Origin: Elusimicrobiota bacterium
Lineage (GTDB): Bacteria > Elusimicrobiota > Elusimicrobia > F11
NCBI GenBank assembly: GCA_022072025.1
Contig: JAJVIP010000007.1
Span: 62,001 to 126,000, forward strand
Length of the DNA stretch: 64,000 bases
Direction of reading: 5' to 3'
How positions within the stretch are numbered: position 1 is the stretch's first letter; the number at the start of each line of letters is the position of its first letter. Below, one piece after another: positions 1-64,000 of this stretch. The notes beneath the pieces were generated by a model. That model did no database searches. It saw nothing but the letters and a program-made list of their open reading frames with translations, and was not told the origin of the DNA. The position numbers were made by a program, and so were the translations under genes.

Positions 1-143
1 ATAAGAGAACGTTCACGGCGTTGGCTTTTTCCCGCCAACACCTTTTTGGTGGTTTCAATGCAAAACTGACGGTAGGTGCGCAATCCGTCGAGAGGTTTTA
101 CAGACGAAAGCGGGAAAGCAACATTGGTCTCAGTTAAAATCAT
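1..143 (-). CDS. 5' part of an unidentified gene running off the left edge
   Basis: An open frame on the minus strand starts with ATG at 143-141 and continues past base 1, giving 47 residues with no stop. A strong Shine-Dalgarno (GAGGAGG) lies about 8 nt upstream, inside the end of the preceding Gfo/Idh gene, whose TGA is one base away, so the two are translationally coupled. The N-terminus begins MILTETNVAFPLSSVKPLDG and holds no motif I recognise. The position suggests one more enzyme or transferase of the glycan locus, but no function is assigned. Confidence 0.7.
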   Translation of the reverse strand, partial: MILTETNVAFPLSSVKPLDGLRTYRQFCIETTKKVLAGKSQRRERSL

Positions 144-144
144 A

Positions 145-1161
145 TCAACCCCTCCTCACCGGTGCGACGTCGCGCTTGGCATAGACGTCCCGGATAATTT
201 CCATTACTTGCCTCGCCTCATCGAGCGTTCCATGAGTGGGCGGCCTCTTTTCTTTGATGGAAGCGATAAATTCCTGAACTTCCTTGTCCCAAGATTCGTC
301 TCGATCAAAATGAATGATCTCTTCACGCGGGTTCCCCAGCGCAAAGGCTTCATCTTCGAACTGCCGTTTTCCGATAACCAATTGTTCTCGGCCATAACTG
401 CCCGTGCGAGACAGAAGACCTGTGGCAATCAAATATCCATTTTCACAACCGATCTCGAACCGAAAGGTGTGTTTCCACAAGGTCGCGGAAGAATGGAGAA
501 ACGCCGGAACGCCAGTTTCCGATCGGAGCAGGAGGAAAGCATTGTCTTCAACGCCACATTTCCAAAAAGCGTCATTTAATATCACATCCGATACCTGGCA
601 AGGACCCAAAAAGTTCAAAAAGATATCAAGCATATGAATCCCTTGGTCCAACAAAATCCCCCCACCAGAGACCTGCTTGTCGTTGCGCCAACTTTGGCGA
701 TAGTGCACACCGCCCGACTTTCCATAGGTTCCTTTCATGTAAAGGATCGGCCCCAAACTTCCGCCTTTGAGAAGTGATTTGGCTGTCACAACAGAGGGGT
801 GGAGACGATGATTAAATCCAAAAACGACTCGATGATCGGGAACCGATTGCGCGGCCTCCGCAATCCGTGAAAAATCATCCCAATTGCGCCCCGGTGGTTT
901 TTCACAAAAAACGTTTCGACAATTCTTGATGGCTTGAACACAAAGATCGGCGGTCACATTGTTCGGAGTGCAAATGAAAGCGGCATCAAATTGATTCCAT
1001 GGTATTCGCTCACTGGGGGACAAGAGAGATCCAACGATGTCTTTCGAGTGGGATTCAAGCGCGGGATCGTAAATCTTGAGGTCGGTGACATCGGGATGTT
1101 GCTGAAGAACTTTCGCGCGAATGCGCCCCATGTAACCATAACCGAAAACGATGCATCTCAT
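145..1161 (-). CDS. Gfo/Idh/MocA-family sugar oxidoreductase
   Basis: 338-residue NAD(P)-dependent oxidoreductase. The N-terminal Rossmann fold has the dinucleotide-binding glycines (GYGYMG, about residues 8-13) and the family lysine in CEKPPG at about residue 92. The substrate-binding half carries the conserved GGGILLDQGIHMLD segment. Members oxidise or reduce a sugar carbon, often the C3 hydroxyl of a nucleotide sugar. It is closely similar to the gene at 23986-25011 (shared NHR-H, YGKS, WR, GGGIL-DQGIHMLD, TG-YGRE pattern), so the two are paralogues at opposite sides of the legionaminate block. ATG start with GGAG about 9 nt upstream. The next gene starts one base after its stop. Substrate unknown. 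Confidence 0.85.
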   Translation of the reverse strand: MRCIVFGYGYMGRIRAKVLQQHPDVTDLKIYDPALESHSKDIVGSLLSPSERIPWNQFDAAFICTPNNVTADLCVQAIKNCRNVFCEKPPGRNWDDFSRIAEAAQSVPDHRVVFGFNHRLHPSVVTAKSLLKGGSLGPILYMKGTYGKSGGVHYRQSWRNDKQVSGGGILLDQGIHMLDIFLNFLGPCQVSDVILNDAFWKCGVEDNAFLLLRSETGVPAFLHSSATLWKHTFRFEIGCENGYLIATGLLSRTGSYGREQLVIGKRQFEDEAFALGNPREEIIHFDRDESWDKEVQEFIASIKEKRPPTHGTLDEARQVMEIIRDVYAKRDVAPVRRG

Positions 1162-1187
1162 GGCTTAACTCCGCCGCATCCAAAGAA

Positions 1188-1280
1188 TTTGTCATTCTGA
1201 ACGAAGTGAAGAATCTCTATGGGATTATTAAATATTCTGTAGAGATCCCTCGGTCGCCACGGCGACCTCGGGATGACAAA
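1188..1280. repeat. Imperfect inverted-repeat element in the intergenic gap
   Basis: The 163-bp gap 1162-1324 holds a palindromic element. The left arm begins TTTGTCATTCTGA and ends GAATCTCT (1188-1218). The right arm (1241-1280), read in reverse complement, begins TTTGTCATCCCGA and ends GGATCTCT, so the arm ends match with few changes. The right arm also contains a perfect 7-bp hairpin, GGTCGCC-AC-GGCGACC (1252-1267). This looks like the dispersed small palindromic repeats of the CATTCTGA-ACGAAG type found between genes in many bacterial genomes. There is no T-tract, so a simple intrinsic terminator is less likely. Confidence 0.75.
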
Positions 1281-1324
1281 AATCTGAAGTTTTCTACGTA
1301 AGAAAAATAGCAATTGTGCTGTCA

Positions 1325-2914
1325 TCATATAGGGGGCCGATTGTACAAAAGGTATTGCGTTAATTTGGCGACGGAGGCTTCGTTCAAGGGTTGAACCAAC
1401 CCTTCCACGTCTTGGGCGGCCTTTTCCCAAGCCACCAACATTGTTTCGTCAGTGGAACTTTCGCAAGAATATTTTTTAAGAACCTCCAAACCTTCCTCCA
1501 AAGAAGACACCTTTTCTTTCCACCCCTGCACCCAACACAAGGGATCAACCACAGGGCCCGGCTCCCCATTCCAATAAAGCGGCTTCACCCCCGCCAACAC
1601 CGAATAGAGGGCTGCGGAGGAACCCCGGTAGATCAATGTCGAAGCCCGCGAAAAATCGTCTTGAATATTCGGCACGCGAGATAATTCAATGTTCTGGAAA
1701 TCCTCTCTCCGTTTTTTCAAATGGGGCTCCACTTTTTCATAGGGCAGCACAGGATGACACCTGAAGACAAAGGCATGATCGGGCAACCGCACTGCCATCT
1801 CCATGGCCAAATCAAACAACAGAATCATTTCAGACAATATTCCCTCCGGTAAAATGAGTACTGTTTTTTTCTCGGGGCGAGGACGAATATCGACAAGAGA
1901 AGTGGCTATTCGCCGATGCGAACCATAAGCCAAGAAAGTGGGACTCCAATTTTTTAGCCCGCTTTCTAAAATCTCAAGGGTTCGCTCTCCCGTACAAAGA
2001 ACCATGTCGGGAACGTCCACCTCTCCCTCCACTTTTTTTGGATTTAACAACGCCAAGGAGTGAGGAAGCACAACGGTATGCTGATAACCCGCCAATTTCA
2101 GCGATGGATTTACTTTTTTAACGGCGCTCCAAAAAACTTTTTCCCACGGCTGACCTTCAAACAAAGAAATCACGGCCTTCGGCGTCCACCGACGAACGGC
2201 CCGCGTACCCATCCAGTCATACATATAATTCTTGGTGGTGAAAGGTCGAAGGACATCCAACGCCGCTCGAGCGGCTATCCGCTTAATCCAAAGTCGTGAC
2301 TCTTGGCGCGCCAACCTCCGCAACCGAATAGCGCATAAAAGTTGAGACGGAAGGGCCCGAAGCGGCGCGGTCCACGGGACCAGGAGGATATCAGGAAACC
2401 GATGGCCCTGATGAATTTTGAGGCAATCTCTCACGAACCGCCACGATTCAAGCCCCGCTTTTAATTTTGAGGTTAGCTTCCCATCATCTGACTTTGCGTC
2501 TCCCACAAGAAAAATTGTTCGAACGCCTTGCTTGTGCAAAAGATTTTGAAGCGGTCCATAATAAAAATCATCTGGCTTTGAGAGTCCTTCGCGCCCGGGA
2601 ACCCACGATTTAACAAGAATATCAACAGAGGTGTGCGGGCCCAGAAACCGGTGAAACGTGAAACTCATGATGGCCAGCCACAGCGAGTCATAAACTGCCG
2701 AAAACACACAAACCCACCAGCGAACAAAACAATTCAGAACACTGGGTATTTTGACCGGTTGATTCTGATCGGCTTGAGATAGAAGATCAAGATGTTCCGC
2801 CGGAACGGAATGTCGTGGATGGACCACACTCGACGCCAAGAGAACGGGCGATTTGATGAGACGGCGAATTTCTGCCGCCGCTTCAGACAGTTCTTTGTAG
2901 GGTTGTGGCCACAT
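1325..2914 (-). CDS. Capsule-type (GT-B-like) glycosyltransferase, putative
   Basis: About 529 residues from the ATG at 2914; an in-frame TTG at 2929 is the alternative. The C-terminal half has features of capsular polysaccharide or CDP-glycerol-transferase-like GT-B proteins: a YQHT segment, a strand-loop of the type AYGSHR, a basic-His-Pro motif (FRCHP) and a Ser-rich loop (GSSAALYSVLAG) followed by LYW, which in such enzymes contacts the donor nucleotide. The N-terminal half is divergent. It overlaps the end of the preceding large transferase-like gene by 32 nt and should be co-translated. Donor and acceptor are unknown; a CMP-nonulosonate donor is a reasonable guess from the locus only. 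Confidence 0.6.
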   Translation of the reverse strand: MWPQPYKELSEAAAEIRRLIKSPVLLASSVVHPRHSVPAEHLDLLSQADQNQPVKIPSVLNCFVRWWVCVFSAVYDSLWLAIMSFTFHRFLGPHTSVDILVKSWVPGREGLSKPDDFYYGPLQNLLHKQGVRTIFLVGDAKSDDGKLTSKLKAGLESWRFVRDCLKIHQGHRFPDILLVPWTAPLRALPSQLLCAIRLRRLARQESRLWIKRIAARAALDVLRPFTTKNYMYDWMGTRAVRRWTPKAVISLFEGQPWEKVFWSAVKKVNPSLKLAGYQHTVVLPHSLALLNPKKVEGEVDVPDMVLCTGERTLEILESGLKNWSPTFLAYGSHRRIATSLVDIRPRPEKKTVLILPEGILSEMILLFDLAMEMAVRLPDHAFVFRCHPVLPYEKVEPHLKKRREDFQNIELSRVPNIQDDFSRASTLIYRGSSAALYSVLAGVKPLYWNGEPGPVVDPLCWVQGWKEKVSSLEEGLEVLKKYSCESSTDETMLVAWEKAAQDVEGLVQPLNEASVAKLTQYLLYNRPPI

Positions 2915-5051
2915 CGGTTTTTGTTCCAAACGGCGTCACTTTTTGATTTTTAATTTCAACAATTTTGTCTTGGCCCCACTGTTTAACATAACGTTCTGCC
3001 GCTGCGGCCATCACATCGCTCCGGGCTTTCCCTTCTTTAAAACCTTGAATCAGCCAATCCAAATATGTGCCCATTCTTTTGGCTGCTTGACCATCTCGAA
3101 ACGGATCCAATTCAGGAAGGAAAGCAGTCCAATCTCCAAATCCCGGCAGGGTCTTCTTATCAGATAAATATTCTTTGATCAGGGGCCAAGCTTGCTCCCA
3201 ATCTCGAAACACCACGCGACCCTCCCCCAGATCGTAAAGTGGGCTCACGCGCCATCCCTCCAAGTCCATCAGAAGAGTGGGAACGCCCGCCAAAGCGGCC
3301 TCCACACCCGCTGTACCAGAGGCCAGGCAACTGTGGATCGCCAAATCTGAAACCAAGGCGGCGACCACCGGCGGATAGGCGCCTGTGAATTCTCCTTCCT
3401 CCAATACCACGCATCGTCCCGTGGCCTCCGCTTCTTTGAGCAGATCAGCAACTGGACCCAAACGGAAGCGCAAAGTTTTAGGTACTTTTGGCTTAAAAAT
3501 CACTCCCATCCAAGGGTCATTCAGAACTCGTTCACAAAGTGTTTTGTAACCTATGCGTTGAAGATCATGACCGGTGTGCCACCTGGGATCCCCGCCGGAA
3601 TTTTCATCAAAATAGGAAATAATTTTCCGAGCCCCGTTGCTAAGCAGCCTCTCACGCCACACTCGCGCTTGGTTTTTAAGGAGATGAAAACGATGATCTC
3701 CTAAATATCCGGTTGCAACGAAATAAGAAATATCCGACCTGGACCCTTTCTCAATTTCAATGGCATGAGGAGAAAAACCAAAAACAATATCGGAAGCGAT
3801 GGAGAGATCCGGCGCCGGAAGCGCGTCAAAGGCTCTCTGATAGATAGCCGTGACTCCGCCATTTTCCTCCATCGCATCGGCGATCGCACAATGATCAGAG
3901 GAGTATCGATACCAAGAGAGATAAATTTTCAGGTTTTCATTTCTAAAAACATGCGCCCAATTCTGTCGAAGGGCATGGTACTTGTCCAAAATGTCGCCAA
4001 TTCGTTGAGTTTCCAAACTTTTAGGAACCACCGGAATTGATGGCCTATTTTGTGCTTTCAAACGGCGACCGATGTCATACACGGGAACAGAGAAATCTGT
4101 GGTGGCCTCAGGACGAAGAACAACAGAAGAAATGCCGTGAGCGGATAATTCCAGGTGTTCCTTAGGATCAAACGGCATCAAACCGCTACCAAACAACACC
4201 ACCATATCGGATGCTGACAAAGAGGACTGCTGCAAATAAAACAGATCCGAATGGATCTCGGGCCGAGAGATGTTTAAATGTCCGTAATATTCCCCTCCTA
4301 TACGGGGAGAATGAAGAAGACGCCTGGAACGGGAATTGAAGATCCAGCGAAACACCTGACGTGAATATTGGGGGTCTTTAAAGTTTTTTCGACGAAATCG
4401 ATAAATGTTCACTATCTCGTTCAGCCAATCAGGCATCAATGGTTTTAACTCATCTCGAAGAAAATCCAATAGGTGAAAAGCACCCGGAACTGGAATCAGC
4501 AGAACACCCAGGCCAGATGAATAGGACTTGAGGATATGGTTCCACGGGGCCTTTTGAATAAATAATACGAGGTCGCTCTCTATCGTTGCGGTTGCTTGGC
4601 GCTGTTTCCACAAACAAAGATGAATCAAATAGAGGGTCCGACCCAGCGTGCCCCGGACCATAATCTGAACGTCACAGAGATTTTTATATACAAACGACCC
4701 CGCCCGATCTTTAAACAAACCGGCCTGCTCGAAACGCCGATAAAGCGGATCGTTTCGGATGGCGTCATTGATCTTGGCTGCCTCTATAAATGCCACTTTT
4801 AGTCGAACCAACAATCCATCAGAGTCTTTGACGTCCATCATTCGAAATTGAAATTTTTCAACGGAAAAACAGAACAGTCGGGCGGTTAAACGCGCTAAAC
4901 CCCACCCCAAATTTGATTGATCAATAACCAGACACCTAACATTCGACGTTTGATTCTTCGAGAATCCCTCTTTAAACAGTTGGGGCAAGACATGACACAA
5001 CCAAACCCGAACCGTGCAATGTTCAATGATGAGGAGGGAAGGCGAACTCAA
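2883..5051 (-). CDS. Large glycosyltransferase-like protein of the polysaccharide locus
   Basis: 722-residue protein with no signal peptide or clear membrane segments. The C-terminal third resembles a GT-B nucleotide-binding half: IFKPKVP, then AIHSCLASGTAGVEAALAG followed by VPTLLMDLEGW, the S/T-rich loop pattern also seen in the neighbouring 1325-2914 protein and in capsule transferases. The middle part (from about residue 280) has another Rossmann-like stretch. The start is TTG at 5051, overlapping the legC stop by 4 nt (TTGA); no good Shine-Dalgarno is visible, so re-initiation after legC is likely. It may transfer the sugar made by the leg genes, but that is inferred from position only. 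Confidence 0.5.
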   Translation of the reverse strand: MSSPSLLIIEHCTVRVWLCHVLPQLFKEGFSKNQTSNVRCLVIDQSNLGWGLARLTARLFCFSVEKFQFRMMDVKDSDGLLVRLKVAFIEAAKINDAIRNDPLYRRFEQAGLFKDRAGSFVYKNLCDVQIMVRGTLGRTLYLIHLCLWKQRQATATIESDLVLFIQKAPWNHILKSYSSGLGVLLIPVPGAFHLLDFLRDELKPLMPDWLNEIVNIYRFRRKNFKDPQYSRQVFRWIFNSRSRRLLHSPRIGGEYYGHLNISRPEIHSDLFYLQQSSLSASDMVVLFGSGLMPFDPKEHLELSAHGISSVVLRPEATTDFSVPVYDIGRRLKAQNRPSIPVVPKSLETQRIGDILDKYHALRQNWAHVFRNENLKIYLSWYRYSSDHCAIADAMEENGGVTAIYQRAFDALPAPDLSIASDIVFGFSPHAIEIEKGSRSDISYFVATGYLGDHRFHLLKNQARVWRERLLSNGARKIISYFDENSGGDPRWHTGHDLQRIGYKTLCERVLNDPWMGVIFKPKVPKTLRFRLGPVADLLKEAEATGRCVVLEEGEFTGAYPPVVAALVSDLAIHSCLASGTAGVEAALAGVPTLLMDLEGWRVSPLYDLGEGRVVFRDWEQAWPLIKEYLSDKKTLPGFGDWTAFLPELDPFRDGQAAKRMGTYLDWLIQGFKEGKARSDVMAAAAERYVKQWGQDKIVEIKNQKVTPFGTKTDVATTLQRTV

Positions 5052-6244
5052 ATGTGGGAAAGGCCTTCCTTGAGTGTTTCAACACATGCCACTATTTGCC
5101 TTTGAGTCAAACTCACACTCGAGGGAAGGCTGAGGCCGCGGACATACAAATCTTCCGACACTTCGGTGGAAGTGGCGTCACACCCACGGTAAGGAGGCAA
5201 GCCATGAAGCGGATGCCAAAAAGGTCTGGTTTGAATGTTTTTTAACCTAAAAAATTCGATCAATTTTTTCCGTCGAGGAAGCGTGGTCCCTACAGGTAAA
5301 AGAATCGTATAGAGCCAAAATGTGGATTCCGTTGAAGAAGGAACCGGCATCAGCGTGAGATTTGGAATGTCTTTTAAGAGATCTGCATATCGCGCCGCGT
5401 TTTTCCTCTTGATCTGAAGAAAATCGTCCAAAGCCTCCATTTGAGACAAGCCCAACGCGGCTTGAAGATTGGTCATTCGATAATTGAAGCCGACCTCATT
5501 GTGGATGCCTTCCACTTCATCGTTTTTGGACTGGGTGGACCAATACCGCACGCGGTCGGCCTTGGATTTGTCCGAAGTCACCATCACACCGCCGCCTCCG
5601 GAGGTGACAACTTTGTTTCCATTAAAACTGAAAACTCCCGCGTCGCCAAAAGTACCGGCGGGCTGACCTTTGTACCGCACCCCCACCGCTTCGGCCGCAT
5701 CTTCAACCACGGAGAGATGAAACCGTTTGGCAATCGAAACAATTTTGTCCATTTCGCAACACATCCCCAAAATATGAACCGGGAGGAGAGTTCGAACAAT
5801 TCGCCCTGAAGATTTTTGAACACACACTCCTTCCTTGATTTGGGTGTGTTCCGTCAAATAGGCCTCTAACTTGACGGGATCCATTTGCCAATAATGAGGT
5901 TCGGCATCGATAAAGATCGGATCCGCTCCTGCATGGCGGATGGCATTGGCGGAGGCGACAAAGGTCAGATTGGACACAATCACCAAATCGCCGGTCTGAA
6001 CCCCAACTGATTTAAGAGCCAAATGAAGGGCAGCGGTTCCACTCGACATGGCGACCGCATGTGCAACTCCCGCCCGGTCGGCCACCGCTTTTTCAAAATC
6101 TGTAACGAAAGGGCCCGCGGAGGACACCCAACCAGAATCCAAACATTGTTGCATGTAAATCCAGGCCGATGAGGTGATGGTGGGAACGGAAAGAGGAATG
6201 GCTTCACTCTTCTGCGGCGGAACCGGTGAAACTTTAGACGGCAT
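5048..6244 (-). CDS. legC: LegC-type PLP aminotransferase (DegT/DnrJ/EryC1/StrS family)
   Basis: Sugar aminotransferase expected to aminate C4 of the 4-keto-6-deoxy sugar made by LegB, the second modification step toward legionaminic acid. The fold-type-I signature is intact: SNLTFVASANAIRHAGADP, VVEDAAEA, and FSFNGNKVVTSGGGG with the PLP lysine at residue 211. I choose ATG 6244 (398 residues), which overlaps legB by 11 nt and sits just before the conserved IPLSVP start of the family; an upstream TTG at 6289 has no Shine-Dalgarno. The legB-legC order and the SNLTF motif favour LegC over PseC. DegT families overlap in substrate, so specificity is inferred from context. Confidence 0.85.
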   Translation of the reverse strand: MPSKVSPVPPQKSEAIPLSVPTITSSAWIYMQQCLDSGWVSSAGPFVTDFEKAVADRAGVAHAVAMSSGTAALHLALKSVGVQTGDLVIVSNLTFVASANAIRHAGADPIFIDAEPHYWQMDPVKLEAYLTEHTQIKEGVCVQKSSGRIVRTLLPVHILGMCCEMDKIVSIAKRFHLSVVEDAAEAVGVRYKGQPAGTFGDAGVFSFNGNKVVTSGGGGVMVTSDKSKADRVRYWSTQSKNDEVEGIHNEVGFNYRMTNLQAALGLSQMEALDDFLQIKRKNAARYADLLKDIPNLTLMPVPSSTESTFWLYTILLPVGTTLPRRKKLIEFFRLKNIQTRPFWHPLHGLPPYRGCDATSTEVSEDLYVRGLSLPSSVSLTQRQIVACVETLKEGLSHI

Positions 6245-7217
6245 AGAGGTCGGCGGGATAAAGGTGTTGATTTTTTTGAATCCAATCAATGGTCCGAATT
6301 AAGCCCTGTTCGAGGGTCACTTCAGGAGTCCATTTGAGAATTTTGCGCGCTTTACGGTTGTCGGCCAACAGACGTTCGACCTCACTTAATTTTGGGCGAA
6401 GACGGGCCCGATCGGATTCAAATTGAACTTTCACTCCAAGCAAATGCCCGATCATTTTAGCCAATTCGCCGATTTTGATTTCCCGACCTGTCCCCAAATT
6501 AATGGTTTGACCAATGGCAGCGGGAATCTCGGCCGCGCGAATAAATCCATCTACGGTGTTATCAACAAAATTCAGATCTCGGGTGGGATGGAGATTCCCG
6601 AGTTTCAGTTTTCGACCAACGAGACACTGTCCAATAATGGTGGGGATCACCGCGCGAGCGGATTGCCGGGGACCAAACGTATTAAACGGACGAACCGTAA
6701 CGACAGGGACATTGAACGAGAGAAAAAATGATTCCGCAATTTTATCGGCCGCGATTTTCGTGGCGGAATAGGGAGATTGGGCTTGTAGCGGATGTTCCTC
6801 TGATATCGGGACAAACCGCGCCGTTCCGTAGGCTTCACTGGTGGAGGTGTGAATGACTTTTTCCACCCCCCATTTTCGGGCCGCCTGAAGCACATTCAAC
6901 GTGCCTTGGATATTTGTTCTTACATAGGACTCCGGCGCCACATAGGAATAGGGAATGCCAATCAAAGCCGCCAAGTGAAACACCACATCCACGTTTTTGA
7001 CGGCTTCATCCACAAACCCCGGATCCTGCACATCTCCCGCCAAAATGGTGAGATGTTTTTTTAAAGGAGAATTGTCCAACCAACCCCAAGAACCATTCCC
7101 GCGGTAATGAACAAACGCGCTCGTTTTGGCGCCCAACGCCACCAGGCGTTCTGTCAGGTGACTTCCTATAAAACCACCCGCGCCGGTGACCAGAACACGT
7201 TTACCGGACCATTTCAA
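6234..7217 (-). CDS. legB: LegB-type NAD-dependent nucleotide-sugar 4,6-dehydratase
   Basis: 327-residue extended SDR. It should convert GDP-GlcNAc (or UDP-GlcNAc) to the 4-keto-6-deoxy sugar, first committed step of the legionaminate branch. Visible are TGAGGFIGSH at 11-20 for NAD binding, the TSTSEAYG active-site strand and the catalytic Y150-x3-K154 in SPYSATKIAADK. RPFNTFGPRQSARAVIP is typical of LegB/4,6-dehydratases. The start is TTG at 7217, supported by a strong Shine-Dalgarno (GAGGAG) 8 nt upstream. It begins a new minus-strand unit after the plus-strand methyltransferase gene and runs into legC with overlap. Confidence 0.88.
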   Translation of the reverse strand: MKWSGKRVLVTGAGGFIGSHLTERLVALGAKTSAFVHYRGNGSWGWLDNSPLKKHLTILAGDVQDPGFVDEAVKNVDVVFHLAALIGIPYSYVAPESYVRTNIQGTLNVLQAARKWGVEKVIHTSTSEAYGTARFVPISEEHPLQAQSPYSATKIAADKIAESFFLSFNVPVVTVRPFNTFGPRQSARAVIPTIIGQCLVGRKLKLGNLHPTRDLNFVDNTVDGFIRAAEIPAAIGQTINLGTGREIKIGELAKMIGHLLGVKVQFESDRARLRPKLSEVERLLADNRKARKILKWTPEVTLEQGLIRTIDWIQKNQHLYPADLYAV

Positions 7218-7348
7218 ATTGACTCCTCAGGTATTGCCACATGCGCGTTAACTATCAAATATTTTCCCATGCGACCACCCGGATATACGCTCATAAATTG
7301 CCTTGTTGACAATAAACAAGAACATTTAACAGACTTCGCCAACAAAAA
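7218..7348. promoter_or_regulatory. Divergent intergenic region between legB and the plus-strand methyltransferase
   Basis: 131 bp between two divergently transcribed genes, so it must hold the promoter(s) of legB-legC and of 7349-8173. On plus, TTGACA at 7306-7311 is a perfect -35 hexamer, but no good -10 lies 16-18 bp downstream. On minus, the overlapping TTGTCA is followed 19 bp later by TATATC, a weak pair for legB. I see no extended operator beyond the partial palindrome TTGTTGACAA. Exact start sites are uncertain. Confidence 0.4.
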
Positions 7349-8173
7349 ATGACCAGAAAAAAGAATCAATTTAAACAGTTCATAAAATCAGTCACCCCAT
7401 CCCTTGTCCATGAAATGTACAGTTTTCTATGGGTCCAGACCGCAATAAGAACCGGCCGAATGGTCAGGTTCACTGGAAATTTTAAGAATTATTCACAAGC
7501 GGAGAGTTTTTGTACAGGGTACAACGCCGAAGCTGTCGTAGATCGGTATTTAAAAGACGCCCAGGAATACCGACAAGGAAAAATTCCTCCGATCGGTTCC
7601 CGTGATGTCCATATTGATCAGTTGATGACTGAGTTAATTCAAGAAAAAAACCGGATTTCCATACTCGATTTCGGCGGGGCAACAGGCGCTGATTACTATA
7701 AATTCAAGACCAAGTATAAGGATGGAATCAGTCAATGGGTTGTGGTGGAGAATCAAGCAGTCGCCAAAGCCCTTCAGCACCCAACGGGTCCAATATTCAC
7801 GGATTCGGCGGAAACCTACCTGACAGAGACCGACCTGCTCTACATATCTGGCACGCTTCAATACTTGCCGGATCCGAAAAGGGCGCTACAAAATATGTTT
7901 GGCCCTGCTGTTATTTTTATCAATCGCACTCCCTTTTGGGATCATCCACCCCGTCTCATGAAACAAACACCCCCCAAAAGAATGTACAAATCCCCTTCCA
8001 TCAGTTATCCATGCTGGATTTTGAATAAACAAGATATTCGCGACGAAGTTGAGAAGGCAGGATATTCCTTGGTCAAAGAAATCTCAATGGCTGAAGATAA
8101 ACCCTATATTCCAGGGTATGGATTCTTGCCTTATTCAGGAATGATTTTTAAAAAAATCTCTTCAGGAAATTAA
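7349..8173 (+). CDS. TIGR04325-like SAM methyltransferase
   Basis: 274-residue class I methyltransferase-like protein, probably of the TIGR04325 (LIC12133) family found in polysaccharide loci. The SAM-binding loop ISILDFGGATGADYY spans residues 103-117; further on are a Rossmann strand ending DLLYISGTLQYLPDP (motif IV-like) and a C-terminal PYPxG-like tail (SYPCWIL, FLPYSGMIF). It probably methylates a sugar or lipid-linked intermediate; the substrate is unknown. It is the only plus-strand gene in the glycan locus, sitting between ptmE and legB; it ends 5 bp from the convergent ptmE stop. The ATG lacks a recognisable Shine-Dalgarno. Its orientation suggests later insertion into the leg cluster. 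Confidence 0.75.
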   Translation: MTRKKNQFKQFIKSVTPSLVHEMYSFLWVQTAIRTGRMVRFTGNFKNYSQAESFCTGYNAEAVVDRYLKDAQEYRQGKIPPIGSRDVHIDQLMTELIQEKNRISILDFGGATGADYYKFKTKYKDGISQWVVVENQAVAKALQHPTGPIFTDSAETYLTETDLLYISGTLQYLPDPKRALQNMFGPAVIFINRTPFWDHPPRLMKQTPPKRMYKSPSISYPCWILNKQDIRDEVEKAGYSLVKEISMAEDKPYIPGYGFLPYSGMIFKKISSGN

Positions 8174-8178
8174 AAGCA

Positions 8179-9282
8179 CTATTTACGATCCACCCAGGTT
8201 GCAACCATATCCTGAGCGGCAGCATAATCAGCAGGTTGGCCAATATCGAGCCATTGTTCCAAAATCGGAAAACTGACCACGGTTCGATTTTCAGCAATCA
8301 GTCTTTGAATCAATTCTGTCATATCAAAACGCTGTCCTTTGGCCGGCACATGCTCAAATACCGATGGTTCCAATAGATAAATTCCAGCGTTAACAAAAAA
8401 ACTATACCGTGGTTTTTCTGTGATGGCTTTAACAGCATGGCCCTGGCATTCGACCACACCATAGGGGACCTTAAAATCATACTGCCGTACAGCAATGGTT
8501 AAGTCAGCTTCATTTTCGCGGTGATAAGAAATCATGGTTCTAAAATCCAAATTGGTCAAAATATCTCCATTTATTACCAACGTGGTTTCATTTGATTTTT
8601 CTATGAGTCCCAAAGCCCCCGCCGTTCCGAGTGGCATATCTTCTGAAATGTAAGAAACGGAAACATTCAATTCAGAACCGTCTTTAAGATGCTTGGTTAA
8701 TTTTTCTTGATGATGGTGCGTGCTTATGTTGACGTGGTGTATACCTGAAGAACGCAATTGCTTAATTATGATGTCAATTAAAGGTTTGTTGCCCACCTGA
8801 AGCATCGATTTTGGAGTGTCCAAGGTTAAAGGTTGAAGTCTTGTTCCTTTCCCGCCCGCCATTACCACAGCTCGTAAAGAAGGAAGAGACGCGCTGGTGA
8901 AATCATCCATCGTTACCAAATCAACCACACAACCTTTTTCATTCAAAATAGGCAAATGAAGCAGGTTTTTTTCTTTCATCAATTTGAAATACAAAGAGCG
9001 TTCCTGACCTGACAAAGCCGTGACGGGTTGGGCGTAAATAGTTGACGCTTTTCTCTCAAGAATGGTCTGAAGAGGACTGGTTAAGGGGATATTGGCGAGA
9101 GTGGCGCGCCGGATATCACCATCGGTAATCGTGCCAAGTAATTTATGATCTTGGTCAACCACCAGGGTGATGGCATACCCGCCCTTATCAATGACTTGAA
9201 GAGCATCATGAATGGTGGATGTAAGCGAAGTAAATATCGAAGAAATTTTTGGCATTAATAAACTGTATGGCGAAGCTTCCAT
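8179..9282 (-). CDS. ptmE: PtmE-type CBS-domain sugar-1-phosphate nucleotidyltransferase
   Basis: Two N-terminal CBS domains (about residues 12-128) precede a sugar nucleotidyltransferase domain with GGKGTRLQPLT and the lysine segment TPKSML. This architecture matches Campylobacter PtmE, reported to make GDP-glucosamine/GDP-GlcNAc for legionaminic acid, so a GDP-linked route is implied. Other signatures are VINGDILTNLDF (metal-binding Asp), EKPRYSFFVNAGIYLLEP and WLDIGQPADY. The CBS pair probably senses adenine nucleotides. Start: ATG 9282 (AGAG-rich weak Shine-Dalgarno) gives 367 residues; ATG 9255 forms TAATG with the preceding stop and is possible; TTG 9303 is less likely. Transcribed after ptmG, convergent with the plus-strand methyltransferase. 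Confidence 0.85.
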   Translation of the reverse strand: MEASPYSLLMPKISSIFTSLTSTIHDALQVIDKGGYAITLVVDQDHKLLGTITDGDIRRATLANIPLTSPLQTILERKASTIYAQPVTALSGQERSLYFKLMKEKNLLHLPILNEKGCVVDLVTMDDFTSASLPSLRAVVMAGGKGTRLQPLTLDTPKSMLQVGNKPLIDIIIKQLRSSGIHHVNISTHHHQEKLTKHLKDGSELNVSVSYISEDMPLGTAGALGLIEKSNETTLVINGDILTNLDFRTMISYHRENEADLTIAVRQYDFKVPYGVVECQGHAVKAITEKPRYSFFVNAGIYLLEPSVFEHVPAKGQRFDMTELIQRLIAENRTVVSFPILEQWLDIGQPADYAAAQDMVATWVDRK

Positions 9283-10490
9283 TCGCCGTTCTCTTTCTTC
9301 CAAAGGTGAGGAGAGCGAAACTTATCGCAAAGTTCCAAGAACCTCTCAGGCTTCAAACCTATGTAATCCATCACTTCTTTGAAATACCGTTCTGGGAATT
9401 CGCCATCGAATCTTTTCACAAGAGCCACGGCTTCCTCTCGCGTTAAATGCTTGTTGCGGATCTCCTGAGAAGAATCATATGTCGCACGACCCAACCCGAA
9501 TTTAATGAACGTGGTGTAGTAGTGGAACCCATCAATTTTATCGTCCAAGCTGTTGTATTTGCTGTAGGTCCCTTCGGTTCTAACGGGGTTGGCTTCAAAC
9601 CCGGTATGTTCCACCGCATAGTAATAACACTCTTGAGGGGTCCACTTCAGATAGTAGCCGAGGTAATGCACCTCGATTCCAGATCCGCTTAACAATTTGT
9701 GATCAGCTGGCAGAAAACACGCCAAGTCGTTGGGATGAAAACCTTCTTTCTCAATCAACTCGCGATAGGGCAACCCAGCCAAAACGATATCATCCAAATT
9801 CTGCATGGTGAAGTAGGCCTTGTCCCTTAAAGATACGGCATTGTCCGCGATGGGGTTCCCATATTCCGCTTCGTTTTCGCCGTAAAAAATAAGTTTGATG
9901 TTGTATTGCATCGCGATCTTGGGGGCGAGATTTTTTTGGCCCAATATAAAGGTCTGAAAGGGATGAAGGATGTTTTCAATCGCGAGACGCGTGAGCTTGG
10001 CATGTGTCCGACCATTGGGCTTAAAAGTAACGTTGTCAAAACCGCCCACTTCAACCCAATTACGGAAATTTTTCCACCCAATATCCGTATAGAGAATAGG
10101 CGTCCAGGTGCAAGTCAGAGGATGCATGCCATATTTATATTTCAACACATGCGCTTGATAGGCGCTGTCCTTTCCCCCACTGCCTGGAACCAAACAATCA
10201 TAGGATCCATCATTGCTGCGGTATTGGTCAAGCAGGCGAACCAACTCTTCCTCACGCTTTTTCCAATCAATGAATTGTTTTTGCTCATTGACTCGGCACG
10301 CGTCGCATATGCCGTCCTCTCCGATATGAAGAGATTTCACTTTTCGGTCTTTTCCGTGTTTGAATTCCACTGTGGAGGCCGGACGCTGGTTGGACATTAC
10401 ACACCGGCGGCAAAAGACAACTTCTTGAGGGAGACCGTATTTGGCCTCGAGGCTCTTATCAAATTGATCAGGGGCGATTGTGGATGACAT
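9255..10490 (-). CDS. ptmG: N-acetyl sugar amidotransferase (PseA/WbpG/PtmG family)
   Basis: 411-residue PP-loop ATP pyrophosphatase-like enzyme. The ATP-binding GSGGKDS lies at 103-109, and two Cys pairs (C27/C30 in CRRC, C62/C65 in CDAC) look like a zinc site. Family members adenylate an N-acetyl carbonyl on the sugar and replace its oxygen with ammonia, giving an acetamidino group, as in the Pseudomonas O-antigen (WbpG) and Campylobacter flagellar glycans (PseA, PtmG). The ammonia is supplied by HisH/HisF-like partners, encoded immediately upstream here. ATG 10490 with a strong AAGGAGA 7 nt upstream, overlapping hisH by 23 nt. Its place inside a leg cluster points to Leg5Am7Ac-like products. 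Confidence 0.9.
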   Translation of the reverse strand: MSSTIAPDQFDKSLEAKYGLPQEVVFCRRCVMSNQRPASTVEFKHGKDRKVKSLHIGEDGICDACRVNEQKQFIDWKKREEELVRLLDQYRSNDGSYDCLVPGSGGKDSAYQAHVLKYKYGMHPLTCTWTPILYTDIGWKNFRNWVEVGGFDNVTFKPNGRTHAKLTRLAIENILHPFQTFILGQKNLAPKIAMQYNIKLIFYGENEAEYGNPIADNAVSLRDKAYFTMQNLDDIVLAGLPYRELIEKEGFHPNDLACFLPADHKLLSGSGIEVHYLGYYLKWTPQECYYYAVEHTGFEANPVRTEGTYSKYNSLDDKIDGFHYYTTFIKFGLGRATYDSSQEIRNKHLTREEAVALVKRFDGEFPERYFKEVMDYIGLKPERFLELCDKFRSPHLWKKENGEWKLRHTVY

Positions 10491-11169
10491 CCGATTTCTC
10501 CTTGGAAACTGACGATGCGATAATTTTGTTTAGGTTCGAATATAACAAAAGGCCCAGCGGCCCACTGCGTTCGGGATGGAATTGAACAGCAAACACATTC
10601 CCAAATTGAACGCTCGAACAAAAAGAAGTCGAGCCATATGTGGTGGAAGAAAGAATCACTCCCGGATCCGTCGGACGAACATAATATGAATGTACGAAAT
10701 AGAAATAACCGCCGGGACTGATCCCCTCCAACAAGGTTCCTTTCCATTCACGTCCCCCCAAGGGGACATTCACTTGATTCCAACCAACTTGTGGAACTTT
10801 GTATCGTTTCCCAACGGTCATTTCGGCGGGTATTTTTACTACATCTCCGTCGATAAGACAAAGTCCCTTGTGATGCCCGAATTCATGGCTTTCTCTCATC
10901 AACAATTGCAATCCCAAACATATGCCGAACAGGGGCGTCCCAGAGGCGCAAACATCGCGTAGCACTGAAACCAAATCAAGTTTGGCGAGATTGTTCATGG
11001 CATCACCAAAAGCGCCGACTCCCGGCAAAATGACCGCTGCCGCATTTAAAATTTCAGATTTATCCGATGTCAACTTTGATTCCAACCCAACATGTTCGCA
11101 AGCTCGTTTAATGCTGTATAAGTTTCCGAGGCCATAATCGATAATCGCCACTGGTTTAGAAGGTTGCAT
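10468..11169 (-). CDS. hisH: HisH-like glutamine amidotransferase subunit for sugar amidination
   Basis: Class I glutaminase of the imidazole-glycerol-phosphate synthase HisH family. IDYGLGNLYS lies at the N-terminus, the nucleophile C84 in GICLGLQ, and the catalytic His-x-Glu in FHPERSG near residues 198-200. It releases ammonia from glutamine. No other his gene is near and the next genes are HisF-like and PtmG, so it most likely serves sugar amidination (as WbpH-type homologues do) rather than histidine synthesis. ATG 11169 (233 residues) with an AAGGGA-like Shine-Dalgarno is preferred to TTG 11187. Overlaps hisF by 14 nt. Confidence 0.88.
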   Translation of the reverse strand: MQPSKPVAIIDYGLGNLYSIKRACEHVGLESKLTSDKSEILNAAAVILPGVGAFGDAMNNLAKLDLVSVLRDVCASGTPLFGICLGLQLLMRESHEFGHHKGLCLIDGDVVKIPAEMTVGKRYKVPQVGWNQVNVPLGGREWKGTLLEGISPGGYFYFVHSYYVRPTDPGVILSSTTYGSTSFCSSVQFGNVFAVQFHPERSGPLGLLLYSNLNKIIASSVSKEKSDVIHNRP

Positions 11170-12034
11170 GGGTCCCTTTGGGTTCAAATCGGCAAGTCAG
11201 TCCCTGTTTTACGAGATCTGATTTCAATGCCTCAATCGATACCCCTTTTACACGCAACGAAGGTTGTCCTTTTTTTAAATACTCAATATTTCCTTCATGC
11301 GCGTGGTGACCGTGAGATTTCATAATCGAGAGTGCATCATAATGAAAAAGCGACGCCACACTGACCGCATCCGCCCATCCCGACTGAATCACTTCAAGGA
11401 TATGATCCGTTGAACCGGCACCCCCGCCCGCAATCACCGGGATGGATACCAATTCAGCCACCCGGCGTGTCAACTCCACGTCAAAACCTTTGGCGGTTCC
11501 CTCTCGGTCAACTGAGGTCAGTAATATTTCACCAGCCCCCAATTCCTCCACCCGTTTCGCCCACATCACAGCATCAACCCCAGTTGACTCTCGGCCGTTG
11601 TCTGTAAAAGCCTCGTAAGACCCATCCGCTCTTTTAATCGCTTCGATAGAAATAACAATCGTTGAGGACCCAAACGCCATAGCCGCTTCACGAATAAATT
11701 CTGGACGAGCAATAGCGGCAGTGTTGAGCGACACTTTGTCCGCGCCCGCGCGAAGGACACGGCGAATGTCCTCAATGGTTCGAAGCCCCCCTCCCACGGT
11801 TAGCGGAATAAAAATCTCAGACGAGGTACGTTGAACAATGTCAAGCAAACTGTTGCGTTGAAAAAGACTGGCCACAACGTCCATAAAAATTAATTCATCG
11901 GCCCCAGTTTCATAATAATGTTTGGCGAACTCCTCCGGTTTTCCCAACACCCGAAGTCCTTCCAAATGAATTCCCTTCACCAGATTGGGCCCCTTGATAT
12001 CAAGCCGAGGGATGACTCGCACATTCATATTCAT
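11156..12034 (-). CDS. hisF: HisF-like cyclase-family partner for sugar amidination
   Basis: TIM-barrel protein of the HisF family, about 292 residues, longer than usual HisF (about 255) by a C-terminal tail after [26 protein letters not shown] carries the N-terminal catalytic Asp; [19 protein letters not shown] and [14 protein letters not shown] match phosphate-binding and catalytic loops, with DREG where biosynthetic HisF has D-DG. In amidotransferase loci HisF channels ammonia from HisH. Start ATG 12034 overlaps the HAD gene stop as ATGA and has GAGAGGG upstream; a TTG at 12055 is less likely. The GNIEYLKKG segment resembles the WbpI/HisF2 type of polysaccharide loci. Confidence 0.87.
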
Positions 12035-12720
12035 ACGGTGGCCCTCTCGGTCCAACGAGTCAACACATCCTGCAATTCATTCAATGAGAAAATTTCCATG
12101 TCTGGTTCTTCTCCAGACTGTGAAACCAAGGAGGTATGTAACCCCTTTTCTCGACGAACCCTGACCGTCTTCATATTCAAGCGCTTTGGAGCGGTAAAAT
12201 CTTTGGCGGGATTATCTCCCACATACACGGCATCTGTTGCCGAGACGTTTAACCCCCTTAAACACTCCTCGAACCCCCGGGTGTGAGGTTTCCAGAACTC
12301 CCGGCCGAACGCATCGGTAAATACAACCGCGCCAAAAAAACCCTCAAGGTTCAGGGCTTCAAACTTCCGCTTTTGAACCGACAGATGACCGTCTGAGACC
12401 AACCCCAGAGGATATCGTTTCCTCATATCTGTTAATACATCTCGCACTTCAGGAAAAAGCTCAATCACTGGATGATGTTCACGGTAAATGTGTACCAATT
12501 TCTTGATATAGCCCTCATCCACTTTGGCCCCATGTGCCTTAATGACCTGAGTAAAAAGGTCTCCCCGTTCTCCTTTTTCAAATCGTGTTTTGAGTTCGGG
12601 GAATATATCCATCGATTTCTCTTGGAAAAAGTATTCTGCCACCGCTTTATAACCGCTGAAAACAAAATCTCTTTCTAGATACAACGTGTCATCGAGGTCA
12701 AAAATAACAGCGCGCGTCAT
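12031..12720 (-). CDS. HAD-family phosphatase
   Basis: 229-residue haloacid-dehalogenase-type hydrolase. Motif I is FDLDDTLY (about 7-14) with both catalytic aspartates; motif II is LVSDGH; a lysine-containing motif III (FWKPHTRGFEE) and motif IV (YVGDNPAKD) are present. The helical cap between residues 18 and 90 classifies it as subfamily I. It probably removes a phosphate from a sugar phosphate or phosphorylated intermediate. It starts by ATGA overlap with the ATP-grasp gene and overlaps hisF, so the HAD/ATP-grasp pair is embedded between legG and the amidation module. No leg-pathway step obviously needs it. Confidence 0.82.
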   Translation of the reverse strand: MTRAVIFDLDDTLYLERDFVFSGYKAVAEYFFQEKSMDIFPELKTRFEKGERGDLFTQVIKAHGAKVDEGYIKKLVHIYREHHPVIELFPEVRDVLTDMRKRYPLGLVSDGHLSVQKRKFEALNLEGFFGAVVFTDAFGREFWKPHTRGFEECLRGLNVSATDAVYVGDNPAKDFTAPKRLNMKTVRVRREKGLHTSLVSQSGEEPDMEIFSLNELQDVLTRWTERATV

Positions 12721-13691
12721 ACCAGCAATTCTTCAGGGGAGATAAACAGCGATTCATCATAACGCATCATGGTGGTCCGATCTTTAATGGAAACCGCCAA
12801 TGAGGCAATCGGCTCAGACAGGGCCATTTTAATGGTCCATTCGGCGAAGGGTGCGCCTGCAGCTATACTCAATGGACACCCGCCTCCAAAACGGGGGTTG
12901 ATTTCAATGAAATAAAAAGTGTCTTCAGTTTGAATGGCTTGAATATTGATACATCCGATACTCTTCAGTGTTTTGGCCATTTTTAAACACATATTTTCCA
13001 ACGGGTCGTTTCGTTCAACACGGCCGACCATGACTTCACCTCCCCGCACTTTGAGCCGGCGACGCGGAATCGCGATAAGCGGGGTCCCGCTCCAATCGGA
13101 AAAAACGTCGGTGGTAATCTCTGAACCCTCCACGAATTTCTGCAAGATCGGATTCGGAACATTGGGAAGAATCACCCGCAATTCCACTTCCGAATTCACC
13201 TTGTAAAGGAACTGGCTGGAACTTCCGTCCCGGGGCTTCACCATCATCGGGAACTTCCATTCATCGGGGGAATCCATCGAATATGTCGGAACTGTTGGGA
13301 AATTGTTTTTCTTAAAGAACGCAGAGGTTTTCTCTTTGTCCCGACAAATCTCGATTGACTCAGCTCCAGACACCAACACCCGTACTCCAATTTCTTGGAG
13401 TGTTCCTGCGAGACGACTTAATATCAGCAGGTCGGGGTCAATGAGTGGAATAATCAGATGAATTTTTTCACGTTGACATAAACTTTTCAGCGCGGGAAAA
13501 AACTCTGTCGAGCTTGAATGCGGCAACAGCTCTCTTTTGTCTCCCGAATAAAGAGCCGGAGCGAGAGACTGAATATCGGTGGTCACAATTCGACCGTTAA
13601 TATGGAGTTTCAGGAATGCCTCTTTGAACCGTCGAATCAATTCGACTCGACGGCCCGCGTTAAGAAACAAAAGATTCACGCCTTTTTTCAT
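12717..13691 (-). CDS. ATP-grasp ligase (CarB-like fold)
   Basis: About 324 residues. The N-terminal Rossmann-like domain reads NLLFLNAGRRVELIRRFKEA; the central ATP-grasp domain has the phosphate-binding loop KPRDGSSSQ near residue 155 and FIEINPRFGGG near 260 with the metal-binding Glu and Asn. Relatives make amide or ester bonds through an acylphosphate. In this locus it may attach an amino acid or other acyl group to an amino sugar; that is inference. ATG 13691 overlaps the legG stop as ATGA. It is paired with the HAD gene, a combination also seen in other nonulosonate and polysaccharide loci. Confidence 0.8.
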   Translation of the reverse strand: MKKGVNLLFLNAGRRVELIRRFKEAFLKLHINGRIVTTDIQSLAPALYSGDKRELLPHSSSTEFFPALKSLCQREKIHLIIPLIDPDLLILSRLAGTLQEIGVRVLVSGAESIEICRDKEKTSAFFKKNNFPTVPTYSMDSPDEWKFPMMVKPRDGSSSQFLYKVNSEVELRVILPNVPNPILQKFVEGSEITTDVFSDWSGTPLIAIPRRRLKVRGGEVMVGRVERNDPLENMCLKMAKTLKSIGCINIQAIQTEDTFYFIEINPRFGGGCPLSIAAGAPFAEWTIKMALSEPIASLAVSIKDRTTMMRYDESLFISPEELLV

Positions 13692-14842
13692 ACCCAATCG
13701 ATAAATTTCTTTTGCAAAAGATTCTGATCGAGTTTAACTCTGGAAAGAACTCGGATGATTTTTTCTGCAGCAAACCCATTTCCATAGGGATTTTTAAGTC
13801 GATTTATCCTGGCCCTAAATTGAGTGGAAAGCGCCTTTAATATTCCCTGTTGAATCGCTTCCGTGGACCCATCGGTGGTAATGACATTTTTCGGGGCGAG
13901 ACGCCCTGCTTGCCTTTGGCCCACGTTAACCACAGGAAGAGAAAATGACGGGGCCTCAACCAAGCCACTTGAGGAGTTGCCCACCATTGCGCGAGCATGA
14001 CGCAGTAAATTTAAATAATTTTCAGACCCGAAATTCTCAACAAGGCAGGAGCGGGGATTGTTGTGGACAAATTTTTTAATCCGCCAGCGAACCACATCAC
14101 TTCGGGTATCCGCATTGGGAGCGGTAAATACAACAGGCAAAGCACAACGTTTCAATGCCTTTAAAAGCGCGTCTATATCTCGTCCAACGTTTTGCAATCG
14201 TTTTGTCTCTGGGTGGTAGGTCACGATGACTGGTTTTTCTTGAAAGGGGATATGAAATTTTTTTCTCAAAAAATTCCAATCCAACAAAGACATAGAACAG
14301 AAATTGTCCAAAGACAACGCCCCGCTCACGTGCACACGCCATGGTTCTTCTCCCATTTGTCTAATTCGTCGCCCGTATAGCTCCGTTTCAACAAAATGAA
14401 TATGAGACAACTTGGTTATCGAATGGCGAAAACCATCATCGATGGCGCCTTCTGTAACGGCCCCTCCGGCGATATGCGCTATCGGGATGAGAAAAGGAAC
14501 CGCTGCTACGGTCGCCGCATGCATTTCATAGCGGTCCCCCAACACCAACAATATGTCCGGACAAGATCTTTCGTAAGCCTTGGAAAACAATGCGGTCGCG
14601 ATGCCCATTGATTCGGAAACTTGGCGAGATGTTTGTGATCTCATGGGGACTTTTATTTTTTCCTGGGCGTGGAATCCGTCTGCCTCAATCAATCGAATTG
14701 TTGATCCGAACCTCGCCAGCAAGTGAGTCCCCGACACAAACAGCGACAATTTTAATGAGGAAGATTTCTTTATCTTTTGAAGAAGCGGACGATAAATACC
14801 GTAATCAGCCCGCGAAGTGGTGACAACTCCAATGGTTCTCAT
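13688..14842 (-). CDS. legG: LegG/NeuC-type hydrolysing NDP-HexNAc 2-epimerase
   Basis: 384-residue member of the UDP-GlcNAc 2-epimerase/NeuC family. It should hydrolyse NDP-2,4-diacetamido-2,4,6-trideoxyglucose and invert C2 to give the free 2,4-diacetamido-trideoxymannose used by LegI. Key stretches: TTSRADYGIYRPLL at the N-terminus, VLGDRYEMHAA, AHIAGGAVTEGAIDD with FRHSITKLSH, VTYHPET and NSSSGLVEAPSFSLPVVNVGQRQ, all hallmarks of NeuC/LegG rather than WecB. ATG 14842 overlaps the legI stop by 4 nt. The run legI-legG is the same as in Campylobacter (ptmC/ptmD). Confidence 0.9.
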   Translation of the reverse strand: MRTIGVVTTSRADYGIYRPLLQKIKKSSSLKLSLFVSGTHLLARFGSTIRLIEADGFHAQEKIKVPMRSQTSRQVSESMGIATALFSKAYERSCPDILLVLGDRYEMHAATVAAVPFLIPIAHIAGGAVTEGAIDDGFRHSITKLSHIHFVETELYGRRIRQMGEEPWRVHVSGALSLDNFCSMSLLDWNFLRKKFHIPFQEKPVIVTYHPETKRLQNVGRDIDALLKALKRCALPVVFTAPNADTRSDVVRWRIKKFVHNNPRSCLVENFGSENYLNLLRHARAMVGNSSSGLVEAPSFSLPVVNVGQRQAGRLAPKNVITTDGSTEAIQQGILKALSTQFRARINRLKNPYGNGFAAEKIIRVLSRVKLDQNLLQKKFIDWV

Positions 14843-15879
14843 ACAAACATGTCCTCAGTGAGGAGTTCATCCTCCTGGATAGAGGCTTTCGATTTCCGCC
14901 CCACAAACTCTTCTAAACGCCGCGGCGGAAGGCCGGTACCCGGGCGCTTAATGGCGATCATGTCTCGCGTAACAATGGTGCCTTTGGCAATGGGTTTTGC
15001 GGCGATAAGACTTCGTCGGGCCACAGCAGCGGTATCCAATTCCAAAGAAGTGGGTTTCTTTTCTCCGTTCCCAAGGGCTGATTCAACGATACGAACCCCT
15101 CGCACCAAAGATTCAAGCTCATTTGGCGTCAGAGAGGCTTTATGATCTGGCCCTGGAAGATTGTGATCCAGTGTGAAATGTTTTTCGATTACACGCGCGC
15201 CCATAGCAACCGCCGCCAAAGCCACCTCAATACCCGGTGTGTGATCAGACAAACCCACCGGCTTGTGTAAAATTTTTTCCATGGTTTGCATGGCTTTTAA
15301 ATTGGTGTCTTTCGGGTCGGCGGGATACATGCTCACGCAATGCAGCAATGTGATGTCCAGGGTTCCGGCTTTTTCAAGAACCGCAACCGCTTCTTTGACT
15401 TCAGCCAATGTGGACATGCCTGTTGAAAGAACAACTGGTTTTTTCTCAGCGCCAATAAATTGGAGGAATGGAAAATTTGTGATCTCCCCTGAAGGGATCT
15501 TGTTAAATGGCATGTTTAATTCGCGCAAAAAAAGAGCGCTTTCGAAATCAAAAGGGGTTGATATGAAAAGAATGCCCTTGTCATCACAGTAACGCTTAAT
15601 TTTTCGAAAAGCATCGAAAGACAACTGTAGTTTTCGAACCATATCGATCTGAGAACCAGATTTTCCCGTGTTTTTTTCCTGGTAGGCTGCCTTGGGCGCG
15701 TGGACAGACATAACTTGTTCGGGAATAAAAGTTTGAAACTTCACGGCGTCTGCACCGGCGGAGAGAGCCGCATCCACCAATTGGGTGGCCAAATTGATAT
15801 CGCCATTGTGGTTAACTCCTGCTTCGGCAATAACAAAAACGGGCTTGCCACTGAAATAGGATTTGAAGGGACTTGTCAT
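14839..15879 (-). CDS. legI: LegI-type nonulosonate (N,N'-diacetyllegionaminate) synthase
   Basis: 346-residue NeuB-family synthase that condenses phosphoenolpyruvate with the 6-deoxy-ManNAc-like sugar. The TIM barrel starts with VFVIAEAGVNHNGDI (14-28) and contains AVKFQTF, the conserved ISTPFD, KIPSGEITNFPFL, LSTGMST, LLHCVSMYP, SDHTPG and EKHFTLD with the metal-binding histidines. A C-terminal SAF (antifreeze-like) domain spans about 285-346 (RSLIAAKPIAKG onward). ATG 15879 overlaps the methyltransferase stop as ATGA. The length suits LegI/NeuB. A second synthase domain in this window is fused to an oxidase (35006-37390), so the locus encodes two distinct ones. Confidence 0.9.
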   Translation of the reverse strand: MTSPFKSYFSGKPVFVIAEAGVNHNGDINLATQLVDAALSAGADAVKFQTFIPEQVMSVHAPKAAYQEKNTGKSGSQIDMVRKLQLSFDAFRKIKRYCDDKGILFISTPFDFESALFLRELNMPFNKIPSGEITNFPFLQFIGAEKKPVVLSTGMSTLAEVKEAVAVLEKAGTLDITLLHCVSMYPADPKDTNLKAMQTMEKILHKPVGLSDHTPGIEVALAAVAMGARVIEKHFTLDHNLPGPDHKASLTPNELESLVRGVRIVESALGNGEKKPTSLELDTAAVARRSLIAAKPIAKGTIVTRDMIAIKRPGTGLPPRRLEEFVGRKSKASIQEDELLTEDMFV

Positions 15880-17009
15880 TTGGAGAAAGGAATCAAAGAG
15901 AAAATTTGATTATCCGAGAAACCTTGGCGAAGAGCATAGTTGCGAATGTTGTCAAAATACGTGCTAACCCCCACCACCATCGCGCCCATCTTCTTGTATT
16001 CTGGCGATGAAGTACTTAAGATCGCCCGATGAAAAGAAGGAAGAAATTTCCCATGTTTGGCTTCATCGCGGTCAAAGAGATAGATATGGGAGCTGTTCTC
16101 GAGTTTCAGTTCAGATAACAGTTGATTGGCGGCAACAGAACAACCATGAATTCCAACCGGCCCCTTGCCATTGGATTCGAGTTTGGAAAAAAGGTCCTTT
16201 GCATAAAGATAGGACGCTTCAAACCTCTTTTGAATTTTACTGAGGGACTCTTCAGGAGAAACCGGAACCCATGCTTTCGGTTCTGACGGAGCGCAGACCG
16301 CGATAATCTCATCTTCTTCTGAAATGATTTCTTTAATATCAAACCCAATATTGGCCATCGTTGAACAAAAAGAATCCTGCGTAAAATAACTCAAATGTTC
16401 ATGGAGACATATTCCCCAATCCCCCCTGCGCAGACCCTGGGTACAATCAGGAACCATAACGAAGAAAAGACCGCGGGAAGGATTCAAAATTTCTCTTATA
16501 TCCGATAAATACTGAAGGGGATCGGGCACATGTTCCAGATTGTTCATGGACATCACAAGGTCGATGTTCTGTCCCTTAAAAGCTTGACTTGAAAAATAAT
16601 CCGGGAAAACTTCCACGGAGGGGCTGGCACTCTTTTTCTTTAAAACCGGGTCGCACGCGATAAACCGTTTGGCTCCCAACTCTTTAACAATTCGCTCCGC
16701 CATGTAAAGGGAACCCGACCCTATTTCCAAAACGGTTTTTCCTCTTAATTCGCCAACGAACCGGCGAATATACTCGAACTGCGCGTCGCCCAAATGACTC
16801 CCCCAATCAGAGGCTCCTGGAGGAGATGTGATGAATGAATAATCCTCATCGGCATAGTGGCCCACGATGCTTTTTTTATCTTCAGAATTGATGTGAAGAC
16901 GCAACAGGCCATTCAAAGATTGCAGCGAAAACGGCAGCCTCCGACGGACGCCGGGAACGTCTTGAACACCACCCCACACGCATAAATTTCCAAGTTCGAT
17001 TTGATTCAT
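15876..17009 (-). CDS. Class I SAM-dependent C- or O-methyltransferase, two-domain
   Basis: About 377 residues. The SAM site is in KTVLEIGSGSLYMAERI with ACDP as the acidic loop; DLVMSMNNLEHVPDP resembles the Methyltransf_11/12 motif IV, followed by LHEHLSYFT. The C-terminal domain (GIHGCSVAANQLL, FDRDEAKHGKFL) is like the C-terminal domain of sugar C-methyltransferases, a small Rossmann-like module. The N-terminal zinc-binding Cys cluster of true C-methyltransferases (TylC3 type) is not complete here. ATG 17009 forms TGATG with the preceding stop; TTG 17042 is an alternative. It probably methylates a nucleotide sugar of this locus. Confidence 0.7.
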   Translation of the reverse strand: MNQIELGNLCVWGGVQDVPGVRRRLPFSLQSLNGLLRLHINSEDKKSIVGHYADEDYSFITSPPGASDWGSHLGDAQFEYIRRFVGELRGKTVLEIGSGSLYMAERIVKELGAKRFIACDPVLKKKSASPSVEVFPDYFSSQAFKGQNIDLVMSMNNLEHVPDPLQYLSDIREILNPSRGLFFVMVPDCTQGLRRGDWGICLHEHLSYFTQDSFCSTMANIGFDIKEIISEEDEIIAVCAPSEPKAWVPVSPEESLSKIQKRFEASYLYAKDLFSKLESNGKGPVGIHGCSVAANQLLSELKLENSSHIYLFDRDEAKHGKFLPSFHRAILSTSSPEYKKMGAMVVGVSTYFDNIRNYALRQGFSDNQIFSLIPFSK

Positions 17010-17773
17010 CAATCTACAATCATGTAAGAAATATTCGGACAATACGGAACTCGCTTAAGCGTCACATTTCGCAAACCAAGAACTTCTTTAAGCGCCATGG
17101 TCTCGCCCGGCCAGGAGTGATCGCATACTTCGTCAAAGGCCAAAACGGTTCCCTTGGTCACATATTTCATAATCAGGTCAAGGCATTTTTTTGTTGGTTC
17201 ATATATATCAAGATCGAAATAAGCAAATGAAACCACCGTCTCAGGGTTGTTTTTTAAATATTCTTTCAATCGCACGGAGGCATCACCTTTGACCAGTTCA
17301 AATTTTTTGATTTGAGATATCGGTGACTCCGCCTCCTGATAACGGAGTACGGCTTCAAGGAAATCTTCGTAATTTCGAGTTGTGGAGGCCGCCCCAACTT
17401 TTACCACATCCGACTTTCCATCTTTTATGTGAACACTTGGAAAACCCGAAAAAGTATCGAAACCGATGATTTTTCGAGTGAAATTGAATGGCTCGTAAAT
17501 GCCTCGCAAGTTCATGAATAAGGATAAATCACGGCCCCAACATACACCGAACTCCATCACAACTCCGTGAACATCTAAAATCTTTTTATAAAGCTCATTC
17601 AGGCATAACATTCGTGACAACGATTGCCGATTAACGAATAGTCCCAAGTTCGCTAACCGAACTTCATCCACAATGGGCCATTCATGGAATTTATCAAGCA
17701 TCTTTGAACGATTTTCTTTTTCAACCATTGTTGCCTGTGAAAAAGAAACGCTTTTACTTTTAATGGGGGGCAT
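17009..17773 (-). CDS. TylF/MycF-like methyltransferase
   Basis: 254-residue SAM methyltransferase of the TylF/NovP-like family, which O-methylates sugars in antibiotics and polysaccharides. The signature is VVMEFGVCWGRDLSLF (SAM loop), then IIGFDTFSGFPSV, the metal-binding region FAYFDLDIYEPTKKCLDL and the acidic TVLAFDEVCDHSWPGE. The Asp-rich D-D-Y strand and the D-E pair suggest a divalent-metal-dependent O-methyltransferase. ATG 17773 with strong GAGGAGA 6 nt upstream. The 21-bp gap after legF suggests a fresh ribosome entry within one transcript. The target sugar hydroxyl is unknown; 8-O-methylation of nonulosonates occurs in nature, but that is only a suggestion. Confidence 0.75.
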   Translation of the reverse strand: MPPIKSKSVSFSQATMVEKENRSKMLDKFHEWPIVDEVRLANLGLFVNRQSLSRMLCLNELYKKILDVHGVVMEFGVCWGRDLSLFMNLRGIYEPFNFTRKIIGFDTFSGFPSVHIKDGKSDVVKVGAASTTRNYEDFLEAVLRYQEAESPISQIKKFELVKGDASVRLKEYLKNNPETVVSFAYFDLDIYEPTKKCLDLIMKYVTKGTVLAFDEVCDHSWPGETMALKEVLGLRNVTLKRVPYCPNISYMIVD

Positions 17774-17794
17774 AAATTCTCCTCTGTCTAATTT

Positions 17795-18544
17795 TTAACT
17801 TATGTTGTTTATTCCAATCCACGGCAACCCAATCAATCCGCTTTTCACATAGAGTTCGGCCCGCTCAAATTCATCCAAGGTGTCGATCGATATGGCCGTA
17901 AAATCTGGCACTTCATACATCAAGAAATTTCCCCTGTCTCGCCATTGTTCTTTTTCTCTAGAGAGAAAATCGGTTGTCCATATATAAAGAGATCCGTTGA
18001 TACGAAATATCTCAGGCGCGTCCTGCCGCCGATGAATCCGGTTTCCTTCTTCAAAAAAGGTTCGCATCCAGCCCCCTTTTTCTGCGACGCAGTTCCACAA
18101 CGGATTGAAATCAGGTTTGGAAACGCCGATGATTCCGTCAGCGTCCCCTCGGATGAGCATATGTTGAAAAGCCTCCATAACATTCAACGGAGTCCGGCAA
18201 GGAGTGGTGGGGTCCAACAACAACAAATAGCGGTAAGTTTCTCCTTCTTTTTGTTGAAGAAAATCGAGCGTATGCCGAAGCACAGGCCAGAGGGGAGCGG
18301 AATCCCCTGCCAGCTCCGGAGGCCGCAGAAACGGGACTTCGGCTCCATATTTTTTCGCCACCTCGGCAATTTCAGCGGAATCGGTGCTGACAATTGTCCG
18401 CACGATTTCAGGACAGCTCTTTGCGAGAAGAATCGAATGCGCTATCAGCGGCAAACCGCAAAAAGGACGGATGTTTTTTCCCGGAAGCCCTTTGGATCCT
18501 CCACGCGCGGGAATGACCGCAATCAAACCGGTCGAAGTATCCAT
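17795..18544 (-). CDS. legF: LegF/NeuA-type CMP-nonulosonate cytidylyltransferase
   Basis: 249-residue cytidylyltransferase that activates legionaminate with CTP, the last cytosolic step. The P-loop IPARGGSKGLPGKNIRPFCG is intact (about residues 11-30), followed by STDSAEIAEVAKKYGAEVPFLRP, LLLLDPTTPCRTP and the C-terminal SIDTLDEFERAE metal-binding aspartate. Length equals that of CMP-Leg/CMP-NeuAc synthetases without the extra hydrolase domain of some NeuA. ATG 18544 forms TGATG with the ptmF-like stop. It lies beside ptmF, ptmA and, two genes downstream, legI, as in Campylobacter (ptmA-ptmB-ptmC). Confidence 0.9.
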   Translation of the reverse strand: MDTSTGLIAVIPARGGSKGLPGKNIRPFCGLPLIAHSILLAKSCPEIVRTIVSTDSAEIAEVAKKYGAEVPFLRPPELAGDSAPLWPVLRHTLDFLQQKEGETYRYLLLLDPTTPCRTPLNVMEAFQHMLIRGDADGIIGVSKPDFNPLWNCVAEKGGWMRTFFEEGNRIHRRQDAPEIFRINGSLYIWTTDFLSREKEQWRDRGNFLMYEVPDFTAISIDTLDEFERAELYVKSGLIGLPWIGINNIS

Positions 18545-19533
18545 CAGTAACGGACCTTTTCCCTTCGCCCGGTTCGACTGGATCGCCTTGCCGCATCACA
18601 AACAGCCAACGCGCGAAACCCATCAAAGCCCGAAGCCAATCGATCAGATTTTTTCCCGGACATAATCGCCGCCCGGAAAGATTCCAATTGTTTTTTGAAC
18701 ATATCGTCTCGCTCTTGTGGGATTCGATATTCAATAAGAGGGCCTTTGGGGGGCAGAAACACCACCAAATTCGCCGCCCCATCCCATTTCAACATGCCTT
18801 TTTCGCCACAAATAACCACATGACGTCGTGTGGGACGTGTTAGATAATCAAGCCGTAGGGAAACCGTGGCGCCATCCTTGGTTTCCCACCATAAATCAGC
18901 GGATTCCTCAGACATAATTCCAAGTCGATGGTGATTGGCCAATTGAGCTTGTAAGGACTGTGGCCATCCAAACATCCAACAGGTGTAATCAATTTCATGG
19001 ATCAGATCGCGCAACACGCCCCCATCAGATTTACGAGCTGAATATGACGCCAAAAAATTTCGCTCAGGACGCCAGTCGGGGAGATACGATTGGCATTCCA
19101 CTCTCACTGAATGAATTTTTCCCAATCGCCGCAATTGTTTCCGCAAAAAATTAAGTGAACGAGAAAATCGCATGACACAAGCGGTATATATCTGGCGTCG
19201 GGCTGTTTTGGCTTCTCGCAACAAGACTTTAGCGCCCCGACTATCAGAAGCCAGCGGTTTTTCGATCAACACATGGAATCCAACTTTCAAAGCCTTCTTG
19301 GCATCGGCCAAATGTTTTCCAGTATCAGTAGCGATCACACAAGCCTGCACACCTTTCATCCGAGCCTCAGCGAAGGATTTCGTGAGATTGAACCCCTGTT
19401 TTTGTAATTCCTGTTGGCGCAAAAATCGACTTGGATAGGCCCAAACCTGACGGGGAGTCTTATCAGACAAGAGTCGAAGATGTCGATACCCCACACTGCC
19501 GGTTCCACGAACCAATATGGAACCCCCCTTCAC
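18544..19533 (-). CDS. ptmF: PtmF-like Gfo/Idh/MocA oxidoreductase
   Basis: 329-residue Gfo/Idh-family protein with GTGSVGYRHLRLL near the N-terminus, IEKPLAS with the family lysine near residue 92, and GGVLRDLIHEIDYTCWMFG in the substrate domain. Position next to an SDR (ptmA) and legF matches the ptm genes of Campylobacter, where PtmF and PtmA act early in making the aminosugar precursor of legionaminic acid; the precise chemistry here is not provable from sequence. GTG start at 19533 has GGAGGT 6-7 nt upstream and overlaps the SDR stop by 4 nt. Of the seven Gfo/Idh proteins in the locus this one is the best candidate for the leg pathway. Confidence 0.75.
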   Translation of the reverse strand: MKGGSILVRGTGSVGYRHLRLLSDKTPRQVWAYPSRFLRQQELQKQGFNLTKSFAEARMKGVQACVIATDTGKHLADAKKALKVGFHVLIEKPLASDSRGAKVLLREAKTARRQIYTACVMRFSRSLNFLRKQLRRLGKIHSVRVECQSYLPDWRPERNFLASYSARKSDGGVLRDLIHEIDYTCWMFGWPQSLQAQLANHHRLGIMSEESADLWWETKDGATVSLRLDYLTRPTRRHVVICGEKGMLKWDGAANLVVFLPPKGPLIEYRIPQERDDMFKKQLESFRAAIMSGKKSDRLASGFDGFRALAVCDAARRSSRTGRREKVRY

Positions 19534-20240
19534 AAGAGACCTCCATTCACGTCCAATATGGCGCCATTAACATAAGAGGCCTCATTGCTCGCCAGGAATA
19601 CAATGCATGCCGCCACTTCAGAGGGTTTGGCCAATCGGCCCATGGGGTTGCTTCTTTCAATTTGTTGAATGGCGCCAAGTGAGAAATTCCGTGTGATCAT
19701 GTCGGTCGACGTGGGAGAAGGACAAACACAATTTACAGTAATACCTTGTCCTGCAAATTCAGCGGCCAACTGCCGTGTGAGGCCGACCACGGCATATTTT
19801 GAACAGGTGTAGGATAAAGAGGCGGTCTTGCTATACAGCCGAGCGGCGATGGAGGCCACATTGATCACACGGCCGTATCCGCCCCGCTTCATCAAGGGCA
19901 AAGCCCATTTACAAGCAAAATAACTCCCATATAGATTAACAGAAAGAAGCGCGTCCCAATCCTCTTTTAGATGCTTGAGAGCCGGCACAAATGACACCCT
20001 TCCCGCGCAATTAACCAAAACATCCAACCGTGCGTGTTGGCGAAAAACCGCTTGAACAGCTTTCCGAACAGAGGCTTCATTGGTTACATCGCAATCCATG
20101 GCGAAGCGACCCTTACTGATTTTCCTTGAAAGGCGATAAACCACGTACCCCTTTTCCTCGAACAATTTCGCAGTCGCTAATCCTATTCCTTTTGACGCAC
20201 CTGTGACAATCGCCACTGGTTTTCTTTGTTTTCGTTTCAA
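19530..20240 (-). CDS. ptmA: PtmA-like short-chain dehydrogenase
   Basis: 236-residue classical SDR. TGASKGIGLA binds the cofactor, MDCDVTN and LVNCAGRV follow, and the catalytic S-Y-K set is in VASIAARLYSK and SYTCSKYAVVG. C-terminal TVNCVCPSPTSTDM and INGAILDVNGG-like residues are typical. Associated with the ptmF-like gene (GTGA overlap), as PtmA is in Campylobacter. TTG start at 20240 with GAGAGGC upstream, overlapping the preceding P-loop gene by 4 nt. A generic SDR role in another sugar pathway cannot be excluded. Confidence 0.75.
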   Translation of the reverse strand: MKRKQRKPVAIVTGASKGIGLATAKLFEEKGYVVYRLSRKISKGRFAMDCDVTNEASVRKAVQAVFRQHARLDVLVNCAGRVSFVPALKHLKEDWDALLSVNLYGSYFACKWALPLMKRGGYGRVINVASIAARLYSKTASLSYTCSKYAVVGLTRQLAAEFAGQGITVNCVCPSPTSTDMITRNFSLGAIQQIERSNPMGRLAKPSEVAACIVFLASNEASYVNGAILDVNGGLL

Positions 20241-21283
20241 ATCAGGCCTCTCATATAACGGTTTTCATACCCCGCGCTGATCTCATCAAGCGTGTCCAAC
20301 GCATCCGTCGAAAGTTTGGGGAGTATATAGTCACGCCTTTTTTTAAGTTCAGATCTTTCATTTTTTTCTGATGACGGCTCCCATCCGCACAACTTATAAA
20401 TGGGCAAAGGAATACCGTCAGCAATTCGCTTGCGAGGCAAGTTTTGTTTTTTGAGTTCCCGGCGCGTCTTTGATGTTGATTCAGCGCCGAGAAGTTTTTC
20501 CAATTTTTTCAAATAGGGCAGAGGATCTAACACGAATTGCTCAAAGGGAATGACCAACAGTCGCTCTTTTTCCGTCTCACTCATCGTATCAAAACGATGT
20601 TCCCCCAACCGCAGAAGATTCTGCATGGAAAACACCAAGCGATCCGCTAACGAAGAATTAAGATAACGATCTTCAATACCCCGAACCCACCAAGGCATCG
20701 CTTGGCCTTTGTGATCAAACCACAACGTAAATTCACGCGGATCTTTTCCAAGTCGATCCATAAAAGTCATCCATTGTTTAACCATATAAAGCGGATGACG
20801 AATCACCTCGATGAAGGATAACCGATCTCCCAAACCCTTAAACAAGGGCCGGCTGATTGGAAAAAGAACATGGCTAACCATGTTGAGTATCGGTTCTTTA
20901 TTTTTGACACGTTCAAGAGCCATTTGATCGCCCGGTTGCCACAATCGACGTACATAATCCCATTTCAATGGATGGCGCCAAATAGAAGAAAGATCGGAAA
21001 ATCGAAAATTGGTTTCACGAGACATCATCAAGTTATAGATGTCAATATCTGTCAATAACCGAATTTGTACAGTGGCCGCATCATCAGTCAACTTTCCCAA
21101 ATAATTCAACCCACAAGCATATTCAATCGGATAGTTATACTTTTCGACTTCCACTCGCTCCAGGGTTCCCACCACCGCCGAAACAAGTGTTTTTCCACAA
21201 CCGTATAGCCCATCGACAAAAACAACATGAGGTGCGATGGAAGGCTCTCGCACAATTTCTGGCGCCTCCTCAAGAAGGTTCAT
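20237..21283 (-). CDS. P-loop NTPase, sulfotransferase-like
   Basis: 348 residues from ATG 21283 (ATGA overlap with the preceding gene; GTG 21295 possible). The N-terminal phosphate-binding loop is GLYGCGKT at 25-32. The middle has LSFIEVIRHPLYMVKQW, like the 3'-phosphate-binding RHP/S region of PAPS sulfotransferases, and WFDHKG, and LLVIPFEQFVLDPLPYLKKLEKLLG closely resembles the sulfotransferase-family stretch before the last helices. The first loop is a Walker A of kinase type rather than the usual sulfotransferase loop, so it may be a sugar kinase or sulfotransferase homologue. It could sulfate or phosphorylate the glycan. Function unproven. Confidence 0.55.
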   Translation of the reverse strand: MNLLEEAPEIVREPSIAPHVVFVDGLYGCGKTLVSAVVGTLERVEVEKYNYPIEYACGLNYLGKLTDDAATVQIRLLTDIDIYNLMMSRETNFRFSDLSSIWRHPLKWDYVRRLWQPGDQMALERVKNKEPILNMVSHVLFPISRPLFKGLGDRLSFIEVIRHPLYMVKQWMTFMDRLGKDPREFTLWFDHKGQAMPWWVRGIEDRYLNSSLADRLVFSMQNLLRLGEHRFDTMSETEKERLLVIPFEQFVLDPLPYLKKLEKLLGAESTSKTRRELKKQNLPRKRIADGIPLPIYKLCGWEPSSEKNERSELKKRRDYILPKLSTDALDTLDEISAGYENRYMRGLI

Positions 21284-22278
21284 GTGACGGGGCACAGTTC
21301 AAGTTCAGATTTGAGCAACCTGGAAAAATGGGGTTTCAAGGAGGACAAAATATACTCGTGAGCTGGAAACGCTTCGCGCAATGTCGGCAAAACACATTGC
21401 CCTTTTAAAAGGATATCTGTCACAAAACCCCGGCTCATATGACTCACCGTCATGTTCGCTTGGAAAGGAACCGCCCGCCAAATCCAGCCATCCTCCGGTT
21501 TGCTTTCGATCATGAATTGTTTTGCATCATCAACAATCGCTCGATAGGTGGGCGTGCCAATGGAAAACAACCCCGGGGCTTCGTGATCTGCAGAAAAGCT
21601 GATAGACAATGTGCTCCCTGGAGAAGATTGACCAACCAAGGTCCCTGACAAATCAAAAATCTGAGCGCCTCTCTTAGACGAGATTAATTTGTTTTCGATC
21701 ATTTCCGCTTGTCTCTCAATCTTTTGGGCTCCGGAAAAATACACAAACAGATCCGCCGCATGAACCCCATTATTCGCGAGGCCATGATTCCCTCCAGTCA
21801 CATGGAACACAAGGGGTTCCCCATTTTTAATTGAGGATTTGATCCGCAGATGAGAGGGGTGGGCCCGGGCCTTGAAATTAACCCAAATATTCAACCGGTT
21901 TTTTTCCACAAAATCCAACAGCGACAAATACTCTTCAACAGATTGAGACACAATTTTTTCAACCAGAAAATTTTTTACTCCCAGCTTCTCATGCAATTCT
22001 CGGATAATCGCGCAGCGCCGATTGGCTTGAGTGGCAACGATGCATAGATCGGCGCGGGAGGGAGCATCATCAATTGAAAGATGCCATCCGGTTGTAATGT
22101 TTTCTTGTCGATCGGATAATTCAAAAAGACGTTGTTTGCCAACGGCATGGGAAGACTCATGCGGATCCACTACATCTATCCTACCTACCAACGGAAGAGT
22201 GGCCACCGCTTGCAAATGACGACTACCAAGTTGACCACAACCAACCACCATAAGATTGAATTTATTCATTTCAGGCAT
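21280..22278 (-). CDS. Gfo/Idh/MocA oxidoreductase with altered EKP motif
   Basis: 332 residues. The Rossmann part MVVGCGQLGSRHLQAVA is clear, but the family EKP motif reads VEKIVSQ, with isoleucine for proline. The lysine that contacts the cofactor and substrate is kept. The substrate domain includes VNFKARAHPSHLRIK and GGNHGLANNGVHAADLF with a candidate catalytic His. ATG 22278 lies 3 nt after the stop of the cytidylyltransferase-cupin gene, so both probably work on the same compound. The exact reaction is unknown. Confidence 0.72.
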   Translation of the reverse strand: MPEMNKFNLMVVGCGQLGSRHLQAVATLPLVGRIDVVDPHESSHAVGKQRLFELSDRQENITTGWHLSIDDAPSRADLCIVATQANRRCAIIRELHEKLGVKNFLVEKIVSQSVEEYLSLLDFVEKNRLNIWVNFKARAHPSHLRIKSSIKNGEPLVFHVTGGNHGLANNGVHAADLFVYFSGAQKIERQAEMIENKLISSKRGAQIFDLSGTLVGQSSPGSTLSISFSADHEAPGLFSIGTPTYRAIVDDAKQFMIESKPEDGWIWRAVPFQANMTVSHMSRGFVTDILLKGQCVLPTLREAFPAHEYILSSLKPHFSRLLKSELELCPVT

Positions 22279-22281
22279 GGG

Positions 22282-23457
22282 CTATTTCAAATACACATGG
22301 TCCATGTCGCGTCCGCCGTTGGCCATCCGAATTCCCGGCTGACTTCCCATACAAGTAATTTGATGCGGCATGCCTTTGGGAATACAGACCACATCCCCCT
22401 TTTTGGTGTTGATCACCATGCCATCACCCAATTCCCATCGAAATTCTCCGTCTAAAGTGACCCACCATTCATCGTGAGTGACATGCATGTGTTTACGGCA
22501 GCCTTCCCCCGGTTTCTGACAAATGATTCCCGTTTGATCAGTGGCGGAATAAACCAACACATAAATCCATGGCGGCGGCCCCATCTCTTTTTTGATTTGG
22601 TCCAAGTTGCTATGACGGGCATTGGCCTTGTCATTCACAAATTTGGTGACGCCATCTCGGCGGATTAGATCCTCCAGGCAACTTTCCACGCCGACAAATC
22701 CCTCAGGAACTTTAAATTGCCCCGGCACCACGCGGTGTCGCCGATATTGGAGACAGGCCTCGGCCACCGCCAAGTCTTCGATGTTGTCCACATCAATGGC
22801 TTGTATGCGGTCCAGCGGGAAAACTCCCATTTTCCCAACATAGGTGGGCCCATTTTCCTTTTTTTCATCCCGTTTATAAGAGGCCATAAACGACTCCGTC
22901 CTCCATCCAGTCATGGCCCATGTAATCATTTGAATGGGGGGCAAAGTTTGGGTCGGAATTTTTTCAGAAAATGAAAAGTTGAGTGGACGGCCATCGAACA
23001 TGGTTTCGGTGTAACGCTCTTCGATGGAAAAAAGGGAATCATAATTCTCTCGCTCCAACTTTTCCATAAATGTTTTGATTGTTTCTGATTTCAGCAGCGG
23101 GCTCGTGGTATGAATCAAAGCCAGATAGGCAGGCTCATTAAGGTGTTCCATAAAATCATAAAGAAAATGATCGTGCGTCTGACAACGGTCCCCAACACAT
23201 TTTCTTGATTTATTCACCATTCGGCAGGCCGATCCACCTCGATGAGGAGGGCGCTGGTAAAATTGAACACCCAACATTTTCGACCAATCACGAAATATCA
23301 AATGCTCGGAATTAATGTGGATTTCATCGAAAGCGCCCGAAGCCTTGCAGGCTTCAACGACGCGGAACATCATTGGAAATCCATCCACCAATAGAAGATT
23401 CTTATCTGGAATTCTCTGACTCCCCAACAAAGCGGGAATCATGGCCACACGTTTCAT
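22282..23457 (-). CDS. Cytidylyltransferase-cupin fusion
   Basis: 391 residues with two parts. Residues 1-240 are a NeuA/KdsB-like cytidylyltransferase (IPALLGSQRIPDKNLLLVDG, ALIHTTSPLLKSETIK, AIDVDNIEDLAVAEAC); the first loop lacks the usual ARGGSK glycines, having LLGSQRIPDKN. Residues 295-385 form a cupin: HMHVTHDEWW gives the His-x-His...Glu set (H323, H325, E330) and PKGMPHQI the second His (H365). The cupin could be an epimerase/isomerase-like or sensory domain for the sugar. ATG 23457 overlaps the SIS gene by ATGA. Fusion of these domains is unusual and suggests modification and activation of one sugar. Confidence 0.8.
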   Translation of the reverse strand: MKRVAMIPALLGSQRIPDKNLLLVDGFPMMFRVVEACKASGAFDEIHINSEHLIFRDWSKMLGVQFYQRPPHRGGSACRMVNKSRKCVGDRCQTHDHFLYDFMEHLNEPAYLALIHTTSPLLKSETIKTFMEKLERENYDSLFSIEERYTETMFDGRPLNFSFSEKIPTQTLPPIQMITWAMTGWRTESFMASYKRDEKKENGPTYVGKMGVFPLDRIQAIDVDNIEDLAVAEACLQYRRHRVVPGQFKVPEGFVGVESCLEDLIRRDGVTKFVNDKANARHSNLDQIKKEMGPPPWIYVLVYSATDQTGIICQKPGEGCRKHMHVTHDEWWVTLDGEFRWELGDGMVINTKKGDVVCIPKGMPHQITCMGSQPGIRMANGGRDMDHVYLK

Positions 23458-24011
23458 GCGCCTTTCTGTTCCTCAATAATTAAATCGCATACAGACAACA
23501 GCCACACCAAATGGGTATTTTCTACGATGTTGTAGGACGTGCTGTCCACCCACAAGTTAATTTTTCCCAATGATTTCATGGGGTTTTGGCTGGAAAACCC
23601 GGTCACCGTCGCCAAACGAAACCCTTGTTTGGCGGCCCACTGGGACGCATGAACCATGTTGGGGGACTTTCCGCTTGAACTGATCAACACCACCACATCG
23701 CCCTTGTCCGCGTAAAATTCCAAGGCCTTTTGAACCCAGTTCTCATAGCCATAATCATTCGCAAAACAGGTGATCAAATCCGCTTCGTTGAAGTTGACGG
23801 CCCGAATACCAGCGGTTTTGGTGAAATCAACCGCGCAATGACTGGCCATGGCCGCGCTGCCGCCGTTACCGACAAAGATGGTTTTCTTTCCTGCCTTGTG
23901 AGCCTCGACAATCCAATTTTTCAGCTCAACCAAATCCTTATAGACAGAAACTTGAGGAATTGATTTCTGATATTGAGAGAAATAATTAGACAGCCATTCC
24001 TTCTCGTTCAT
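23454..24011 (-). CDS. SIS-domain phosphosugar isomerase (GmhA-like)
   Basis: 185-residue single SIS domain protein. GNGGSAAMASHCAVDFTK (48-65) binds the sugar phosphate; FANDYGYENW, LISSSGKSPN and ENTHLVWLLSVCDLI match the sedoheptulose-7-phosphate isomerase GmhA family, including the Glu and His residues used for catalysis. It may provide a heptose 7-phosphate, or act as a related ketose/aldose isomerase. Strong Shine-Dalgarno AAGGAG 7 nt before ATG 24011; overlaps the Gfo gene by 26 nt. In this locus a heptose role would fit the HddA-like kinase at 44354-45385 and the HAD domain at 37387-39747. Confidence 0.82.
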   Translation of the reverse strand: MNEKEWLSNYFSQYQKSIPQVSVYKDLVELKNWIVEAHKAGKKTIFVGNGGSAAMASHCAVDFTKTAGIRAVNFNEADLITCFANDYGYENWVQKALEFYADKGDVVVLISSSGKSPNMVHASQWAAKQGFRLATVTGFSSQNPMKSLGKINLWVDSTSYNIVENTHLVWLLSVCDLIIEEQKGA

Positions 24012-25011
24012 GTTCGCTCCTTGCGTGAATGGGATGTTCGTAAATTTTATCGATGAGTCGCATAAGTTTTAACGCGTCCGACGAGTTCCCGATTTTAATA
24101 TCCGAACCCGTTTGAATGGCGTTCATAAAATGCTGAACCTCATATTTCCAGGAATTGTTCACATCAAAATAAAGATGCTCCTCATCACTCCAAGTCGCGG
24201 CGGGCGCAGCAGTACGGTTTTTGGCGATGGTCATGGTCTCTCGCCCGTACGTGCCTGAGGATGTCAAAAGACCGTTGATCACGATGTAGCCTTTCTCCAA
24301 AAAAATTTCGAGCGAAAACAGGTGCCGCCACTGGGTCATGGTGGAATGAAGAGAAGCCACCACTCCTCTCTTGTTTTTAAGAATAGCGAACACATTGTCT
24401 TCCACTTCGAGCTTCCAATAAAGATTGGACACAAAAGCATGCACATCCTCAAAATCACCGGCCAACATCAGCATGAGATCGAGCATATGGATCCCCTGAT
24501 CGATCAAAATCCCTCCACCGGCCAGTTCTTTTTTGGCACGCCAATTGCTGTAGAAAGATTGGTCCACGCTTTTTCCATAACGGCCTCGCATCCACAATAA
24601 ATTCCCATACATGCCAGAACCGATCATCTCATTGAGCTTGATGACGCTGTCATGATGACGGTGATTAAACCCGTACATCAACTTCTTCTCTGAGGTTTTT
24701 TCAACCTCTCTCACTTCTTCAATCTCCGCAGCCGTAAAGGCCGGCGGCTTTTCACAAAACACATGTTTGCCGGCTTGGAGCGCCTGAACAGTGAGGAGTT
24801 TGTTGAGGTGATTGGGAGTGCAGATAAAAACAGCATCAATGGAATTGGTTTTGATTAATTCTTCCGGTGATTCAAAAACATGAATCCCACTTTTCTTTAT
24901 TTTGGTTTGAGGATCGACAATTCCAACAACGGAAGCCAAGCCCGATGCGCTGATCGCTTCGTGACGAATCTGACCCATTTTTCCATATCCAATAATTCCG
25001 ATATTGATCAT
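23986..25011 (-). CDS. Gfo/Idh/MocA oxidoreductase
   Basis: 341 residues. GIIGYGKMGQIRHEAI binds NAD(P), CEKPPAF carries the family lysine, and YGFNHRHHDSVIKLNEM, GGGILIDQGIHMLDLML and SGTYGRETM form the substrate side. It is a close paralogue of the protein at 145-1161 at the far end of the locus. ATG 25011 with 4 nt to the upstream SDR stop and a weak GGTGA Shine-Dalgarno. Together with the SDR and the cyclase-like gene it probably performs successive redox steps on one sugar or cyclitol. Confidence 0.85.
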   Translation of the reverse strand: MINIGIIGYGKMGQIRHEAISASGLASVVGIVDPQTKIKKSGIHVFESPEELIKTNSIDAVFICTPNHLNKLLTVQALQAGKHVFCEKPPAFTAAEIEEVREVEKTSEKKLMYGFNHRHHDSVIKLNEMIGSGMYGNLLWMRGRYGKSVDQSFYSNWRAKKELAGGGILIDQGIHMLDLMLMLAGDFEDVHAFVSNLYWKLEVEDNVFAILKNKRGVVASLHSTMTQWRHLFSLEIFLEKGYIVINGLLTSSGTYGRETMTIAKNRTAAPAATWSDEEHLYFDVNNSWKYEVQHFMNAIQTGSDIKIGNSSDALKLMRLIDKIYEHPIHARSEHEREGMAV

Positions 25012-25015
25012 AACT

Positions 25016-25819
25016 TCACCAAGCGGTCCATCCGCCGTCCACAGCGATATTTTGGCCTGTCACATAGGCCGACAAATCACTGGCCAAATAGGCCACCGCG
25101 CCTTTTAAATCCTCTTCTGTGGCCATTCGTCCCATCGGGGTTCGCGCAACATATTTTTCTCGAAAGGCCGGATGTTGATCACGCCACACACCCCCAGGAG
25201 AAATGGCATTAACTCGAATTTTCGGGGCCAAAAGCGTCGTCAGATAACGCATCAACTGAAGAAGTCCTCCCTTGGACGCCGCATAGCCGGCCGGGTTGTG
25301 CATGGGAGTCCCTTCATAAATTCGAAAATCTGGCCCCACCATTCCATAAATGGAGGAAAATAAAATGATCGATCCATGTCCCGATTGAGCCAGCGGCACC
25401 TGACATTCTTGGGCCAACACCAAGGCCGCCGTTAAATTTACCCGCAGAGCCGCGTCCCAAGCTCCAACTGTTTGTTCTGGGAAAGGGCGAGACCACCCCT
25501 CCAACTTGGTTTCTCCGACGAAGGCGGCGCAGTGAATCAAAATCTCCAAGCCGCCCATCTCCTGAACTATTTTTTTCGCCGCGCCGCGCGTGGAGGATTC
25601 ATCCTTGAGGTCACACTGAAATGCCAGGGCTGCTTCTTTTCGAGAGATGTTTAATCCATCAACCGTTTTTTTTGCCGCGTCCAAATTTTGATCGAGAATG
25701 GCAACTCGTCCTCCCAGTTCCACCAATCCCTCAGAGACGGCTCTTCCAATATGCCCCGCTCCACCAGTCACCAAGGCTCGACGCCCTGTTAGGTTCATGA
25801 GTTCTTTTAGATTTTTCAT
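25016..25819 (-). CDS. Short-chain dehydrogenase/reductase
   Basis: 267 residues from ATG 25819, which overlaps the cyclase-like gene stop as ATGA; an upstream in-frame start at 25861 would add 14 residues without support. Classical SDR: VTGGAGHIGRAVSEGL for NAD(P), LIHCAAFVG, FSSIYGMVG with the catalytic Ser, YAASKGG with Tyr and Lys, then AISPGGVWRDQHP and the end motif VDGGWTAW. It belongs to block D (SDR, cyclase, SDR, three Gfo, SIS, cytidylyltransferase-cupin). Substrate unknown. Confidence 0.85.
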   Translation of the reverse strand: MKNLKELMNLTGRRALVTGGAGHIGRAVSEGLVELGGRVAILDQNLDAAKKTVDGLNISRKEAALAFQCDLKDESSTRGAAKKIVQEMGGLEILIHCAAFVGETKLEGWSRPFPEQTVGAWDAALRVNLTAALVLAQECQVPLAQSGHGSIILFSSIYGMVGPDFRIYEGTPMHNPAGYAASKGGLLQLMRYLTTLLAPKIRVNAISPGGVWRDQHPAFREKYVARTPMGRMATEEDLKGAVAYLASDLSAYVTGQNIAVDGGWTAW

Positions 25820-26892
25820 GAAACTTTCACCCGCCCCAAATTTTCGAAAAATCTTTGGCACAAGGATTCCAACCGAGCATCGAGAGGCGCTTTATGGACA
25901 AACAGTCGCCCCGGGCCACTGAGCAATATCATGGAGATATCGGACCCCAAATTCTTTTTGTCTTTTTTCAAAGCCGCGAAAAACTTCTGTTCCGGAATGT
26001 CAACATGCTCAAACCCTTTGTAATTTGCGGCAATCACGGGGTGAAGTTCATCGAAATCCTTTTTATCCAGAAACCCCAACTCCACTGAAATGGTGTTGGC
26101 CAAATCCATCCCCAAGGTCACCGCGATTCCATGCGGAACTGCATATTCAGTGGCGCTCTCAATGGCATGTCCAAAAGTGTGTCCATAATTCATGACCAAA
26201 CGCTCATGACGATCAAATTCATCAATCTCAATTACCCTCTTTTTGATTTCGAGCGAGCGGCGAAGCGTTTTCATGAGAATATTTCGATCGGTGAGCAAAT
26301 AATCTGATTGTTCGGAAATTTTTCGAGCATCGTCCCAACTTGAGATGATGTGGACTTTGATCATTTCCCCAATGCCGGACCGAATTTCTCGTTCATTTAA
26401 TGTATCGAGCGCACAAGCTGGCACCACCACTTCGGAAGGAGGGGTGAAAGTACCCACCTGGTTTTTATAAGCCCCAATGTTGATGGAGGACTTGGACCCA
26501 ATACAGCTATCCGCTTGGGCCAAAAGAGTGGTGGGATAAAAGGTCCAGGCCACGCCTCTTAAAAGACAAGAAGCGATAAAAGCCCCGATGTCTTGAACAA
26601 TTCCGCCTCCCACAACGATGAGGCGATGGTCCCGATGGATTCCTTTATCCAAAAGGTGGGTGATGTAGGCGGGAATCTTCTCCAAGGATTTGTTTTGTTC
26701 AAGGGCCTCTATAATAAGGACAGAAGGCCCCGCGAGCGCTTTGCCCAAAGGTTCTTGAAACAATTTGGCAACACGCTCATCAATGATCAGATGATCCCTG
26801 CCAGACAAGCCGTTTTCCAATCCAGTAAAACCGGAGGAAAACCGAACCGTATAAGGTCCGCGGTGGGACTGGATGGTTAAATTCTCAAGCAC
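25816..26892 (-). CDS. 3-dehydroquinate-synthase-like sugar phosphate cyclase, divergent
   Basis: 358 residues from GTG 26892, preferred because GGAGG lies 8 nt upstream; ATG 26907 and TTG 26916 lack one. Fold of the AroB/sugar-phosphate-cyclase family: GGGIVQD (95-101), PTTLLAQADS, and metal ligands E176, H238 (YGHTFGH) and H254 (PHGIAV). Departures from biosynthetic 3-dehydroquinate synthase are GSKSSIN where GGKTGVN is usual and HGIAV where HGEAV is usual. No shikimate gene is near; all neighbours are sugar oxidoreductases and a GmhA-like isomerase, so it may cyclise another sugar phosphate, for instance a heptulose phosphate. That substrate is inference. Confidence 0.78.
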   Translation of the reverse strand: MLENLTIQSHRGPYTVRFSSGFTGLENGLSGRDHLIIDERVAKLFQEPLGKALAGPSVLIIEALEQNKSLEKIPAYITHLLDKGIHRDHRLIVVGGGIVQDIGAFIASCLLRGVAWTFYPTTLLAQADSCIGSKSSINIGAYKNQVGTFTPPSEVVVPACALDTLNEREIRSGIGEMIKVHIISSWDDARKISEQSDYLLTDRNILMKTLRRSLEIKKRVIEIDEFDRHERLVMNYGHTFGHAIESATEYAVPHGIAVTLGMDLANTISVELGFLDKKDFDELHPVIAANYKGFEHVDIPEQKFFAALKKDKKNLGSDISMILLSGPGRLFVHKAPLDARLESLCQRFFENLGRVKVS

Positions 26893-27586
26893 TCGTGAAG
26901 CCTCCATCGGCAACAATCATCTGACCTGTTATATAGGAATTATCGTTGCTTACCAAAAAGCCTGCCACTTTGGCTATTTCCTGCGCGGTTCCAAATCTTC
27001 TCATGGGAATCTGCCGGCTGATCTGCGCCATACCGGAGGCGCCCAAGACTCCTCGGGTCATATCGGTATCAATAAAACCGGGGGCCAAACAATTGACCAA
27101 AATATTGAGAGGGGCCACCTCCAAAGCCAGAGCGCGCGTCATTCCCAAAAGGCCAAATTTACTGGTGGAATAGGCCGATCTTCCCGGTTTGCTAACACTT
27201 CCAAAAATGGAGGCGATATTTAAAATTCGGCCATACTTTTTTTTCTTCATCAAAGGAATCACACTTTGACACAACAGGAATGGAGCGACGACATTGACGG
27301 CATGAACCCGTTCAAAATCGTTGAGCGTGTATTTTTCCAACTCCCCAATCTTATTGATGCCGGCGCTGTTGATGAGAATGTCAAAACCGGTTTTTTTAAT
27401 TTTTTTTGCCAATTGTTTGACTTGATCTCTTTTTGAGAGGTCACATCCCCAATAATCACTCCCGTGGGGCCCCGCACCTCTGGGTTTGCTTCCCACCACA
27501 GTGACCACCAGGCCATCCTGGCAGAGTTGGTCGGCAATGGCCCATCCAATGCCTCGGGTTCCGCCTGTTATCAATGCCTTTAACAT
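26885..27586 (-). CDS. FabG-like short-chain dehydrogenase
   Basis: 233-residue classical SDR with ITGGTRGIGWAIAD, GCDLSKRDQ, LINSAGIN, NIASIFGSVSK (catalytic Ser region), YSTSKFGLLGM (Tyr and Lys) and NCLAPGFIDTDM, ending MIVADGGF. It is complete and resembles 3-oxoacyl-ACP reductase, but its neighbours argue for a sugar or cyclitol substrate. It overlaps the Gfo/Idh stop by 7 nt upstream and the cyclase-like gene by 8 nt downstream, so it is tightly coupled with both. Confidence 0.85.
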   Translation of the reverse strand: MLKALITGGTRGIGWAIADQLCQDGLVVTVVGSKPRGAGPHGSDYWGCDLSKRDQVKQLAKKIKKTGFDILINSAGINKIGELEKYTLNDFERVHAVNVVAPFLLCQSVIPLMKKKKYGRILNIASIFGSVSKPGRSAYSTSKFGLLGMTRALALEVAPLNILVNCLAPGFIDTDMTRGVLGASGMAQISRQIPMRRFGTAQEIAKVAGFLVSNDNSYITGQMIVADGGFTSA

Positions 27587-28602
27587 GACGATGAATAACC
27601 GAAAACGTCTTCAGTGAATCTTGTTAATTCAGCTGTTTTTTTTAGATCCATGAGCGCCACCACCTTTCTAATTTCAGGGTCCACCATCGCCGCCAATTCT
27701 TCGGCCAAACCGGGTTTGAGACTGCTATTAAATACCGAAACGGGAACATCTTCCCATTCCGCCAAAGAATGTTTTTTGGTTTGTAATTTTTCAAGCGGGC
27801 AAAATCGGAAAGCGGGTCCTTTGGTGAACACTTCCACCGACCAGCGTCCGGCGCTGCCCCAATCGGCATGATAAAGAAAAGGTGTTTTTTGTTCCGACAT
27901 CCCGGATCCTATAAATAAAGACCCACTTGGATGCCACGGCCAGGACCCCATTTGATTGACGTTCCATGATATTGGCATGCCAATGACGGCGTGCGCCAAA
28001 CTCATCACATGAATGCTGTTGGCCACTCCCCAGCGTTGTTTTTCCATTTCCGAATACAAATTGAGGTTCAATTTATGAACGAGTTCCGTAAACGTATAAA
28101 AGGAAGAGGTTGCCCCTCCTTCCTGATGAATTTTGAACCGAGCTTCAACCACTGAAGGAAAAGCCACCCGATTGAAAGCCCCATAAACCAAGGCTCCCAG
28201 TTCATCGGCTTGTTTTGCCAATGAAAAAATTTCAGACGACCAGAGTGAAACGGGTTTCTCGCAAAGAATGGTTTTGTATCCCAACCGAAGCAGATGACGA
28301 ACGCAATTCGCAAGTTCTCCCGTTGAAGTGGCCACAACCGCCACATCCTCCGCGGAAGCCCGGATGGAGAGTCTTTCATACCCTCCACTCGTGGCGACAA
28401 TTCCTTCATTGATCAAAGGATCTAGTTTCGCTTGAGAACGAGAACAAACTGTAAGGTTTTTGGCTCCGAGAACTCGGAGCGCTTTTACATACTCACGTCC
28501 CATCACCCCATATCCCACCACCAGAGTTGGACGGTCACCCCAATTGAAAGCCTTCATTAAATCCGCATAAGCCGCGGAATGAAGTGGAATATTTGCGATC
28601 AC
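27580..28602 (-). CDS. Gfo/Idh/MocA oxidoreductase
   Basis: 340 residues. The nucleotide-binding region PTLVVGYGVMGREYVKAL begins only at about residue 24, after an N-terminal extension. CEKPVSL contains the family lysine; YGAFNRVAFPSV, SIHVMSLAHAVIG and FTELVHKLNLNLY lie in the substrate domain. GTG 28602 as start has no clear Shine-Dalgarno; ATG at residue 16 is an alternative. It follows a 65-bp gap (28603-28667) from the preceding transferase gene in which I see nothing distinctive. It probably belongs to block D. Confidence 0.78.
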   Translation of the reverse strand: MIANIPLHSAAYADLMKAFNWGDRPTLVVGYGVMGREYVKALRVLGAKNLTVCSRSQAKLDPLINEGIVATSGGYERLSIRASAEDVAVVATSTGELANCVRHLLRLGYKTILCEKPVSLWSSEIFSLAKQADELGALVYGAFNRVAFPSVVEARFKIHQEGGATSSFYTFTELVHKLNLNLYSEMEKQRWGVANSIHVMSLAHAVIGMPISWNVNQMGSWPWHPSGSLFIGSGMSEQKTPFLYHADWGSAGRWSVEVFTKGPAFRFCPLEKLQTKKHSLAEWEDVPVSVFNSSLKPGLAEELAAMVDPEIRKVVALMDLKKTAELTRFTEDVFGYSSSC

Positions 28603-28667
28603 TGACTTTTTTTATCTTCAGATTTAACTTGTGACACAGATACCTCCAAAATAAAATTCTGTGGAAT

Positions 28668-29909
28668 TTAAACCGCTAGCAATATCTCGGAAATCAATGG
28701 AAGAGATGAATTGGTTGTAGCTTGACGAACAAATAATTCTTCCGACAATGGCTCTCCCCATTGAACCTTCTGAATGGCGTCCGAATATTCGCCAACCTCT
28801 GGTTCGCTATCATTAATCCTTTCAACCCCTTTCACACCAATGACAAAGGCCTTGTCGCAGCCGATGGTGGCTTCTGACAGAGCCCCACTGGGCGCTCCAA
28901 TCACCCCATTGAAGTCACAAACGATGTCCAGAACGGAATTTCGCTGTGCTTCCAATACAAACGCCTGCAACTTCCTTTTTCTTAATTCCTGGACAATTTG
29001 TTCGACATACGGCTTCGTTTCTCTCGGGTGCGGTCGAATGTGAATGGCCAAATTCGGATGATACGTGACCACTTGAGAAATAAAATCAACCCACCGATTT
29101 AATATGTCCCTTTCTGAATTGGTCTCGCTCACATAATAGCTCCACGGCCCGCCCAATATGACAAGAAGACCTTTTTTTTCTTTAACCTCTCCACAACGAC
29201 AATGCCCCATTCGTGGGTGATGGGCTAGAACAACCGGAACATGAGGGAATAAAACCTGAAGCGCTTCATAGGTTCTAGGCTCATAAACAACAATCTTGTC
29301 CACACGATCAGTGGCGAATAGAACCTTCCCTGATTTTTCATATGCATGCATAGGAAAAAAATGACCCGTTAATAATCCCGGGAAAAAATAATGATTGAGC
29401 GTTCGACGTACAACAGCTCTCCCGCGGTTTCTAAAACGGAGATAGAGAGGCAATTTGTTTTTATTAAATGAAAAAGGAGCGACTGTTTTTGTCGTATTCG
29501 TTTTCTGATATTCAACCAAAAGTTGTGTCGGTGTTTCTTTTTGCACAGCCATGACAGGCGCGTTCTGTCTTCTTGCGAGCCCAATCAAATAACGGTGCAT
29601 CGGCATAAAATCAACATCCACAATGAGAAGATCCATTTTCCCCTGCGACAAAGACCGCAACAACCGGCCCATGGCCAAATGGTGTCGAACAATATATTTC
29701 GAATCCGGCACCAATGAAAATCCCGAAAGAATACCTTTGTCCTCCAGAGTTTTCAGGGTGTTGGAAATCTCATATCCCTCTGGGTAATCCAACAAAATCA
29801 AAAAAGAAGTGAAATATTCCGATACTTGTTCAATCAGCGGCAGATAGGCCGAGCGGAATCCATATTTGTTCCCACAAACAAAAACCGCGCGTTTTTTTTT
29901 GGTATCCAC
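28668..29909 (-). CDS. Capsule-type glycosyltransferase, GT-B-like, putative
   Basis: 413 residues. The N-terminal domain starts KRAVFVCGNKYGFRSAYLPL. The C-terminal domain has a LVILGGPWSYYVSE strand-loop, then IHIRPHPRE, the basic-His-Pro motif seen in bacterial polysialyltransferases and CDP-glycerol transferases, and GAPSGALSEA, the Ser-rich loop that binds donor nucleotide phosphates. It is therefore likely to use a CMP- or NDP-activated sugar and may be the transferase for one of the acidic sugars. GTG 29909 start without good Shine-Dalgarno; 14 nt after the preceding stop. Assignment to a named GT family is not possible by eye. Confidence 0.62.
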   Translation of the reverse strand: MDTKKKRAVFVCGNKYGFRSAYLPLIEQVSEYFTSFLILLDYPEGYEISNTLKTLEDKGILSGFSLVPDSKYIVRHHLAMGRLLRSLSQGKMDLLIVDVDFMPMHRYLIGLARRQNAPVMAVQKETPTQLLVEYQKTNTTKTVAPFSFNKNKLPLYLRFRNRGRAVVRRTLNHYFFPGLLTGHFFPMHAYEKSGKVLFATDRVDKIVVYEPRTYEALQVLFPHVPVVLAHHPRMGHCRCGEVKEKKGLLVILGGPWSYYVSETNSERDILNRWVDFISQVVTYHPNLAIHIRPHPRETKPYVEQIVQELRKRKLQAFVLEAQRNSVLDIVCDFNGVIGAPSGALSEATIGCDKAFVIGVKGVERINDSEPEVGEYSDAIQKVQWGEPLSEELFVRQATTNSSLPLISEILLAV

Positions 29910-29923
29910 AAAATACGAGGGCG

Positions 29924-30928
29924 TTAATGAGAGGCCAGTGATTCAAGCGAGGGATAACGAACCCCAATCAATTGTTCGCAAAGGGACACATCTTTGCGAG
30001 CCTCTTCCAAGGTGGCCGCCACCGGAGACTTTTTACCATTCATGAAATCGACAAAAGCTGACGCTTGTTGGGTAAATCCGGGTTTTTCTTGAAGGTCAAT
30101 ATCCTCCAGAAGGATGCGCTCTTTCATTTTTGGCAAATAGCGGCGGATGGGGAATTCAGGCGTCGGATCAATCATTTCCATCCCTTCATAGACCGTCACC
30201 ATCTCAAAGGGTTTGAGCTCAAAGCGTCGTCCTGGCCGGTCCAGCGTTAATGAAAAGTTACCGGGAGCCCCCCAATTCCCCGTGAGCTGAATGAGATCGC
30301 CACGCTGAGAACACAAAACGGCGCTAAAACCAATAACTTCCTGTTTATTATTTTTGATTTGACTCGAACTGCGAACATCAACACCATCAAAAATAAAATT
30401 CAACATATCAATGCCGTGACAACTGTTCTCAAAGAAGGGATAGAGATAGGATCTATTTTTATCATCCCAATTGATTCCCTCGGGCAAATTCATTTGCGCC
30501 ACCAAGGGTTCGCCACTTTGAACAAAACTTTTGCACGCCTGAACGGTTCGGTAAAACCGTCTGTTATACGCGACCATAATTTGACCCTTTTTCAAAATCA
30601 AAGGATCAATGAGGTCTGGATGGAAAGAAACGGGTTTTTCGACCAAGGCAGGCAATTGGCGATTTAATACTTCCGATAAAACAGCGGCCGTCCCATCCAC
30701 ATGCGTCGCGACGAGAACTCCGTCAATATCCGCTTTATCCAGCAATTCCTGCCAGGAAGAATATATGTGGGGAATGGTATGTTTTTTGGCAAAGGGCTCA
30801 ACCCGAGCGGATCCGGGCCGAGAAGCAACAGAAGTGACATCACAGCCAATTTTTCGAAAAGCACGCAAATGCCAATCAGATATGCCCCCGACGCCGATGA
30901 TGCCGATTTTCTTTACGATATGGGCCAT
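29924..30928 (-). CDS. Gfo/Idh/MocA oxidoreductase
   Basis: 334 residues from ATG 30928; the 40 extra residues of the longer frame (to 31048) are arginine- and cysteine-rich, overlap the preceding gene and are not credible. KIGIIGVGGISDWHLRAF binds the cofactor; VEKPVSF carries the lysine; YNRRFYRTVQ, WDDKNRSYLYPFFENSCHGIDML form the substrate side. Weak AAGAA before the start, 16-nt overlap with the upstream Gfo gene. The Asn-Ser-Cys-His-Gly-Ile-Asp stretch corresponds to the GGG-H-D catalytic region of relatives, with His-Asp kept. Substrate unknown. Confidence 0.78.
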   Translation of the reverse strand: MAHIVKKIGIIGVGGISDWHLRAFRKIGCDVTSVASRPGSARVEPFAKKHTIPHIYSSWQELLDKADIDGVLVATHVDGTAAVLSEVLNRQLPALVEKPVSFHPDLIDPLILKKGQIMVAYNRRFYRTVQACKSFVQSGEPLVAQMNLPEGINWDDKNRSYLYPFFENSCHGIDMLNFIFDGVDVRSSSQIKNNKQEVIGFSAVLCSQRGDLIQLTGNWGAPGNFSLTLDRPGRRFELKPFEMVTVYEGMEMIDPTPEFPIRRYLPKMKERILLEDIDLQEKPGFTQQASAFVDFMNGKKSPVAATLEEARKDVSLCEQLIGVRYPSLESLASH

Positions 30929-31953
30929 ATTTCTTTTCCCACGTCGCTGTTGGGGTCCAAAGGCAAGGAGATGGACTTTTTCTCTCGCGCGCTCACAAGC
31001 GCTCCCACAACCGAAGACACCGCCGCAAACCCTACTTCGCCCGGACAATCACGGGGCCCTGTTTTAAAGGTATCGAGAACCGCATTTTTCATCCTCTGCT
31101 CGAAGGGAATCACGCCAGGCAAAACACCTTGAAAAATAATCTCAGAAGCGGGGCCGGTGCGGGTGATGGCCGGAAATTGCTTGACCATCGCCTTATCTCG
31201 GACGCGAATCACGGCCCCCAAATCAATATCCATTTCCAGAAGCGTGTCTCGAAAAAACACCCGGAGGGCAAGCCAGAGGCTGGACCTGTTACTGAAACTA
31301 ATAACGGCCTCCCGCCCATCCGGGAACGTCCAAATCGCTGTTCCGCCAAACATCTGCAAATCGGGAGAACGGGGATTGATGGCGGCTCCCTGCGCTGTAC
31401 TCAAAACTGAGACGGGGGATGCGCCGTACAATTCAGAGACGAAATCGATGCAATGAAGGCCATTGGTGGCCAAGCAAGTCGCGCCGCCGTCCACCGTGAC
31501 GGACACAGGATCCCCCAAGCCCATTTTATTTGCGAATTCATAGAGAGCAGGCACCACTTTTGAAAACCGCATAAAGTGATTGACAGAAAGAGTCACATTT
31601 TTTTCCTGCGCCAGTTGAACCATCCGATGCGCCGCCGCGACTGAAGAGGCCATTGGCTTTTCACAAAGGACTCGCTGAACTCCTCGCTCCACAAGCTTTT
31701 CAAAAAAATCGGCATGAGAAGGTCCCCAAGAAGCGATCACCGGAACGCTTTGCGCCCAGATCAGTCCACTTTTGTCGGCTTCTTCCAAGCTGGACAACAC
31801 ACGCGCTTGAGGAAAATCTATCTGGGCTTGTTTGCGCGCCGCCTCTTTCGTGTCGATAATGGTGAGAGAAGCGGTCTCCCCCGCCAAGGATTTGGCATGA
31901 CGACGGCCAATAGAACCGTAGCCGATGAGAACGCCGGCCGTCTTAACGGCCAA
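30913..31953 (-). CDS. Gfo/Idh/MocA oxidoreductase
   Basis: About 346 residues if it starts at TTG 31953, just before VLIGYGSIGRRHAKSL; the longer frame to 32058 adds residues overlapping the aminotransferase gene and unlike the family. CEKPMAS has the family lysine; VNHFMRFSKVVPAL and GGATCLATNGLHCIDF carry the candidate catalytic His-Asp. TTG has no Shine-Dalgarno but overlaps the upstream aminotransferase end by 11 nt, favouring coupled translation. It belongs with the aminotransferase 31943-33142, since 3-keto formation by a Gfo enzyme followed by transamination is a common pair (WlbA/WlbE-type logic). Confidence 0.76.
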   Translation of the reverse strand: MAVKTAGVLIGYGSIGRRHAKSLAGETASLTIIDTKEAARKQAQIDFPQARVLSSLEEADKSGLIWAQSVPVIASWGPSHADFFEKLVERGVQRVLCEKPMASSVAAAHRMVQLAQEKNVTLSVNHFMRFSKVVPALYEFANKMGLGDPVSVTVDGGATCLATNGLHCIDFVSELYGASPVSVLSTAQGAAINPRSPDLQMFGGTAIWTFPDGREAVISFSNRSSLWLALRVFFRDTLLEMDIDLGAVIRVRDKAMVKQFPAITRTGPASEIIFQGVLPGVIPFEQRMKNAVLDTFKTGPRDCPGEVGFAAVSSVVGALVSAREKKSISLPLDPNSDVGKEIWPIS

Positions 31954-33142
31954 AGTATTCGATTGTTTTTGCAAGTGCTTCCGCCTTTTGCTCCGCCACC
32001 CCCAAATCCATATAGTTGGTTTTGAATTGAAGCAAAGCAGGTTGAATGGATTCTGCAATGGGACAGAGTCCCGCCGTGAACATCTGGTCGCGGAGTTTTT
32101 GGCCTTTTAACACCGGTTCCAAATAGTTGATCTTCCAACAAGCGTAAATTCCGTCTCCACCGAGATCCTTATATTTCTTCCTAAAACCGTACCAATCGAC
32201 CGACGCGTTGGGATGCATCTTGAGCACATAGGTCCACCAGGAATGAACCGTGTCTTGTGGAACTTGTTGAGGAACCAGCCACTGACAGCCACCCCAGGCT
32301 TTTTCGAAAAGGGCCGCCACGGCTTGACGCTGATGAACAAATTCCTGAATTCGTTCCGTTTGAGCCAAGGCCACCGCGGCCGTTACCTCTGACATGCGGT
32401 AATTCCACCCCACCATCACATGCCGTTCATATTTTGGATCTTGAATGGTTTCACGAGTGACTTTGCCCCGACCCGAGGTGGCGCCAATGGAAGCATATCC
32501 CAACGTTCCAAACCGCCTGGCTTGAATGGCCAGTTCTTCATCATCGGTGATAAGAACTCCGCCCTCGCCCGAAGTCAAATGTTTGGACAACTGAAAGCTG
32601 TAGCTGGCCATATGGCCCCATTTTCCCACCACACGCCCTTTATATTTCCCCAAGAAACATTGCGCATTGTCTTCAATCACTTTGAGTCCCCGTTCAGCGG
32701 CGATTTTCATGATGGCTTCCATGTCAGGGGACAACCCAAAAATAGAAACCGGCATGATGGCTTTGGTTCTGGAGGTGACACATTTCAAAATAGACTGCGG
32801 ATCAAGCGTGAATGTTTTGGGATCCACATCGGCATAAACCGGAATGGCTCCGCATTGGAGAACCGCGAAGGTGGTGCTCATCATGGTCAATGGGGGAACA
32901 ATTACTTCAGAACCTGGAGTGACACCGCAAGCGATGAGCGCCGAATGCAAGGTGGCCGTTCCATTCACCTGGGAAATGGCGAACTTGGCGCCAAACGCCT
33001 CGGCAAATCTTTCTTCAAACCGGCGAATCATGCCGCCCGAAAGGCTGTTCCGAAATTGGGTATCCAAAACTTCCATCACATATTTTTTTTCCAGGTCCGT
33101 TACACGATCTATTTTTTGGGTCATGGATTGGGTGTTTAACAT
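31943..33142 (-). CDS. DegT/DnrJ/EryC1/StrS aminotransferase
   Basis: 399-residue PLP sugar aminotransferase with the Schiff-base lysine K187 in FQLSKHLTSGEGG. VNGTATLHSALIACGV, PPLTMMSTTFAVLQCGAIPVYAD and VIEDNAQC (Asp contacting the pyridine N) are intact. ATG 33142 has GGAG 6 nt upstream and overlaps the spsF-like gene by 7 nt. With the NeuB fusion and SpsF-like protein the set is reminiscent of the Bacillus spore-coat operon (SpsC aminotransferase, SpsE synthase, SpsF cytidylyltransferase), so it may aminate the precursor of a second nonulosonate. Alternatively it aminates the keto sugar made by the adjacent Gfo enzyme. Confidence 0.88.
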   Translation of the reverse strand: MLNTQSMTQKIDRVTDLEKKYVMEVLDTQFRNSLSGGMIRRFEERFAEAFGAKFAISQVNGTATLHSALIACGVTPGSEVIVPPLTMMSTTFAVLQCGAIPVYADVDPKTFTLDPQSILKCVTSRTKAIMPVSIFGLSPDMEAIMKIAAERGLKVIEDNAQCFLGKYKGRVVGKWGHMASYSFQLSKHLTSGEGGVLITDDEELAIQARRFGTLGYASIGATSGRGKVTRETIQDPKYERHVMVGWNYRMSEVTAAVALAQTERIQEFVHQRQAVAALFEKAWGGCQWLVPQQVPQDTVHSWWTYVLKMHPNASVDWYGFRKKYKDLGGDGIYACWKINYLEPVLKGQKLRDQMFTAGLCPIAESIQPALLQFKTNYMDLGVAEQKAEALAKTIEYFGR

Positions 33143-33915
33143 GGTTGCTCCGCTTTTACCGACTTGTGGTATCCCTCATAACGAATCGTCCCAGAATTGA
33201 TCAGCGCCAACTGGGGCTCCAGAGAGAGAACGTCCAAAATATCCTGCATCAAAAAAATTTTCTTCTTTTTATAAAGGCGTCGGTAAATTTCCCTCGTAAA
33301 AGCCATGTCGTTTTCATAATCAATGGTCCAACGGTGTTTGGATAGGTCAACAGGGTGATAGAACCCTTGTTTTTTAAATTCCGAACCATGGTTGAATAAA
33401 TAGGGCGTGACATGTTCTCTTTCTGAAGAACGTTTGGCGTTTTTCCAGAGGCGCTCAAGGCAGTTGAATGTCATGACTTCAATATCGATGCCTTCTGGGA
33501 AGGTGGACTTGATGCTCCCGTCGTAACTGCAGTTGGACACATAATCCAAATGGGGTTGGCCTGATTTGAGAAGAGCGACCGCTTGATCGATGACAGCGGG
33601 ATCCTTAAAAGGATCGTCCGGTGTGATGCGAACAACAATATCTGTCCGATGTTTTAAGGCCGCCTGATAAAAACGGTCCAAAACATCGTTTTCAGAGCCT
33701 TGTGTCACCAACACCCCAATTTGGTTTAAATAGGCCACAAGCGGGGCGTCTGAATGATTCGATGTGGTGGCCACGACTATGTCATCAATGGAGGAAGCGG
33801 CTCGAACACGTTCAAGGACATGCCAGATCAGAGGCTGCCCCTCGATATCCATCAAAATTTTTCCGGGGAGGCGGGTGGATCCCAATCTCGCTTGAACGAA
33901 TGCCGTGGTTTTCAT
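33136..33915 (-). CDS. spsF: SpsF-like cytidylyltransferase
   Basis: 259-residue protein starting TTAFVQARLGSTRLPGKILMD, the nucleotide-binding loop typical of SpsF/GlpF-type cytidylyltransferases. VVATTSNHSDAPLVAYL, RITPDDPFKDP and PEGIDIEVMTFNCLERLW match the family, which activates nonulosonate-like acids with CTP in spore coat and other glycan loci. ATG 33915 overlaps the Rossmann gene by ATGA. It is probably the activating enzyme for the acid made by the NeuB domain of 35006-37390. It is the third cytidylyltransferase of the window. Confidence 0.85.
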   Translation of the reverse strand: MKTTAFVQARLGSTRLPGKILMDIEGQPLIWHVLERVRAASSIDDIVVATTSNHSDAPLVAYLNQIGVLVTQGSENDVLDRFYQAALKHRTDIVVRITPDDPFKDPAVIDQAVALLKSGQPHLDYVSNCSYDGSIKSTFPEGIDIEVMTFNCLERLWKNAKRSSEREHVTPYLFNHGSEFKKQGFYHPVDLSKHRWTIDYENDMAFTREIYRRLYKKKKIFLMQDILDVLSLEPQLALINSGTIRYEGYHKSVKAEQPC

Positions 33916-35006
33916 GAAGGTAACGGAGCCTCTTGTTTCTTTTCATCAATCGCTTGCTGAAGAGTGCGCAGTTTCACTTCTTGATCGGGAGTCAAGCGGC
34001 GGACAAAATCTCCCAGTCCATTGGCAATTCCAAAAATAACCTGGGGATTGTGCACATTGTCGACCACCACCTCCCCCTCCCATCCCAGCAATCCCCCTGA
34101 AACCAAAGGAACGCCCTGCCATTCTCGCCGCCCCACGGTATGATTGAGGAGGCGTTCCATCTCCAATAGAGTGGCAACCATCCCTTCAAACCCCGCACGA
34201 ATATCCACGCGTAAAATTCGAAAATTCCTTTCTCTTGCCACCGTGATGGCCTCAGGAGAAATACAGCCTTTCCCAGCATCAAGAATCAACGCCTTGTCAT
34301 GTAAATGTTGGACCATCGTTTTGGTGATCACCGGCAATCCTTCTGTCATTCCGATTAATACATCGGCTTCAATCGCCGCCTTCTCATTGTCCGTCAGGCC
34401 CGTGACTTGGGCCACCGTGAAAGGCGGTTTAACAATATTGAGTGTCTGAACAAGAGTTTCTAATTTCTTTTTGTCCCGGCGAGTGATGACCACTTGAGCG
34501 CCGCGCTCCACTTCTTTCAAAGCCAATTTAAAACCCAAATTCCCCGCGCCCAGGATCACCACTTTTTTTCCACCCATACCCCGGATGGGGTCTTGTATGG
34601 ATTGATTCAACAAAGCGTCAATCGATTCCACCGTTAAATCGTTTCCTTTGTATGTGAGAACCCGAGACCGCTTGGCGGCATCCCGTACAGCGCGTTCAAT
34701 GTTTCCTTTGTCATCTATTCCGTAGACCGAAACATCAGGCCGCACTTTCTTTTCCGTGTCGACCAACAAATAATTCACCCGCCCATCCACCAGTCGCGCA
34801 ATGGCTTCGGCATGATGCGCTTCATAAACGATGACGCTTCCCGCCACAAGTTTCGTCGTGTTGCGAATGGGGGTAAAGAAAAAACCATGTGAATCCACTT
34901 TCGTGGTGTTCCCAATACAAAAACCACTGAGTTTATTTTCCTGGCGGGCGATGGCCAGTACTCGTTCAAGAATATTTTCCAATTGGTCACGATGAGCAAT
35001 ATTCAT
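33912..35006 (-). CDS. Rossmann-fold NAD(P)-binding protein, role unknown
   Basis: 364 residues from ATG 35006, which makes TAATG with the preceding stop and has GGGAGGA 8 nt upstream; the in-frame GTG at 35021 overlaps that Shine-Dalgarno and is unlikely. VVILGAGNLGFKLALKEVERGAQVVITRRDKKK is a classical dinucleotide-binding motif starting near residue 148, resembling shikimate or alanine dehydrogenase/glutamyl-tRNA reductase domains. The first 145 residues form an unassigned domain (FCIGNTTKVDSHGFFFTPIRNTT). Near the C-terminus VDNVHNPQVIFGIANGLGD is distinctive. I do not recognise a family. Coupling to the NeuB fusion and SpsF suggests an enzyme of the same sugar. Confidence 0.6.
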   Translation of the reverse strand: MNIAHRDQLENILERVLAIARQENKLSGFCIGNTTKVDSHGFFFTPIRNTTKLVAGSVIVYEAHHAEAIARLVDGRVNYLLVDTEKKVRPDVSVYGIDDKGNIERAVRDAAKRSRVLTYKGNDLTVESIDALLNQSIQDPIRGMGGKKVVILGAGNLGFKLALKEVERGAQVVITRRDKKKLETLVQTLNIVKPPFTVAQVTGLTDNEKAAIEADVLIGMTEGLPVITKTMVQHLHDKALILDAGKGCISPEAITVARERNFRILRVDIRAGFEGMVATLLEMERLLNHTVGRREWQGVPLVSGGLLGWEGEVVVDNVHNPQVIFGIANGLGDFVRRLTPDQEVKLRTLQQAIDEKKQEAPLPS

Positions 35007-37390
35007 TAAATATCCTCCCACGTGATGGGGAAATCCGCTTCGATGGCGTGACGCGCTGGTCGCCCCGCCACAATGTCCAAATAGACTGGTTGAAGCCCCC
35101 CACCAGGCCCCTTGATGGCAATCGCGTCCCTTTCAATGATTTGTCCTTTGGCAATGGGGACTTTCGCATAGAGACTTTTTCGTTGAGCATTGATGGTGTC
35201 ATACTCGTTGGGTTGAATCCGTTTTACTCCGTCTCCGAGAATTTGGTTGATCTGTCCCGCTGTTCGGACCAAAACTTTCATCTCTTCAGGCTCGGAAGAA
35301 AAGACATGGTCAGGCCCTTCGAGCATTCGATCCAAAGTGAAATGTCGCTCGATGGCATTGGCTCCGATGGCCATCGCCAACTGAGACACCGTAACCCCCA
35401 ACGTGTGATCGGAAAAACCAACAGGAACGCGAAAAGATTTCTTGAGTGTTTCGATGACACGCAAATTCATGCTCTCCGGGGCGGCGGGGTAAGAAGACAC
35501 ACAATGAAGCAGAATGACATTGGCGTTCCCTTCCGATTTGACCGCTTCAAGCGCTTCTTCAATTTGACCGATGGTGGACATGCCTGTCGATAAGATGAGA
35601 GGTTTTTTTGTGGAAGCCACTTTTTTAAGGAGGGGAATATTGACCAAATCAAAAGAAGCCAATTTATAAAACGGGGTCCCCACCGATTCCAGCAACTCAA
35701 CGCTGCCTTCATCGAAGGGAGTAGAAAAAATCAATATCCCTTTGTTCTTCGCGTAATCAAATAAATGGACATGGTCTTCTTTTTTTAACTCGTGGCGCTG
35801 AAACATCTCAAGCAATGTTTCCTCTGTTCCAATGACAGTCTCCGCATATTTCATCTTTTTGACTTTTCCAGAGATGCGGTTGGCGCTCTGATAGGTTTGA
35901 AATTTAACCGCATCCACCCCGGCCTCAACCGCTTTGTCAATGAGTCGCAAGGCCATCTCCAAACTTCCGTTGTGGTTCAGGCCTGCTTCCGCGATGATGA
36001 ACGGTTTATGCCCATCTCCCACGGCCCGCCCCGCCAACTCCACCACTTCGTTTAGTTTGGTCACGTTTTGTTTACGCTTGACCTGGGAAAAATCGGAATA
36101 TTGATTGGTCAGAATATCCACCAAATCAAACGCCTTTTGAAAAAGAATTTGACTGTCCGCATAACTGAATTCCCCAGTGGTTCCAATGGTATAGAGTTGA
36201 TTGTACTCTCCCAACCGGCTTTGAGCGTTGGCCAAATCATGCTGATAATCTTTGCGAAGAAGCGGGTACACCGCCGATTGGCGATGGATGGAGGTGGCCA
36301 AAATTTCTTCTTTTTTGGCGAGACCCGTTTTCAAAAAATCATTCAAAGCCCGATCCACAAGCGCCTGATCACTTTGTCGGTCCAGTTCGTCATCTTTGCT
36401 GTAAGCAATTTCCAGCGTTACGCAGGTTTTACCTGGCACTGCTGTGTCACGAGAGAGTTTCTTTTGTTCGCTGATTCGGTTGAAAATAAGTTCGGGGGCG
36501 TCATAGTAAAGCCAATGTAATTTATCAGGAATCGCATATTCTTTGTTGATGGCGATAAACACCGAAATAATGCCACGGAAGGTCAAAGGGCATGCAAAAC
36601 CCAATAACTGAGACATCACATTAATGGGAATTGTTGAAATCACAACATCTTGAGTGCCAACGGAAAGATTGCGCCCGTTTTTTAGTTTGAGTTCTAAAAT
36701 TTCATGACCTTTCGTGGTCACACCCACCACGGGTTCGGACAAATGGATTTTCCCACCCAGCTTTACGATCCGTTTTTGAATTTCATCATAAACACAACCC
36801 GTCCCGAATTTACCCGCCGCGTTCCATTGACCATGATAAAAAGCCGTGTCTTTTTGCCGCAGTTCCACACGTTTGGGCGCCCAGAGCGGCGTCATTTCAT
36901 CGGTTGAAAGACCCCACACTTTTTTTGGGTAACGCTCAAAAAACATCTCTTGCAAGGTGGGCCCCACCAAAGCCCGAATGTATTCTTTATAACTCCGCGC
37001 TTTGGTTCGGTCGAGCGCGTTGGCTTGTTCGAGTTCCGTGATCACGCGACGCGCCACTTCTTTGGGGTATTTGGCGATGCTCTCGTATGAAAGCGGATAA
37101 GGATAGTATTCGTCAAAGTTTTTACCTTTCACGTTGCAACAACGGTAATCATCTTTGACGAACAAATCCCCAAACTCACTCTCCCAAAATTCTGCCATTT
37201 GGGGGTCCGGCGTGTGAAAAAGGTGGGGACCCACATCCACCAGAAAATCCCCCCACCGCCAAGTGCGGGACATACCGGCGATGAAAGGTTCTTTTTCAAA
37301 GATTTCAACCTCCCAACCCCGTTCGAGCAATTTCCAGGCTGTCACCAATCCGCTGACGCCCGCGCCAAGAATATAGGCTTTTCGTTTCAT
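35006..37390 (-). CDS. FAD-dependent oxidase/mutase-like domain fused to NeuB-family synthase
   Basis: 794 residues in two enzymes. Residues 1-435 are an FAD protein of the amine-oxidase/UDP-galactopyranose-mutase-like superfamily: LGAGVSGLVTAWKL (8-21), EKEPFIAGMSRTW, VGPHLFHTPD and YPKKVWGLSTDEMTPLWAPKR. Residues 446-794 are a complete NeuB-type synthase: FIIAEAGLNHNGSL (464-477), AVKFQTY, FSTPFD, LSTGMSTIGQI, LLHCVSSYPAAPE, GFSDHTLG, ERHFTLD, and a SAF domain from about 735. ATG 37390 overlaps the HAD-ABC stop as ATGA. The linker contains no start or stop, so it is one polypeptide. It likely modifies a sugar by oxidation or ring isomerisation and condenses it with PEP, or tethers two enzymes of one pathway. 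Confidence 0.85.
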   Translation of the reverse strand: MKRKAYILGAGVSGLVTAWKLLERGWEVEIFEKEPFIAGMSRTWRWGDFLVDVGPHLFHTPDPQMAEFWESEFGDLFVKDDYRCCNVKGKNFDEYYPYPLSYESIAKYPKEVARRVITELEQANALDRTKARSYKEYIRALVGPTLQEMFFERYPKKVWGLSTDEMTPLWAPKRVELRQKDTAFYHGQWNAAGKFGTGCVYDEIQKRIVKLGGKIHLSEPVVGVTTKGHEILELKLKNGRNLSVGTQDVVISTIPINVMSQLLGFACPLTFRGIISVFIAINKEYAIPDKLHWLYYDAPELIFNRISEQKKLSRDTAVPGKTCVTLEIAYSKDDELDRQSDQALVDRALNDFLKTGLAKKEEILATSIHRQSAVYPLLRKDYQHDLANAQSRLGEYNQLYTIGTTGEFSYADSQILFQKAFDLVDILTNQYSDFSQVKRKQNVTKLNEVVELAGRAVGDGHKPFIIAEAGLNHNGSLEMALRLIDKAVEAGVDAVKFQTYQSANRISGKVKKMKYAETVIGTEETLLEMFQRHELKKEDHVHLFDYAKNKGILIFSTPFDEGSVELLESVGTPFYKLASFDLVNIPLLKKVASTKKPLILSTGMSTIGQIEEALEAVKSEGNANVILLHCVSSYPAAPESMNLRVIETLKKSFRVPVGFSDHTLGVTVSQLAMAIGANAIERHFTLDRMLEGPDHVFSSEPEEMKVLVRTAGQINQILGDGVKRIQPNEYDTINAQRKSLYAKVPIAKGQIIERDAIAIKGPGGGLQPVYLDIVAGRPARHAIEADFPITWEDI

Positions 37391-39747
37391 AGCGCGCTCT
37401 CTTTGGGAGTTACCATAGATTCCTCATCATCTCCCAAATACAGACGGGCATAGGAGCTTTTGGCGGACATAAGCGAATCATGAGTGCCCTGTTCAACCAC
37501 CACTCCTTTTTCAATAAAAACAATATTGTCGACATCCTTGATGGTGCTCAAGCGATGTGCGATCACCAAAATAATCGCATCTTTTCTCAGAATATCGATG
37601 GCTTTATAGACCGCCTTTTCAGTTAAGTTGTCCAAAGCGCTGGTGGCTTCATCGAAAATTAATACTTGTGGTTTTCTTAAGATTGCTCTGGCCAAAGCCA
37701 CTCGTTGGTTTTGCCCGCCCGACAACCGGAGACCTCGGTCCCCCACCATGGTATCGTAACCTTCGGGAAGAGTTAGAACGAAATCATGTAATTGCGCCAA
37801 TTTGGCCGCGTTAATAATATCTTCTTCTTTCACATCTGGTTTCCAGAGAGCAATATTTTCCTTAAGAGTGGTGTTAAAAAGAAATACATCTTGGCTAACA
37901 TACCCAATATGATTCCGCCAAGAAGTAAGAAGAAGGTTTTGAAAATTTATGTCATTAATTTTTATGGCTCCGGACCTGGGTTCATAAAGTCCTATGAGCA
38001 AATTGGCAATGGTGCTTTTGCCGGATCCTGAAGGGCCCACCAACGCCGTAATTGAATTCACTTTAAAAGATAAATTAACACCCTTGAGGACCATCGTGTC
38101 GGGTTTGGTGTCATAATAAAATGAAACATCTTCAAACCGGATTTCTTCAATTCGAGGCGGGGCTTCCTGCCCGCCCCTTCGTTCTAGGATTGTCCGCTTT
38201 TTCAGTTGTTCCAAGATCTCCAACCCCCGGCGCCATTTATTCAAATCGACACTGGCAGAGGATATACTCGACAAAGCAGGATTCGCCTTTCGTAAGGAGA
38301 AAAAAATACCAACCAAGGTGGCAAAGGTCATGTTTGGGGCCGGCCATATAAAGGTAAAAACACCCAAGACGGCAATCAGAATAAAAGCCAGGGCTTCGTT
38401 ACCCACCATGGGTGAATTTCGGAAAAAAATCATTTGAATCATTGGCTTCTTTTCATTTTCAAGAAATACCCGATGTTTGGCCACCATTGTCGATTCCAAC
38501 GCATTGGATTTGACCACACGAATTCCATCGAGCGCATCCACTTCAAGGTGTGACTGATGGCGTTTTGCTTCGTAAAGGTCGAACCCGCAAGCCGCAGTTA
38601 ATTTCGGCAAATACTGTTTCCAAATAAGCATACTCAACACACCCATGGCCGCAATTATTAAAGTGGCCCACCAAGACAAATAGGCCATGACAGCAATCAT
38701 GGCAACACAGTTCACCACTCCCGTCGATATGGTACCCAATTGCATGAAAGCACCCCAAATCGATTCTGCGGGTTGCGTAATATCCGAAATGGCGACGCCG
38801 CGACTCTTTTTCGAAAAAATTTCATAGTGAGTGCGCAACGAATTCTCAAAAAGTTGGGATTTTGTAATCCGATATAATCCATGACCCATCCTGCCAAGAA
38901 AATATTGTTGAAGCATCAAGATGCCGCTTCTCATGAAAAAAAGGAAACACGCCAATAAAAGCAGCAAAAAAATAACTCGTCCAGAATTAACACCCAGCCC
39001 CAAATTGGACATTGCCAACATCACCCATTGACTGAGCAGGTTCGAGCTGGACCCGCTTGGGTTCGAGACCACATCCGCCAAAGGTACCATCACCCCCACC
39101 GTTAGAATATCGAAGAGGGCCCCCACCAAAGTTATCGCGAGCATGGCCATCATTTTCCATCGATAGGGAGAAATCACAACACGCCAGTACAAGGAGGCGC
39201 GCTCTATTTGGTCTGCCAATTTAAGGGAGAAACTTTTTCCTTTTCGGACAATCTCTTTTTGAACGATTTCCCGAAGCGGGTTTTGTTCTGTCACGATAAA
39301 TGTGGGACAACCAACTGCGCGACCCGCCACCAGGTCTCTTTCATCGCATCCTATGAACGCGGTTGAAGAAAAATCAAGATTGAAATCAGCTTTGGCACGA
39401 AGAAAAAGACCCGATTTTGGCTTTCGACAGTCGCATCCCGACTCGAGCGAATGAGAACAAACATAAAAAGCGTCAATTCGTCCTCCCAATCGGAAAAGAT
39501 CCATTTGCAATCGGTCATGTATCTTCTGAAGATCCGCCTCAGTGAGCTGACCACTTGCCAGCCCCTCTTGGGTGGTAACGACAATCACTTTGTATCCAGA
39601 CTTGCCAAGTTGGGCGATCGCCTCAGCTGATCCCGGTATCCAGTGAAAATCTTCCGGGGATAAAACATATCGACTGAGCGTGGATTTGTAATTGATAACT
39701 CCATCACGCTCTAAAAAAACGGCACGGATTGGACGAGAGGAAGTCAT
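37387..39747 (-). CDS. HAD (GmhB-like) domain fused to ABC exporter
   Basis: 786 residues. Residues 1-155 are a HAD-IIIA domain like heptose-bisphosphate phosphatase GmhB/HisB: FLERDGVINY, zinc ligands C97, H99, C105, C107 (CSHS, GCDCRKP) and IGCDERD. The nucleophilic Asp of motif I is Glu (E13) and motif II reads TTQEGL instead of NQSGI, so phosphatase activity is doubtful. Residues about 195-480 hold the membrane segments of an exporter; 535-770 are the nucleotide-binding domain with GPSGSGKST (571-579), LSGGQ (675-679), VLIFDEATSALD (695-706) and an H-loop His in IAHRLST. Likely a lipid-linked glycan flippase (PglK/MsbA type). ATG 39747, ATGA overlap with the reductase gene. Confidence 0.85.
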   Translation of the reverse strand: MTSSRPIRAVFLERDGVINYKSTLSRYVLSPEDFHWIPGSAEAIAQLGKSGYKVIVVTTQEGLASGQLTEADLQKIHDRLQMDLFRLGGRIDAFYVCSHSLESGCDCRKPKSGLFLRAKADFNLDFSSTAFIGCDERDLVAGRAVGCPTFIVTEQNPLREIVQKEIVRKGKSFSLKLADQIERASLYWRVVISPYRWKMMAMLAITLVGALFDILTVGVMVPLADVVSNPSGSSSNLLSQWVMLAMSNLGLGVNSGRVIFLLLLLACFLFFMRSGILMLQQYFLGRMGHGLYRITKSQLFENSLRTHYEIFSKKSRGVAISDITQPAESIWGAFMQLGTISTGVVNCVAMIAVMAYLSWWATLIIAAMGVLSMLIWKQYLPKLTAACGFDLYEAKRHQSHLEVDALDGIRVVKSNALESTMVAKHRVFLENEKKPMIQMIFFRNSPMVGNEALAFILIAVLGVFTFIWPAPNMTFATLVGIFFSLRKANPALSSISSASVDLNKWRRGLEILEQLKKRTILERRGGQEAPPRIEEIRFEDVSFYYDTKPDTMVLKGVNLSFKVNSITALVGPSGSGKSTIANLLIGLYEPRSGAIKINDINFQNLLLTSWRNHIGYVSQDVFLFNTTLKENIALWKPDVKEEDIINAAKLAQLHDFVLTLPEGYDTMVGDRGLRLSGGQNQRVALARAILRKPQVLIFDEATSALDNLTEKAVYKAIDILRKDAIILVIAHRLSTIKDVDNIVFIEKGVVVEQGTHDSLMSAKSSYARLYLGDDEESMVTPKESAL

Positions 39748-40715
39748 TTTGCCATCACCTCGCCGCGCTTCTGCAGACCTCGAACCTGGGGAAATCTCTT
39801 ACAGAAATCCTCCACCATCGCTTTCAGTCCAACGTTGAAGGACGTCATTTTAAAGTCGGGCAACAGTCGACGGAATTTAGAGACGTCTGTTTTACGACTG
39901 AACCGTCCATCTGGTTGGGAAGCGTCCCAATACACTGTGCCTTTGAAATTCAATAGGTGAGTGACGTCATCGACCAATTCTCGGACCGATATATCTGATG
40001 ATGGAGAAATAATCATGGGTTCGGGATCGTCGAAATGGTCCACGGCCCAAAGCAGGATGTGGGCCATGTCTGTCGCATAGGTAAATTCGCGACGCGGCTT
40101 CCCCGAACCCCAAAAAGTCACATCTGCTCCTTTCAATTTTGCGTCATAAATTTTCTGCAGTACCGCTGGCAAGACATGGCTCTTCTCCGGGTCGTAGTTG
40201 TCATTTTCTCCGTATAAAGTTGAAGGAACCAGTGAGACGTAGGTGTTCTTGCCCCCCGAAGATCGGGTTATTTCTCGACTCATTAAGTCCAATTCGCGTT
40301 TGGCTTGCGCATATCCCCATTGTCGACGGTCCACTTCTCCCTGATGAATCATTTTTTCACTCCAGGGTTCTGGCGCATCGTTTGGAAAAATACAAGTGGA
40401 CAGGATGGAAATAACCTTGGGGACATGACAGGAGAGGGCGGAATTGAGGAGATTTTGGTTGATACGTCGATTTTTATCCAAGAGCTCTTCGGGTTTCTCC
40501 ATGTTGTATTTGATCCCCCCCACCACAGCAGCCAGATGGAGGATGACATCCGGCCGGACACTCTCGATCAACTGCCTGATATCGCTGGCATTTTCCAAGT
40601 CCGCATCTTTGCGATCAATGAACGTAAACGAATGTAAAGAAGTCCCGGCCACATTTTTAACAGCGGTCCCCAGAAGCCCCGTTGAACCCGTCACGAGAAT
40701 TTTCTTCCGCGTCAT
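39744..40715 (-). CDS. GDP-L-fucose-synthase-like epimerase/reductase
   Basis: 323-residue extended SDR closely resembling GDP-L-fucose synthase (Fcl/WcaG): ILVTGSTGLLG at 6-16, HLAAVVGGI, SILSTCIFP with the catalytic Ser and Cys, Y135-x3-K139 in GYAQAKRELD, NDNYDPEKSHVLPA with the active-site His, and RREFTYATDMA. These enzymes epimerise C3/C5 and reduce C4 of GDP-4-keto-6-deoxy sugars. It would suit the GMD-like dehydratase at 45401-46408; relatives act on GDP-colitose (ColC) or GDP-6-deoxyheptose pathways. ATG 40715 with ATGA overlap to the Nudix gene. Confidence 0.85.
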   Translation of the reverse strand: MTRKKILVTGSTGLLGTAVKNVAGTSLHSFTFIDRKDADLENASDIRQLIESVRPDVILHLAAVVGGIKYNMEKPEELLDKNRRINQNLLNSALSCHVPKVISILSTCIFPNDAPEPWSEKMIHQGEVDRRQWGYAQAKRELDLMSREITRSSGGKNTYVSLVPSTLYGENDNYDPEKSHVLPAVLQKIYDAKLKGADVTFWGSGKPRREFTYATDMAHILLWAVDHFDDPEPMIISPSSDISVRELVDDVTHLLNFKGTVYWDASQPDGRFSRKTDVSKFRRLLPDFKMTSFNVGLKAMVEDFCKRFPQVRGLQKRGEVMAK

Positions 40716-41287
40716 AAATCCTTGCCACGTGACTTCTGGCGCATGGCCAACGCGAGAAGGATTCCCGTCACGGAGCTCATCACTTTTATTTGATTTTCTT
40801 TCACCGCATGTTCAACATCATCCACGGGCATAAGCACCACATGGACTTCTTCAGTATCATCCAATTTCATCTCGCTCGTTTTTTCCGCGTCCAAAGACAT
40901 AAAGAAATGTGCCGTGGCATATTTATGATTCGCGTCCAGAATGTAATTGCCAAGTGGTATCCATCGTAAAGAGGTATACCCGGTTTCCTCTTTGAGTTCG
41001 CGTTTTGCCGCTTCTAATGGAGATTCTCCGGTATCCACGGCCCCGCAAGGAAGCATCAAACTCACCTCTCCCACACCGTGTTTATATTGACTCTCCATGA
41101 CCATCTGGCCGTCTTTAGTGAAAGCAACAATGACGGAATAATCAAGCCCGTGGACCCGATAAAAATTATCAATAACACGCCCGTTTCCAATGAGAATTTT
41201 TTGCTTAAAAAGACCAATCCAAGGTTTATCGGAATAGATCAATTCCTCGTCAAGCAATTTCCATTTTTTTTGGGGCGTCACGTTCAT
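40712..41287 (-). CDS. Nudix hydrolase
   Basis: 191 residues. The Nudix box at 82-104 has all metal-binding residues (GAVDTGESPLEAAKRELKEE then TGY). The overall layout (antiparallel strands before the box, RVHGLDYSVIVAFTKDG) is like ADP-ribose/ADP-sugar pyrophosphatases. It may hydrolyse a nucleotide sugar or clean up a by-product. ATG 41287 and stop both overlap neighbours (ATGA). Nothing indicates a sugar-specific subtype. Confidence 0.85.
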   Translation of the reverse strand: MNVTPQKKWKLLDEELIYSDKPWIGLFKQKILIGNGRVIDNFYRVHGLDYSVIVAFTKDGQMVMESQYKHGVGEVSLMLPCGAVDTGESPLEAAKRELKEETGYTSLRWIPLGNYILDANHKYATAHFFMSLDAEKTSEMKLDDTEEVHVVLMPVDDVEHAVKENQIKVMSSVTGILLALAMRQKSRGKDL

Positions 41288-42381
41288 TTGGAATGGAGCA
41301 CCTTGGGATCAGTAATACAATCTAAAGCATCTTTAAAGATCCGATGATGAGGGGACCTCTTTCTCAGAAGCGCCTCCAATGACAGTTCATTGGCTTCACC
41401 GGGAAAATAGGAGCGTACTTTCAACCATCCTGAACGAATCTTTGGAATATTCGTGGCCAATCTCCTTCGAAATTGACGGAACTCCCCGTTCCTGCCATAG
41501 GCCATGTGATACTTATGAACCAGTCCTTGACTCAAATAGGCCCAGAAGGCTTGTTTGACTTGACTGAAAGCATCTTCTGACGGAATGTTTTCCTTGGAAA
41601 CGATCATTTCCGAAATGGAGTTCAAAAACACAGGCATTTGCCTTGTGAAATTATCAGAAAAAACCCAATCGAACATGTCGGGTTGTTTCCTGGCGGTATT
41701 CGATTCATGCGCCAAACGAACCATATAAAGATCATCAAACCTTTTCGACTTGCCCTGCACCATCGTCACATAATTTGCATAGATTTCTCCGAATCCCGCA
41801 TCAAATCCAAAGGCGTTGGAGTTTTTCCAACTTTCACGTAGATGTTCTGTTCGCTTAATTGAAAATTCAGTATGGGCACTGTTGCGCAAACGGTCAAAGG
41901 CGTTGTTGTGCTCAACCGACTTCTGCAGGTATCGTGACCCCCCTTCCACCTTGATTGCCGTTCCTTCCGATTTTGTCGCCAAGAGAACAGCTTTTCCACA
42001 GGCAGAACTATAGTCGGGATGACTCAGCATAAACTCCACACATTTATCCACTGTTGGGATAAGAACATAATCATCATCCGCGTGAAACACCGCCAAAGGG
42101 GTCTTAACTAGAGCCATCAGATTGCTCAAACATTCAATGGTGTCTTTTCCTGGTGGATAGTGCGGGTGAGGATCAAAAGGAACATGGGTTATCTGAAGAT
42201 CACGTCCAAACTCTGCTACAAGTTTTTTTCCTTCCTCCAATTGAACGGGATCACTCGAATCTCCCAGTAAAATAGAGTAAGGATTGTGAGTGCGACGCCA
42301 ATAGGAAAAAAGTCGGACCAGGTAAGGGACCCTGTTTCGAGTGGGAACCACGAATGTGAGCAAACTGGATTTTTCGACCAT
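41284..42381 (-). CDS. GT-A glycosyltransferase (TIGR00180-like)
   Basis: 365 residues. The N-terminal nucleotide-binding region is LTFVVPTRNRVPYLVRLFSYW and the metal-binding motif is in AVFHADDDYVLI near residues 105-116 (D-x-D). This resembles the TIGR00180 family of family-2-like transferases in O-antigen loci. The C-terminal half is helical and has no membrane segment. ATG 42381 with GGTGGGA about 10 nt upstream and a 19-bp gap to the epimerase gene. It is the only GT-A type transferase seen in the window. Donor unknown. Confidence 0.75.
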   Translation of the reverse strand: MVEKSSLLTFVVPTRNRVPYLVRLFSYWRRTHNPYSILLGDSSDPVQLEEGKKLVAEFGRDLQITHVPFDPHPHYPPGKDTIECLSNLMALVKTPLAVFHADDDYVLIPTVDKCVEFMLSHPDYSSACGKAVLLATKSEGTAIKVEGGSRYLQKSVEHNNAFDRLRNSAHTEFSIKRTEHLRESWKNSNAFGFDAGFGEIYANYVTMVQGKSKRFDDLYMVRLAHESNTARKQPDMFDWVFSDNFTRQMPVFLNSISEMIVSKENIPSEDAFSQVKQAFWAYLSQGLVHKYHMAYGRNGEFRQFRRRLATNIPKIRSGWLKVRSYFPGEANELSLEALLRKRSPHHRIFKDALDCITDPKVLHSK

Positions 42382-42400
42382 TTATATTCCCACCTGCAAA

Positions 42401-43360
42401 CTAATTTTTAGAACCAACAGCCTGACTTTCTCGAAACCAGGCCACTGTTTTCGAAATACCGTCAGTAAAGGACGTTCGACTCTTCGTCCCAAAGATCGAA
42501 TTAAATTTGGTTGTATTCAATGCGCGATAGGGAATCGCGTTTGGCTTGCTCGGATCGTATTGGGGATCGACCTTGTGCCCACAAACCTTAAGGATAACGC
42601 CGACGGCTTCGCGAATGGTCAAGGTGCCTCCGCTGCTCACATTGAGCGGATCGCATACACAATATCTGTCCAGGACATTGAGAAGATCATCAATGAAATC
42701 ATCGACATAGATAAAGTCTCTGACGGTATAACCGTCCCCCCATACGACGTAAGGGGATTCTTTCATCAAAGCCCGATTGATCAAAGCCGGCAAGACATGG
42801 GCACTTTGAGCGTCAAACTTGTCATAGGGGCCATAAATATTGGTGGGGCGGACAATGCCGATCTTCATTCCGTAACGTTTTGCATAGAACCGACAAAGTT
42901 GTTCGATGTAACGCTTCATCCATCCCACCCCTTGGTAAAGCTCATAGGTGGGCTTGTTAAGGTCCAACTCATCTTCTCGAATGGGATAGAACGCTTCTTG
43001 ATACACTGTGGAACTGCTGATGAAAACCACTTTCTCCACCCGGTTCAATCGACAGGCTTCGAGAAGGCCCGAATTAATCCGCAAGTTCGGCAAAATAAGG
43101 GCTGTTGGGTTTTCATTCATGATTTTCGCTCCAAAGGTTTGGGCAGCGCAGATAAACACAGTGTCCATTCCTTTGGAAACCTCAACGCATTCACTCAATT
43201 CTGTAAAATCAGCTTTCACAAACAACTCAGGGAAAAGACCCGGATTTTTTGAAAAATAGGTTGCCCGCACATTGGCGCCCAACTCTTTCAGCCGTTTTGT
43301 GAGATTGGCGCCCACAAGTCCTGTTCCTCCCGCCACCAAAATATTCTTCCCCGCAATCAT
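42401..43360 (-). CDS. NAD-dependent epimerase-like SDR lacking the catalytic Tyr
   Basis: 319 residues. VAGGTGLVGANLTKRL binds NAD; FISSSTVYQEAF keeps the catalytic Ser region; the later YGPYDKFDAQSAHVLPALI and GYTVRDFIYVDDFIDDL are typical of extended SDRs. In the YxxxK motif the lysine (K149 in GWMK) is present but valine (V145) stands where Tyr belongs. Its partner 43357-44343 has alanine at the same place. It may be a 3,5-epimerase-like or non-redox member, or inactive. ATG 43360 overlaps the partner gene as ATGA. Confidence 0.8.
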   Translation of the reverse strand: MIAGKNILVAGGTGLVGANLTKRLKELGANVRATYFSKNPGLFPELFVKADFTELSECVEVSKGMDTVFICAAQTFGAKIMNENPTALILPNLRINSGLLEACRLNRVEKVVFISSSTVYQEAFYPIREDELDLNKPTYELYQGVGWMKRYIEQLCRFYAKRYGMKIGIVRPTNIYGPYDKFDAQSAHVLPALINRALMKESPYVVWGDGYTVRDFIYVDDFIDDLLNVLDRYCVCDPLNVSSGGTLTIREAVGVILKVCGHKVDPQYDPSKPNAIPYRALNTTKFNSIFGTKSRTSFTDGISKTVAWFRESQAVGSKN

Positions 43361-44343
43361 GCCAGCACCTTCCCTGTAAAAACGTTGTATCGCTTATCAA
43401 CGATGTCTTTATTGGACCGGTACCAATCCATCACTTCCCCGATTCCTTGTTCAATTGAAATGGAAGGATTGAAACCATATTTTTGGGCGCGGCTTATATC
43501 CATGAGACGAATTTTGTCTCCCGATGGTTTGCTTGTATCCCACACCACTGTGGGTTTGTTGTCGAGATGAGAGATGATGATGTCCACAATTCGTTTGATA
43601 CTGACCCCTGTTCCACTCCCGAGATTGATGGGTTCATTGATCCCTTTTTCAGCAGCCATCACCATTCCACGCGCCACGTCCTTGGCATGAATGAAATCAC
43701 GAATGGCTGACCCATCCCCCCACACCGTTAAAGGATTTTCACCATCCATGGCTCTCTTAATTAATGAAGGTATAACCATCGCGTTGTTCGGGTCAAAATT
43801 GTCGTAGGGTCCATACACGTTTGCGGGTCGAACGATTGAAATATTGTTCCATCCGTATTGAATTTTATAGGCCTCCGCCTGGAGCTCCCCCATGCGTTTG
43901 GCCCAACCCGCGAACTTGTCATGAGGAGAGGGGAAAGTGCTCCAGACATCGTCCTCTTTCATTAACTCCGCGGGCGCGTAAACACCGACTGTACTGGTAA
44001 ACAAATATCCTTTGACGCCGCTTTGATAGGCAGCCTCCATCATGTTTGTGTTAAAACTGATGGTCGGCACAAAAAAACTGGCGGGTTTTTTGGATGTCAT
44101 GGCTGGTGAACCTTTTATGCCCGCCAGATGAAACACAAACTCCATGCCCTGGCATGCTTTGAGGCAGCTGTCCAAATACATGAGATTCACGCGAATAAAT
44201 TCCGCTTGCGGATGAGCGCGCGAAGGATCATCCAAAGAGGCAATACGGACAACGGCCCCTTGATCAATCAAGAGATCCACGAGAGCCCGGCCAATTAAAC
44301 CAGTGCCCCCGGTCACAAGAACATTTTTCCCTTTAAAATACAT
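43357..44343 (-). CDS. NAD-dependent epimerase-like SDR lacking the catalytic Tyr
   Basis: 328 residues from ATG 44343 (AAGGAAG upstream); the longer frame to 44466 adds an implausible N-terminus overlapping the kinase gene. VTGGTGLIGRALVDLL binds NAD, YLFTSTVGVYAP carries the Ser/Thr strand, and FAGWAKRMGELQAEAY is the YxxxK region with A145 for Tyr and K149 kept. Close relatives usually read YGWAKRMGE at this place. RPANVYGPYDNFDPNNAMVIPSLI and GSAIRDFIHAKDVARGM complete the family pattern. Coupled to the previous epimerase gene; the pair probably forms a hetero-oligomer or successive epimerisation steps. Confidence 0.82.
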   Translation of the reverse strand: MYFKGKNVLVTGGTGLIGRALVDLLIDQGAVVRIASLDDPSRAHPQAEFIRVNLMYLDSCLKACQGMEFVFHLAGIKGSPAMTSKKPASFFVPTISFNTNMMEAAYQSGVKGYLFTSTVGVYAPAELMKEDDVWSTFPSPHDKFAGWAKRMGELQAEAYKIQYGWNNISIVRPANVYGPYDNFDPNNAMVIPSLIKRAMDGENPLTVWGDGSAIRDFIHAKDVARGMVMAAEKGINEPINLGSGTGVSIKRIVDIIISHLDNKPTVVWDTSKPSGDKIRLMDISRAQKYGFNPSISIEQGIGEVMDWYRSNKDIVDKRYNVFTGKVLA

Positions 44344-44353
44344 GGTCACTTCC

Positions 44354-45385
44354 TTAAACAACCAACTCTTTGGGTTTGATGGGGTTTTTGCTAACCGCAT
44401 CCCGGTCGTAAAAAATAATTTCACTGCCGGTTGAACTGAAGCGAAAAGGAACATGCAGAACGTCATTCAGTTTCGCGATAATCGCGGGTTGATTTTCAGG
44501 AGGAGCCATCAGCAGCATGAACCCCCCCCCTCCGGCCCCCACGACTTTTCCACCCAACGCGCCAGCGGAACGGGCGATTTCATAAATTTCATCGATACGG
44601 GGGTTAGATATTTTGTTGGTCAGCCCCCGCTTGAGGAGCCAGCTTTCGTGTAAAAGTTTTCCGAATTCGCGAAGGCTTCCGTTTCCATTTAGAATATTGG
44701 TTGCTTCACTCACCATTTGATACATCGTGGATAATTCTGCTTTCTTATGCGGCGTCATTTTGATCTGTTCAGCGGCAATGTCTGTCGCATTCCTTGAAAA
44801 ACCGGTGAAAAGAAGCATCAAGTGGTCTTGGAGTTCGTTGTATCGATGGTTGGGCAATATGATGGGTGTCACCCGGATCGGGTTTTCTCCAGCCCTGAAA
44901 TCAATGCGGTTAAAACCTCCGAATGCGGCGAGCGTCTGATCCTGACATCCAACATTTTCCGGAATCAATTCCTGCTCCACTTTGATCGCATCCAAGGCGA
45001 GCTGCATTTTACTCGGCATATTGCCTCGATAAGCATAGAGGACATTCAATAGACCCACCGTAAATGTCGAACTGGTTCCCAAACCGGCGCGAGCCGGCAA
45101 ATCGGCATCATGATGAAGCTCAATCCCCTCTTTTATGTTCATGAACCGGAAGGCCTCTCTCACCGCAGGGTGTTGAATATCATCAATTCCGTCCACACAC
45201 TCCATCTTTGAATAAATGATCCGGGACTTGTATCCGAAAAAAGGCGGTAAATGACGACAACTGATATAGCAATGTTTATTTATCGTCGTGGCGAGAACGG
45301 CCCCTTCATGTTCACGAAACCAAATGGGGTAATCGGTCCCCCCTCCAAAAAAGGAAACGCGAAATGGTGTTCGGCTGATAATCAT
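44354..45385 (-). CDS. hddA: HddA-like GHMP sugar kinase
   Basis: 343-residue GHMP kinase. RTPFRVSFFGGGTDYP at the N-terminus and LPARAGLGTSSTFTVGL (about 96-112, the ATP-phosphate loop) together with GGKVVGAGGGGFMLLM near the C-terminus match D-glycero-D-manno-heptose 7-phosphate kinase HddA and related fucose-type kinases. HddA phosphorylates C1 of heptose 7-phosphate before GDP transfer. ATG 45385; 15 bp after the dehydratase stop. In combination with the GmhA-like SIS protein and the GMD-like dehydratase it suggests a GDP-heptose route, but the guanylyltransferase HddC is not in the window. Confidence 0.83.
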   Translation of the reverse strand: MIISRTPFRVSFFGGGTDYPIWFREHEGAVLATTINKHCYISCRHLPPFFGYKSRIIYSKMECVDGIDDIQHPAVREAFRFMNIKEGIELHHDADLPARAGLGTSSTFTVGLLNVLYAYRGNMPSKMQLALDAIKVEQELIPENVGCQDQTLAAFGGFNRIDFRAGENPIRVTPIILPNHRYNELQDHLMLLFTGFSRNATDIAAEQIKMTPHKKAELSTMYQMVSEATNILNGNGSLREFGKLLHESWLLKRGLTNKISNPRIDEIYEIARSAGALGGKVVGAGGGGFMLLMAPPENQPAIIAKLNDVLHVPFRFSSTGSEIIFYDRDAVSKNPIKPKELVV

Positions 45386-45400
45386 GGAGACTCTCAGACC

Positions 45401-46408
45401 TTAACGACTGAGCACGGCCGTCTTCAAACGGGAAGGGTCGTCCCGTTCGATTTCGCCACGCCAGTAATTCAGCATATCGACCAGTGTTTGTTTGTAGTCA
45501 ACCACAGGTTTCCAACCGGTTTGTTTGCGGAACTTTTCCGTAGATGGAATCTGCAACGTGACATCGGCTGGACGGAAAAGAGCGGGATCCACTTTAACTT
45601 CAATTTTCCCCTTGAAGGTCGTCATTCCCAATAAAAGATCAAGCGCCTCACCTACTTTCATCGTAACGGCGCCACCGATGTTATAGACCTCGCCCGGCGG
45701 ACACTTGGAAACAAGGAGCCAATAGGCCCGAATGGTGTCTTTGACATCACAAAAAGTCCTGACCGATTCAAGGTTGCCCACATGGACGACAGGATCTTGA
45801 AGACCCGCCTCAATCAAGGCAATTTGCTTGGCAAAAAAGGAATCAACAAAAACTTCGCCCCGACGTGCGCCGCTGTGGGTAAACATTCGAGTCCGAATGG
45901 TTTTTAATCCATAGGCTGCGTGGTACATAAAACCCAGCATGTCCTCTCCCACTTTGCTGACAGCATAAGGGCTCACGGGCCTCAAAGGACATTCTTCAGT
46001 GATGGGCACTTCTTCTGGCCGAACCTGGCCATAAACTTCTGAAGAGGAACAAATGTGAATGACCGGATCGATTTTGGTGGCGCGAACCGCTTCAAGCAAA
46101 TGAGTCGTTCCAACTATATTCGTTTCCATCGTATCCGCCGGAGCGATATAACTGGTGGGAACAAAGGATTGGGCGGCCAAATGAAAAATGATGTCAGGTT
46201 TAATCGAGCTGAACACCGTAATGAGAGAACCCAGATCGCGAAGATCACAATCCACAAGTTGAACCTGTTTAAGAATCCCTCTGATATTGTCCTTGGGACT
46301 CCTCCATCGTTTGATGCCATAAACTTTGACGTCAGGATGTTCAGCGAGAATATATTCAGCGAGATGACTGCCAACGAATCCTGTAATACCGGTTATGAGT
46401 ACACGCAT
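45401..46408 (-). CDS. GDP-mannose-4,6-dehydratase-like SDR
   Basis: 335 residues. ITGITGFVGSHLAEY binds NAD(P); HLAAQSFVPTSYIAP, CSSSEVYG, SPYAVSKVGED (Tyr and Lys) and RTRMFTHSGARRGEVF are hallmarks of GDP-mannose 4,6-dehydratase and of its RMD and GDP-heptose (DmhA) relatives. GNLESVRTFCDVKDTIRAYWLL is also typical. It should make a GDP-4-keto-6-deoxy sugar, the substrate for the ColD/RfbH-like enzyme encoded just upstream. ATG 46408 with strong AGAGGAGA. GMD, RMD and DmhA cannot be separated by eye. Confidence 0.85.
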   Translation of the reverse strand: MRVLITGITGFVGSHLAEYILAEHPDVKVYGIKRWRSPKDNIRGILKQVQLVDCDLRDLGSLITVFSSIKPDIIFHLAAQSFVPTSYIAPADTMETNIVGTTHLLEAVRATKIDPVIHICSSSEVYGQVRPEEVPITEECPLRPVSPYAVSKVGEDMLGFMYHAAYGLKTIRTRMFTHSGARRGEVFVDSFFAKQIALIEAGLQDPVVHVGNLESVRTFCDVKDTIRAYWLLVSKCPPGEVYNIGGAVTMKVGEALDLLLGMTTFKGKIEVKVDPALFRPADVTLQIPSTEKFRKQTGWKPVVDYKQTLVDMLNYWRGEIERDDPSRLKTAVLSR

Positions 46409-46426
46409 TGTTTCTCCTCTGATTAA

Positions 46427-47716
46427 TTATTTCGCCACAGACATATAAGACGACACGAATTCCTTAATTGTATCGACGACAAATGTCCGCGCATTATCAT
46501 CAATGGATTGGTGATTTCCAAAAGTAAATCCATTCTTCATATAGAAATTCGAATGGGGAAGCGTTCCCACGACACGGTGCGGGAATAGCTTCATGGCAGG
46601 TTGAATGGCAATATTTCCTGCAATGAGAGGTCGCGTTTCGATCCCGCGACTTTCAAGAAAGGTTCTGAACTGCCGAACCGAAAAGGGCGCAGATTCTTTA
46701 ACCGCCATTGGAAACCCAAACCAACTGTGAAATCCCTTTGGAGTTGTTTGCTGAAATTCGAAAAACTCACTCCACTGCGCCATTTGCTTTCGCCATATTT
46801 CTGCTGTTTGAGTGCGGGTTTTCACGAAACCATTGAGCTTCTGAAATTGGATCAAACCCATTGCCCCTTGAAGTTCCGTCATCCGAATATTGTAACCGAT
46901 ATTGACAAACAAAAATTTGGGGTCGATGTCCGGAAACTGGCTGGTATAGGCTTTTTTATCCTGCGCTTCCCGGACCCATCCATGCGCCCGCAAAATCCTC
47001 ATCAACTCAGCGGTTTCAAAATCTTTTGTGATGCAAACCCCGCCTTCCAAAGTCGTTATGTGATGTGAAAAATAAAAGCTGAACGTTCCTATTTCTCCAA
47101 AAGTCCCAACACTCTTGCCGTCATAGAAAGCCCCAAGAGCCTCACAGCAATCTTCCATCACAATCAGGTTATGTCGTTTGGCAATGTCCATGATAGCGGT
47201 CATGTCGCAGGGATTCCCATACACATGAACAGGAACGATGGCTCTGGTTTTTGGAGAAATTGCTTTTTCAATTTGAGCGGGATCCACATTTAAAGTCTTC
47301 GGATCAATATCAACAATGACCGGGTTCAACCCCATCTGAACAACCGGCCAAAGAGTGGTGGACCAACAAAGGGCGGGAACAATCACTTCATCGCCGGCCT
47401 TGAGATGATTTTTATACACGGGATTGCTAAGAGCCGCCATTGCCAGAAGATTTGCCGAAGAGCCCGAATTATTGACAACCGCTTGGGGAACTTTGAAGTA
47501 ATCGCAATTGGCCTTTTCGAAGCTCAAGACTTTTTCTCCCATGGTCACGCGCGTTGTTAGCAATGTTTCAAGTGCCGCCATTACTTCGTCAGCCCCGTAC
47601 GTTGGTTCGTGCAACTTCACCTTTGGTTGGGTTTTGTCAAATTTAGGTGTTGAGTATTGACTCATATACTCCTCGACAGAGCGTCGGATATTCAGCATCA
47701 GTTCATCTCGTTTCAT
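46427..47716 (-). CDS. ColD/RfbH-type PLP 3-dehydratase (3,6-dideoxysugar pathway)
   Basis: 429 residues of the DegT fold with the Schiff-base lysine replaced by histidine: SFYFSHHITTLEGG, H218 aligning to the catalytic Lys of ordinary aminotransferases. This change is the hallmark of the 3-dehydratases ColD (GDP-4-keto-6-deoxymannose) and RfbH/DdhC (CDP-sugar), which remove the C3 hydroxyl. SSANLLAMAAL, ALCWSTTLWPVVQMGL, VMEDCCEALGAFYDG, GYNIRMTELQ and the C-terminal GNHQ stretch support the family. The RfbH iron-sulfur cysteine cluster is not seen, so the ColD type is favoured. AGGAGA upstream of ATG 47716. It acts after the GMD-like enzyme and before the E1 pair. Confidence 0.87.
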   Translation of the reverse strand: MKRDELMLNIRRSVEEYMSQYSTPKFDKTQPKVKLHEPTYGADEVMAALETLLTTRVTMGEKVLSFEKANCDYFKVPQAVVNNSGSSANLLAMAALSNPVYKNHLKAGDEVIVPALCWSTTLWPVVQMGLNPVIVDIDPKTLNVDPAQIEKAISPKTRAIVPVHVYGNPCDMTAIMDIAKRHNLIVMEDCCEALGAFYDGKSVGTFGEIGTFSFYFSHHITTLEGGVCITKDFETAELMRILRAHGWVREAQDKKAYTSQFPDIDPKFLFVNIGYNIRMTELQGAMGLIQFQKLNGFVKTRTQTAEIWRKQMAQWSEFFEFQQTTPKGFHSWFGFPMAVKESAPFSVRQFRTFLESRGIETRPLIAGNIAIQPAMKLFPHRVVGTLPHSNFYMKNGFTFGNHQSIDDNARTFVVDTIKEFVSSYMSVAK

Positions 47717-47737
47717 TCTTCATATTCTCCTGGGTGA

Positions 47738-48781
47738 TTAAAATGGCCCACGAAATTCGATTAATTCCTGGGCGTTGTTGTCAACGGGAGTCCACGAATG
47801 GTTTGGACGAACCAATGTGTTGGCTGCCGTCGCGATGGTTCGAGAATTGGGATAGAAACAATCTTCGAGGACTTTGGTGGTTGGACAGGTCACTGGGGCG
47901 AAACCCATTCGCTGAACTTTGACATGTCGATCGTCTCGCATCATTTCAAGGCAATGGGCCACAATTTCCGAACCGGCCCCACACGTTACCCAACCGTTAT
48001 CAACAACAAGAAGATGCCCTGTTTTTTTCACCGATTTCACGATCGTTCCCATATCGAGTGGACTTAAGGAGATGGGATCGATGATTTCAGCGCTCAGACC
48101 CGCCTCAGCCAAAATTTTCTGAGCGCGAATACATTCGTAGACCATGTTCGAAATCCCCACAATTGTCACGTCAGACCCTTCCATCAATACGCGAGCTCGC
48201 CCGAAAGGAACGGTATAACTGCCTTCAGGAACGGGTCCTTTATGGAAATGCAGCATTCGGTGTTCAATAAAAAGAACCGGATTATTATCTCGAATACTTT
48301 CAATGAGACAGCCCTTGGCGTCATAGGGCGTCGATGGAGCAACGACTTTTATGCCAGGAACATGCATGAAATAGGAGTGAAATGCCTGGGAGTGTTGGGG
48401 CCCCTGTCCCCAGCTTTTTCCGATCATGGCCCGGACAACCATGGGAACGTTTACGGACCCCCCATACATATACCGAAGCTTGGCAGCCATGTTCACCAAC
48501 TGGTTCATGGCCAAAAGAACAAAATCCATGCGAATATGCACATGAATGGGACGCAGGCCTGCGAGCGCCATTCCAATCGCGACTCCGGTCATGCCATCTT
48601 CGGCCAATGGCGTGTCAAAACAGCGATCAACCCCAAATTTTTCCACAAGGCCTGTGGTTGTTCCTTGAATGCCTTTCGCGTCATCCACGCCCAATCCAAA
48701 GACAAGGACAGATGGATCACGTTGCATCTCTATTTCAGTGGCTTCGCGAACGGCTTCGGTATATAAAAGTGTTCGTTCCAT
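47738..48781 (-). CDS. ThDP-dependent 2-oxo acid dehydrogenase E1 beta-like subunit
   Basis: 347-residue protein with the transketolase pyrimidine-binding fold: MERTLLYTEAVREATEIEM, PLAEDGMTGVAIGMALAGLRP carrying the Glu that activates thiamine diphosphate, VVRAMIGKSWGQGPQHSQAF, VPFGRARVLMEG and the transketolase C-terminal domain with GFAPVTCPTTKVLE. Its partner alpha gene follows directly upstream with no gap (AAGGAA Shine-Dalgarno). There is no E2 or E3 subunit near, so it is not a normal pyruvate dehydrogenase. In a 3,6-dideoxysugar context it may help add a two-carbon unit to a keto sugar. Confidence 0.88.
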   Translation of the reverse strand: MERTLLYTEAVREATEIEMQRDPSVLVFGLGVDDAKGIQGTTTGLVEKFGVDRCFDTPLAEDGMTGVAIGMALAGLRPIHVHIRMDFVLLAMNQLVNMAAKLRYMYGGSVNVPMVVRAMIGKSWGQGPQHSQAFHSYFMHVPGIKVVAPSTPYDAKGCLIESIRDNNPVLFIEHRMLHFHKGPVPEGSYTVPFGRARVLMEGSDVTIVGISNMVYECIRAQKILAEAGLSAEIIDPISLSPLDMGTIVKSVKKTGHLLVVDNGWVTCGAGSEIVAHCLEMMRDDRHVKVQRMGFAPVTCPTTKVLEDCFYPNSRTIATAANTLVRPNHSWTPVDNNAQELIEFRGPF

Positions 48782-49723
48782 TTATGATTCCTTAAAAACA
48801 TCAACGTAAAGATCTTCGTAAATTGGGAAAGGACTTTTCTCCGCGAAATCAATGGCTTTTGCGATCTCTTGCTCCACTTCCTTCTCAATTTGCGACTTGG
48901 TGGCACCCTCCAAACGTTTCCCCAAAGCAACCATCTCGTCATTCTTAATCCATTCATCACATTCTTCCTTGGACCGATATCCAAGAGAAAAATCAAAACC
49001 CGGCCCCACATGTTCTCGCCACCGATAAGTCATGCATTCCAAGAAAATCGGCCCCGATTTCCCTGTTCGCATGGCGGGAAGGATTTCTTTAACAGCCTCA
49101 TAAATTTTGAAGGTATTGTTGTTGTCGATTCTCTGTGCTGGAACGCCATAGCTCTCAGCTCGCTCGCAAAGATTGTTCCTCAATTGACGGGTTTTCTGGT
49201 GGGAATGAATGGCATAAAAATTGTTTTCACATACAAAGATAACGGGGAGTTTTTTCAGAGCTGCGAAGTTAATACTTTCATGGAACGCCCCTTCATCCAC
49301 GGCGCCATCTCCAAAGAACACAGCCACAACCGTCGTTTTCTTTTGTTGGCGCTGGGCATAGGCATATCCCACCGCCACAGGGATGGTCGTCCCAACCACG
49401 GCGGAGGTCCCCATCATATGGGCGCCCACATCCACCAAATGCATGGATCCGCCTTTCCCGCGGGCGCAACCCGTGACCTTGCCATACAATTCGGCGATCA
49501 TTTGGTTCAGGTTCCCCCCCTTTGCCAAATAAAGGGCATGACCCCGATAAGTGCCGAATACGGCGTCATCAGGTTGTAAAGCTTCACATACACCAACGGA
49601 AACGGCTTCCTGCCCAATCGAAAGATGGACGGGACTTTTGATTTTATCCGAAGGATAGAGTCGCACCAACTCCTCCTCCACGCGGCGAATGCGATAGATC
49701 GACTTGTAAAACCGCTCAATCAT
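48782..49723 (-). CDS. ThDP-dependent 2-oxo acid dehydrogenase E1 alpha-like subunit
   Basis: 313 residues from ATG 49723, chosen for its GAGG-containing Shine-Dalgarno; GTG 49756 has none. The ThDP-magnesium motif is GDGAVDEGAFHESINFAAL, ending at the ENN motif in VIFVCENNFYAIH (about 138-170). SPVHLSIGQEAVSVGV, RGHALYLAKGGNLNQMIAELYG, CARGKGGSMHL and VGTTIPVAVGYAYA are all typical of E1 alpha. First gene after the 340-bp gap, so it opens block B. With the beta subunit it should form an alpha2beta2 E1-like enzyme that generates an acyl carbanion from a 2-oxo acid such as pyruvate. Confidence 0.88.
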   Translation of the reverse strand: MIERFYKSIYRIRRVEEELVRLYPSDKIKSPVHLSIGQEAVSVGVCEALQPDDAVFGTYRGHALYLAKGGNLNQMIAELYGKVTGCARGKGGSMHLVDVGAHMMGTSAVVGTTIPVAVGYAYAQRQQKKTTVVAVFFGDGAVDEGAFHESINFAALKKLPVIFVCENNFYAIHSHQKTRQLRNNLCERAESYGVPAQRIDNNNTFKIYEAVKEILPAMRTGKSGPIFLECMTYRWREHVGPGFDFSLGYRSKEECDEWIKNDEMVALGKRLEGATKSQIEKEVEQEIAKAIDFAEKSPFPIYEDLYVDVFKES

Positions 49724-49827
49724 CTCAAACCTCGCATCGATTGATTCAGCTTGCACCGACTGTTAATCATTAAATTGCTATTCATAGCGCAGCCCCGCCG
49801 CAACCCAACAAGGGATCAAGCATGACC

Positions 49828-49999
49828 GTCGTCCCGGCCCAATTTTTAAGGGATGTGTTCGCCGAGAAGAGTATAAGCCGGGACCCAGCCTCTCCCGAGG
49901 GTGAGGTGTGTGCATCACACCTTCTGCCGGAACGACTGGGCCCTGGCTTATCCACCTGCCAACAATCACTCCACTTAAAAGCTAGGCCGGGGCGACAGC
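49828..49999. repeat. Nested inverted-repeat element in the 340-bp gap before the E1 alpha gene
   Basis: The only gene-free stretch above 300 bp, 49724-50063, holds a nested palindrome. Outer arms are GTCGTCCCGGCC (49828-49839) with trailing TTTTTAAG and GGCCGGGGCGAC (49985-49996) preceded by CTTAAAAG. Inner arms are ATAAGCCGGGACCCAG (49873-49888) and CTGGGCCCTGGCTTAT (49936-49951), with a short GGTGTG...CACACC hairpin (49905-49921) in the centre. It resembles a dispersed palindromic repeat (MITE-like). A weak promoter-like pair (TTGGGT, 16 bp, TATGAA) lies between it and the E1 alpha gene. No protein is credible in the element. Confidence 0.75.
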
Positions 50000-50063
50000 G
50001 GACTTCAAATATTTCTTCGTATAAAAACATGATCTCACGATTCCATTTCATAAAGGGGTCCAT

Positions 50064-51263
50064 TCAATTTAAAAGTGTATCGACCAGATGGTCGGCGAAC
50101 GGTAAAGCACAGGTAAAACCCGGCGAAACCGCATTGAGCACGTGCAACGCTGTGCCCTTTTTCTCAACCAGCATGTCATCTACCAATTTTCCGGTCTCGT
50201 TGACCACTTGGGCCCGGTTGCCGCTTTTGCCGGGCTTGAAATCTCGGATTTCGCTTCCTCGAACCAGTTTTTGTGCTTCGCGAATGAACTCGGCATGGTT
50301 CAAGGACATTTTGATCTGACTCCAGGCCATCCTCCGGAAATCTTTTGATTTGAACATGCTCCAAAAATTTTCTTTGGTCACCATTTTAAGCGTATCGATC
50401 CATCCCACCGACAGGGGCTTGTAAGATTCGCGCCCAAAGGCCATGGTCGCGCTGGGACCGATCATCAACTCTCCGGTGATGGTTTTCGTCCAATGCACGC
50501 CCAGAAACGGATAGTTCAAATCGGGAACGGGATAAATCATCGAGTTCACCAACGTGCTCTTCTCTGGTGTCAATTTATAATACTCCCCTCGAAATGGAAC
50601 AATGGTGTATTGAGTCCCCACATCCAATTTGTGGGCCACCTCATCGGCATAAAGTCCGGCGCAATTGAAAAGCAAAGGGGCCTGATGACGCCCTTGGGAC
50701 GTTGACACCGTGTAGCCGCCCGACCCCTCGTCAATTCCCTGCACTTTTTCTCCAAAAAAGAAAATGCCCCCCAAAGATTGAACCTCTTCAACCAAAGCTT
50801 GTGTGACTTGTTTGCCGCTCGTGATAGCACCCGTGGGAGCATGCAACGCGGCGATCCCCAAAGTTTGAGGTTCGTGTTTCCGCATCTCATTGCCATCCAC
50901 CAATCGCACGCCCTCCACACCATTGGCTTGACCTCGCTTATAAATCTCCTCAAGAACTGATTTCTCTTTTTCTTCCAAAGCGACCACCCATGTCCCCACC
51001 GACTCCAAGGGCACTTTCTTTTGGGCGCAAAATTCTCTCATCCGCTTGTTGCCCTCCACACAAAATTTGGCTTTCAGGCTTCCGGGTTTTAAATTGAAGC
51101 CCGCGTGAACCACTCCGCTGTTGCGACCGCTGGTGTGTTGAGCCGGCGCTGCTTCTTTCTCAAGCACCGCCACTGACTTCACTTTTTTCCGTAAAAGCAA
51201 AGAACGCGCCACCGCCGATCCCATGACTCCCGCTCCCACCACTATGCAATCAACGGTATTCAT
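50064..51263 (-). CDS. lhgO: LhgO-like FAD-dependent 2-hydroxyacid oxidase
   Basis: 399 residues from ATG 51263 (TGATG with the regulator stop). DCIVVGAGVMGSAVARSLL binds FAD; TSGRNSGVVHAGFN, LFNCAGLYAD and YPVPDLNYPFLGVHWTKTI-type stretches match L-2-hydroxyglutarate oxidase LhgO and its close relatives of the DAO superfamily. It is complete and has no membrane segment. LhgO-type genes recur next to polysaccharide genes; here it is the first enzyme after the regulator. The substrate may be L-2-hydroxyglutarate or a sugar-derived hydroxy acid, which cannot be decided by eye. Confidence 0.82.
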   Translation of the reverse strand: MNTVDCIVVGAGVMGSAVARSLLLRKKVKSVAVLEKEAAPAQHTSGRNSGVVHAGFNLKPGSLKAKFCVEGNKRMREFCAQKKVPLESVGTWVVALEEKEKSVLEEIYKRGQANGVEGVRLVDGNEMRKHEPQTLGIAALHAPTGAITSGKQVTQALVEEVQSLGGIFFFGEKVQGIDEGSGGYTVSTSQGRHQAPLLFNCAGLYADEVAHKLDVGTQYTIVPFRGEYYKLTPEKSTLVNSMIYPVPDLNYPFLGVHWTKTITGELMIGPSATMAFGRESYKPLSVGWIDTLKMVTKENFWSMFKSKDFRRMAWSQIKMSLNHAEFIREAQKLVRGSEIRDFKPGKSGNRAQVVNETGKLVDDMLVEKKGTALHVLNAVSPGFTCALPFADHLVDTLLN

Positions 51264-51820
51264 CAATTACTCGAAATATTTCCAGAGCTGATCGCGTCAA
51301 CGAGATTGATATGCTCTTCAACAAAAGCGGGAATGGATGAGTTCTTTTTCGCGGTAAGAAGAATGGCGTCTTTTAAATCTGATTTTGATACAGAGCGGAC
51401 ACGGCGCAATTGAACCTCCGGCCTCTTCATCCCTCGAACCGCCATTTCCACGATATCGTGAAAATCTCCTTCACCTTCCAGAACAAATTGAGCGGAACCC
51501 TCTTTCAACTTTTCCTGCAATACGTTTTGAATACGTAATTTGATAAGGCTGACACTGTTGATGGTTTTGAGCATGTAGCGGTAGGATTTTTTCGCTTTTT
51601 CCGAGAATCCTCTTGAGGTGAGCAGATATTCCACTTTTCGCCGATTGAGTTGGCGCACTTTAAGAAGGCCTTTTTTGACCAATCGCTTTATAACAAGGTT
51701 TGTCATTCCCAAGGACATACCCGTTTTGGTTGAAAGATCCCGCTGATTACCGGCTTGCCCGCCCGCCAAGGCGTTGATCATTTCGAATTCGCGTTCTGTG
51801 AGGAGGATCTTATTGTTCAA
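51263..51820 (-). CDS. MarR-like winged-helix regulator at the head of the glycan locus
   Basis: 185 residues. The N-terminal 75 residues form a winged helix: LTEREFEMINALAGG, QRDLSTKTGMSLGMTNLVIKRLVKKGLLKV and the wing RRKVEYLLTSRGF, as in the MarR-family regulators that accompany exopolysaccharide operons. The remaining 110 residues are charged and have no known motif; they may form an effector domain. The start is TTG 51820; it lies only a few bases after the -10 hexamer, so the mRNA would be leaderless or nearly so. Being promoter-proximal, it probably controls the whole locus. Confidence 0.75.
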   Translation of the reverse strand: MNNKILLTEREFEMINALAGGQAGNQRDLSTKTGMSLGMTNLVIKRLVKKGLLKVRQLNRRKVEYLLTSRGFSEKAKKSYRYMLKTINSVSLIKLRIQNVLQEKLKEGSAQFVLEGEGDFHDIVEMAVRGMKRPEVQLRRVRSVSKSDLKDAILLTAKKNSSIPAFVEEHINLVDAISSGNISSN

Positions 51821-51829
51821 AGGATGAAC

Positions 51830-51858
51830 ATTGTAAACATTGAGCCAAAAGGTGTCAA
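51830..51858 (-). promoter_or_regulatory. Near-consensus sigma70-type promoter for the glycan locus
   Basis: On minus: TTGACA (51858-51853), 17-bp spacer, TACAAT (51835-51830). The start of transcription should be near 51823, three bases before the TTG of the regulator. It lies in the 65-bp gap between queD and the regulator, separating the housekeeping run from the glycan locus. This is the best promoter match I saw in the window. Confidence 0.75.
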
Positions 51859-51885
51859 CGCTCGAGGCCCTTCGAACATCGACCC

Positions 51886-52446
51886 TTAAACGTTGAGATC
51901 TTTAAGAATGTTTTGATACCAATTTTTGTTTTTCCATTCGGCCCGAATCCCTTCTGAGATGATCCATTGATCAAACTGAATGGATGGAAATTTGTCTTTG
52001 GTGGTGTCTTCTTCGCCATAGACCGCGTAACCGGTGTCGGTTTCATGGACAATCACGTGAGAAACACGCGCCCCTTGTTCTCCACTTAAAGAGGGGCCCG
52101 ATTTTAATATGGCCCTTACCACATAAAAAAACGCCTTGGCCAACATCTCGGCGGTGGGATTAAACGGAACCAACACATGCCGATCCGGGTTAATCTGAGA
52201 AATAATTTTTGTCCGCGGATCTTTGGTCCACAATGTCACGGCGTGATCGAAGGAATCAAAAAAATCATTGATCCCCATATCTTTAATCGCCTTGAAATCC
52301 GACACCATCATGGCGGGGTTGGGTTCGTCACTCCTTAGAAACAGCTCAAACTTATAACTGTGGCCGTGAAGGTGATGACATCGTTTCGTATAGGCCCCCA
52401 GGGTGGTGTGAGCCATTTCCGCTTTAAATAACTTTCGAATCAACAT
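51886..52446 (-). CDS. queD: 6-carboxytetrahydropterin synthase-like (QueD/PTPS family)
   Basis: 186 residues. The zinc ligands are in FKAEMAH and HLHGHSY, and the catalytic Cys lies in KRCHHLHGH, as in QueD and pyruvoyltetrahydropterin synthases. QueD makes the queuosine precursor; a longer C-terminal part (after GYAVYGEED) makes it larger than the usual 120-140 residues. No other queuosine gene is near. Strong GGGAGGA Shine-Dalgarno before ATG 52446. It is the last gene of the housekeeping run. Confidence 0.85.
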   Translation of the reverse strand: MLIRKLFKAEMAHTTLGAYTKRCHHLHGHSYKFELFLRSDEPNPAMMVSDFKAIKDMGINDFFDSFDHAVTLWTKDPRTKIISQINPDRHVLVPFNPTAEMLAKAFFYVVRAILKSGPSLSGEQGARVSHVIVHETDTGYAVYGEEDTTKDKFPSIQFDQWIISEGIRAEWKNKNWYQNILKDLNV

Positions 52447-52461
52447 GACATCCTCCCAAAA

Positions 52462-52833
52462 TCAATAGGTGTAAGACCCAACCGCCTGAAAGGCATCCCG
52501 AATATGCCTGAGACCCGCATTATCCAATGTGATCACATCAAATCGAATGGATTTATCTCGAAACCCTTTGGCTTTAATATAAAAAAGGGCTGTGCGGGTT
52601 ATATGCTTCATTTTATTGAGAGTGACGGCCTCCTCCGGTTGGCCATAGTTGCCGGCCTCTCGACGGGTTTTAACTTCCACGAACACCAAGCAATTCCCAT
52701 CCTCCATCACCAAGTCAATTTCCCCTCCGCGGGTGCGAAAGTTAGAATCAAGCCAACGGTAACCTTTATCCAAAAGAAATTGTTTGGCCTCCTCTTCGCC
52801 ATGGGCCCCAAAAGACTGACGGGGATCATTCAA
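52462..52833 (-). CDS. yraN: YraN/UPF0102 nuclease-like protein
   Basis: 123-residue protein of the YraN family, a restriction-endonuclease-like fold: GEEEAKQFLLDKGYRWLDSNFRTRGGEIDLV then FVEVKTRR, giving the E-D-ExK pattern. It usually follows rnhB, as here. TTG start 52833 with CGGAG upstream and TTGA overlap with rnhB. Confidence 0.9.
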   Translation of the reverse strand: MNDPRQSFGAHGEEEAKQFLLDKGYRWLDSNFRTRGGEIDLVMEDGNCLVFVEVKTRREAGNYGQPEEAVTLNKMKHITRTALFYIKAKGFRDKSIRFDVITLDNAGLRHIRDAFQAVGSYTY

Positions 52834-53456
52834 GTTAGACTCCGCATGGGTTCGAAGCTGCGGCGGTGAAGAGGGCAGGGCCCGTGTAGTTTGATGGCCT
52901 CAAAATGTTTGGCGGATCCATATCCTTTATGTTCATCAAAACCGTAGTGCGGATATAGATCATGAGCTTCCAACATAATTTGATCTCTCGTGACTTTGGC
53001 CAAAATGCTGGCCGCCATAATTGAGGCACTCATTTGGTCTCCTTTTACGATGGCTTTTTCCAAGAACCCGCTTCCTGGCTCTTGGTTGCCATCGACCAGC
53101 ACCAAGCCGGGCTTTAAGGAAAGGTTTTGGACACATTGACGCATCGCCAGCAACGTGGCTTCAAGGATATTGATTGAATCAATCACCACCGGTTCCACAA
53201 TCGCCACCTCCCAGGCCAAGGCCTGTTCTTGAATTTCGCAATAGAGCGCTTCTCTTTGTTCGGGAGGGATGATTTTACTGTCGCGAAGTCCAACAATTTT
53301 TGGGTTCCAGGGAAGAACCACGGCCGCCGCGACAACCGGTCCCGCTAAAGGACCACGCCCGGCTTCGTCTACACCCGCAATTATTGGGAGGACAGAGGAG
53401 ATTCTGTATTTGGCACCCCAATTCTCGTCGAATGTGTACCCTTCGAGCGCCTCCAT
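52830..53456 (-). CDS. rnhB: Ribonuclease HII
   Basis: 208 residues. VDEAGRGPLAGPVVAAAVVL contains the catalytic Asp-Glu pair; SKIIPPEQR, VDGNQ and DEHKGYGSAKHFEAIK are conserved. RNase HII removes ribonucleotides from DNA. The ATG at 53456 has no clear Shine-Dalgarno, and an 18-bp gap separates it from rplS. It is typical of the rpsP-trmD-rplS-rnhB string. Confidence 0.95.
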   Translation of the reverse strand: MEALEGYTFDENWGAKYRISSVLPIIAGVDEAGRGPLAGPVVAAAVVLPWNPKIVGLRDSKIIPPEQREALYCEIQEQALAWEVAIVEPVVIDSINILEATLLAMRQCVQNLSLKPGLVLVDGNQEPGSGFLEKAIVKGDQMSASIMAASILAKVTRDQIMLEAHDLYPHYGFDEHKGYGSAKHFEAIKLHGPCPLHRRSFEPMRSLT

Positions 53457-53474
53457 GGGGAGAAGCTGCTCTGC

Positions 53475-53930
53475 TTATTTCTTTACGGCAGCTGCCAATT
53501 CTTGTTGGGGAAGAGGAGGAGTCCCAGTATCTTTGGGTTCAGCAGCTGAAGAATTTTTTTTGACATCTCCAAGCACTTGGACGTCTTTGTCTTCCAATTT
53601 CGCTGCGCGACCCACGCGGTCTCTCAAATAATAAAGTTTGGCCCGCCGTGAATGGCCCGATCGAACCACTTCAATTTTGTCAACACTGGGTGAGATGAGG
53701 GGGAAACATCGTTCCACTCCGACGCCGAATGAAATTTTCCTTACCGTGAATGTTCTTGAGCCTCCGTGACCTTTGAAAGAAATAACAATTCCCTCAAAAA
53801 CCTGGATCCGCGTCGCATCACCCTCTGTGATCCGCACCGAAACGCGAACCGTGTCTCCAACACGAAATTCTTGAGCTTCTTTTTTCCGATGTTTTTGGTC
53901 AACGTAGTTTATGAGTTCTTGTCTATTCAT
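53475..53930 (-). CDS. rplS: 50S ribosomal protein L19
   Basis: 151 residues. The first 115 residues are classical L19: [74 protein letters not shown]. The last 35 residues ([20 protein letters not shown] and a Glu/Pro-rich tail) extend beyond the usual length. ATG 53930 with GGGGAAA upstream. Confidence 0.97.
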
Positions 53931-53950
53931 GATTGTTTCCCCAAGTAAAA

Positions 53951-54643
53951 TTAAAATTTTTCTTTAAGCAATGACGGCCGTTTTTTTTTCGTCTGTCGAA
54001 TGGCGGCTTGCGTTCGCCACTTTTCGATTTCTTTGTGATTGCCGGAGAGGAGCGCTTGGGGAACCTTTTTCCCTCGCCAATGACTCGGCCTAGTGTAATG
54101 GGGATAATCCAAAATCCCAGTTGAAAATGACTCATTTTTCACCGAGTCAGGATCTCCCACCACTCCAGGAACAAGCCGTGCCAGCGCATCGATTATGACC
54201 ATGGCTGGCAGCTCGCCTCCCGTCAAAACAAAATCACCTATTGAGACTTCTTGATCAATAAGCGGCATAACTCGCTCATCGATCCCTTCATAATGGCCGC
54301 AAAGAACGATCATCCTTTTCTTTTTGGCCAACTTTTCCGCCATTTTCTGGGTGAACTTTTCACCTTGTGGCGAAGTAAAAATTATCCAAGGACGATCGCT
54401 TCTCTTTTTTGTTCCCTGGAGCTCTTTTAAAGCTCTAAAAATTGGTTCGGGCCGGAGCACCATGCCGGCCCCTCCACCATAGGGTCGATCGTCAACTTTC
54501 TGGTGCCTCTCATCATCGGACCAATCACGTAAATTGTGAATCTTTAACTCAATCAACCCCGCCCTCTGGGCTCGGCCCATTAAACTTTCGGTTAAGGGCC
54601 CCTCAAACATGGGCGGAAAAAGCGTTACAACGTCTATCCTCAA
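53951..54643 (-). CDS. trmD: tRNA (guanine-N1)-methyltransferase
   Basis: 230 residues. The trefoil-knot SAM site is in [11 protein letters not shown] and [34 protein letters not shown] is typical. TrmD methylates G37 of several tRNAs. It lies directly after rpsP; the RimM maturation factor gene that usually lies between them is absent. TTG start at 54643 fits the family N-terminus (RIDVVTLFP) though no Shine-Dalgarno is seen. Confidence 0.96.
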
Positions 54644-54662
54644 ATGATTGTGTTGAAACCCC

Positions 54663-54944
54663 TTAAACCTTTGCGGTCTGACTGGAACCAGGTTTCACTT
54701 GATCCCAAACACCGGCCACTTTAAGACAATGAACCACGGATTCACTGGCCAAAGCCCCAACGCTCACCCAATGTTTAATGCGGTCCACATTGATGGCTTC
54801 TGGTTTTTTCATATTTCTGGGGTTAATGGTTCCTAGAACTTCGATCGGAGCGGCATCTCTCGCCTGTTGGCGATCAATGGCGACCAAGCGATAGAAGGGG
54901 GCATGGGGACGGCCCACGCGATTAAAACGAATTCGTACACTCAT
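54663..54944 (-). CDS. rpsP: 30S ribosomal protein S16
   Basis: 93 residues: SVRIRFNRVGRPHAPFYRLVAIDRQQARDAAPIEVLGTINPR is the S16 core. First gene of the operon behind the promoter at 55040-55068, with a leader of about 89 nt. ATG 54944, with a weak GAGAG-rich Shine-Dalgarno. Confidence 0.97.
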   Translation of the reverse strand: MSVRIRFNRVGRPHAPFYRLVAIDRQQARDAAPIEVLGTINPRNMKKPEAINVDRIKHWVSVGALASESVVHCLKVAGVWDQVKPGSSQTAKV

Positions 54945-55039
54945 TTTTTACTCTCTCATTAATAAAATTACCAACGTCCACGCTGCCAATCTGAGGGTTG
55001 TCAAATACAGGCGGGCTTTTGGCTGAAAACGAAGGCCGG

Positions 55040-55068
55040 ATGGTAGCTTAGTTCACAAATCGCGTCAA
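55040..55068 (-). promoter_or_regulatory. Sigma70-type promoter for rpsP-trmD-rplS-rnhB-yraN-queD
   Basis: On minus: TTGACG (55068-55063), 17-bp spacer, TACCAT (55045-55040). Transcription would start near 55033, leaving a leader of about 89 nt before the rpsP ATG. Lies in the 132-bp gap 54945-55076. A second TTGACA occurs in the leader (about 54995-55010) without a good -10. Confidence 0.6.
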
Positions 55069-55076
55069 TAACAAAT

Positions 55077-56225
55077 TTATGCCGGATGGACAGCTGAAAG
55101 CAAGCTCAGAATACGCTGTGTTATTGATGAGATACCAAGTTTGGTTAATTTTTGACGAGACACCCATTTAAACTGGTCATACCGAACCCCTTTTTTGGGC
55201 AGCACATCGGGTCCCGTTGTCAATGGATCACACAAAAAGGTTCGAACGACAAAAACCCGGTGCGTCAACTGGTGTTCAAACATGGGAATGGCTTGGCGAA
55301 CTCTGACTTTATATCCCAATTCATCAAGAACCGCTTCTTCCAAATATTGGATGGGATCAACCCCGGAAGGCGCGTCCACCCCGATGAATTCCCACAATCC
55401 TCCAAAAAGACCCTCGGGTGGTCGCCGCGCCACCAACCACTCGCCATCGTGATGAAGCGCCGCAAAAAGTCGCCGAATTTTCGGGCGATCGGGGGTTTCG
55501 CCCTTGAGCGGAATCTCATTTTGCCGGCCCGCCCTCTTGGCCAAGCAAAATTCTTCCACCGGGCACTTCCCGCAATGAGGGTTTTGAGGCAAACAAATCG
55601 TCGCACCCACATCCATCAACGCGAGGTTGATGTCCTTCGAACAAGATTGACCCCGCGATATAATCGAGGTGACCACCTGACGGGGCGTATTGGAAAGATC
55701 AAATGACAATTTTTTTACAATCGTTTGAACGGCTTTGAGTTTGGGATCATCTTCAATACCGAGCAGTCGCATAAGCACCCGCGTGATGTTCCCATCCAAA
55801 ACAATGGCCGGTTTGTTAAAAGCAAAGGCCGAGATGGCTCCGGCTGTGTAAGGCCCCACTCCCGGAAGCGCTTCCAAGTCTTGAACATCAGAGGGAATTT
55901 TCCCATCGTATTTGTCTTGGATCGCTTTGGCGGCTGACCACAAATTTCGAGCCCGCGCGTAATATCCCAGCCCTGACCACATGGCCAAAACATCGTTAAG
56001 ATCGCTCTCCGCCAAGGATTTTAGAGTGGGAAACCTTCTTAAGAACCGATTGAAATAAGGAAGCACTGTGGAGACCGTGGTCTGCTGAAGCATGTATTCC
56101 GAAAGAAGAACGGGATAGGGATCTTTTGTTTTGCGCCACGGCATATCATGGCGACCGTTCTTTTTAAACCAAGTGAGAAGTTTTTTTAAGAATCTCTTTT
56201 GCGCGGAGGGGTCGAGAAGCGACAT
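55077..56225 (-). CDS. mutY: A/G-specific adenine glycosylase
   Basis: 382 residues. HhH-GPD domain: SEYMLQQTTVSTVLPYF with the catalytic Glu, the hairpin LEALPGVGPYTAGAI and LDGNITRV with the catalytic Asp. The iron-sulfur cluster cysteines are in ICLPQNPHCGKCPVEEFC. A C-terminal Nudix-like domain (RRPPEGLFGGLWEF) recognises 8-oxoG. MutY removes A mispaired with 8-oxoG. ATG 56225 lacks a clear Shine-Dalgarno, 49 bp after parB. Confidence 0.95.
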   Translation of the reverse strand: MSLLDPSAQKRFLKKLLTWFKKNGRHDMPWRKTKDPYPVLLSEYMLQQTTVSTVLPYFNRFLRRFPTLKSLAESDLNDVLAMWSGLGYYARARNLWSAAKAIQDKYDGKIPSDVQDLEALPGVGPYTAGAISAFAFNKPAIVLDGNITRVLMRLLGIEDDPKLKAVQTIVKKLSFDLSNTPRQVVTSIISRGQSCSKDINLALMDVGATICLPQNPHCGKCPVEEFCLAKRAGRQNEIPLKGETPDRPKIRRLFAALHHDGEWLVARRPPEGLFGGLWEFIGVDAPSGVDPIQYLEEAVLDELGYKVRVRQAIPMFEHQLTHRVFVVRTFLCDPLTTGPDVLPKKGVRYDQFKWVSRQKLTKLGISSITQRILSLLSAVHPA

Positions 56226-56274
56226 GCAATATTGGGGATTTAGAGCTTCGCCATTAGAACTTGGTTATTCAAAA

Positions 56275-57186
56275 TTAAACTTTTAGTCCCATTTTTTTTA
56301 ACAACACATCCAAATCCTCCGGGTTATAAAACTCGAACTTGAGCCACCCTTTTTTCCCATTGGTCTGAATTTCAACACGACGCGATAACTGACGTTGCAA
56401 CTCTTCTTGGTATTTAAGGACTTCTGGCAAGACCTGTTTGAGGCGATTGGAATTGGATTTCTTCTGAGAAGGTTGTTCTGACAAAAGTGATTCCAGATCT
56501 CGAACAGAAAGATGATCTTCAATAATTTTCACCAGCCATTGCAATTGTTCGGTGTGCTCAGAGAGACCGGCCAAACACTTGGCGTGCCCCTCCGTAATGG
56601 AACCAGCCCTCACCGCGGCTTGAACGTCCGCATGAAGCCTCAAAAGACGCAAAATATTCGCTACGGTCGATCGACTTTTTCCAATGGCGTTCGCCACATC
56701 TTCTTGTGTGAGGTCATACTCTTTCATGAGCCCATCAAGAGCGGTGGCTTCTTCAAGCGCGTTTAAATCTTCACGTTGTAAGTTTTCAACCAAGGCCACT
56801 TCAAACCGTTGCCTGTTCGTCAAACTCCGAATCGTGCAAGGAACGGAGGCAAGCCCGGCCATTTTTGAAGCCCGCAAACGCCGCTCCCCCGCCACCAACT
56901 CATATTCTCCAGGAGTGCCACTTTCCGTCACCAAAAGAGGTTGGGCCAAACCGTGCGACCGAATGGACTGGGCCAATTCCGCCAAAGCTTCCTGATCGAA
57001 TTCTGTTCGGGGTTGATGTCGGTTTGGCTTGATATTGCCAACAGGAATCTCGCGAACATGCGGACCGCTGGCCCCTTTGAGAGAAGTTTTTTCTGGTGAA
57101 TCCTGAACCTCTTGTTTGGGCCGAGAAGGGTGAGAAGAGAAGAGCGCCTCGAGGCCCCGGCCCAAGGCTTTATGTGCTGCCATCAC
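56275..57186 (-). CDS. parB: Chromosome-partitioning protein ParB
   Basis: 303 residues. KALGRGLEALFSS N-terminus, NRHQPRTEFDQEALAELAQSI, and the CTP-binding GERRLRASKMAGL box are typical of the ParB/Spo0J family. The helix-turn-helix LTQEDVANAIGKSRSTVANILRLL follows. The start overlaps the parA stop as ATGA. No parS (TGTTTCACGTGAAACA-like) sequence is visible nearby, so it is not evident that this lies at the origin. Confidence 0.95.
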   Translation of the reverse strand: MMAAHKALGRGLEALFSSHPSRPKQEVQDSPEKTSLKGASGPHVREIPVGNIKPNRHQPRTEFDQEALAELAQSIRSHGLAQPLLVTESGTPGEYELVAGERRLRASKMAGLASVPCTIRSLTNRQRFEVALVENLQREDLNALEEATALDGLMKEYDLTQEDVANAIGKSRSTVANILRLLRLHADVQAAVRAGSITEGHAKCLAGLSEHTEQLQWLVKIIEDHLSVRDLESLLSEQPSQKKSNSNRLKQVLPEVLKYQEELQRQLSRRVEIQTNGKKGWLKFEFYNPEDLDVLLKKMGLKV

Positions 57187-58004
57187 GCCACCCCCGCCGG
57201 TTGATTGATGATCTCAGCCGGTGGTTCGTTTTGATAAATCCGAATTCCATTGTTCTGTAAAAATTCATCCGCCAATAGTTTATAAGCTCTCGCCCCCACC
57301 GATTGCGGATCATAAACCACTCCCGGTTTTCCAAAACCAGGTGCTTCAGCCAAGCGGACATTTCTCGGAATCCAATTGCGATAGGTTTTTCCATAAAAAT
57401 GTTTTTCCACTTCCTCACGCACTTGGCGAGTTAAATTGGACCGGCCGTCGTACATGGTGAAAACGATTCCTTCCACCTGAAGAGCCGGGTTAAAACGCTC
57501 TCGAATGTATTCAATGGAACGCGTCAGCTGAGTTAAACCCTCCAGCGCATAATATTCACATTGAATCGGGATAATGACCGAATCGGCCGTATTGAGGGCG
57601 TTGAGCGTAATCAATCCCAATGAAGGGGGACAATCAAAAAAAATGAACTGGTATGGTTCTGTTAATGTTGCCAACGCATTCTTGAGTCGAGACTCTCGGC
57701 CTTCGATGGAAGCCAATTCAAGTTCCGCTCCCACCAAGTCAATTCCCGAAGGAACCAAATCCAAATGGGGAACATCCGTTTTAACAATAATTTCTGAAAG
57801 AGGTTTGTCGCCAATGAGCGCCGCATAAATATTGGAGTCAAGGCCGGGTCGCACCACACCAAAGCCAGAGGTCACATTCGCCTGAGGATCGAGATCAACC
57901 AGCAAGGTCCGGACCCCTGCCAAGGCCACCGCTGTGGCCAAGTTGATGGCCGTGGTGGTTTTTCCAACGCCTCCTTTTTGATTGGTGATGGCGACTTTTT
58001 TCAT
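57183..58004 (-). CDS. parA: Chromosome-partitioning ATPase ParA/Soj
   Basis: 273 residues. The deviant Walker A is KGGVGKTTTAINLA near residue 10; DLDPQANVTSGFG, IFFDCPPSLGLITLNAL and FTMYDGRSNLTRQV follow. Typical chromosomal ParA. ATG 58004 overlaps the stop of the upstream nucleotidyltransferase gene as ATGA, which is an unusual partner for parA. Confidence 0.96.
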   Translation of the reverse strand: MKKVAITNQKGGVGKTTTAINLATAVALAGVRTLLVDLDPQANVTSGFGVVRPGLDSNIYAALIGDKPLSEIIVKTDVPHLDLVPSGIDLVGAELELASIEGRESRLKNALATLTEPYQFIFFDCPPSLGLITLNALNTADSVIIPIQCEYYALEGLTQLTRSIEYIRERFNPALQVEGIVFTMYDGRSNLTRQVREEVEKHFYGKTYRNWIPRNVRLAEAPGFGKPGVVYDPQSVGARAYKLLADEFLQNNGIRIYQNEPPAEIINQPAGVA

Positions 58005-60562
58005 GATGGTTTTGCTTTGGCTTCTTTCAGGGAATTCTCATCTCCCACTTTCTGCCAGTCTTGAACTTTTTTGGAGAAGTTCTCTAAATATTTTTTGGCC
58101 ACATCTTCTGTTTTTCCCTCGACCCATAAATGGCAATAAGCTTCGTTCCCATCGGGCAAAACCAACACCCATCCGTCTTGAAAATGAATTTTGACGCCAT
58201 CCAGCAATTCAATTCGCTGTCCCTCTTGAACGGTTTGGGCCAAACGCATCACTTGTCCTTTTTTCCCCCAAGAACAAGGAACTCTCCGATGGGACAGATA
58301 AATGGGTTGGGCATATTGGCTCCAGAAAGTCGCCAAGGACGTGTTGAGTTCTGCCAACATTTCAAGAATATGTGCCACCGCATACATGGCATCAAAGGCG
58401 GGATGAAATTTGGGGAAAATAAATCCTCCCTCCGCGTCTCCCACATAGCCCATATTGGGCCGCCTGGCATAATCCAACAAATGTCGCGGATTGATGGGGG
58501 TTCGGAGAACTGTGGCTCCTTTGGTGATGGCCAATTGCTCCAAGAGAGACGTGCCGCGAACGGGGTAGGCGATCACGTCTTGGGTCCGTGTCTGCAACAC
58601 CAACATGCCCACAAGGACCAACGCCTCTTCAGAGGAAATGATGTGTCCTTTCTCATTCACGATAAATAATTTTTCCGCTCCATTGTCGATAAGAAAACCC
58701 GCATCCGCCTTGAGAGTTGTGACGATTTCGGAAAGCTCATGGAGAGATCGTTGAAATTCCGCTTCGGTTCGCGTGACATGCGCATTGGAGGTGTGAGCAT
58801 TGATGGCCACCGATTCAATTCCCAACTCACCCAACAAATCCGGCAATATTTGAGAAGCGGCCGAATGAGAATAGTCGATAACGACTTTAAATCTCCGATG
58901 GCGAAGCGTCGAGGCGTTGATGTTTTTCAAAAAACCCGTTCGGTAATATTCTTGAACCCGCGGTGGGACTGAAATTTCTCCCACATCTTGGACAGAAGAA
59001 CGCTTGAAATCTTCTCGCATGAAAAGTTGCTCGATGGCCTTTTCTTTCGAAATGGGCAAATCGTTTCCATCTCGGTCAAAAATTCGAATATCAACCATGC
59101 GAGCATCAAACGGGGACAACCTCACATGCACACCTCCGGACTCTCCTTCCTTGCCCATTTCATATCGGACAATGGGAACAGGAACCATTCGTAGATCGCC
59201 GACCCGAACCCCTTGAGAAAGAAGCCCGGAGATGAGAGCTCGTTTAAGCAACCGACTGGCTTTGTGCGCGTCCCGTGAGGTAATGACATAGGCGCCAGGC
59301 CCCAAGAGAGCGCCATAAGCCGCTCCCAACTTGGCGGCGAACTCAGGCGTCACTTCAATATTGGCCAAACCGGTGATCCCGGCGTCCCCAAAAAGCTGTT
59401 TGGTCCATCGCTCTCCCCACACGAGAGAGCTGGAGAGAACAGCTCCTTCTTCCAATGTTTTTTCCGGCCACATTTTGACCGAGGGTTTCAGAATCGCATC
59501 GGCCCCAATTTCGCATCGGCTGGCCACCACCGCCCCCACTTCGATACGGGCCCGCTGACCAATACGCACACCTCGTCCCACAATGGCTTCCCGAAGATCT
59601 GTTTCCGGCAGAATCAGGGTCCGGTCCCACACCACAGACTTTCGAAGGCTGGCCCCTGACCCAATTCGCACATAGTTTCCAATAACGGATTGGGAAATTT
59701 CCGCATCTCTCCCGATGTGAACCCCTTTCCCCAAAATCACATGTCCTTGAAACCGTACCCCCGGCTCTATCTCGCAATTTTCTCCGACCATCACTGTCGG
59801 ATTATCTTTGAGCGGAGCCCCCAATACCTTCACCTTGACCTTTTCTTCCAATACGTCCATGTGTGCGTTCCGATATTCGGTCAAGTCTCCCACATCTTTC
59901 CAATATCCCTCGGCCACATAGCCGAAAATGGGGAGGCCTTGTTTCATCATCTTGGGGAATAAATTTTTCGAAAAATCGAATTCTTCATCTTCGGGAATGA
60001 GTTTAACGACCTCGGGATTTAAAATATAAATACCTGTGTTGATCGTGTCTGAAAACACTTCTCCCCACGTGGGTTTCTCGAGAAAACGGACTATTTTTCC
60101 TTCACCATCTGTAATCACCACCCCATATTGAAGCGGGTTTTTGGTTCGGGTCAGCACAATGGTCGCGGCGGCTTTCGTTTGTTTGTGATATTCCCAAGCT
60201 TTGGTGAGATCAAAATCGGTCAGGACATCCCCCGAAATAATCATGAAGGGTTCTCTCGACAAATTTTTATGCTCTTCTGTTTCAGCGGCAAACCTAATAC
60301 AACCGGCTGTTCCCAAATCAACTTCAGGCCGCAAATATGACATGTGAACATCCCAGTTTTTGCCACTTTCAAAATGCCGCGTAATGACGTCGGGCGAATA
60401 ATGCAGCATGCATAACAGATCGTTAAATCCATGCTTTTCGCACAGTCGAACCACATGCTCCATCATCGGCTGGTTCACAACAGGAGCCATGGGCTTGGGA
60501 AGGTTGATGGTGAGTGGCCTCAGACGCGTGCCGAAACCTCCCGCCAGAATGATGGCTTTCAC
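58001..60562 (-). CDS. Sugar-1-phosphate nucleotidyltransferase fused to phosphomannomutase-like domain
   Basis: 853 residues. Residues 1-230 are a nucleotidyltransferase (LAGGFGTRLRPLTINLPKPM, ISGDVLTDFDL, EKPTWGEVFSDTINTGIYI); 255-360 form a left-handed beta-helix (VILGKGVHIGRDAEISQSV); 385-830 resemble phosphomannomutase/phosphoglucomutase. In the mutase part the phosphoserine loop TASHNP is not seen; the matching place reads GGVHVRLSP, and TSRDAHKASRLLKRAL recalls the first conserved loop. This architecture is that of a widespread mannose-1-phosphate guanylyltransferase-like family. It could feed GDP-sugars to the glycan locus. GTG 60562 with GGAGAA upstream. Confidence 0.85.
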   Translation of the reverse strand: MKAIILAGGFGTRLRPLTINLPKPMAPVVNQPMMEHVVRLCEKHGFNDLLCMLHYSPDVITRHFESGKNWDVHMSYLRPEVDLGTAGCIRFAAETEEHKNLSREPFMIISGDVLTDFDLTKAWEYHKQTKAAATIVLTRTKNPLQYGVVITDGEGKIVRFLEKPTWGEVFSDTINTGIYILNPEVVKLIPEDEEFDFSKNLFPKMMKQGLPIFGYVAEGYWKDVGDLTEYRNAHMDVLEEKVKVKVLGAPLKDNPTVMVGENCEIEPGVRFQGHVILGKGVHIGRDAEISQSVIGNYVRIGSGASLRKSVVWDRTLILPETDLREAIVGRGVRIGQRARIEVGAVVASRCEIGADAILKPSVKMWPEKTLEEGAVLSSSLVWGERWTKQLFGDAGITGLANIEVTPEFAAKLGAAYGALLGPGAYVITSRDAHKASRLLKRALISGLLSQGVRVGDLRMVPVPIVRYEMGKEGESGGVHVRLSPFDARMVDIRIFDRDGNDLPISKEKAIEQLFMREDFKRSSVQDVGEISVPPRVQEYYRTGFLKNINASTLRHRRFKVVIDYSHSAASQILPDLLGELGIESVAINAHTSNAHVTRTEAEFQRSLHELSEIVTTLKADAGFLIDNGAEKLFIVNEKGHIISSEEALVLVGMLVLQTRTQDVIAYPVRGTSLLEQLAITKGATVLRTPINPRHLLDYARRPNMGYVGDAEGGFIFPKFHPAFDAMYAVAHILEMLAELNTSLATFWSQYAQPIYLSHRRVPCSWGKKGQVMRLAQTVQEGQRIELLDGVKIHFQDGWVLVLPDGNEAYCHLWVEGKTEDVAKKYLENFSKKVQDWQKVGDENSLKEAKAKPS

Positions 60563-60653
60563 TGGACGTTCTCCGTCGAAGATAGGGGTGGTGATGCCGT
60601 TTCCATAACGTGCCGGATCATATCAAAACAAGGTTTCACCCTGCTCAGCCCGC

Positions 60654-61427
60654 TTATTGGAAAACTTCAGCGAAGAACAATTTCATTCCTTCCCAAGAAC
60701 GCTTGTCGGCTTTTTCGTTGTAGGCATATCCCTTTGAGTTATCGTTGCCGCCGGCCGGATTGGTAAACCCGTGAACCGCCCCGCCCATATTCACAAATTG
60801 CCAATCCACTTGGCCGCCTTGCATTTCTTTTTCAAAAGCCCGAATTTCATCGGAGGAAACGTGGGGATCGTCGGCGCCGTTGAATACCAACACTTTGGCC
60901 TTGATGTTTTTCGCATCCATTGGAGTCGGAGATGAAAGACCCCCATGAAAACTCACCACGCCTTGGACCTCGGCACCTGAGCGCGCCAATTCGAGCACCG
61001 ACGTTCCGCCAAAACAATAGCCAATCGCGCCAATTCGTTTCGGATCCACCTGAGGATTTTTCGCCAAAACGTTCAAACCCGCTTGCATTCGACCCCGCAA
61101 CAAGGGCCGGTCCGCTTTGTATTGACCGGATAATTTTGCGGCATCGGCCGGGTTTGTGACGGATTTCCCTTTTCCATATACGTCCAGAGCGAATGCCACA
61201 TAGCCCAATCCAGCCAATTGATCGGCGCGCTTCTTGGCATAGTCATTTAAACCCATCCATTCATGCGCTACCAAAACTCCCGGCCGTGGGCCCGTTTGGG
61301 CATCATCGTACACGAGATATCCTTCCAACACGGCAGACCCCTGTTTATAGGTCACCATTTGAGATTTCATCGCCGCCTGTAGGCTCAACGCATTAAGCAG
61401 AAACACCATCACCAACATCTTTTTCAT
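60654..61427 (-). CDS. Secreted dienelactone hydrolase-family protein
   Basis: 257 residues. N-terminal signal peptide MKKMLVMVFLLNALSLQA. An alpha/beta hydrolase follows with the nucleophile C138 in GYCFGG, and the acid and base in GADDPHVS and GAVHGFTNP. Dienelactone hydrolases open lactones or esters; this exported member may act in the periplasm. ATG 61427 with GGGAGGG. The 91-bp gap to the next gene has nothing distinctive. Confidence 0.88.
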   Translation of the reverse strand: MKKMLVMVFLLNALSLQAAMKSQMVTYKQGSAVLEGYLVYDDAQTGPRPGVLVAHEWMGLNDYAKKRADQLAGLGYVAFALDVYGKGKSVTNPADAAKLSGQYKADRPLLRGRMQAGLNVLAKNPQVDPKRIGAIGYCFGGTSVLELARSGAEVQGVVSFHGGLSSPTPMDAKNIKAKVLVFNGADDPHVSSDEIRAFEKEMQGGQVDWQFVNMGGAVHGFTNPAGGNDNSKGYAYNEKADKRSWEGMKLFFAEVFQ

Positions 61428-61460
61428 GACAAAACCCTCCCGAATTGAAGTTTTTAAAAA

Positions 61461-62537
61461 TTAACCAAAAAATTGGGCGGCAGAAATTTGGAATTGTTGA
61501 TGGGGCCTGTCTGCCAATATCACATGGGGCTCTTTAACCACACGCACAAAGGGGATTCCTCCCAAACTTTCCGCGTGTTGCGCGCGGAATTCCTCGATGG
61601 GCCCTGGCGTCAAAGACGCATCCAACAACAACCACGGTTTCCGTTCGCGAATGATAAGAAACTTCGTTTCTTCTCGTGAGGCCTGAGGAAATGTTCGCAA
61701 CTCAAAATGCGCCAACCCCGCCTCACTCCATGCGTGAACCCAAGAATACAGCTCATGCGCCACATAATTTTCAAACCGCCGGGATTCATCCGAAATGATC
61801 GTCCAATTGAATAAATATATTTTTTTCTCTTTGGCCAACGATTTGGGTAATTTTTTCGCGTACGGACGCACGTCAAAAGTCACAAACCCCACGTCCAACA
61901 ATTCAAGCCCATTTAAAACCGGATGATATCCTTCCTGCATTATTTCTTGCAGCGCATGCACGGACACCCCCCGCCCGACCTGTTGGGCCACACAATTCAA
62001 TAGCTCCGGAATATTCATGCCTTTGCGTTTGGAATCCAAAACCTGAAATTCGGGGATCCCCACCGGCTTGTGGTTATTTTCAAAAGAAACAGGAAAACCA
62101 GAAACCGCCAACAATCGTTCCACCAATGATTGATCCGCCGACTGTGTTTTTAAACGATTGTCGATCAAGGTCGATGAGAACGATAAATTCACCGACAACC
62201 ACAGAGGAGGGAGTCCCACGATTTCCCTCAGCGATAAGGGGAACAAATGAAATTTTTGGTACACCCCTCCCAAGTTTTTACGAACGAACGGCAACAGATC
62301 CAAACGAGCGCTTCCCGCCACCCAGAGCGGTCCCTGGTTTTTCTTCGAATCCACCACCCCGCGCATCTCTTGACTCCAACGGGACCGAGTTTGAATTTCG
62401 TCAAATATTTTCGCTGTGGGAATTTTCATGGACCCGAGCAAGGTTGTTTTTCCACACGAACGCGGACCCATCAGAAACCGAACGGGAGTCGGATCTTTAA
62501 CGTTTGATAATACATGGGGCAGATGGCGGGGGATCAT
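61461..62537 (-). CDS. AAA/DUF4143-type ATPase, compact
   Basis: 358 residues. Walker A is GPRSCGKT (24-31) and Walker B-like KIFDEIQ (43-49) with VAGSARLDLLP as the sensor-like strand, then a typical LSLREIVGLPPLW and a C-terminal DUF4143-like nuclease domain (RFENYVAHELYSWVHAW, FELRTF, LLLDASLTPG). The Walker A and B motifs are only about 12 residues apart, far less than the roughly 50 of normal members, so part of the P-loop domain is missing or compacted. Function unknown. Divergent from rimO across 86 bp. Confidence 0.75.
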   Translation of the reverse strand: MIPRHLPHVLSNVKDPTPVRFLMGPRSCGKTTLLGSMKIPTAKIFDEIQTRSRWSQEMRGVVDSKKNQGPLWVAGSARLDLLPFVRKNLGGVYQKFHLFPLSLREIVGLPPLWLSVNLSFSSTLIDNRLKTQSADQSLVERLLAVSGFPVSFENNHKPVGIPEFQVLDSKRKGMNIPELLNCVAQQVGRGVSVHALQEIMQEGYHPVLNGLELLDVGFVTFDVRPYAKKLPKSLAKEKKIYLFNWTIISDESRRFENYVAHELYSWVHAWSEAGLAHFELRTFPQASREETKFLIIRERKPWLLLDASLTPGPIEEFRAQHAESLGGIPFVRVVKEPHVILADRPHQQFQISAAQFFG

Positions 62538-62623
62538 GAGGTCAATTTACCTTTCCTACCCAGTAAACGGGGAAACATTTTCATTGCCCCTCAAAATGTC
62601 CTATTTTCCGTCTAGACCACATT

Positions 62624-63928
62624 ATGAAAAAGGTATCCATCATCACTCTGGGTTGCGCGAAAAACACGAATGACACTGAGAACCTGTCGGGCCTCTTAAA
62701 AAAACAAGGCTATGAAGTTGAAAAAGACGCTTCGCTCGCCGACGCGATTGTGATCCACACCTGCTCCTTCATTGAAGCGGCCAAAAAGGAATCCATACAA
62801 ACCATCTTGGATGCGGCCAAACTGAAAGGGGAAAAAAAGAAACTTTATGTGACGGGGTGTATGGTCCAACAACATGGAAAGGAAATGATGACCGAACTTC
62901 CCGAGGTGGACGCGTTCTTGGGAACAGGGCAATTGGCCCAAATCCCGGACCTTCTCAAAAACCCCCGTCAACGGTTTTTGGACCGCACCAATCCCGGAGG
63001 ACTCACCGACCCCGACGCTGAGCGAGAACTCTCAAATGAGGGGCCCACTGCCAATCTCAGATTATCTGAAGGCTGCAGCCATCCTTGTTCATTCTGTGTG
63101 ATCCCAAAGTTGCGCGGCGGATTGCAAAGCCGACCAGAAGAAAAAATATTAGAAGAGGCCCGCCAGCTGGTTCGACGCGGAATCGAAGAAATTGTGATCA
63201 TCGGCCAAGACACCGGCGACTATGGACGGGACCTGACTCAAGAATACCGCCTCCCCGCCTTGCTTCGGAAAATACGAGACATCAAAGGTCTTCGATGGGT
63301 ACGTCTCATGTATATGCATCCCCATTCCTTCTCCAAAGAATTGATGGACGTATTTTCGGAGTCTCCTGAAATTTTCCCCTACTTGGATATGCCGCTGCAG
63401 CATATCGACAACAACTTGCTGATCGATATGAAAAGAAAATTGGAGGAAGGCGACTTACGCCGGCTATTGGACAACCTCCACGTTCGGCTTCCGAATTTAA
63501 GTTTGCGAACCACTTTCATCGTGGGATATCCCGGAGAAACCGACGAACAATTCACCAAACTCAATGATTTTGTCAACGAAGGTCATTTTAATTACATGGG
63601 CGCGTTCACCTATTCCAAAGAAGAGAACACCCCCGCTGCCCTTAAACAAAATCAAATACCTGAAGACATCAAACAAGAACGACTTGAAGCGCTCATGTCA
63701 ACGCAATACAACGTCGCTCATTTCAAAGCCCAGAAACGGCTGGGAAGTGTGGAAACGGTCATCATTGAGGATGAGGGAGAGGGAAGTCTATGGGGTCGAA
63801 CCCCGCAAGAAGCGCCGGAAATTGACGCGGTGGTGCGGCTTCCACATACAGCCGCCAGAAAAGGCCGGTTCATCAAAGCCCAACTCACCCACTACGACGC
63901 CTACGAATACACCGCAAAACCGGTGTGA
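62624..63928 (+). CDS. rimO: Ribosomal protein S12 methylthiotransferase RimO
   Basis: 434 residues. Three cysteines of the N-terminal cluster (C11, C47, C79 in LGCAKNTND, HTCSF, TGCM), the radical-SAM CSHPCSFC at 151-158, and a C-terminal TRAM domain (YDAYEYTA) are all present. It methylthiolates Asp of ribosomal protein S12. ATG 62624 has no clear Shine-Dalgarno. Only plus-strand gene besides the methyltransferase at 7349. Confidence 0.95.
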   Translation: MKKVSIITLGCAKNTNDTENLSGLLKKQGYEVEKDASLADAIVIHTCSFIEAAKKESIQTILDAAKLKGEKKKLYVTGCMVQQHGKEMMTELPEVDAFLGTGQLAQIPDLLKNPRQRFLDRTNPGGLTDPDAERELSNEGPTANLRLSEGCSHPCSFCVIPKLRGGLQSRPEEKILEEARQLVRRGIEEIVIIGQDTGDYGRDLTQEYRLPALLRKIRDIKGLRWVRLMYMHPHSFSKELMDVFSESPEIFPYLDMPLQHIDNNLLIDMKRKLEEGDLRRLLDNLHVRLPNLSLRTTFIVGYPGETDEQFTKLNDFVNEGHFNYMGAFTYSKEENTPAALKQNQIPEDIKQERLEALMSTQYNVAHFKAQKRLGSVETVIIEDEGEGSLWGRTPQEAPEIDAVVRLPHTAARKGRFIKAQLTHYDAYEYTAKPV

Positions 63929-63982
63929 GCGGTTGGGAGTTAACTAATCCAGTCGGGTCCGGCTTCTCCGGTTATCTTCTGA

Positions 63983-64000
63983 TAGGAGAAATTCTTCGTG
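63983..64000 (+). other. Possible ribosome-binding site and GTG start of the next gene at the right edge
   Basis: AGGAGA lies at 63984-63989 and GTG at 63998-64000, spacing about 8 nt. The window ends at the putative start, so no protein can be read. It would be the gene following rimO. Confidence 0.25.

Follow-up and report, generated by a model that had tools for sequence, protein, structure and literature searches.

To our knowledge, in all characterised nonulosonate pathways the NeuB-type synthase receives a 2-acylamino sugar that a hydrolase of the NeuC or PseG type has released. Within the SAF domain of the meningococcal synthase, Arg314 alone takes a direct part in the active site, where it positions ManNAc; activity is abolished in the R314A mutant but not in R314K (PMC6795526). 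UDP-galactopyranose mutase (UGM) works through a flavin-N5 adduct and an open-chain iminium stage with no net redox change (PMC7662398; PMC3624792), and its arginines R174 and R280 bind the diphosphate (PMC3624792).

The gene described here, referred to as F, joins relatives of both enzymes in one polypeptide. With NeuB/NnaB (1xuu, 4ipi, 4ipj) it has in common the barrel, the SAF domain and the catalytic and metal residues, but it carries an N-terminal FAD domain, Gly in place of Arg314 and an R505/K511 loop, and it sits on a monophyletic branch of its own. PseI (8h2c), to which the NeuB half is most similar among solved structures both by profile and by fold, has RPSFGL where the fusions have GPGGGL. 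SpsE (1vli), a NeuB homologue of similar length with a SAF domain, is devoid of an FAD domain and retains Arg at the 314 position (lRPG). The FAD fold and most substrate-contact residues are common to F and UGM (2bi7, 4dsg; E. coli Glf), yet F is fused to NeuB, scores below the GLF and TIGR00031 cut-offs and has both R343 and N270 replaced. The nearest unfused relatives, which are PRK07208-like (NF005547), are single-domain flavoproteins of 420-490 aa with about 25-28% identity, and they usually have other residues at H59, R178, Y185 and D412. A literature search limited to open-licence papers turned up no account of such an architecture, and F passes none of the curated NCBIfam equivalog cut-offs, so the claim of the sequence-only reading that no characterised protein has this layout still holds.

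A flavin domain, a NeuB barrel and a SAF domain in one frame

The window, a stretch of 64,000 nucleotides, comprises positions 62001-126000 of contig 7 in a 3.64 Mb draft genome. F occupies its minus strand as a stop-free frame of 794 codons read from 37390 to 35006 (Table 1); the plus-strand frame at 35006 is riddled with stops. A single uninterrupted frame with these coordinates had been proposed from the sequence alone, without its strand, and the domain limits given with it (FAD about 1-435, NeuB plus SAF 446-794) are borne out. Pfam places Amino_oxidase (PF01593) at residues 12-352 (E 8e-21; 75.3 bits against a cut-off of 19.8), an assignment at the superfamily level only, NeuB (PF03102) at 483-723 (E 2.7e-91; 305.8 against 22.1 bits) and SAF at 738-794 (E 4.8e-6; 27.5 against 21 bits), and also matches NAD_binding_8, while the GLF match stays below its cut-off (19.6 against 26.3 bits). 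F likewise scores below the cut-offs of TIGR00031 (31.4 against 303.75 bits), of the NnaB and PseI equivalogs TIGR03569 (383.5 against 399.65 bits) and TIGR03586 (316.6 against 340.25 bits), and of the PRK07208 equivalog (188.5 against 380 bits), although no other NCBIfam model matches the FAD half better. The start of F is overlapped by the stop of the upstream gene (ATGA) and its stop overlaps the start of the next one (TAATG), as in translationally coupled operons.

Table 1. Features of F and its neighbouring genes in the window.
Feature	Coordinates	Strand	Basis or remark
F: UGM-like FAD domain + NeuB + SAF, 794 aa	35006..37390	-	frame translation, Pfam, alignment
FAD domain, residues 1-430	36101..37390	-	GxGxxG 9-14; GPHLFHT 54-60; R174, Y185, R305, Y375, Y410, D412
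Linker, residues ~431-446 (approximate limits)	36053..36100	-	fusion alignment
NeuB barrel, residues ~447-725	35216..36052	-	E468, Q498, K576, H662, H683 kept; fusion-specific R505, K511
SAF (antifreeze-like) domain, residues 738-794	35009..35179	-	Pfam
Gly761 codon, Arg314 position of meningococcal NeuB	35108..35110	-	Gly in 11/11 fusions
Partner gene R, two-domain NAD(P)-binding protein	33912..35006	-	ATG overlaps F stop; alternative GTG start 35021
Cytidylyltransferase (CTP_transf_3), gene after R	33136..33915	-	homologue near fusion or fused to second NeuB in most relatives
DegT-type PLP aminotransferase	31943..33142	-	order same in G203
Gfo/Idh/MocA oxidoreductase	30913..32058	-	
Gfo/Idh/MocA oxidoreductase	29924..31048	-	
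Protein of unknown family, possibly a glycosyltransferase	28668..29909	-	weak homologues in other genomes, close to the fusion or to its module
Upstream coupled gene, HAD phosphatase (GmhB-like) fused to ABC exporter	37387..39747	-	

Recurrence and origin of the fusion

An unusual layout in a draft genome could result from a frame error or a missing stop that joins two adjacent genes. Such an artefact is rejected here as wholly improbable, because the same architecture, at the same length, was found in ten other genomes. The fusion does recur in related genomes, which disposes of the possibility, raised with the original observation, that homologues always come as separate genes. Altogether, 11 non-redundant full-length fusions of 791-804 aa, with 43-64% identity to the window's copy, were collected from Elusimicrobia, Nitrospiraceae, Omnitrophota, Zetaproteobacteria and Magnetococcales. 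Since the scan patterns were built from the FAD half alone, the presence of NeuB was not selected for. Among 341 genomes of the phylum, the FAD domain turned up in one other genome (G203; 48% identity), where an 814-codon frame encodes the same fusion. When public genome contigs were scanned, the single window protein gave no match, and a query made from two aligned FAD domains gave six loci with 48-60% FAD identity (two in Nitrospiraceae, one each in Omnitrophota, Zetaproteobacteria and Magnetococcales, and G203), every one of them a full-length NeuB fusion of 794-797 aa. G203 is titled Elusimicrobia bacterium UBA9639. Samples of the phyla to which the Nitrospiraceae and Omnitrophota carriers belong yielded further fusions (G520, G616, G702 and G896). 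Overall identity to the window's copy is 63-64% for the two Nitrospiraceae fusions, about 54-55% for the one from Magnetococcales and about 44% for the most distant, G616 and G896.

The fusion is rare, with 2/341, 3/346, 3/384 and 1/78 genomes in four samples carrying it. Below the fusions, the next-scoring proteins have a single domain, a length of some 420-490 aa and roughly 21-28% identity, and no FAD domain of this clade without a NeuB partner turned up in the genome samples or the public contig scan. Searches of viral contigs, phages and plasmids found no fusion, only distant flavoproteins or separate NeuBs. Long open frames around NeuB in three relatives (L010, L015 and L016) proved not to be the same fusion, that of L016 being a different one.

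Trees built separately for the two halves place all fused NeuB domains in a single group (100/99) and likewise all fused FAD domains (99/96), and the inner branching orders agree except for the placement of L065/L067 and L120/L121. This pattern shows a single origin of the fusion, after which F appears to have spread across phyla. The window's copy clusters with Nitrospiraceae rather than with the second fusion from Elusimicrobia, suggesting that the gene was transferred between phyla. Purifying selection acts on both halves: for the pair of Nitrospiraceae copies, Nei-Gojobori estimates are dN ~0.056, dS ~0.68 and dN/dS ~0.08 for the FAD half and dN ~0.051, dS ~0.72 and dN/dS ~0.07 for the NeuB half, and dN/dS is similarly low between two copies from the Omnitrophota phylum.

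Active sites of the two halves

By profile search, the solved structures closest to the FAD half are UGMs, and Foldseek agrees, starting from a modest to weak AlphaFold model of F (pLDDT 64) that was used for fold class only. The ligand contacts of KpUGM (Table 3 of PMC3624792) were transferred via the profile alignment, with N84 left out as alignment-dependent. Eight UDP or sugar contacts, KpUGM F152, Y155, W160, R174, Y185, R280, Y314 and Y349, correspond to F151, Y154, W159, R174, Y185, R305, Y375 and Y410 of the window's protein, and each is kept in 10-11 of the 11 fusions. So are P55 and H56 of the His-loop (10-11/11), the KpUGM His-loop histidine H60 (10/11) and D412, the equivalent of KpUGM D351 (11/11). 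Two replacements in the aligned sequences speak against full equivalence with UGM: N270, a uracil contact, is Tyr in the fusions, and R343, which contacts the FAD pyrophosphate, is Thr, Ala, Gly or Ser in all of them but Arg in 40/40 unfused relatives.

Because most of the UGM substrate-contact residues are kept, non-redox chemistry on a nucleotide sugar appears likelier than an oxidase reaction, and we lean towards UGM-type rather than redox chemistry for the FAD half. A strict amine oxidase is not favoured, as the residues of the UGM sugar site are retained. Of the 'oxidised or ring-altered' sugar that had been suggested as the synthase substrate, the ring-altered form therefore fits better and the oxidised form less well. 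The flavin domain might instead be a true redox enzyme, an oxidase or dehydrogenase acting on a hexose before condensation, whose keto product R and the aminotransferase would then reduce or aminate. Its Pfam match above cut-off is indeed to Amino_oxidase and not to GLF, and the operon includes genes for a DegT aminotransferase and Gfo/Idh proteins, families that commonly act on keto-sugars. We consider this rather unlikely, given that the nearest solved relatives are UGMs and not oxidases and that the residues for the UDP diphosphate and the sugar in a non-redox enzyme are kept in nearly all fusions.

In the NeuB half, equivalents of the catalytic and metal residues E25, Q55, K129, S213, H215, E234 and H236 are kept in 11/11 fusions. 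The invariant Gly of the fusions at the Arg314 position (Table 1) contrasts with canonical unfused NeuBs, which have Arg in 21 of 23 cases and Ser in the other two. This position is unambiguous, since the A and K of the mutant structures 4ipi and 4ipj (R314A, R314K) align with the G of IKGPGGG. Furthermore, R505, S507 and K511, located in the equivalent of the Asn74 loop, are common to the fusions and mostly differ in unfused enzymes, so that R505/K511, as aligned, is a fusion-specific basic loop. Loss of Arg314 together with this loop indicates that the acceptor is probably not a ManNAc-type sugar; it may be a sugar with no 2-acylamino group, and perhaps one that is negatively charged. Loss of Arg314 could instead mean that NeuB activity has been lost, although the rest of the active site is intact and selection acts on the NeuB half. 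A canonical sialic or pseudaminic acid synthase was discarded, with Arg314 gone and both equivalog scores below cut-off. For the NeuB half, judged from the alignments, an altered acceptor site is the reading with the strongest backing, and it lends support to the 'unusual nonulosonate' of the sequence-only reading.

Neighbouring genes and a candidate pathway

R lies directly downstream of F in 9/11 fusions (the exceptions being L066 and L120), and within the closer set it is 50-64% identical to the copy in the window; among 341 + 346 genomes strong matches to it occur only in those with the fusion. It has a Rossmann core, and its model (pLDDT 81) resembles generic NAD(P)-dehydrogenase folds at a TM of ~0.3-0.4, with dipicolinate synthase A only loosely similar. 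G024 has a weak homologue of R (about 31%) that only two LmbE-like genes separate from an unfused NeuB, and no FAD gene was detected nearby, which implies that proteins of the R type can do without the flavin step. The co-occurrence of an R-like protein and NeuB without an FAD domain is also what might be expected if the two halves of F served separate steps or products and were fused for co-expression or oligomer assembly only, or if the FAD half were structural or regulatory. This seems improbable in view of the strong purifying selection, the catalytic residues kept in both halves and the eleven fusions, none of which is split. F is very probably a bifunctional enzyme of ulosonate biosynthesis, in a pathway that is probably atypical and CMP-activated.

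As to the order of the two reactions, we moderately favour a flavin step that precedes the NeuB step. The reverse order would make the flavin domain a CMP-ulosonate mutase that converts a pyranose to a furanose, which is possible if the C5 hydroxyl is free and not acylamino; the operon does encode a cytidylyltransferase, and the absence of an Arg314 equivalent points to an acceptor with no 2-acylamino group. Yet R174 and R280 of UGM bind a diphosphate (PMC3624792), whereas CMP-sugars carry one phosphate, attack by N5 on a quaternary anomeric carbon would be chemically harder, and the cytidylyltransferase step would fall between two fused activities. Such a late mutase is accordingly a poor candidate.

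With the flavin step placed first, the FAD half would bind a nucleotide sugar in the manner of UGM, and the N5 of the reduced flavin would attack C1 and open the sugar ring, with either a mutase reaction or, via attack of water on the iminium, release of the sugar as the outcome. The NeuB half would then condense the resulting sugar, which in the absence of Arg314 is presumably not a 2-acetamido-mannose, with PEP to give a 2-keto-3-deoxy sugar acid, which R may modify in an NAD(P)-dependent manner before the cytidylyltransferase converts it to a CMP-sugar destined for a surface glycan. The complete chain, from ring opening by the FAD half through condensation, R and the cytidylyltransferase to the glycan, is offered tentatively and is somewhat more likely to fail in one of its steps than to stand in full. 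Still more speculative, and on balance doubtful, is the proposal that the flavin half replaces NeuC or PseG, its flavin-N5 adduct freeing the open-chain aldose, the form attacked by PEP in the NeuB half, to give an ulosonic acid without the usual 5-acylamino group. More generally, a widespread fusion that retains UGM-type flavin residues and is missing the residue that anchors the N-acetyl group would imply that synthases can be supplied in a further way and that bacterial surfaces bear sugar acids of a new class. The fusion, found as it is in distant phyla, points to an undescribed route to an unusual surface sugar, and one protein with two activities and one diagnostic residue provides a handle for finding the product.

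NeuC-type epimerases above cut-off are present in six genomes (G000, G341, G342, G345, G346 and G520). Two drafts of unknown completeness, G343 and G344, have no NeuC or PseG above cut-off, which counts in favour of the proposed chain; they yielded no canonical unfused NeuB, and their only other NeuB of canonical barrel length is of the distant NeuB2 type. Most loci have a cytidylyltransferase gene near F. L065, L122 and L123 encode the enzyme as a fusion with a second, distant NeuB, and in the two Nitrospiraceae genomes this cytidylyltransferase-NeuB gene lies elsewhere, beside an Asn-synthase-like neighbour. ABC exporters without the extra domain are encoded near the fusion in L064, L120 and L123.

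Other NeuB arrangements in relatives

Further NeuB layouts were found in related loci (see table), and they were compared at the position of Arg314, the SAF-domain active-site Arg of meningococcal NeuB. In one protein, NeuB-SAF is joined to a xylose-isomerase-like TIM barrel (AP_endonuc_2), with Ser at this position. In genome G024, a divergent homologue of R, the NAD(P)-fold neighbour of the FAD-NeuB fusion, stands in a row with a pair of LmbE-like deacetylases and a NeuB without fusion partner, which retains the Arg (RRPGYG). For some NeuBs, an R-like protein may be a general partner.

In proteins of 585-595 residues, a second NeuB-type domain is fused to a cytidylyltransferase. Three genomes carry the gene next to that of the FAD-NeuB fusion, and two others have it at a different place. 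In the aligned copies, the Arg314 position is either Lys or empty.

A phosphatase-exporter fusion

Directly upstream of the FAD-NeuB fusion lies another unusual fusion, in which a HAD phosphatase resembling GmhB, matched best over about 8-163, is joined to an MsbA/PglK-like ABC exporter. The exporters near the FAD-NeuB fusion in L064, L120 and L123 have 596-609 residues, too short to leave room for an extra HAD domain.

Further sugar genes of the window

The window holds a second nonulosonate cluster, many of whose genes have homologues (about 43-62% identity) in the Nitrospiraceae cluster L125, including its cytidylyltransferase-cupin protein (62% identical). An AroB-related putative sugar phosphate phospholyase inside the glycan cluster matches TIGR04425 with 446.6 bits (cut-off, 400), and a SIS-domain gene is close by. 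Within the sugar cluster, a DegT aminotransferase gene adjoins the genes of a two-subunit, E1/transketolase-like thiamine enzyme.

Features of the window and of related loci
Feature	Location	Strand	Length (aa)
NeuB-SAF/AP_endonuc_2	L016:1519-3420		633
R homologue, deacetylases, NeuB	L135:6661-10114
NeuB-cytidylyltransferase	L065:13500-15260
NeuB-cytidylyltransferase	L122:12327-14114
NeuB-cytidylyltransferase	L123:2828-4585
NeuB-cytidylyltransferase	L124:6884-8656
NeuB-cytidylyltransferase	L126:6010-7779
HAD phosphatase-ABC exporter	window 37387-39747	-	786
Second nonulosonate cluster	window 5048-25861	-
NeuC, second cluster	window 13688-14842
Canonical NeuB, second cluster	window 14839-15879
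Cytidylyltransferase with C-terminal cupin	window 22282-23457	-	391
SIS domain	window 23454-24011
AroB-related	window 25816-26916	-
E1/transketolase-like, two subunits	window 47738-49756	-

Follow-up and report, generated by a model that had tools for sequence, protein, structure and literature searches.

What might a phosphatase domain that has lost its nucleophile be doing at the front of an ABC exporter? The question is raised by a reading frame of 786 codons in the window (the whole stretch of 64,000 nucleotides analysed here), which an earlier note described as a GmhB-like HAD domain, with Glu in the place of the nucleophilic Asp, ahead of a glycan-type exporter. On re-reading, the position, strand, length and frame given there are correct, the zinc ligands C97, H99, C105 and C107 are the residues named, and the motifs FLERDG (E13, codon GAG) and TTQEGL both read the same in the sequence. 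A catalytically altered phosphatase domain ahead of a glycan-type exporter is backed by the sequence and by a confident structural model. We regard it as confirmed that the union of this HAD domain and its altered active site with the exporter is real and not a chance reading. The fusion is ordinary in its parts and unusual in their union. The features discussed below are listed in Table 1.

Table 1. Parts of the fusion gene, residues of its HAD active site and neighbouring genes, in window positions
Feature	Coordinates	Strand	Details
Whole reading frame, HAD-ABC fusion, 786 aa	37387..39747	(-)	ATGA overlaps with both neighbours, 39744-39747 and 37387-37390
GmhB-like HAD domain, residues 1-165	39253..39747	(-)	Pfam and NCBIfam matches, PDB matches, AlphaFold2 model, Foldseek
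Linker, residues 166-190	39178..39252	(-)	poor model confidence; blocks within 171-190 at pLDDT 53 and 48
ABC exporter half, residues 191-786	37390..39177	(-)	membrane part and ATPase
Motif I, FLERDG	39700..39717	(-)	Asp nucleophile replaced by Glu13 (GAG), Asp15 kept; alignment, sequence
Motif II region, VTTQEGLASG	39550..39579	(-)	Asn59 to Thr, Ser61 to Glu, Arg65 to Ser; Thr58 and Gln60 kept; alignment, sequence
Zinc ligands C97, H99, C105, C107 and motif III R108-K109-P110	39418..39459	(-)	all kept; alignment, sequence
Motif IV, IGCDERD	39334..39354	(-)	metal Asp134 replaced by Cys (TGC), Asp138 kept; alignment, sequence
GDP-fucose-synthase-like reductase, directly upstream	39744..40715	(-)	NF047922, 201 bits, below cut-off
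HddA-like GHMP kinase, same cluster	44354..45385	(-)	NF049969, 143 bits, cut-off 600
GDP-sugar 4,6-dehydratase-like protein	45401..46408	(-)	PF16363
GmhA-like sugar-phosphate isomerase, same window	23454..24011	(-)	TIGR00441, 78 bits, below cut-off
Downstream neighbour, an unusual fusion	35006-37390	(-)	flavin amine-oxidase/UDP-galactopyranose-mutase-like part, then NeuB with SAF domain

The exporter half is complete. Both Pfam and NCBIfam place a half-size ABC exporter in residues 191-786, with an ABC_membrane part (PF00664, 60.7 bits) and an ABC_tran part (PF00005, 114.9 bits) in which the Walker A motif GPSGSGKST, the signature LSGGQ, the Walker B motif VLIFDEATSAL and the H-loop AHRLST are all intact. 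It has the same full membrane part and ATPase as the MsbA, HepA and PglK exporters and differs from them by its N-terminal HAD extension. Its scores lie under the equivalog cut-offs (316.9 of 602 bits for TIGR02203, 344.1 of 725 for NF045513 and 230.3 of 1000 for NF050066). The cargo expected of an exporter of this family is a lipid-linked glycan, not a free sugar phosphate; the cluster context suggests that this glycan may contain heptose. The exporter part may also be translated separately, from an internal start: in-frame candidates are TTG at 177 and 186, GTG at 191 and ATG at 199, 200 and 202; by eye, none of them has a clear ribosome site.

Residues 1-165 match the GmhB/HAD-IIIA families, and their closest PDB matches are 4pnh, 3l8h, 3l8e and 2gmw. 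Against the equivalog model NF006506 the domain scores 146.6 bits, under the cut-off of 178, as does an intact GmhB from another locus (L070, 167.6 bits). An AlphaFold2 model of residues 1-190, built with 28 distant HAD rows as input, reached a mean pLDDT of 90.1 and a pTM of 0.85; between residues 11 and 160 most blocks stand at 95 or higher, and the linker is loose after 170. Foldseek returned GmhB structures as the best matches to it (3l8h, E 2.9e-16; 3l8e, E 1.7e-14; then 2gmw), and the modelled fold is GmhB-like. Structure predictors are insensitive to point changes of the kind found here, so the model supports a plausible fold and not a working pocket.

How far has the active site been lost? 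We aligned the domain with 41 homologues, dropping repeat copies of the same loci. Thirty-eight of them come from other genomes of the same class, two are GmhB proteins of the same genome and one is from a Selenomonadaceae contig; they are a sample of the 213 class genomes (of 235) with a match and are weighted towards the best matches. Asp13, Asn59 and Asp134 are each present in 41/41 homologues, so that the window protein, with Glu, Thr and Cys, is alone in altering any of the three. At position 65, where it has Ser, the homologues have Arg (39/41) or Lys (2/41), and at position 61, where it has Glu, they have Ser (34), Ala (4) or Pro (3). The DxD pair of GmhB motif I has thus become E13/D15, and C134 stands where motif IV of GmhB has its metal-binding Asp. 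The zinc loop C-x-H ... C-x-C is present, and Asp15, Gly16, Thr58, Gln60, Arg108-Lys109-Pro110, Gly133 and Asp138 are kept. Compared with the GmhB structures 3l8e, 2gmw, 3l8h and 4pnh, the domain shares the fold, the four zinc ligands and the CRKP motif but differs in the nucleophile, in the Asn and Arg of the motif II region and in the metal Asp of motif IV. By the PDB alignment with 3l8e, counted by hand, E13, T59 and C134 correspond to D11, N54 and D136 of Escherichia coli GmhB, and the zinc ligands to its C92, H94, C107 and C109; we take D11 to be the nucleophile, and D136 to bind metal. The earlier note was right about Glu13 and the change in motif II and overlooked Cys134 and Ser65; read from the alignment, the active-site loss is somewhat deeper than it described.

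The changes are also unevenly placed. At 5 of the 28 columns that are at least 90% conserved the window protein differs, and four of these are active-site columns, giving 4/9 changed in the active site vs 1/19 elsewhere (one-sided Fisher p = 0.026, with the active-site columns named by us from the known HAD motifs). Two of the 41 homologues (L080 and L069) also differ at 5 of these columns; the number of changes alone is therefore not unusual, but the choice of columns is. From these residues it is highly probable that the HAD domain does not work as a normal phosphatase, and we infer that its catalytic activity has been lost. Nor would binding of heptose phosphate by the pocket be assured: since Asn59, Arg65 and Asp134 have gone along with the nucleophile, ligand binding may have gone too.

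Could the domain still be an enzyme whose chemistry has changed, a phosphatase or a phosphotransferase that uses Glu13 or Asp15 and has Cys134 in its metal site? Asp15, Thr58, Lys109 and Asp138 are kept, and, speculatively, Cys134 and Glu13 could as a pair hold another metal. Against this, the nucleophile, the motif II Asn and the motif IV metal Asp, each invariant among the 41 homologues, are all replaced, and we consider such an enzyme quite improbable. An assembly or base-calling artefact in a draft genome of 43 contigs would agree with a fusion that is seen once, but it is less credible still, and we believe in it hardly at all. Four separate residues are altered, which a single base error would not suffice to produce; the 786 codons run without a stop or frame break; and the start and stop each overlap a neighbouring gene by 4 bases.

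Losses of catalytic residues do occur in GmhB-like domains elsewhere. Fifty distinct HAD rows (49 viral, one Selenomonadaceae) were inspected by eye, and L192 has Ala as nucleophile and L147 Asn at motif IV; the patterns of the viral scan held LDRD or NQ and so favour complete domains, and these rows were kept out of the counts above. The L192 domain lies on a viral contig and its motif I reads MARDG. A mirror image of the window domain was also seen: L060 (G054:C41:24998-25435) conserves the catalytic residues and has three of the four zinc ligands replaced, by Ser, Asn and Leu.

The earlier note proposed looking in other genomes for the same fusion and the same Glu, and neither turned up a second time. 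A search with the full protein across the phylum (340 genomes, E <= 1e-88) gave two matches, itself and an exporter without HAD in genome G014; a second fusion was not found in 60 relatives either, and the fusion stands at 1/340 genomes of the phylum. The HAD part matched in 213 of 235 class genomes, and among the matches listed only the window's own frame exceeds 685 aa; none of 12 translated long-frame HAD loci matched the exporter part (phmmer, E <= 1e-50). Beyond the phylum the search was shallow. A contig scan with residues 1-343, a weak one in that it used six window-specific patterns, gave a single locus, an ordinary GmhB of Selenomonadaceae, and among plasmids 81 records matched the exporter, none covering 80% of the query. 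At the DNA level we looked for F-(L/F)-E-(R/S)-D-G with an RYN codon after it, a pattern that covers this exact motif; it matched 30 times in 28/334 genomes, and of these 30 loci only the window's own has a GmhB-like HAD (phmmer, E <= 10). In open-access papers we found no description of a GmhB-exporter fusion or of a GmhB pseudoenzyme. With the fusion in 1/340 genomes, no conservation supports any function for it. The earlier note would have given up its reading on finding homologues with Asp and separate genes in close relatives, and this is largely what there is: the kin of the HAD part have Asp in 41/41 cases, and the nearest kin of the exporter is without the HAD.

The two halves have separate kin, which indicates that two separate pieces were joined in the window. 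A maximum-likelihood tree of 42 rows puts the window HAD in one clade, with support 100/99, with three HADs, each the C-terminal half of an HddC-GmhB protein (L039/L077, L040/L076 and L041/L078). These are 44-47% identical to it, have complete catalytic residues with an Asp nucleophile, and carry C-terminal of the HAD a tail that by eye resembles the window's. In them a catalytic HAD lies behind a nucleotidyltransferase, whereas in the window a HAD that has lost its catalytic residues lies before an exporter. Full-length HddC-GmhB matches above 450 bits number three in 334 genomes, the query included, and a fourth, more distant one (G121) scores 157 bits. The end branch of the window HAD measures 0.99 from the common fork vs 0.69 to 0.77 for the three sister rows, as expected of relaxed selection. 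As for the exporter, its nearest relative among the 340 phylum genomes, MsbA-like rows apart, is that of G014 (40% identity, 496 bits); the next matches in the 60 relatives reach at most 263 bits. The G014 exporter starts shortly before its membrane part, and its cluster holds a glycosyltransferase and dehydrogenase pair resembling the window's, together with genes read by eye as sulfate-activation genes.

Is a working GmhB domain needed here at all? The window's cluster has no neighbouring HddC; within the genome the strongest HddC match lies on contig C2, near 62-67 kb, in an HddA-HddC-GmhB cluster. Near 112-128 kb the same contig has an LPS-core cluster with LpxK, a heptosyltransferase, a second GmhB, an RfaE kinase domain and KdsB. 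LpxK, RfaE and KdsB pass their cut-offs, while the names GmhA, HddA, HddC and GmhB stand for equivalog matches below the curated cut-offs. Both of these other GmhB proteins keep the equivalents of Asp13, Asn59, Arg65 and Asp134, so catalysis need not come from the fused domain. In Campylobacter jejuni, too, the gene of the GmhB that serves capsule GDP-heptose is described as lying in the ADP-heptose cluster and not in that of the capsule (PMC10680097). Elsewhere in the window, 22282-23457 (-) encodes a cytidylyltransferase joined to a cupin domain, and 1325-5051 (-) encodes two large polysaccharide-cluster proteins of 534 and 722 aa with no Pfam match at E <= 1e-4.

One explanation is that the domain is a passenger: an HddC part was lost, which left its GmhB part in one frame with the exporter gene that follows, and catalysis faded because other GmhB proteins supply it, the fold surviving since misfolding would harm the exporter. 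Several things speak for such a relic, namely that the fusion is a singleton, that each sister HAD is the C-terminal half of an HddC fusion, that HddA-like and GmhA-like genes lie in the window's cluster with no adjacent HddC, that GmhB proteins with catalytic residues are encoded elsewhere in the genome, and that the branch of the window HAD is long. Yet the changes cluster in the active site and the zinc and fold residues stay, and neutral decay should remove both alike, an argument whose force depends on the time since the fusion. We take this explanation seriously as a possible one, short of believing it.

The reading that we prefer, at a probability of roughly 0.45, is that the domain would be a pseudo-phosphatase serving the exporter as a cytosolic docking or gating domain. 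The protein would then be a homodimer-type exporter of a lipid-linked glycan with a pseudo-phosphatase at its N-terminus. Its HAD shares an ancestor with the GmhB half of the bifunctional HddC-GmhB enzymes of GDP-heptose synthesis; it would have been joined to the exporter of a polysaccharide cluster and have lost catalysis, with the fold, the zinc site and some of the phosphate pocket kept. The N-terminus of such exporters is cytosolic, so the HAD domain would hang below each membrane half, probably in the cytosol and immediately ahead of the first membrane helix in each subunit. Both this place and the docking or gating role are what we infer. From there the domain might keep the transporter near the heptose or glycan enzymes, or near the glycan or nucleotide-sugar that it handles.

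A transporter that appears to work in a similar way is HlyB. Its C39-like domain is described as having no peptidase activity and as the main determinant of substrate recognition (PMC11026475), and like the window protein it has a dead N-terminal enzyme domain before an ABC exporter (PMC11026475); its domain is unrelated and its substrate is a protein. The earlier note suggested that the HAD might sense or bind, as a module, the sugar-phosphate being exported, which is reasonable as an analogy. A more specific version would turn the phosphatase fold into a cytosolic receptor whose Glu13/Glu61/Cys134 pocket gates the glycan flippase. This pocket might bind a heptose phosphate, GDP-heptose or the end of the lipid-linked glycan, possibly with a different metal, and the exporter would run only where the right heptose is on the glycan or can be made by the cell. 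Such a receptor, which we think unlikely, would parallel, for carbohydrates, the dead peptidase domain in HlyB.

If the domain is functional, a biosynthetic enzyme would have been recruited by fusion and stripped of catalysis, and would now couple sugar-nucleotide synthesis to glycan export. It would also provide a simple test system, in which one domain is deleted or swapped, for how a flippase recognises its glycan. Should it be a passenger, the gene clearly catches a pathway enzyme in the midst of its decay after an accidental fusion. Whatever the domain does, automatic annotation could wrongly credit the fusion protein with GmhB activity.

A last observation concerns a dispersed repeat of about 270 bp at 49782-50052 (+). 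It matches no Rfam family above the gathering score, and the window's copy contains no ungapped inverted repeat of at least 14 bp. There are 24 near-full copies, the window's included, at 85-100% identity among 45 matches in its own genome, and some of the same copies match more weakly on the opposite strand (67-78%), so that the repeat is partly self-complementary.
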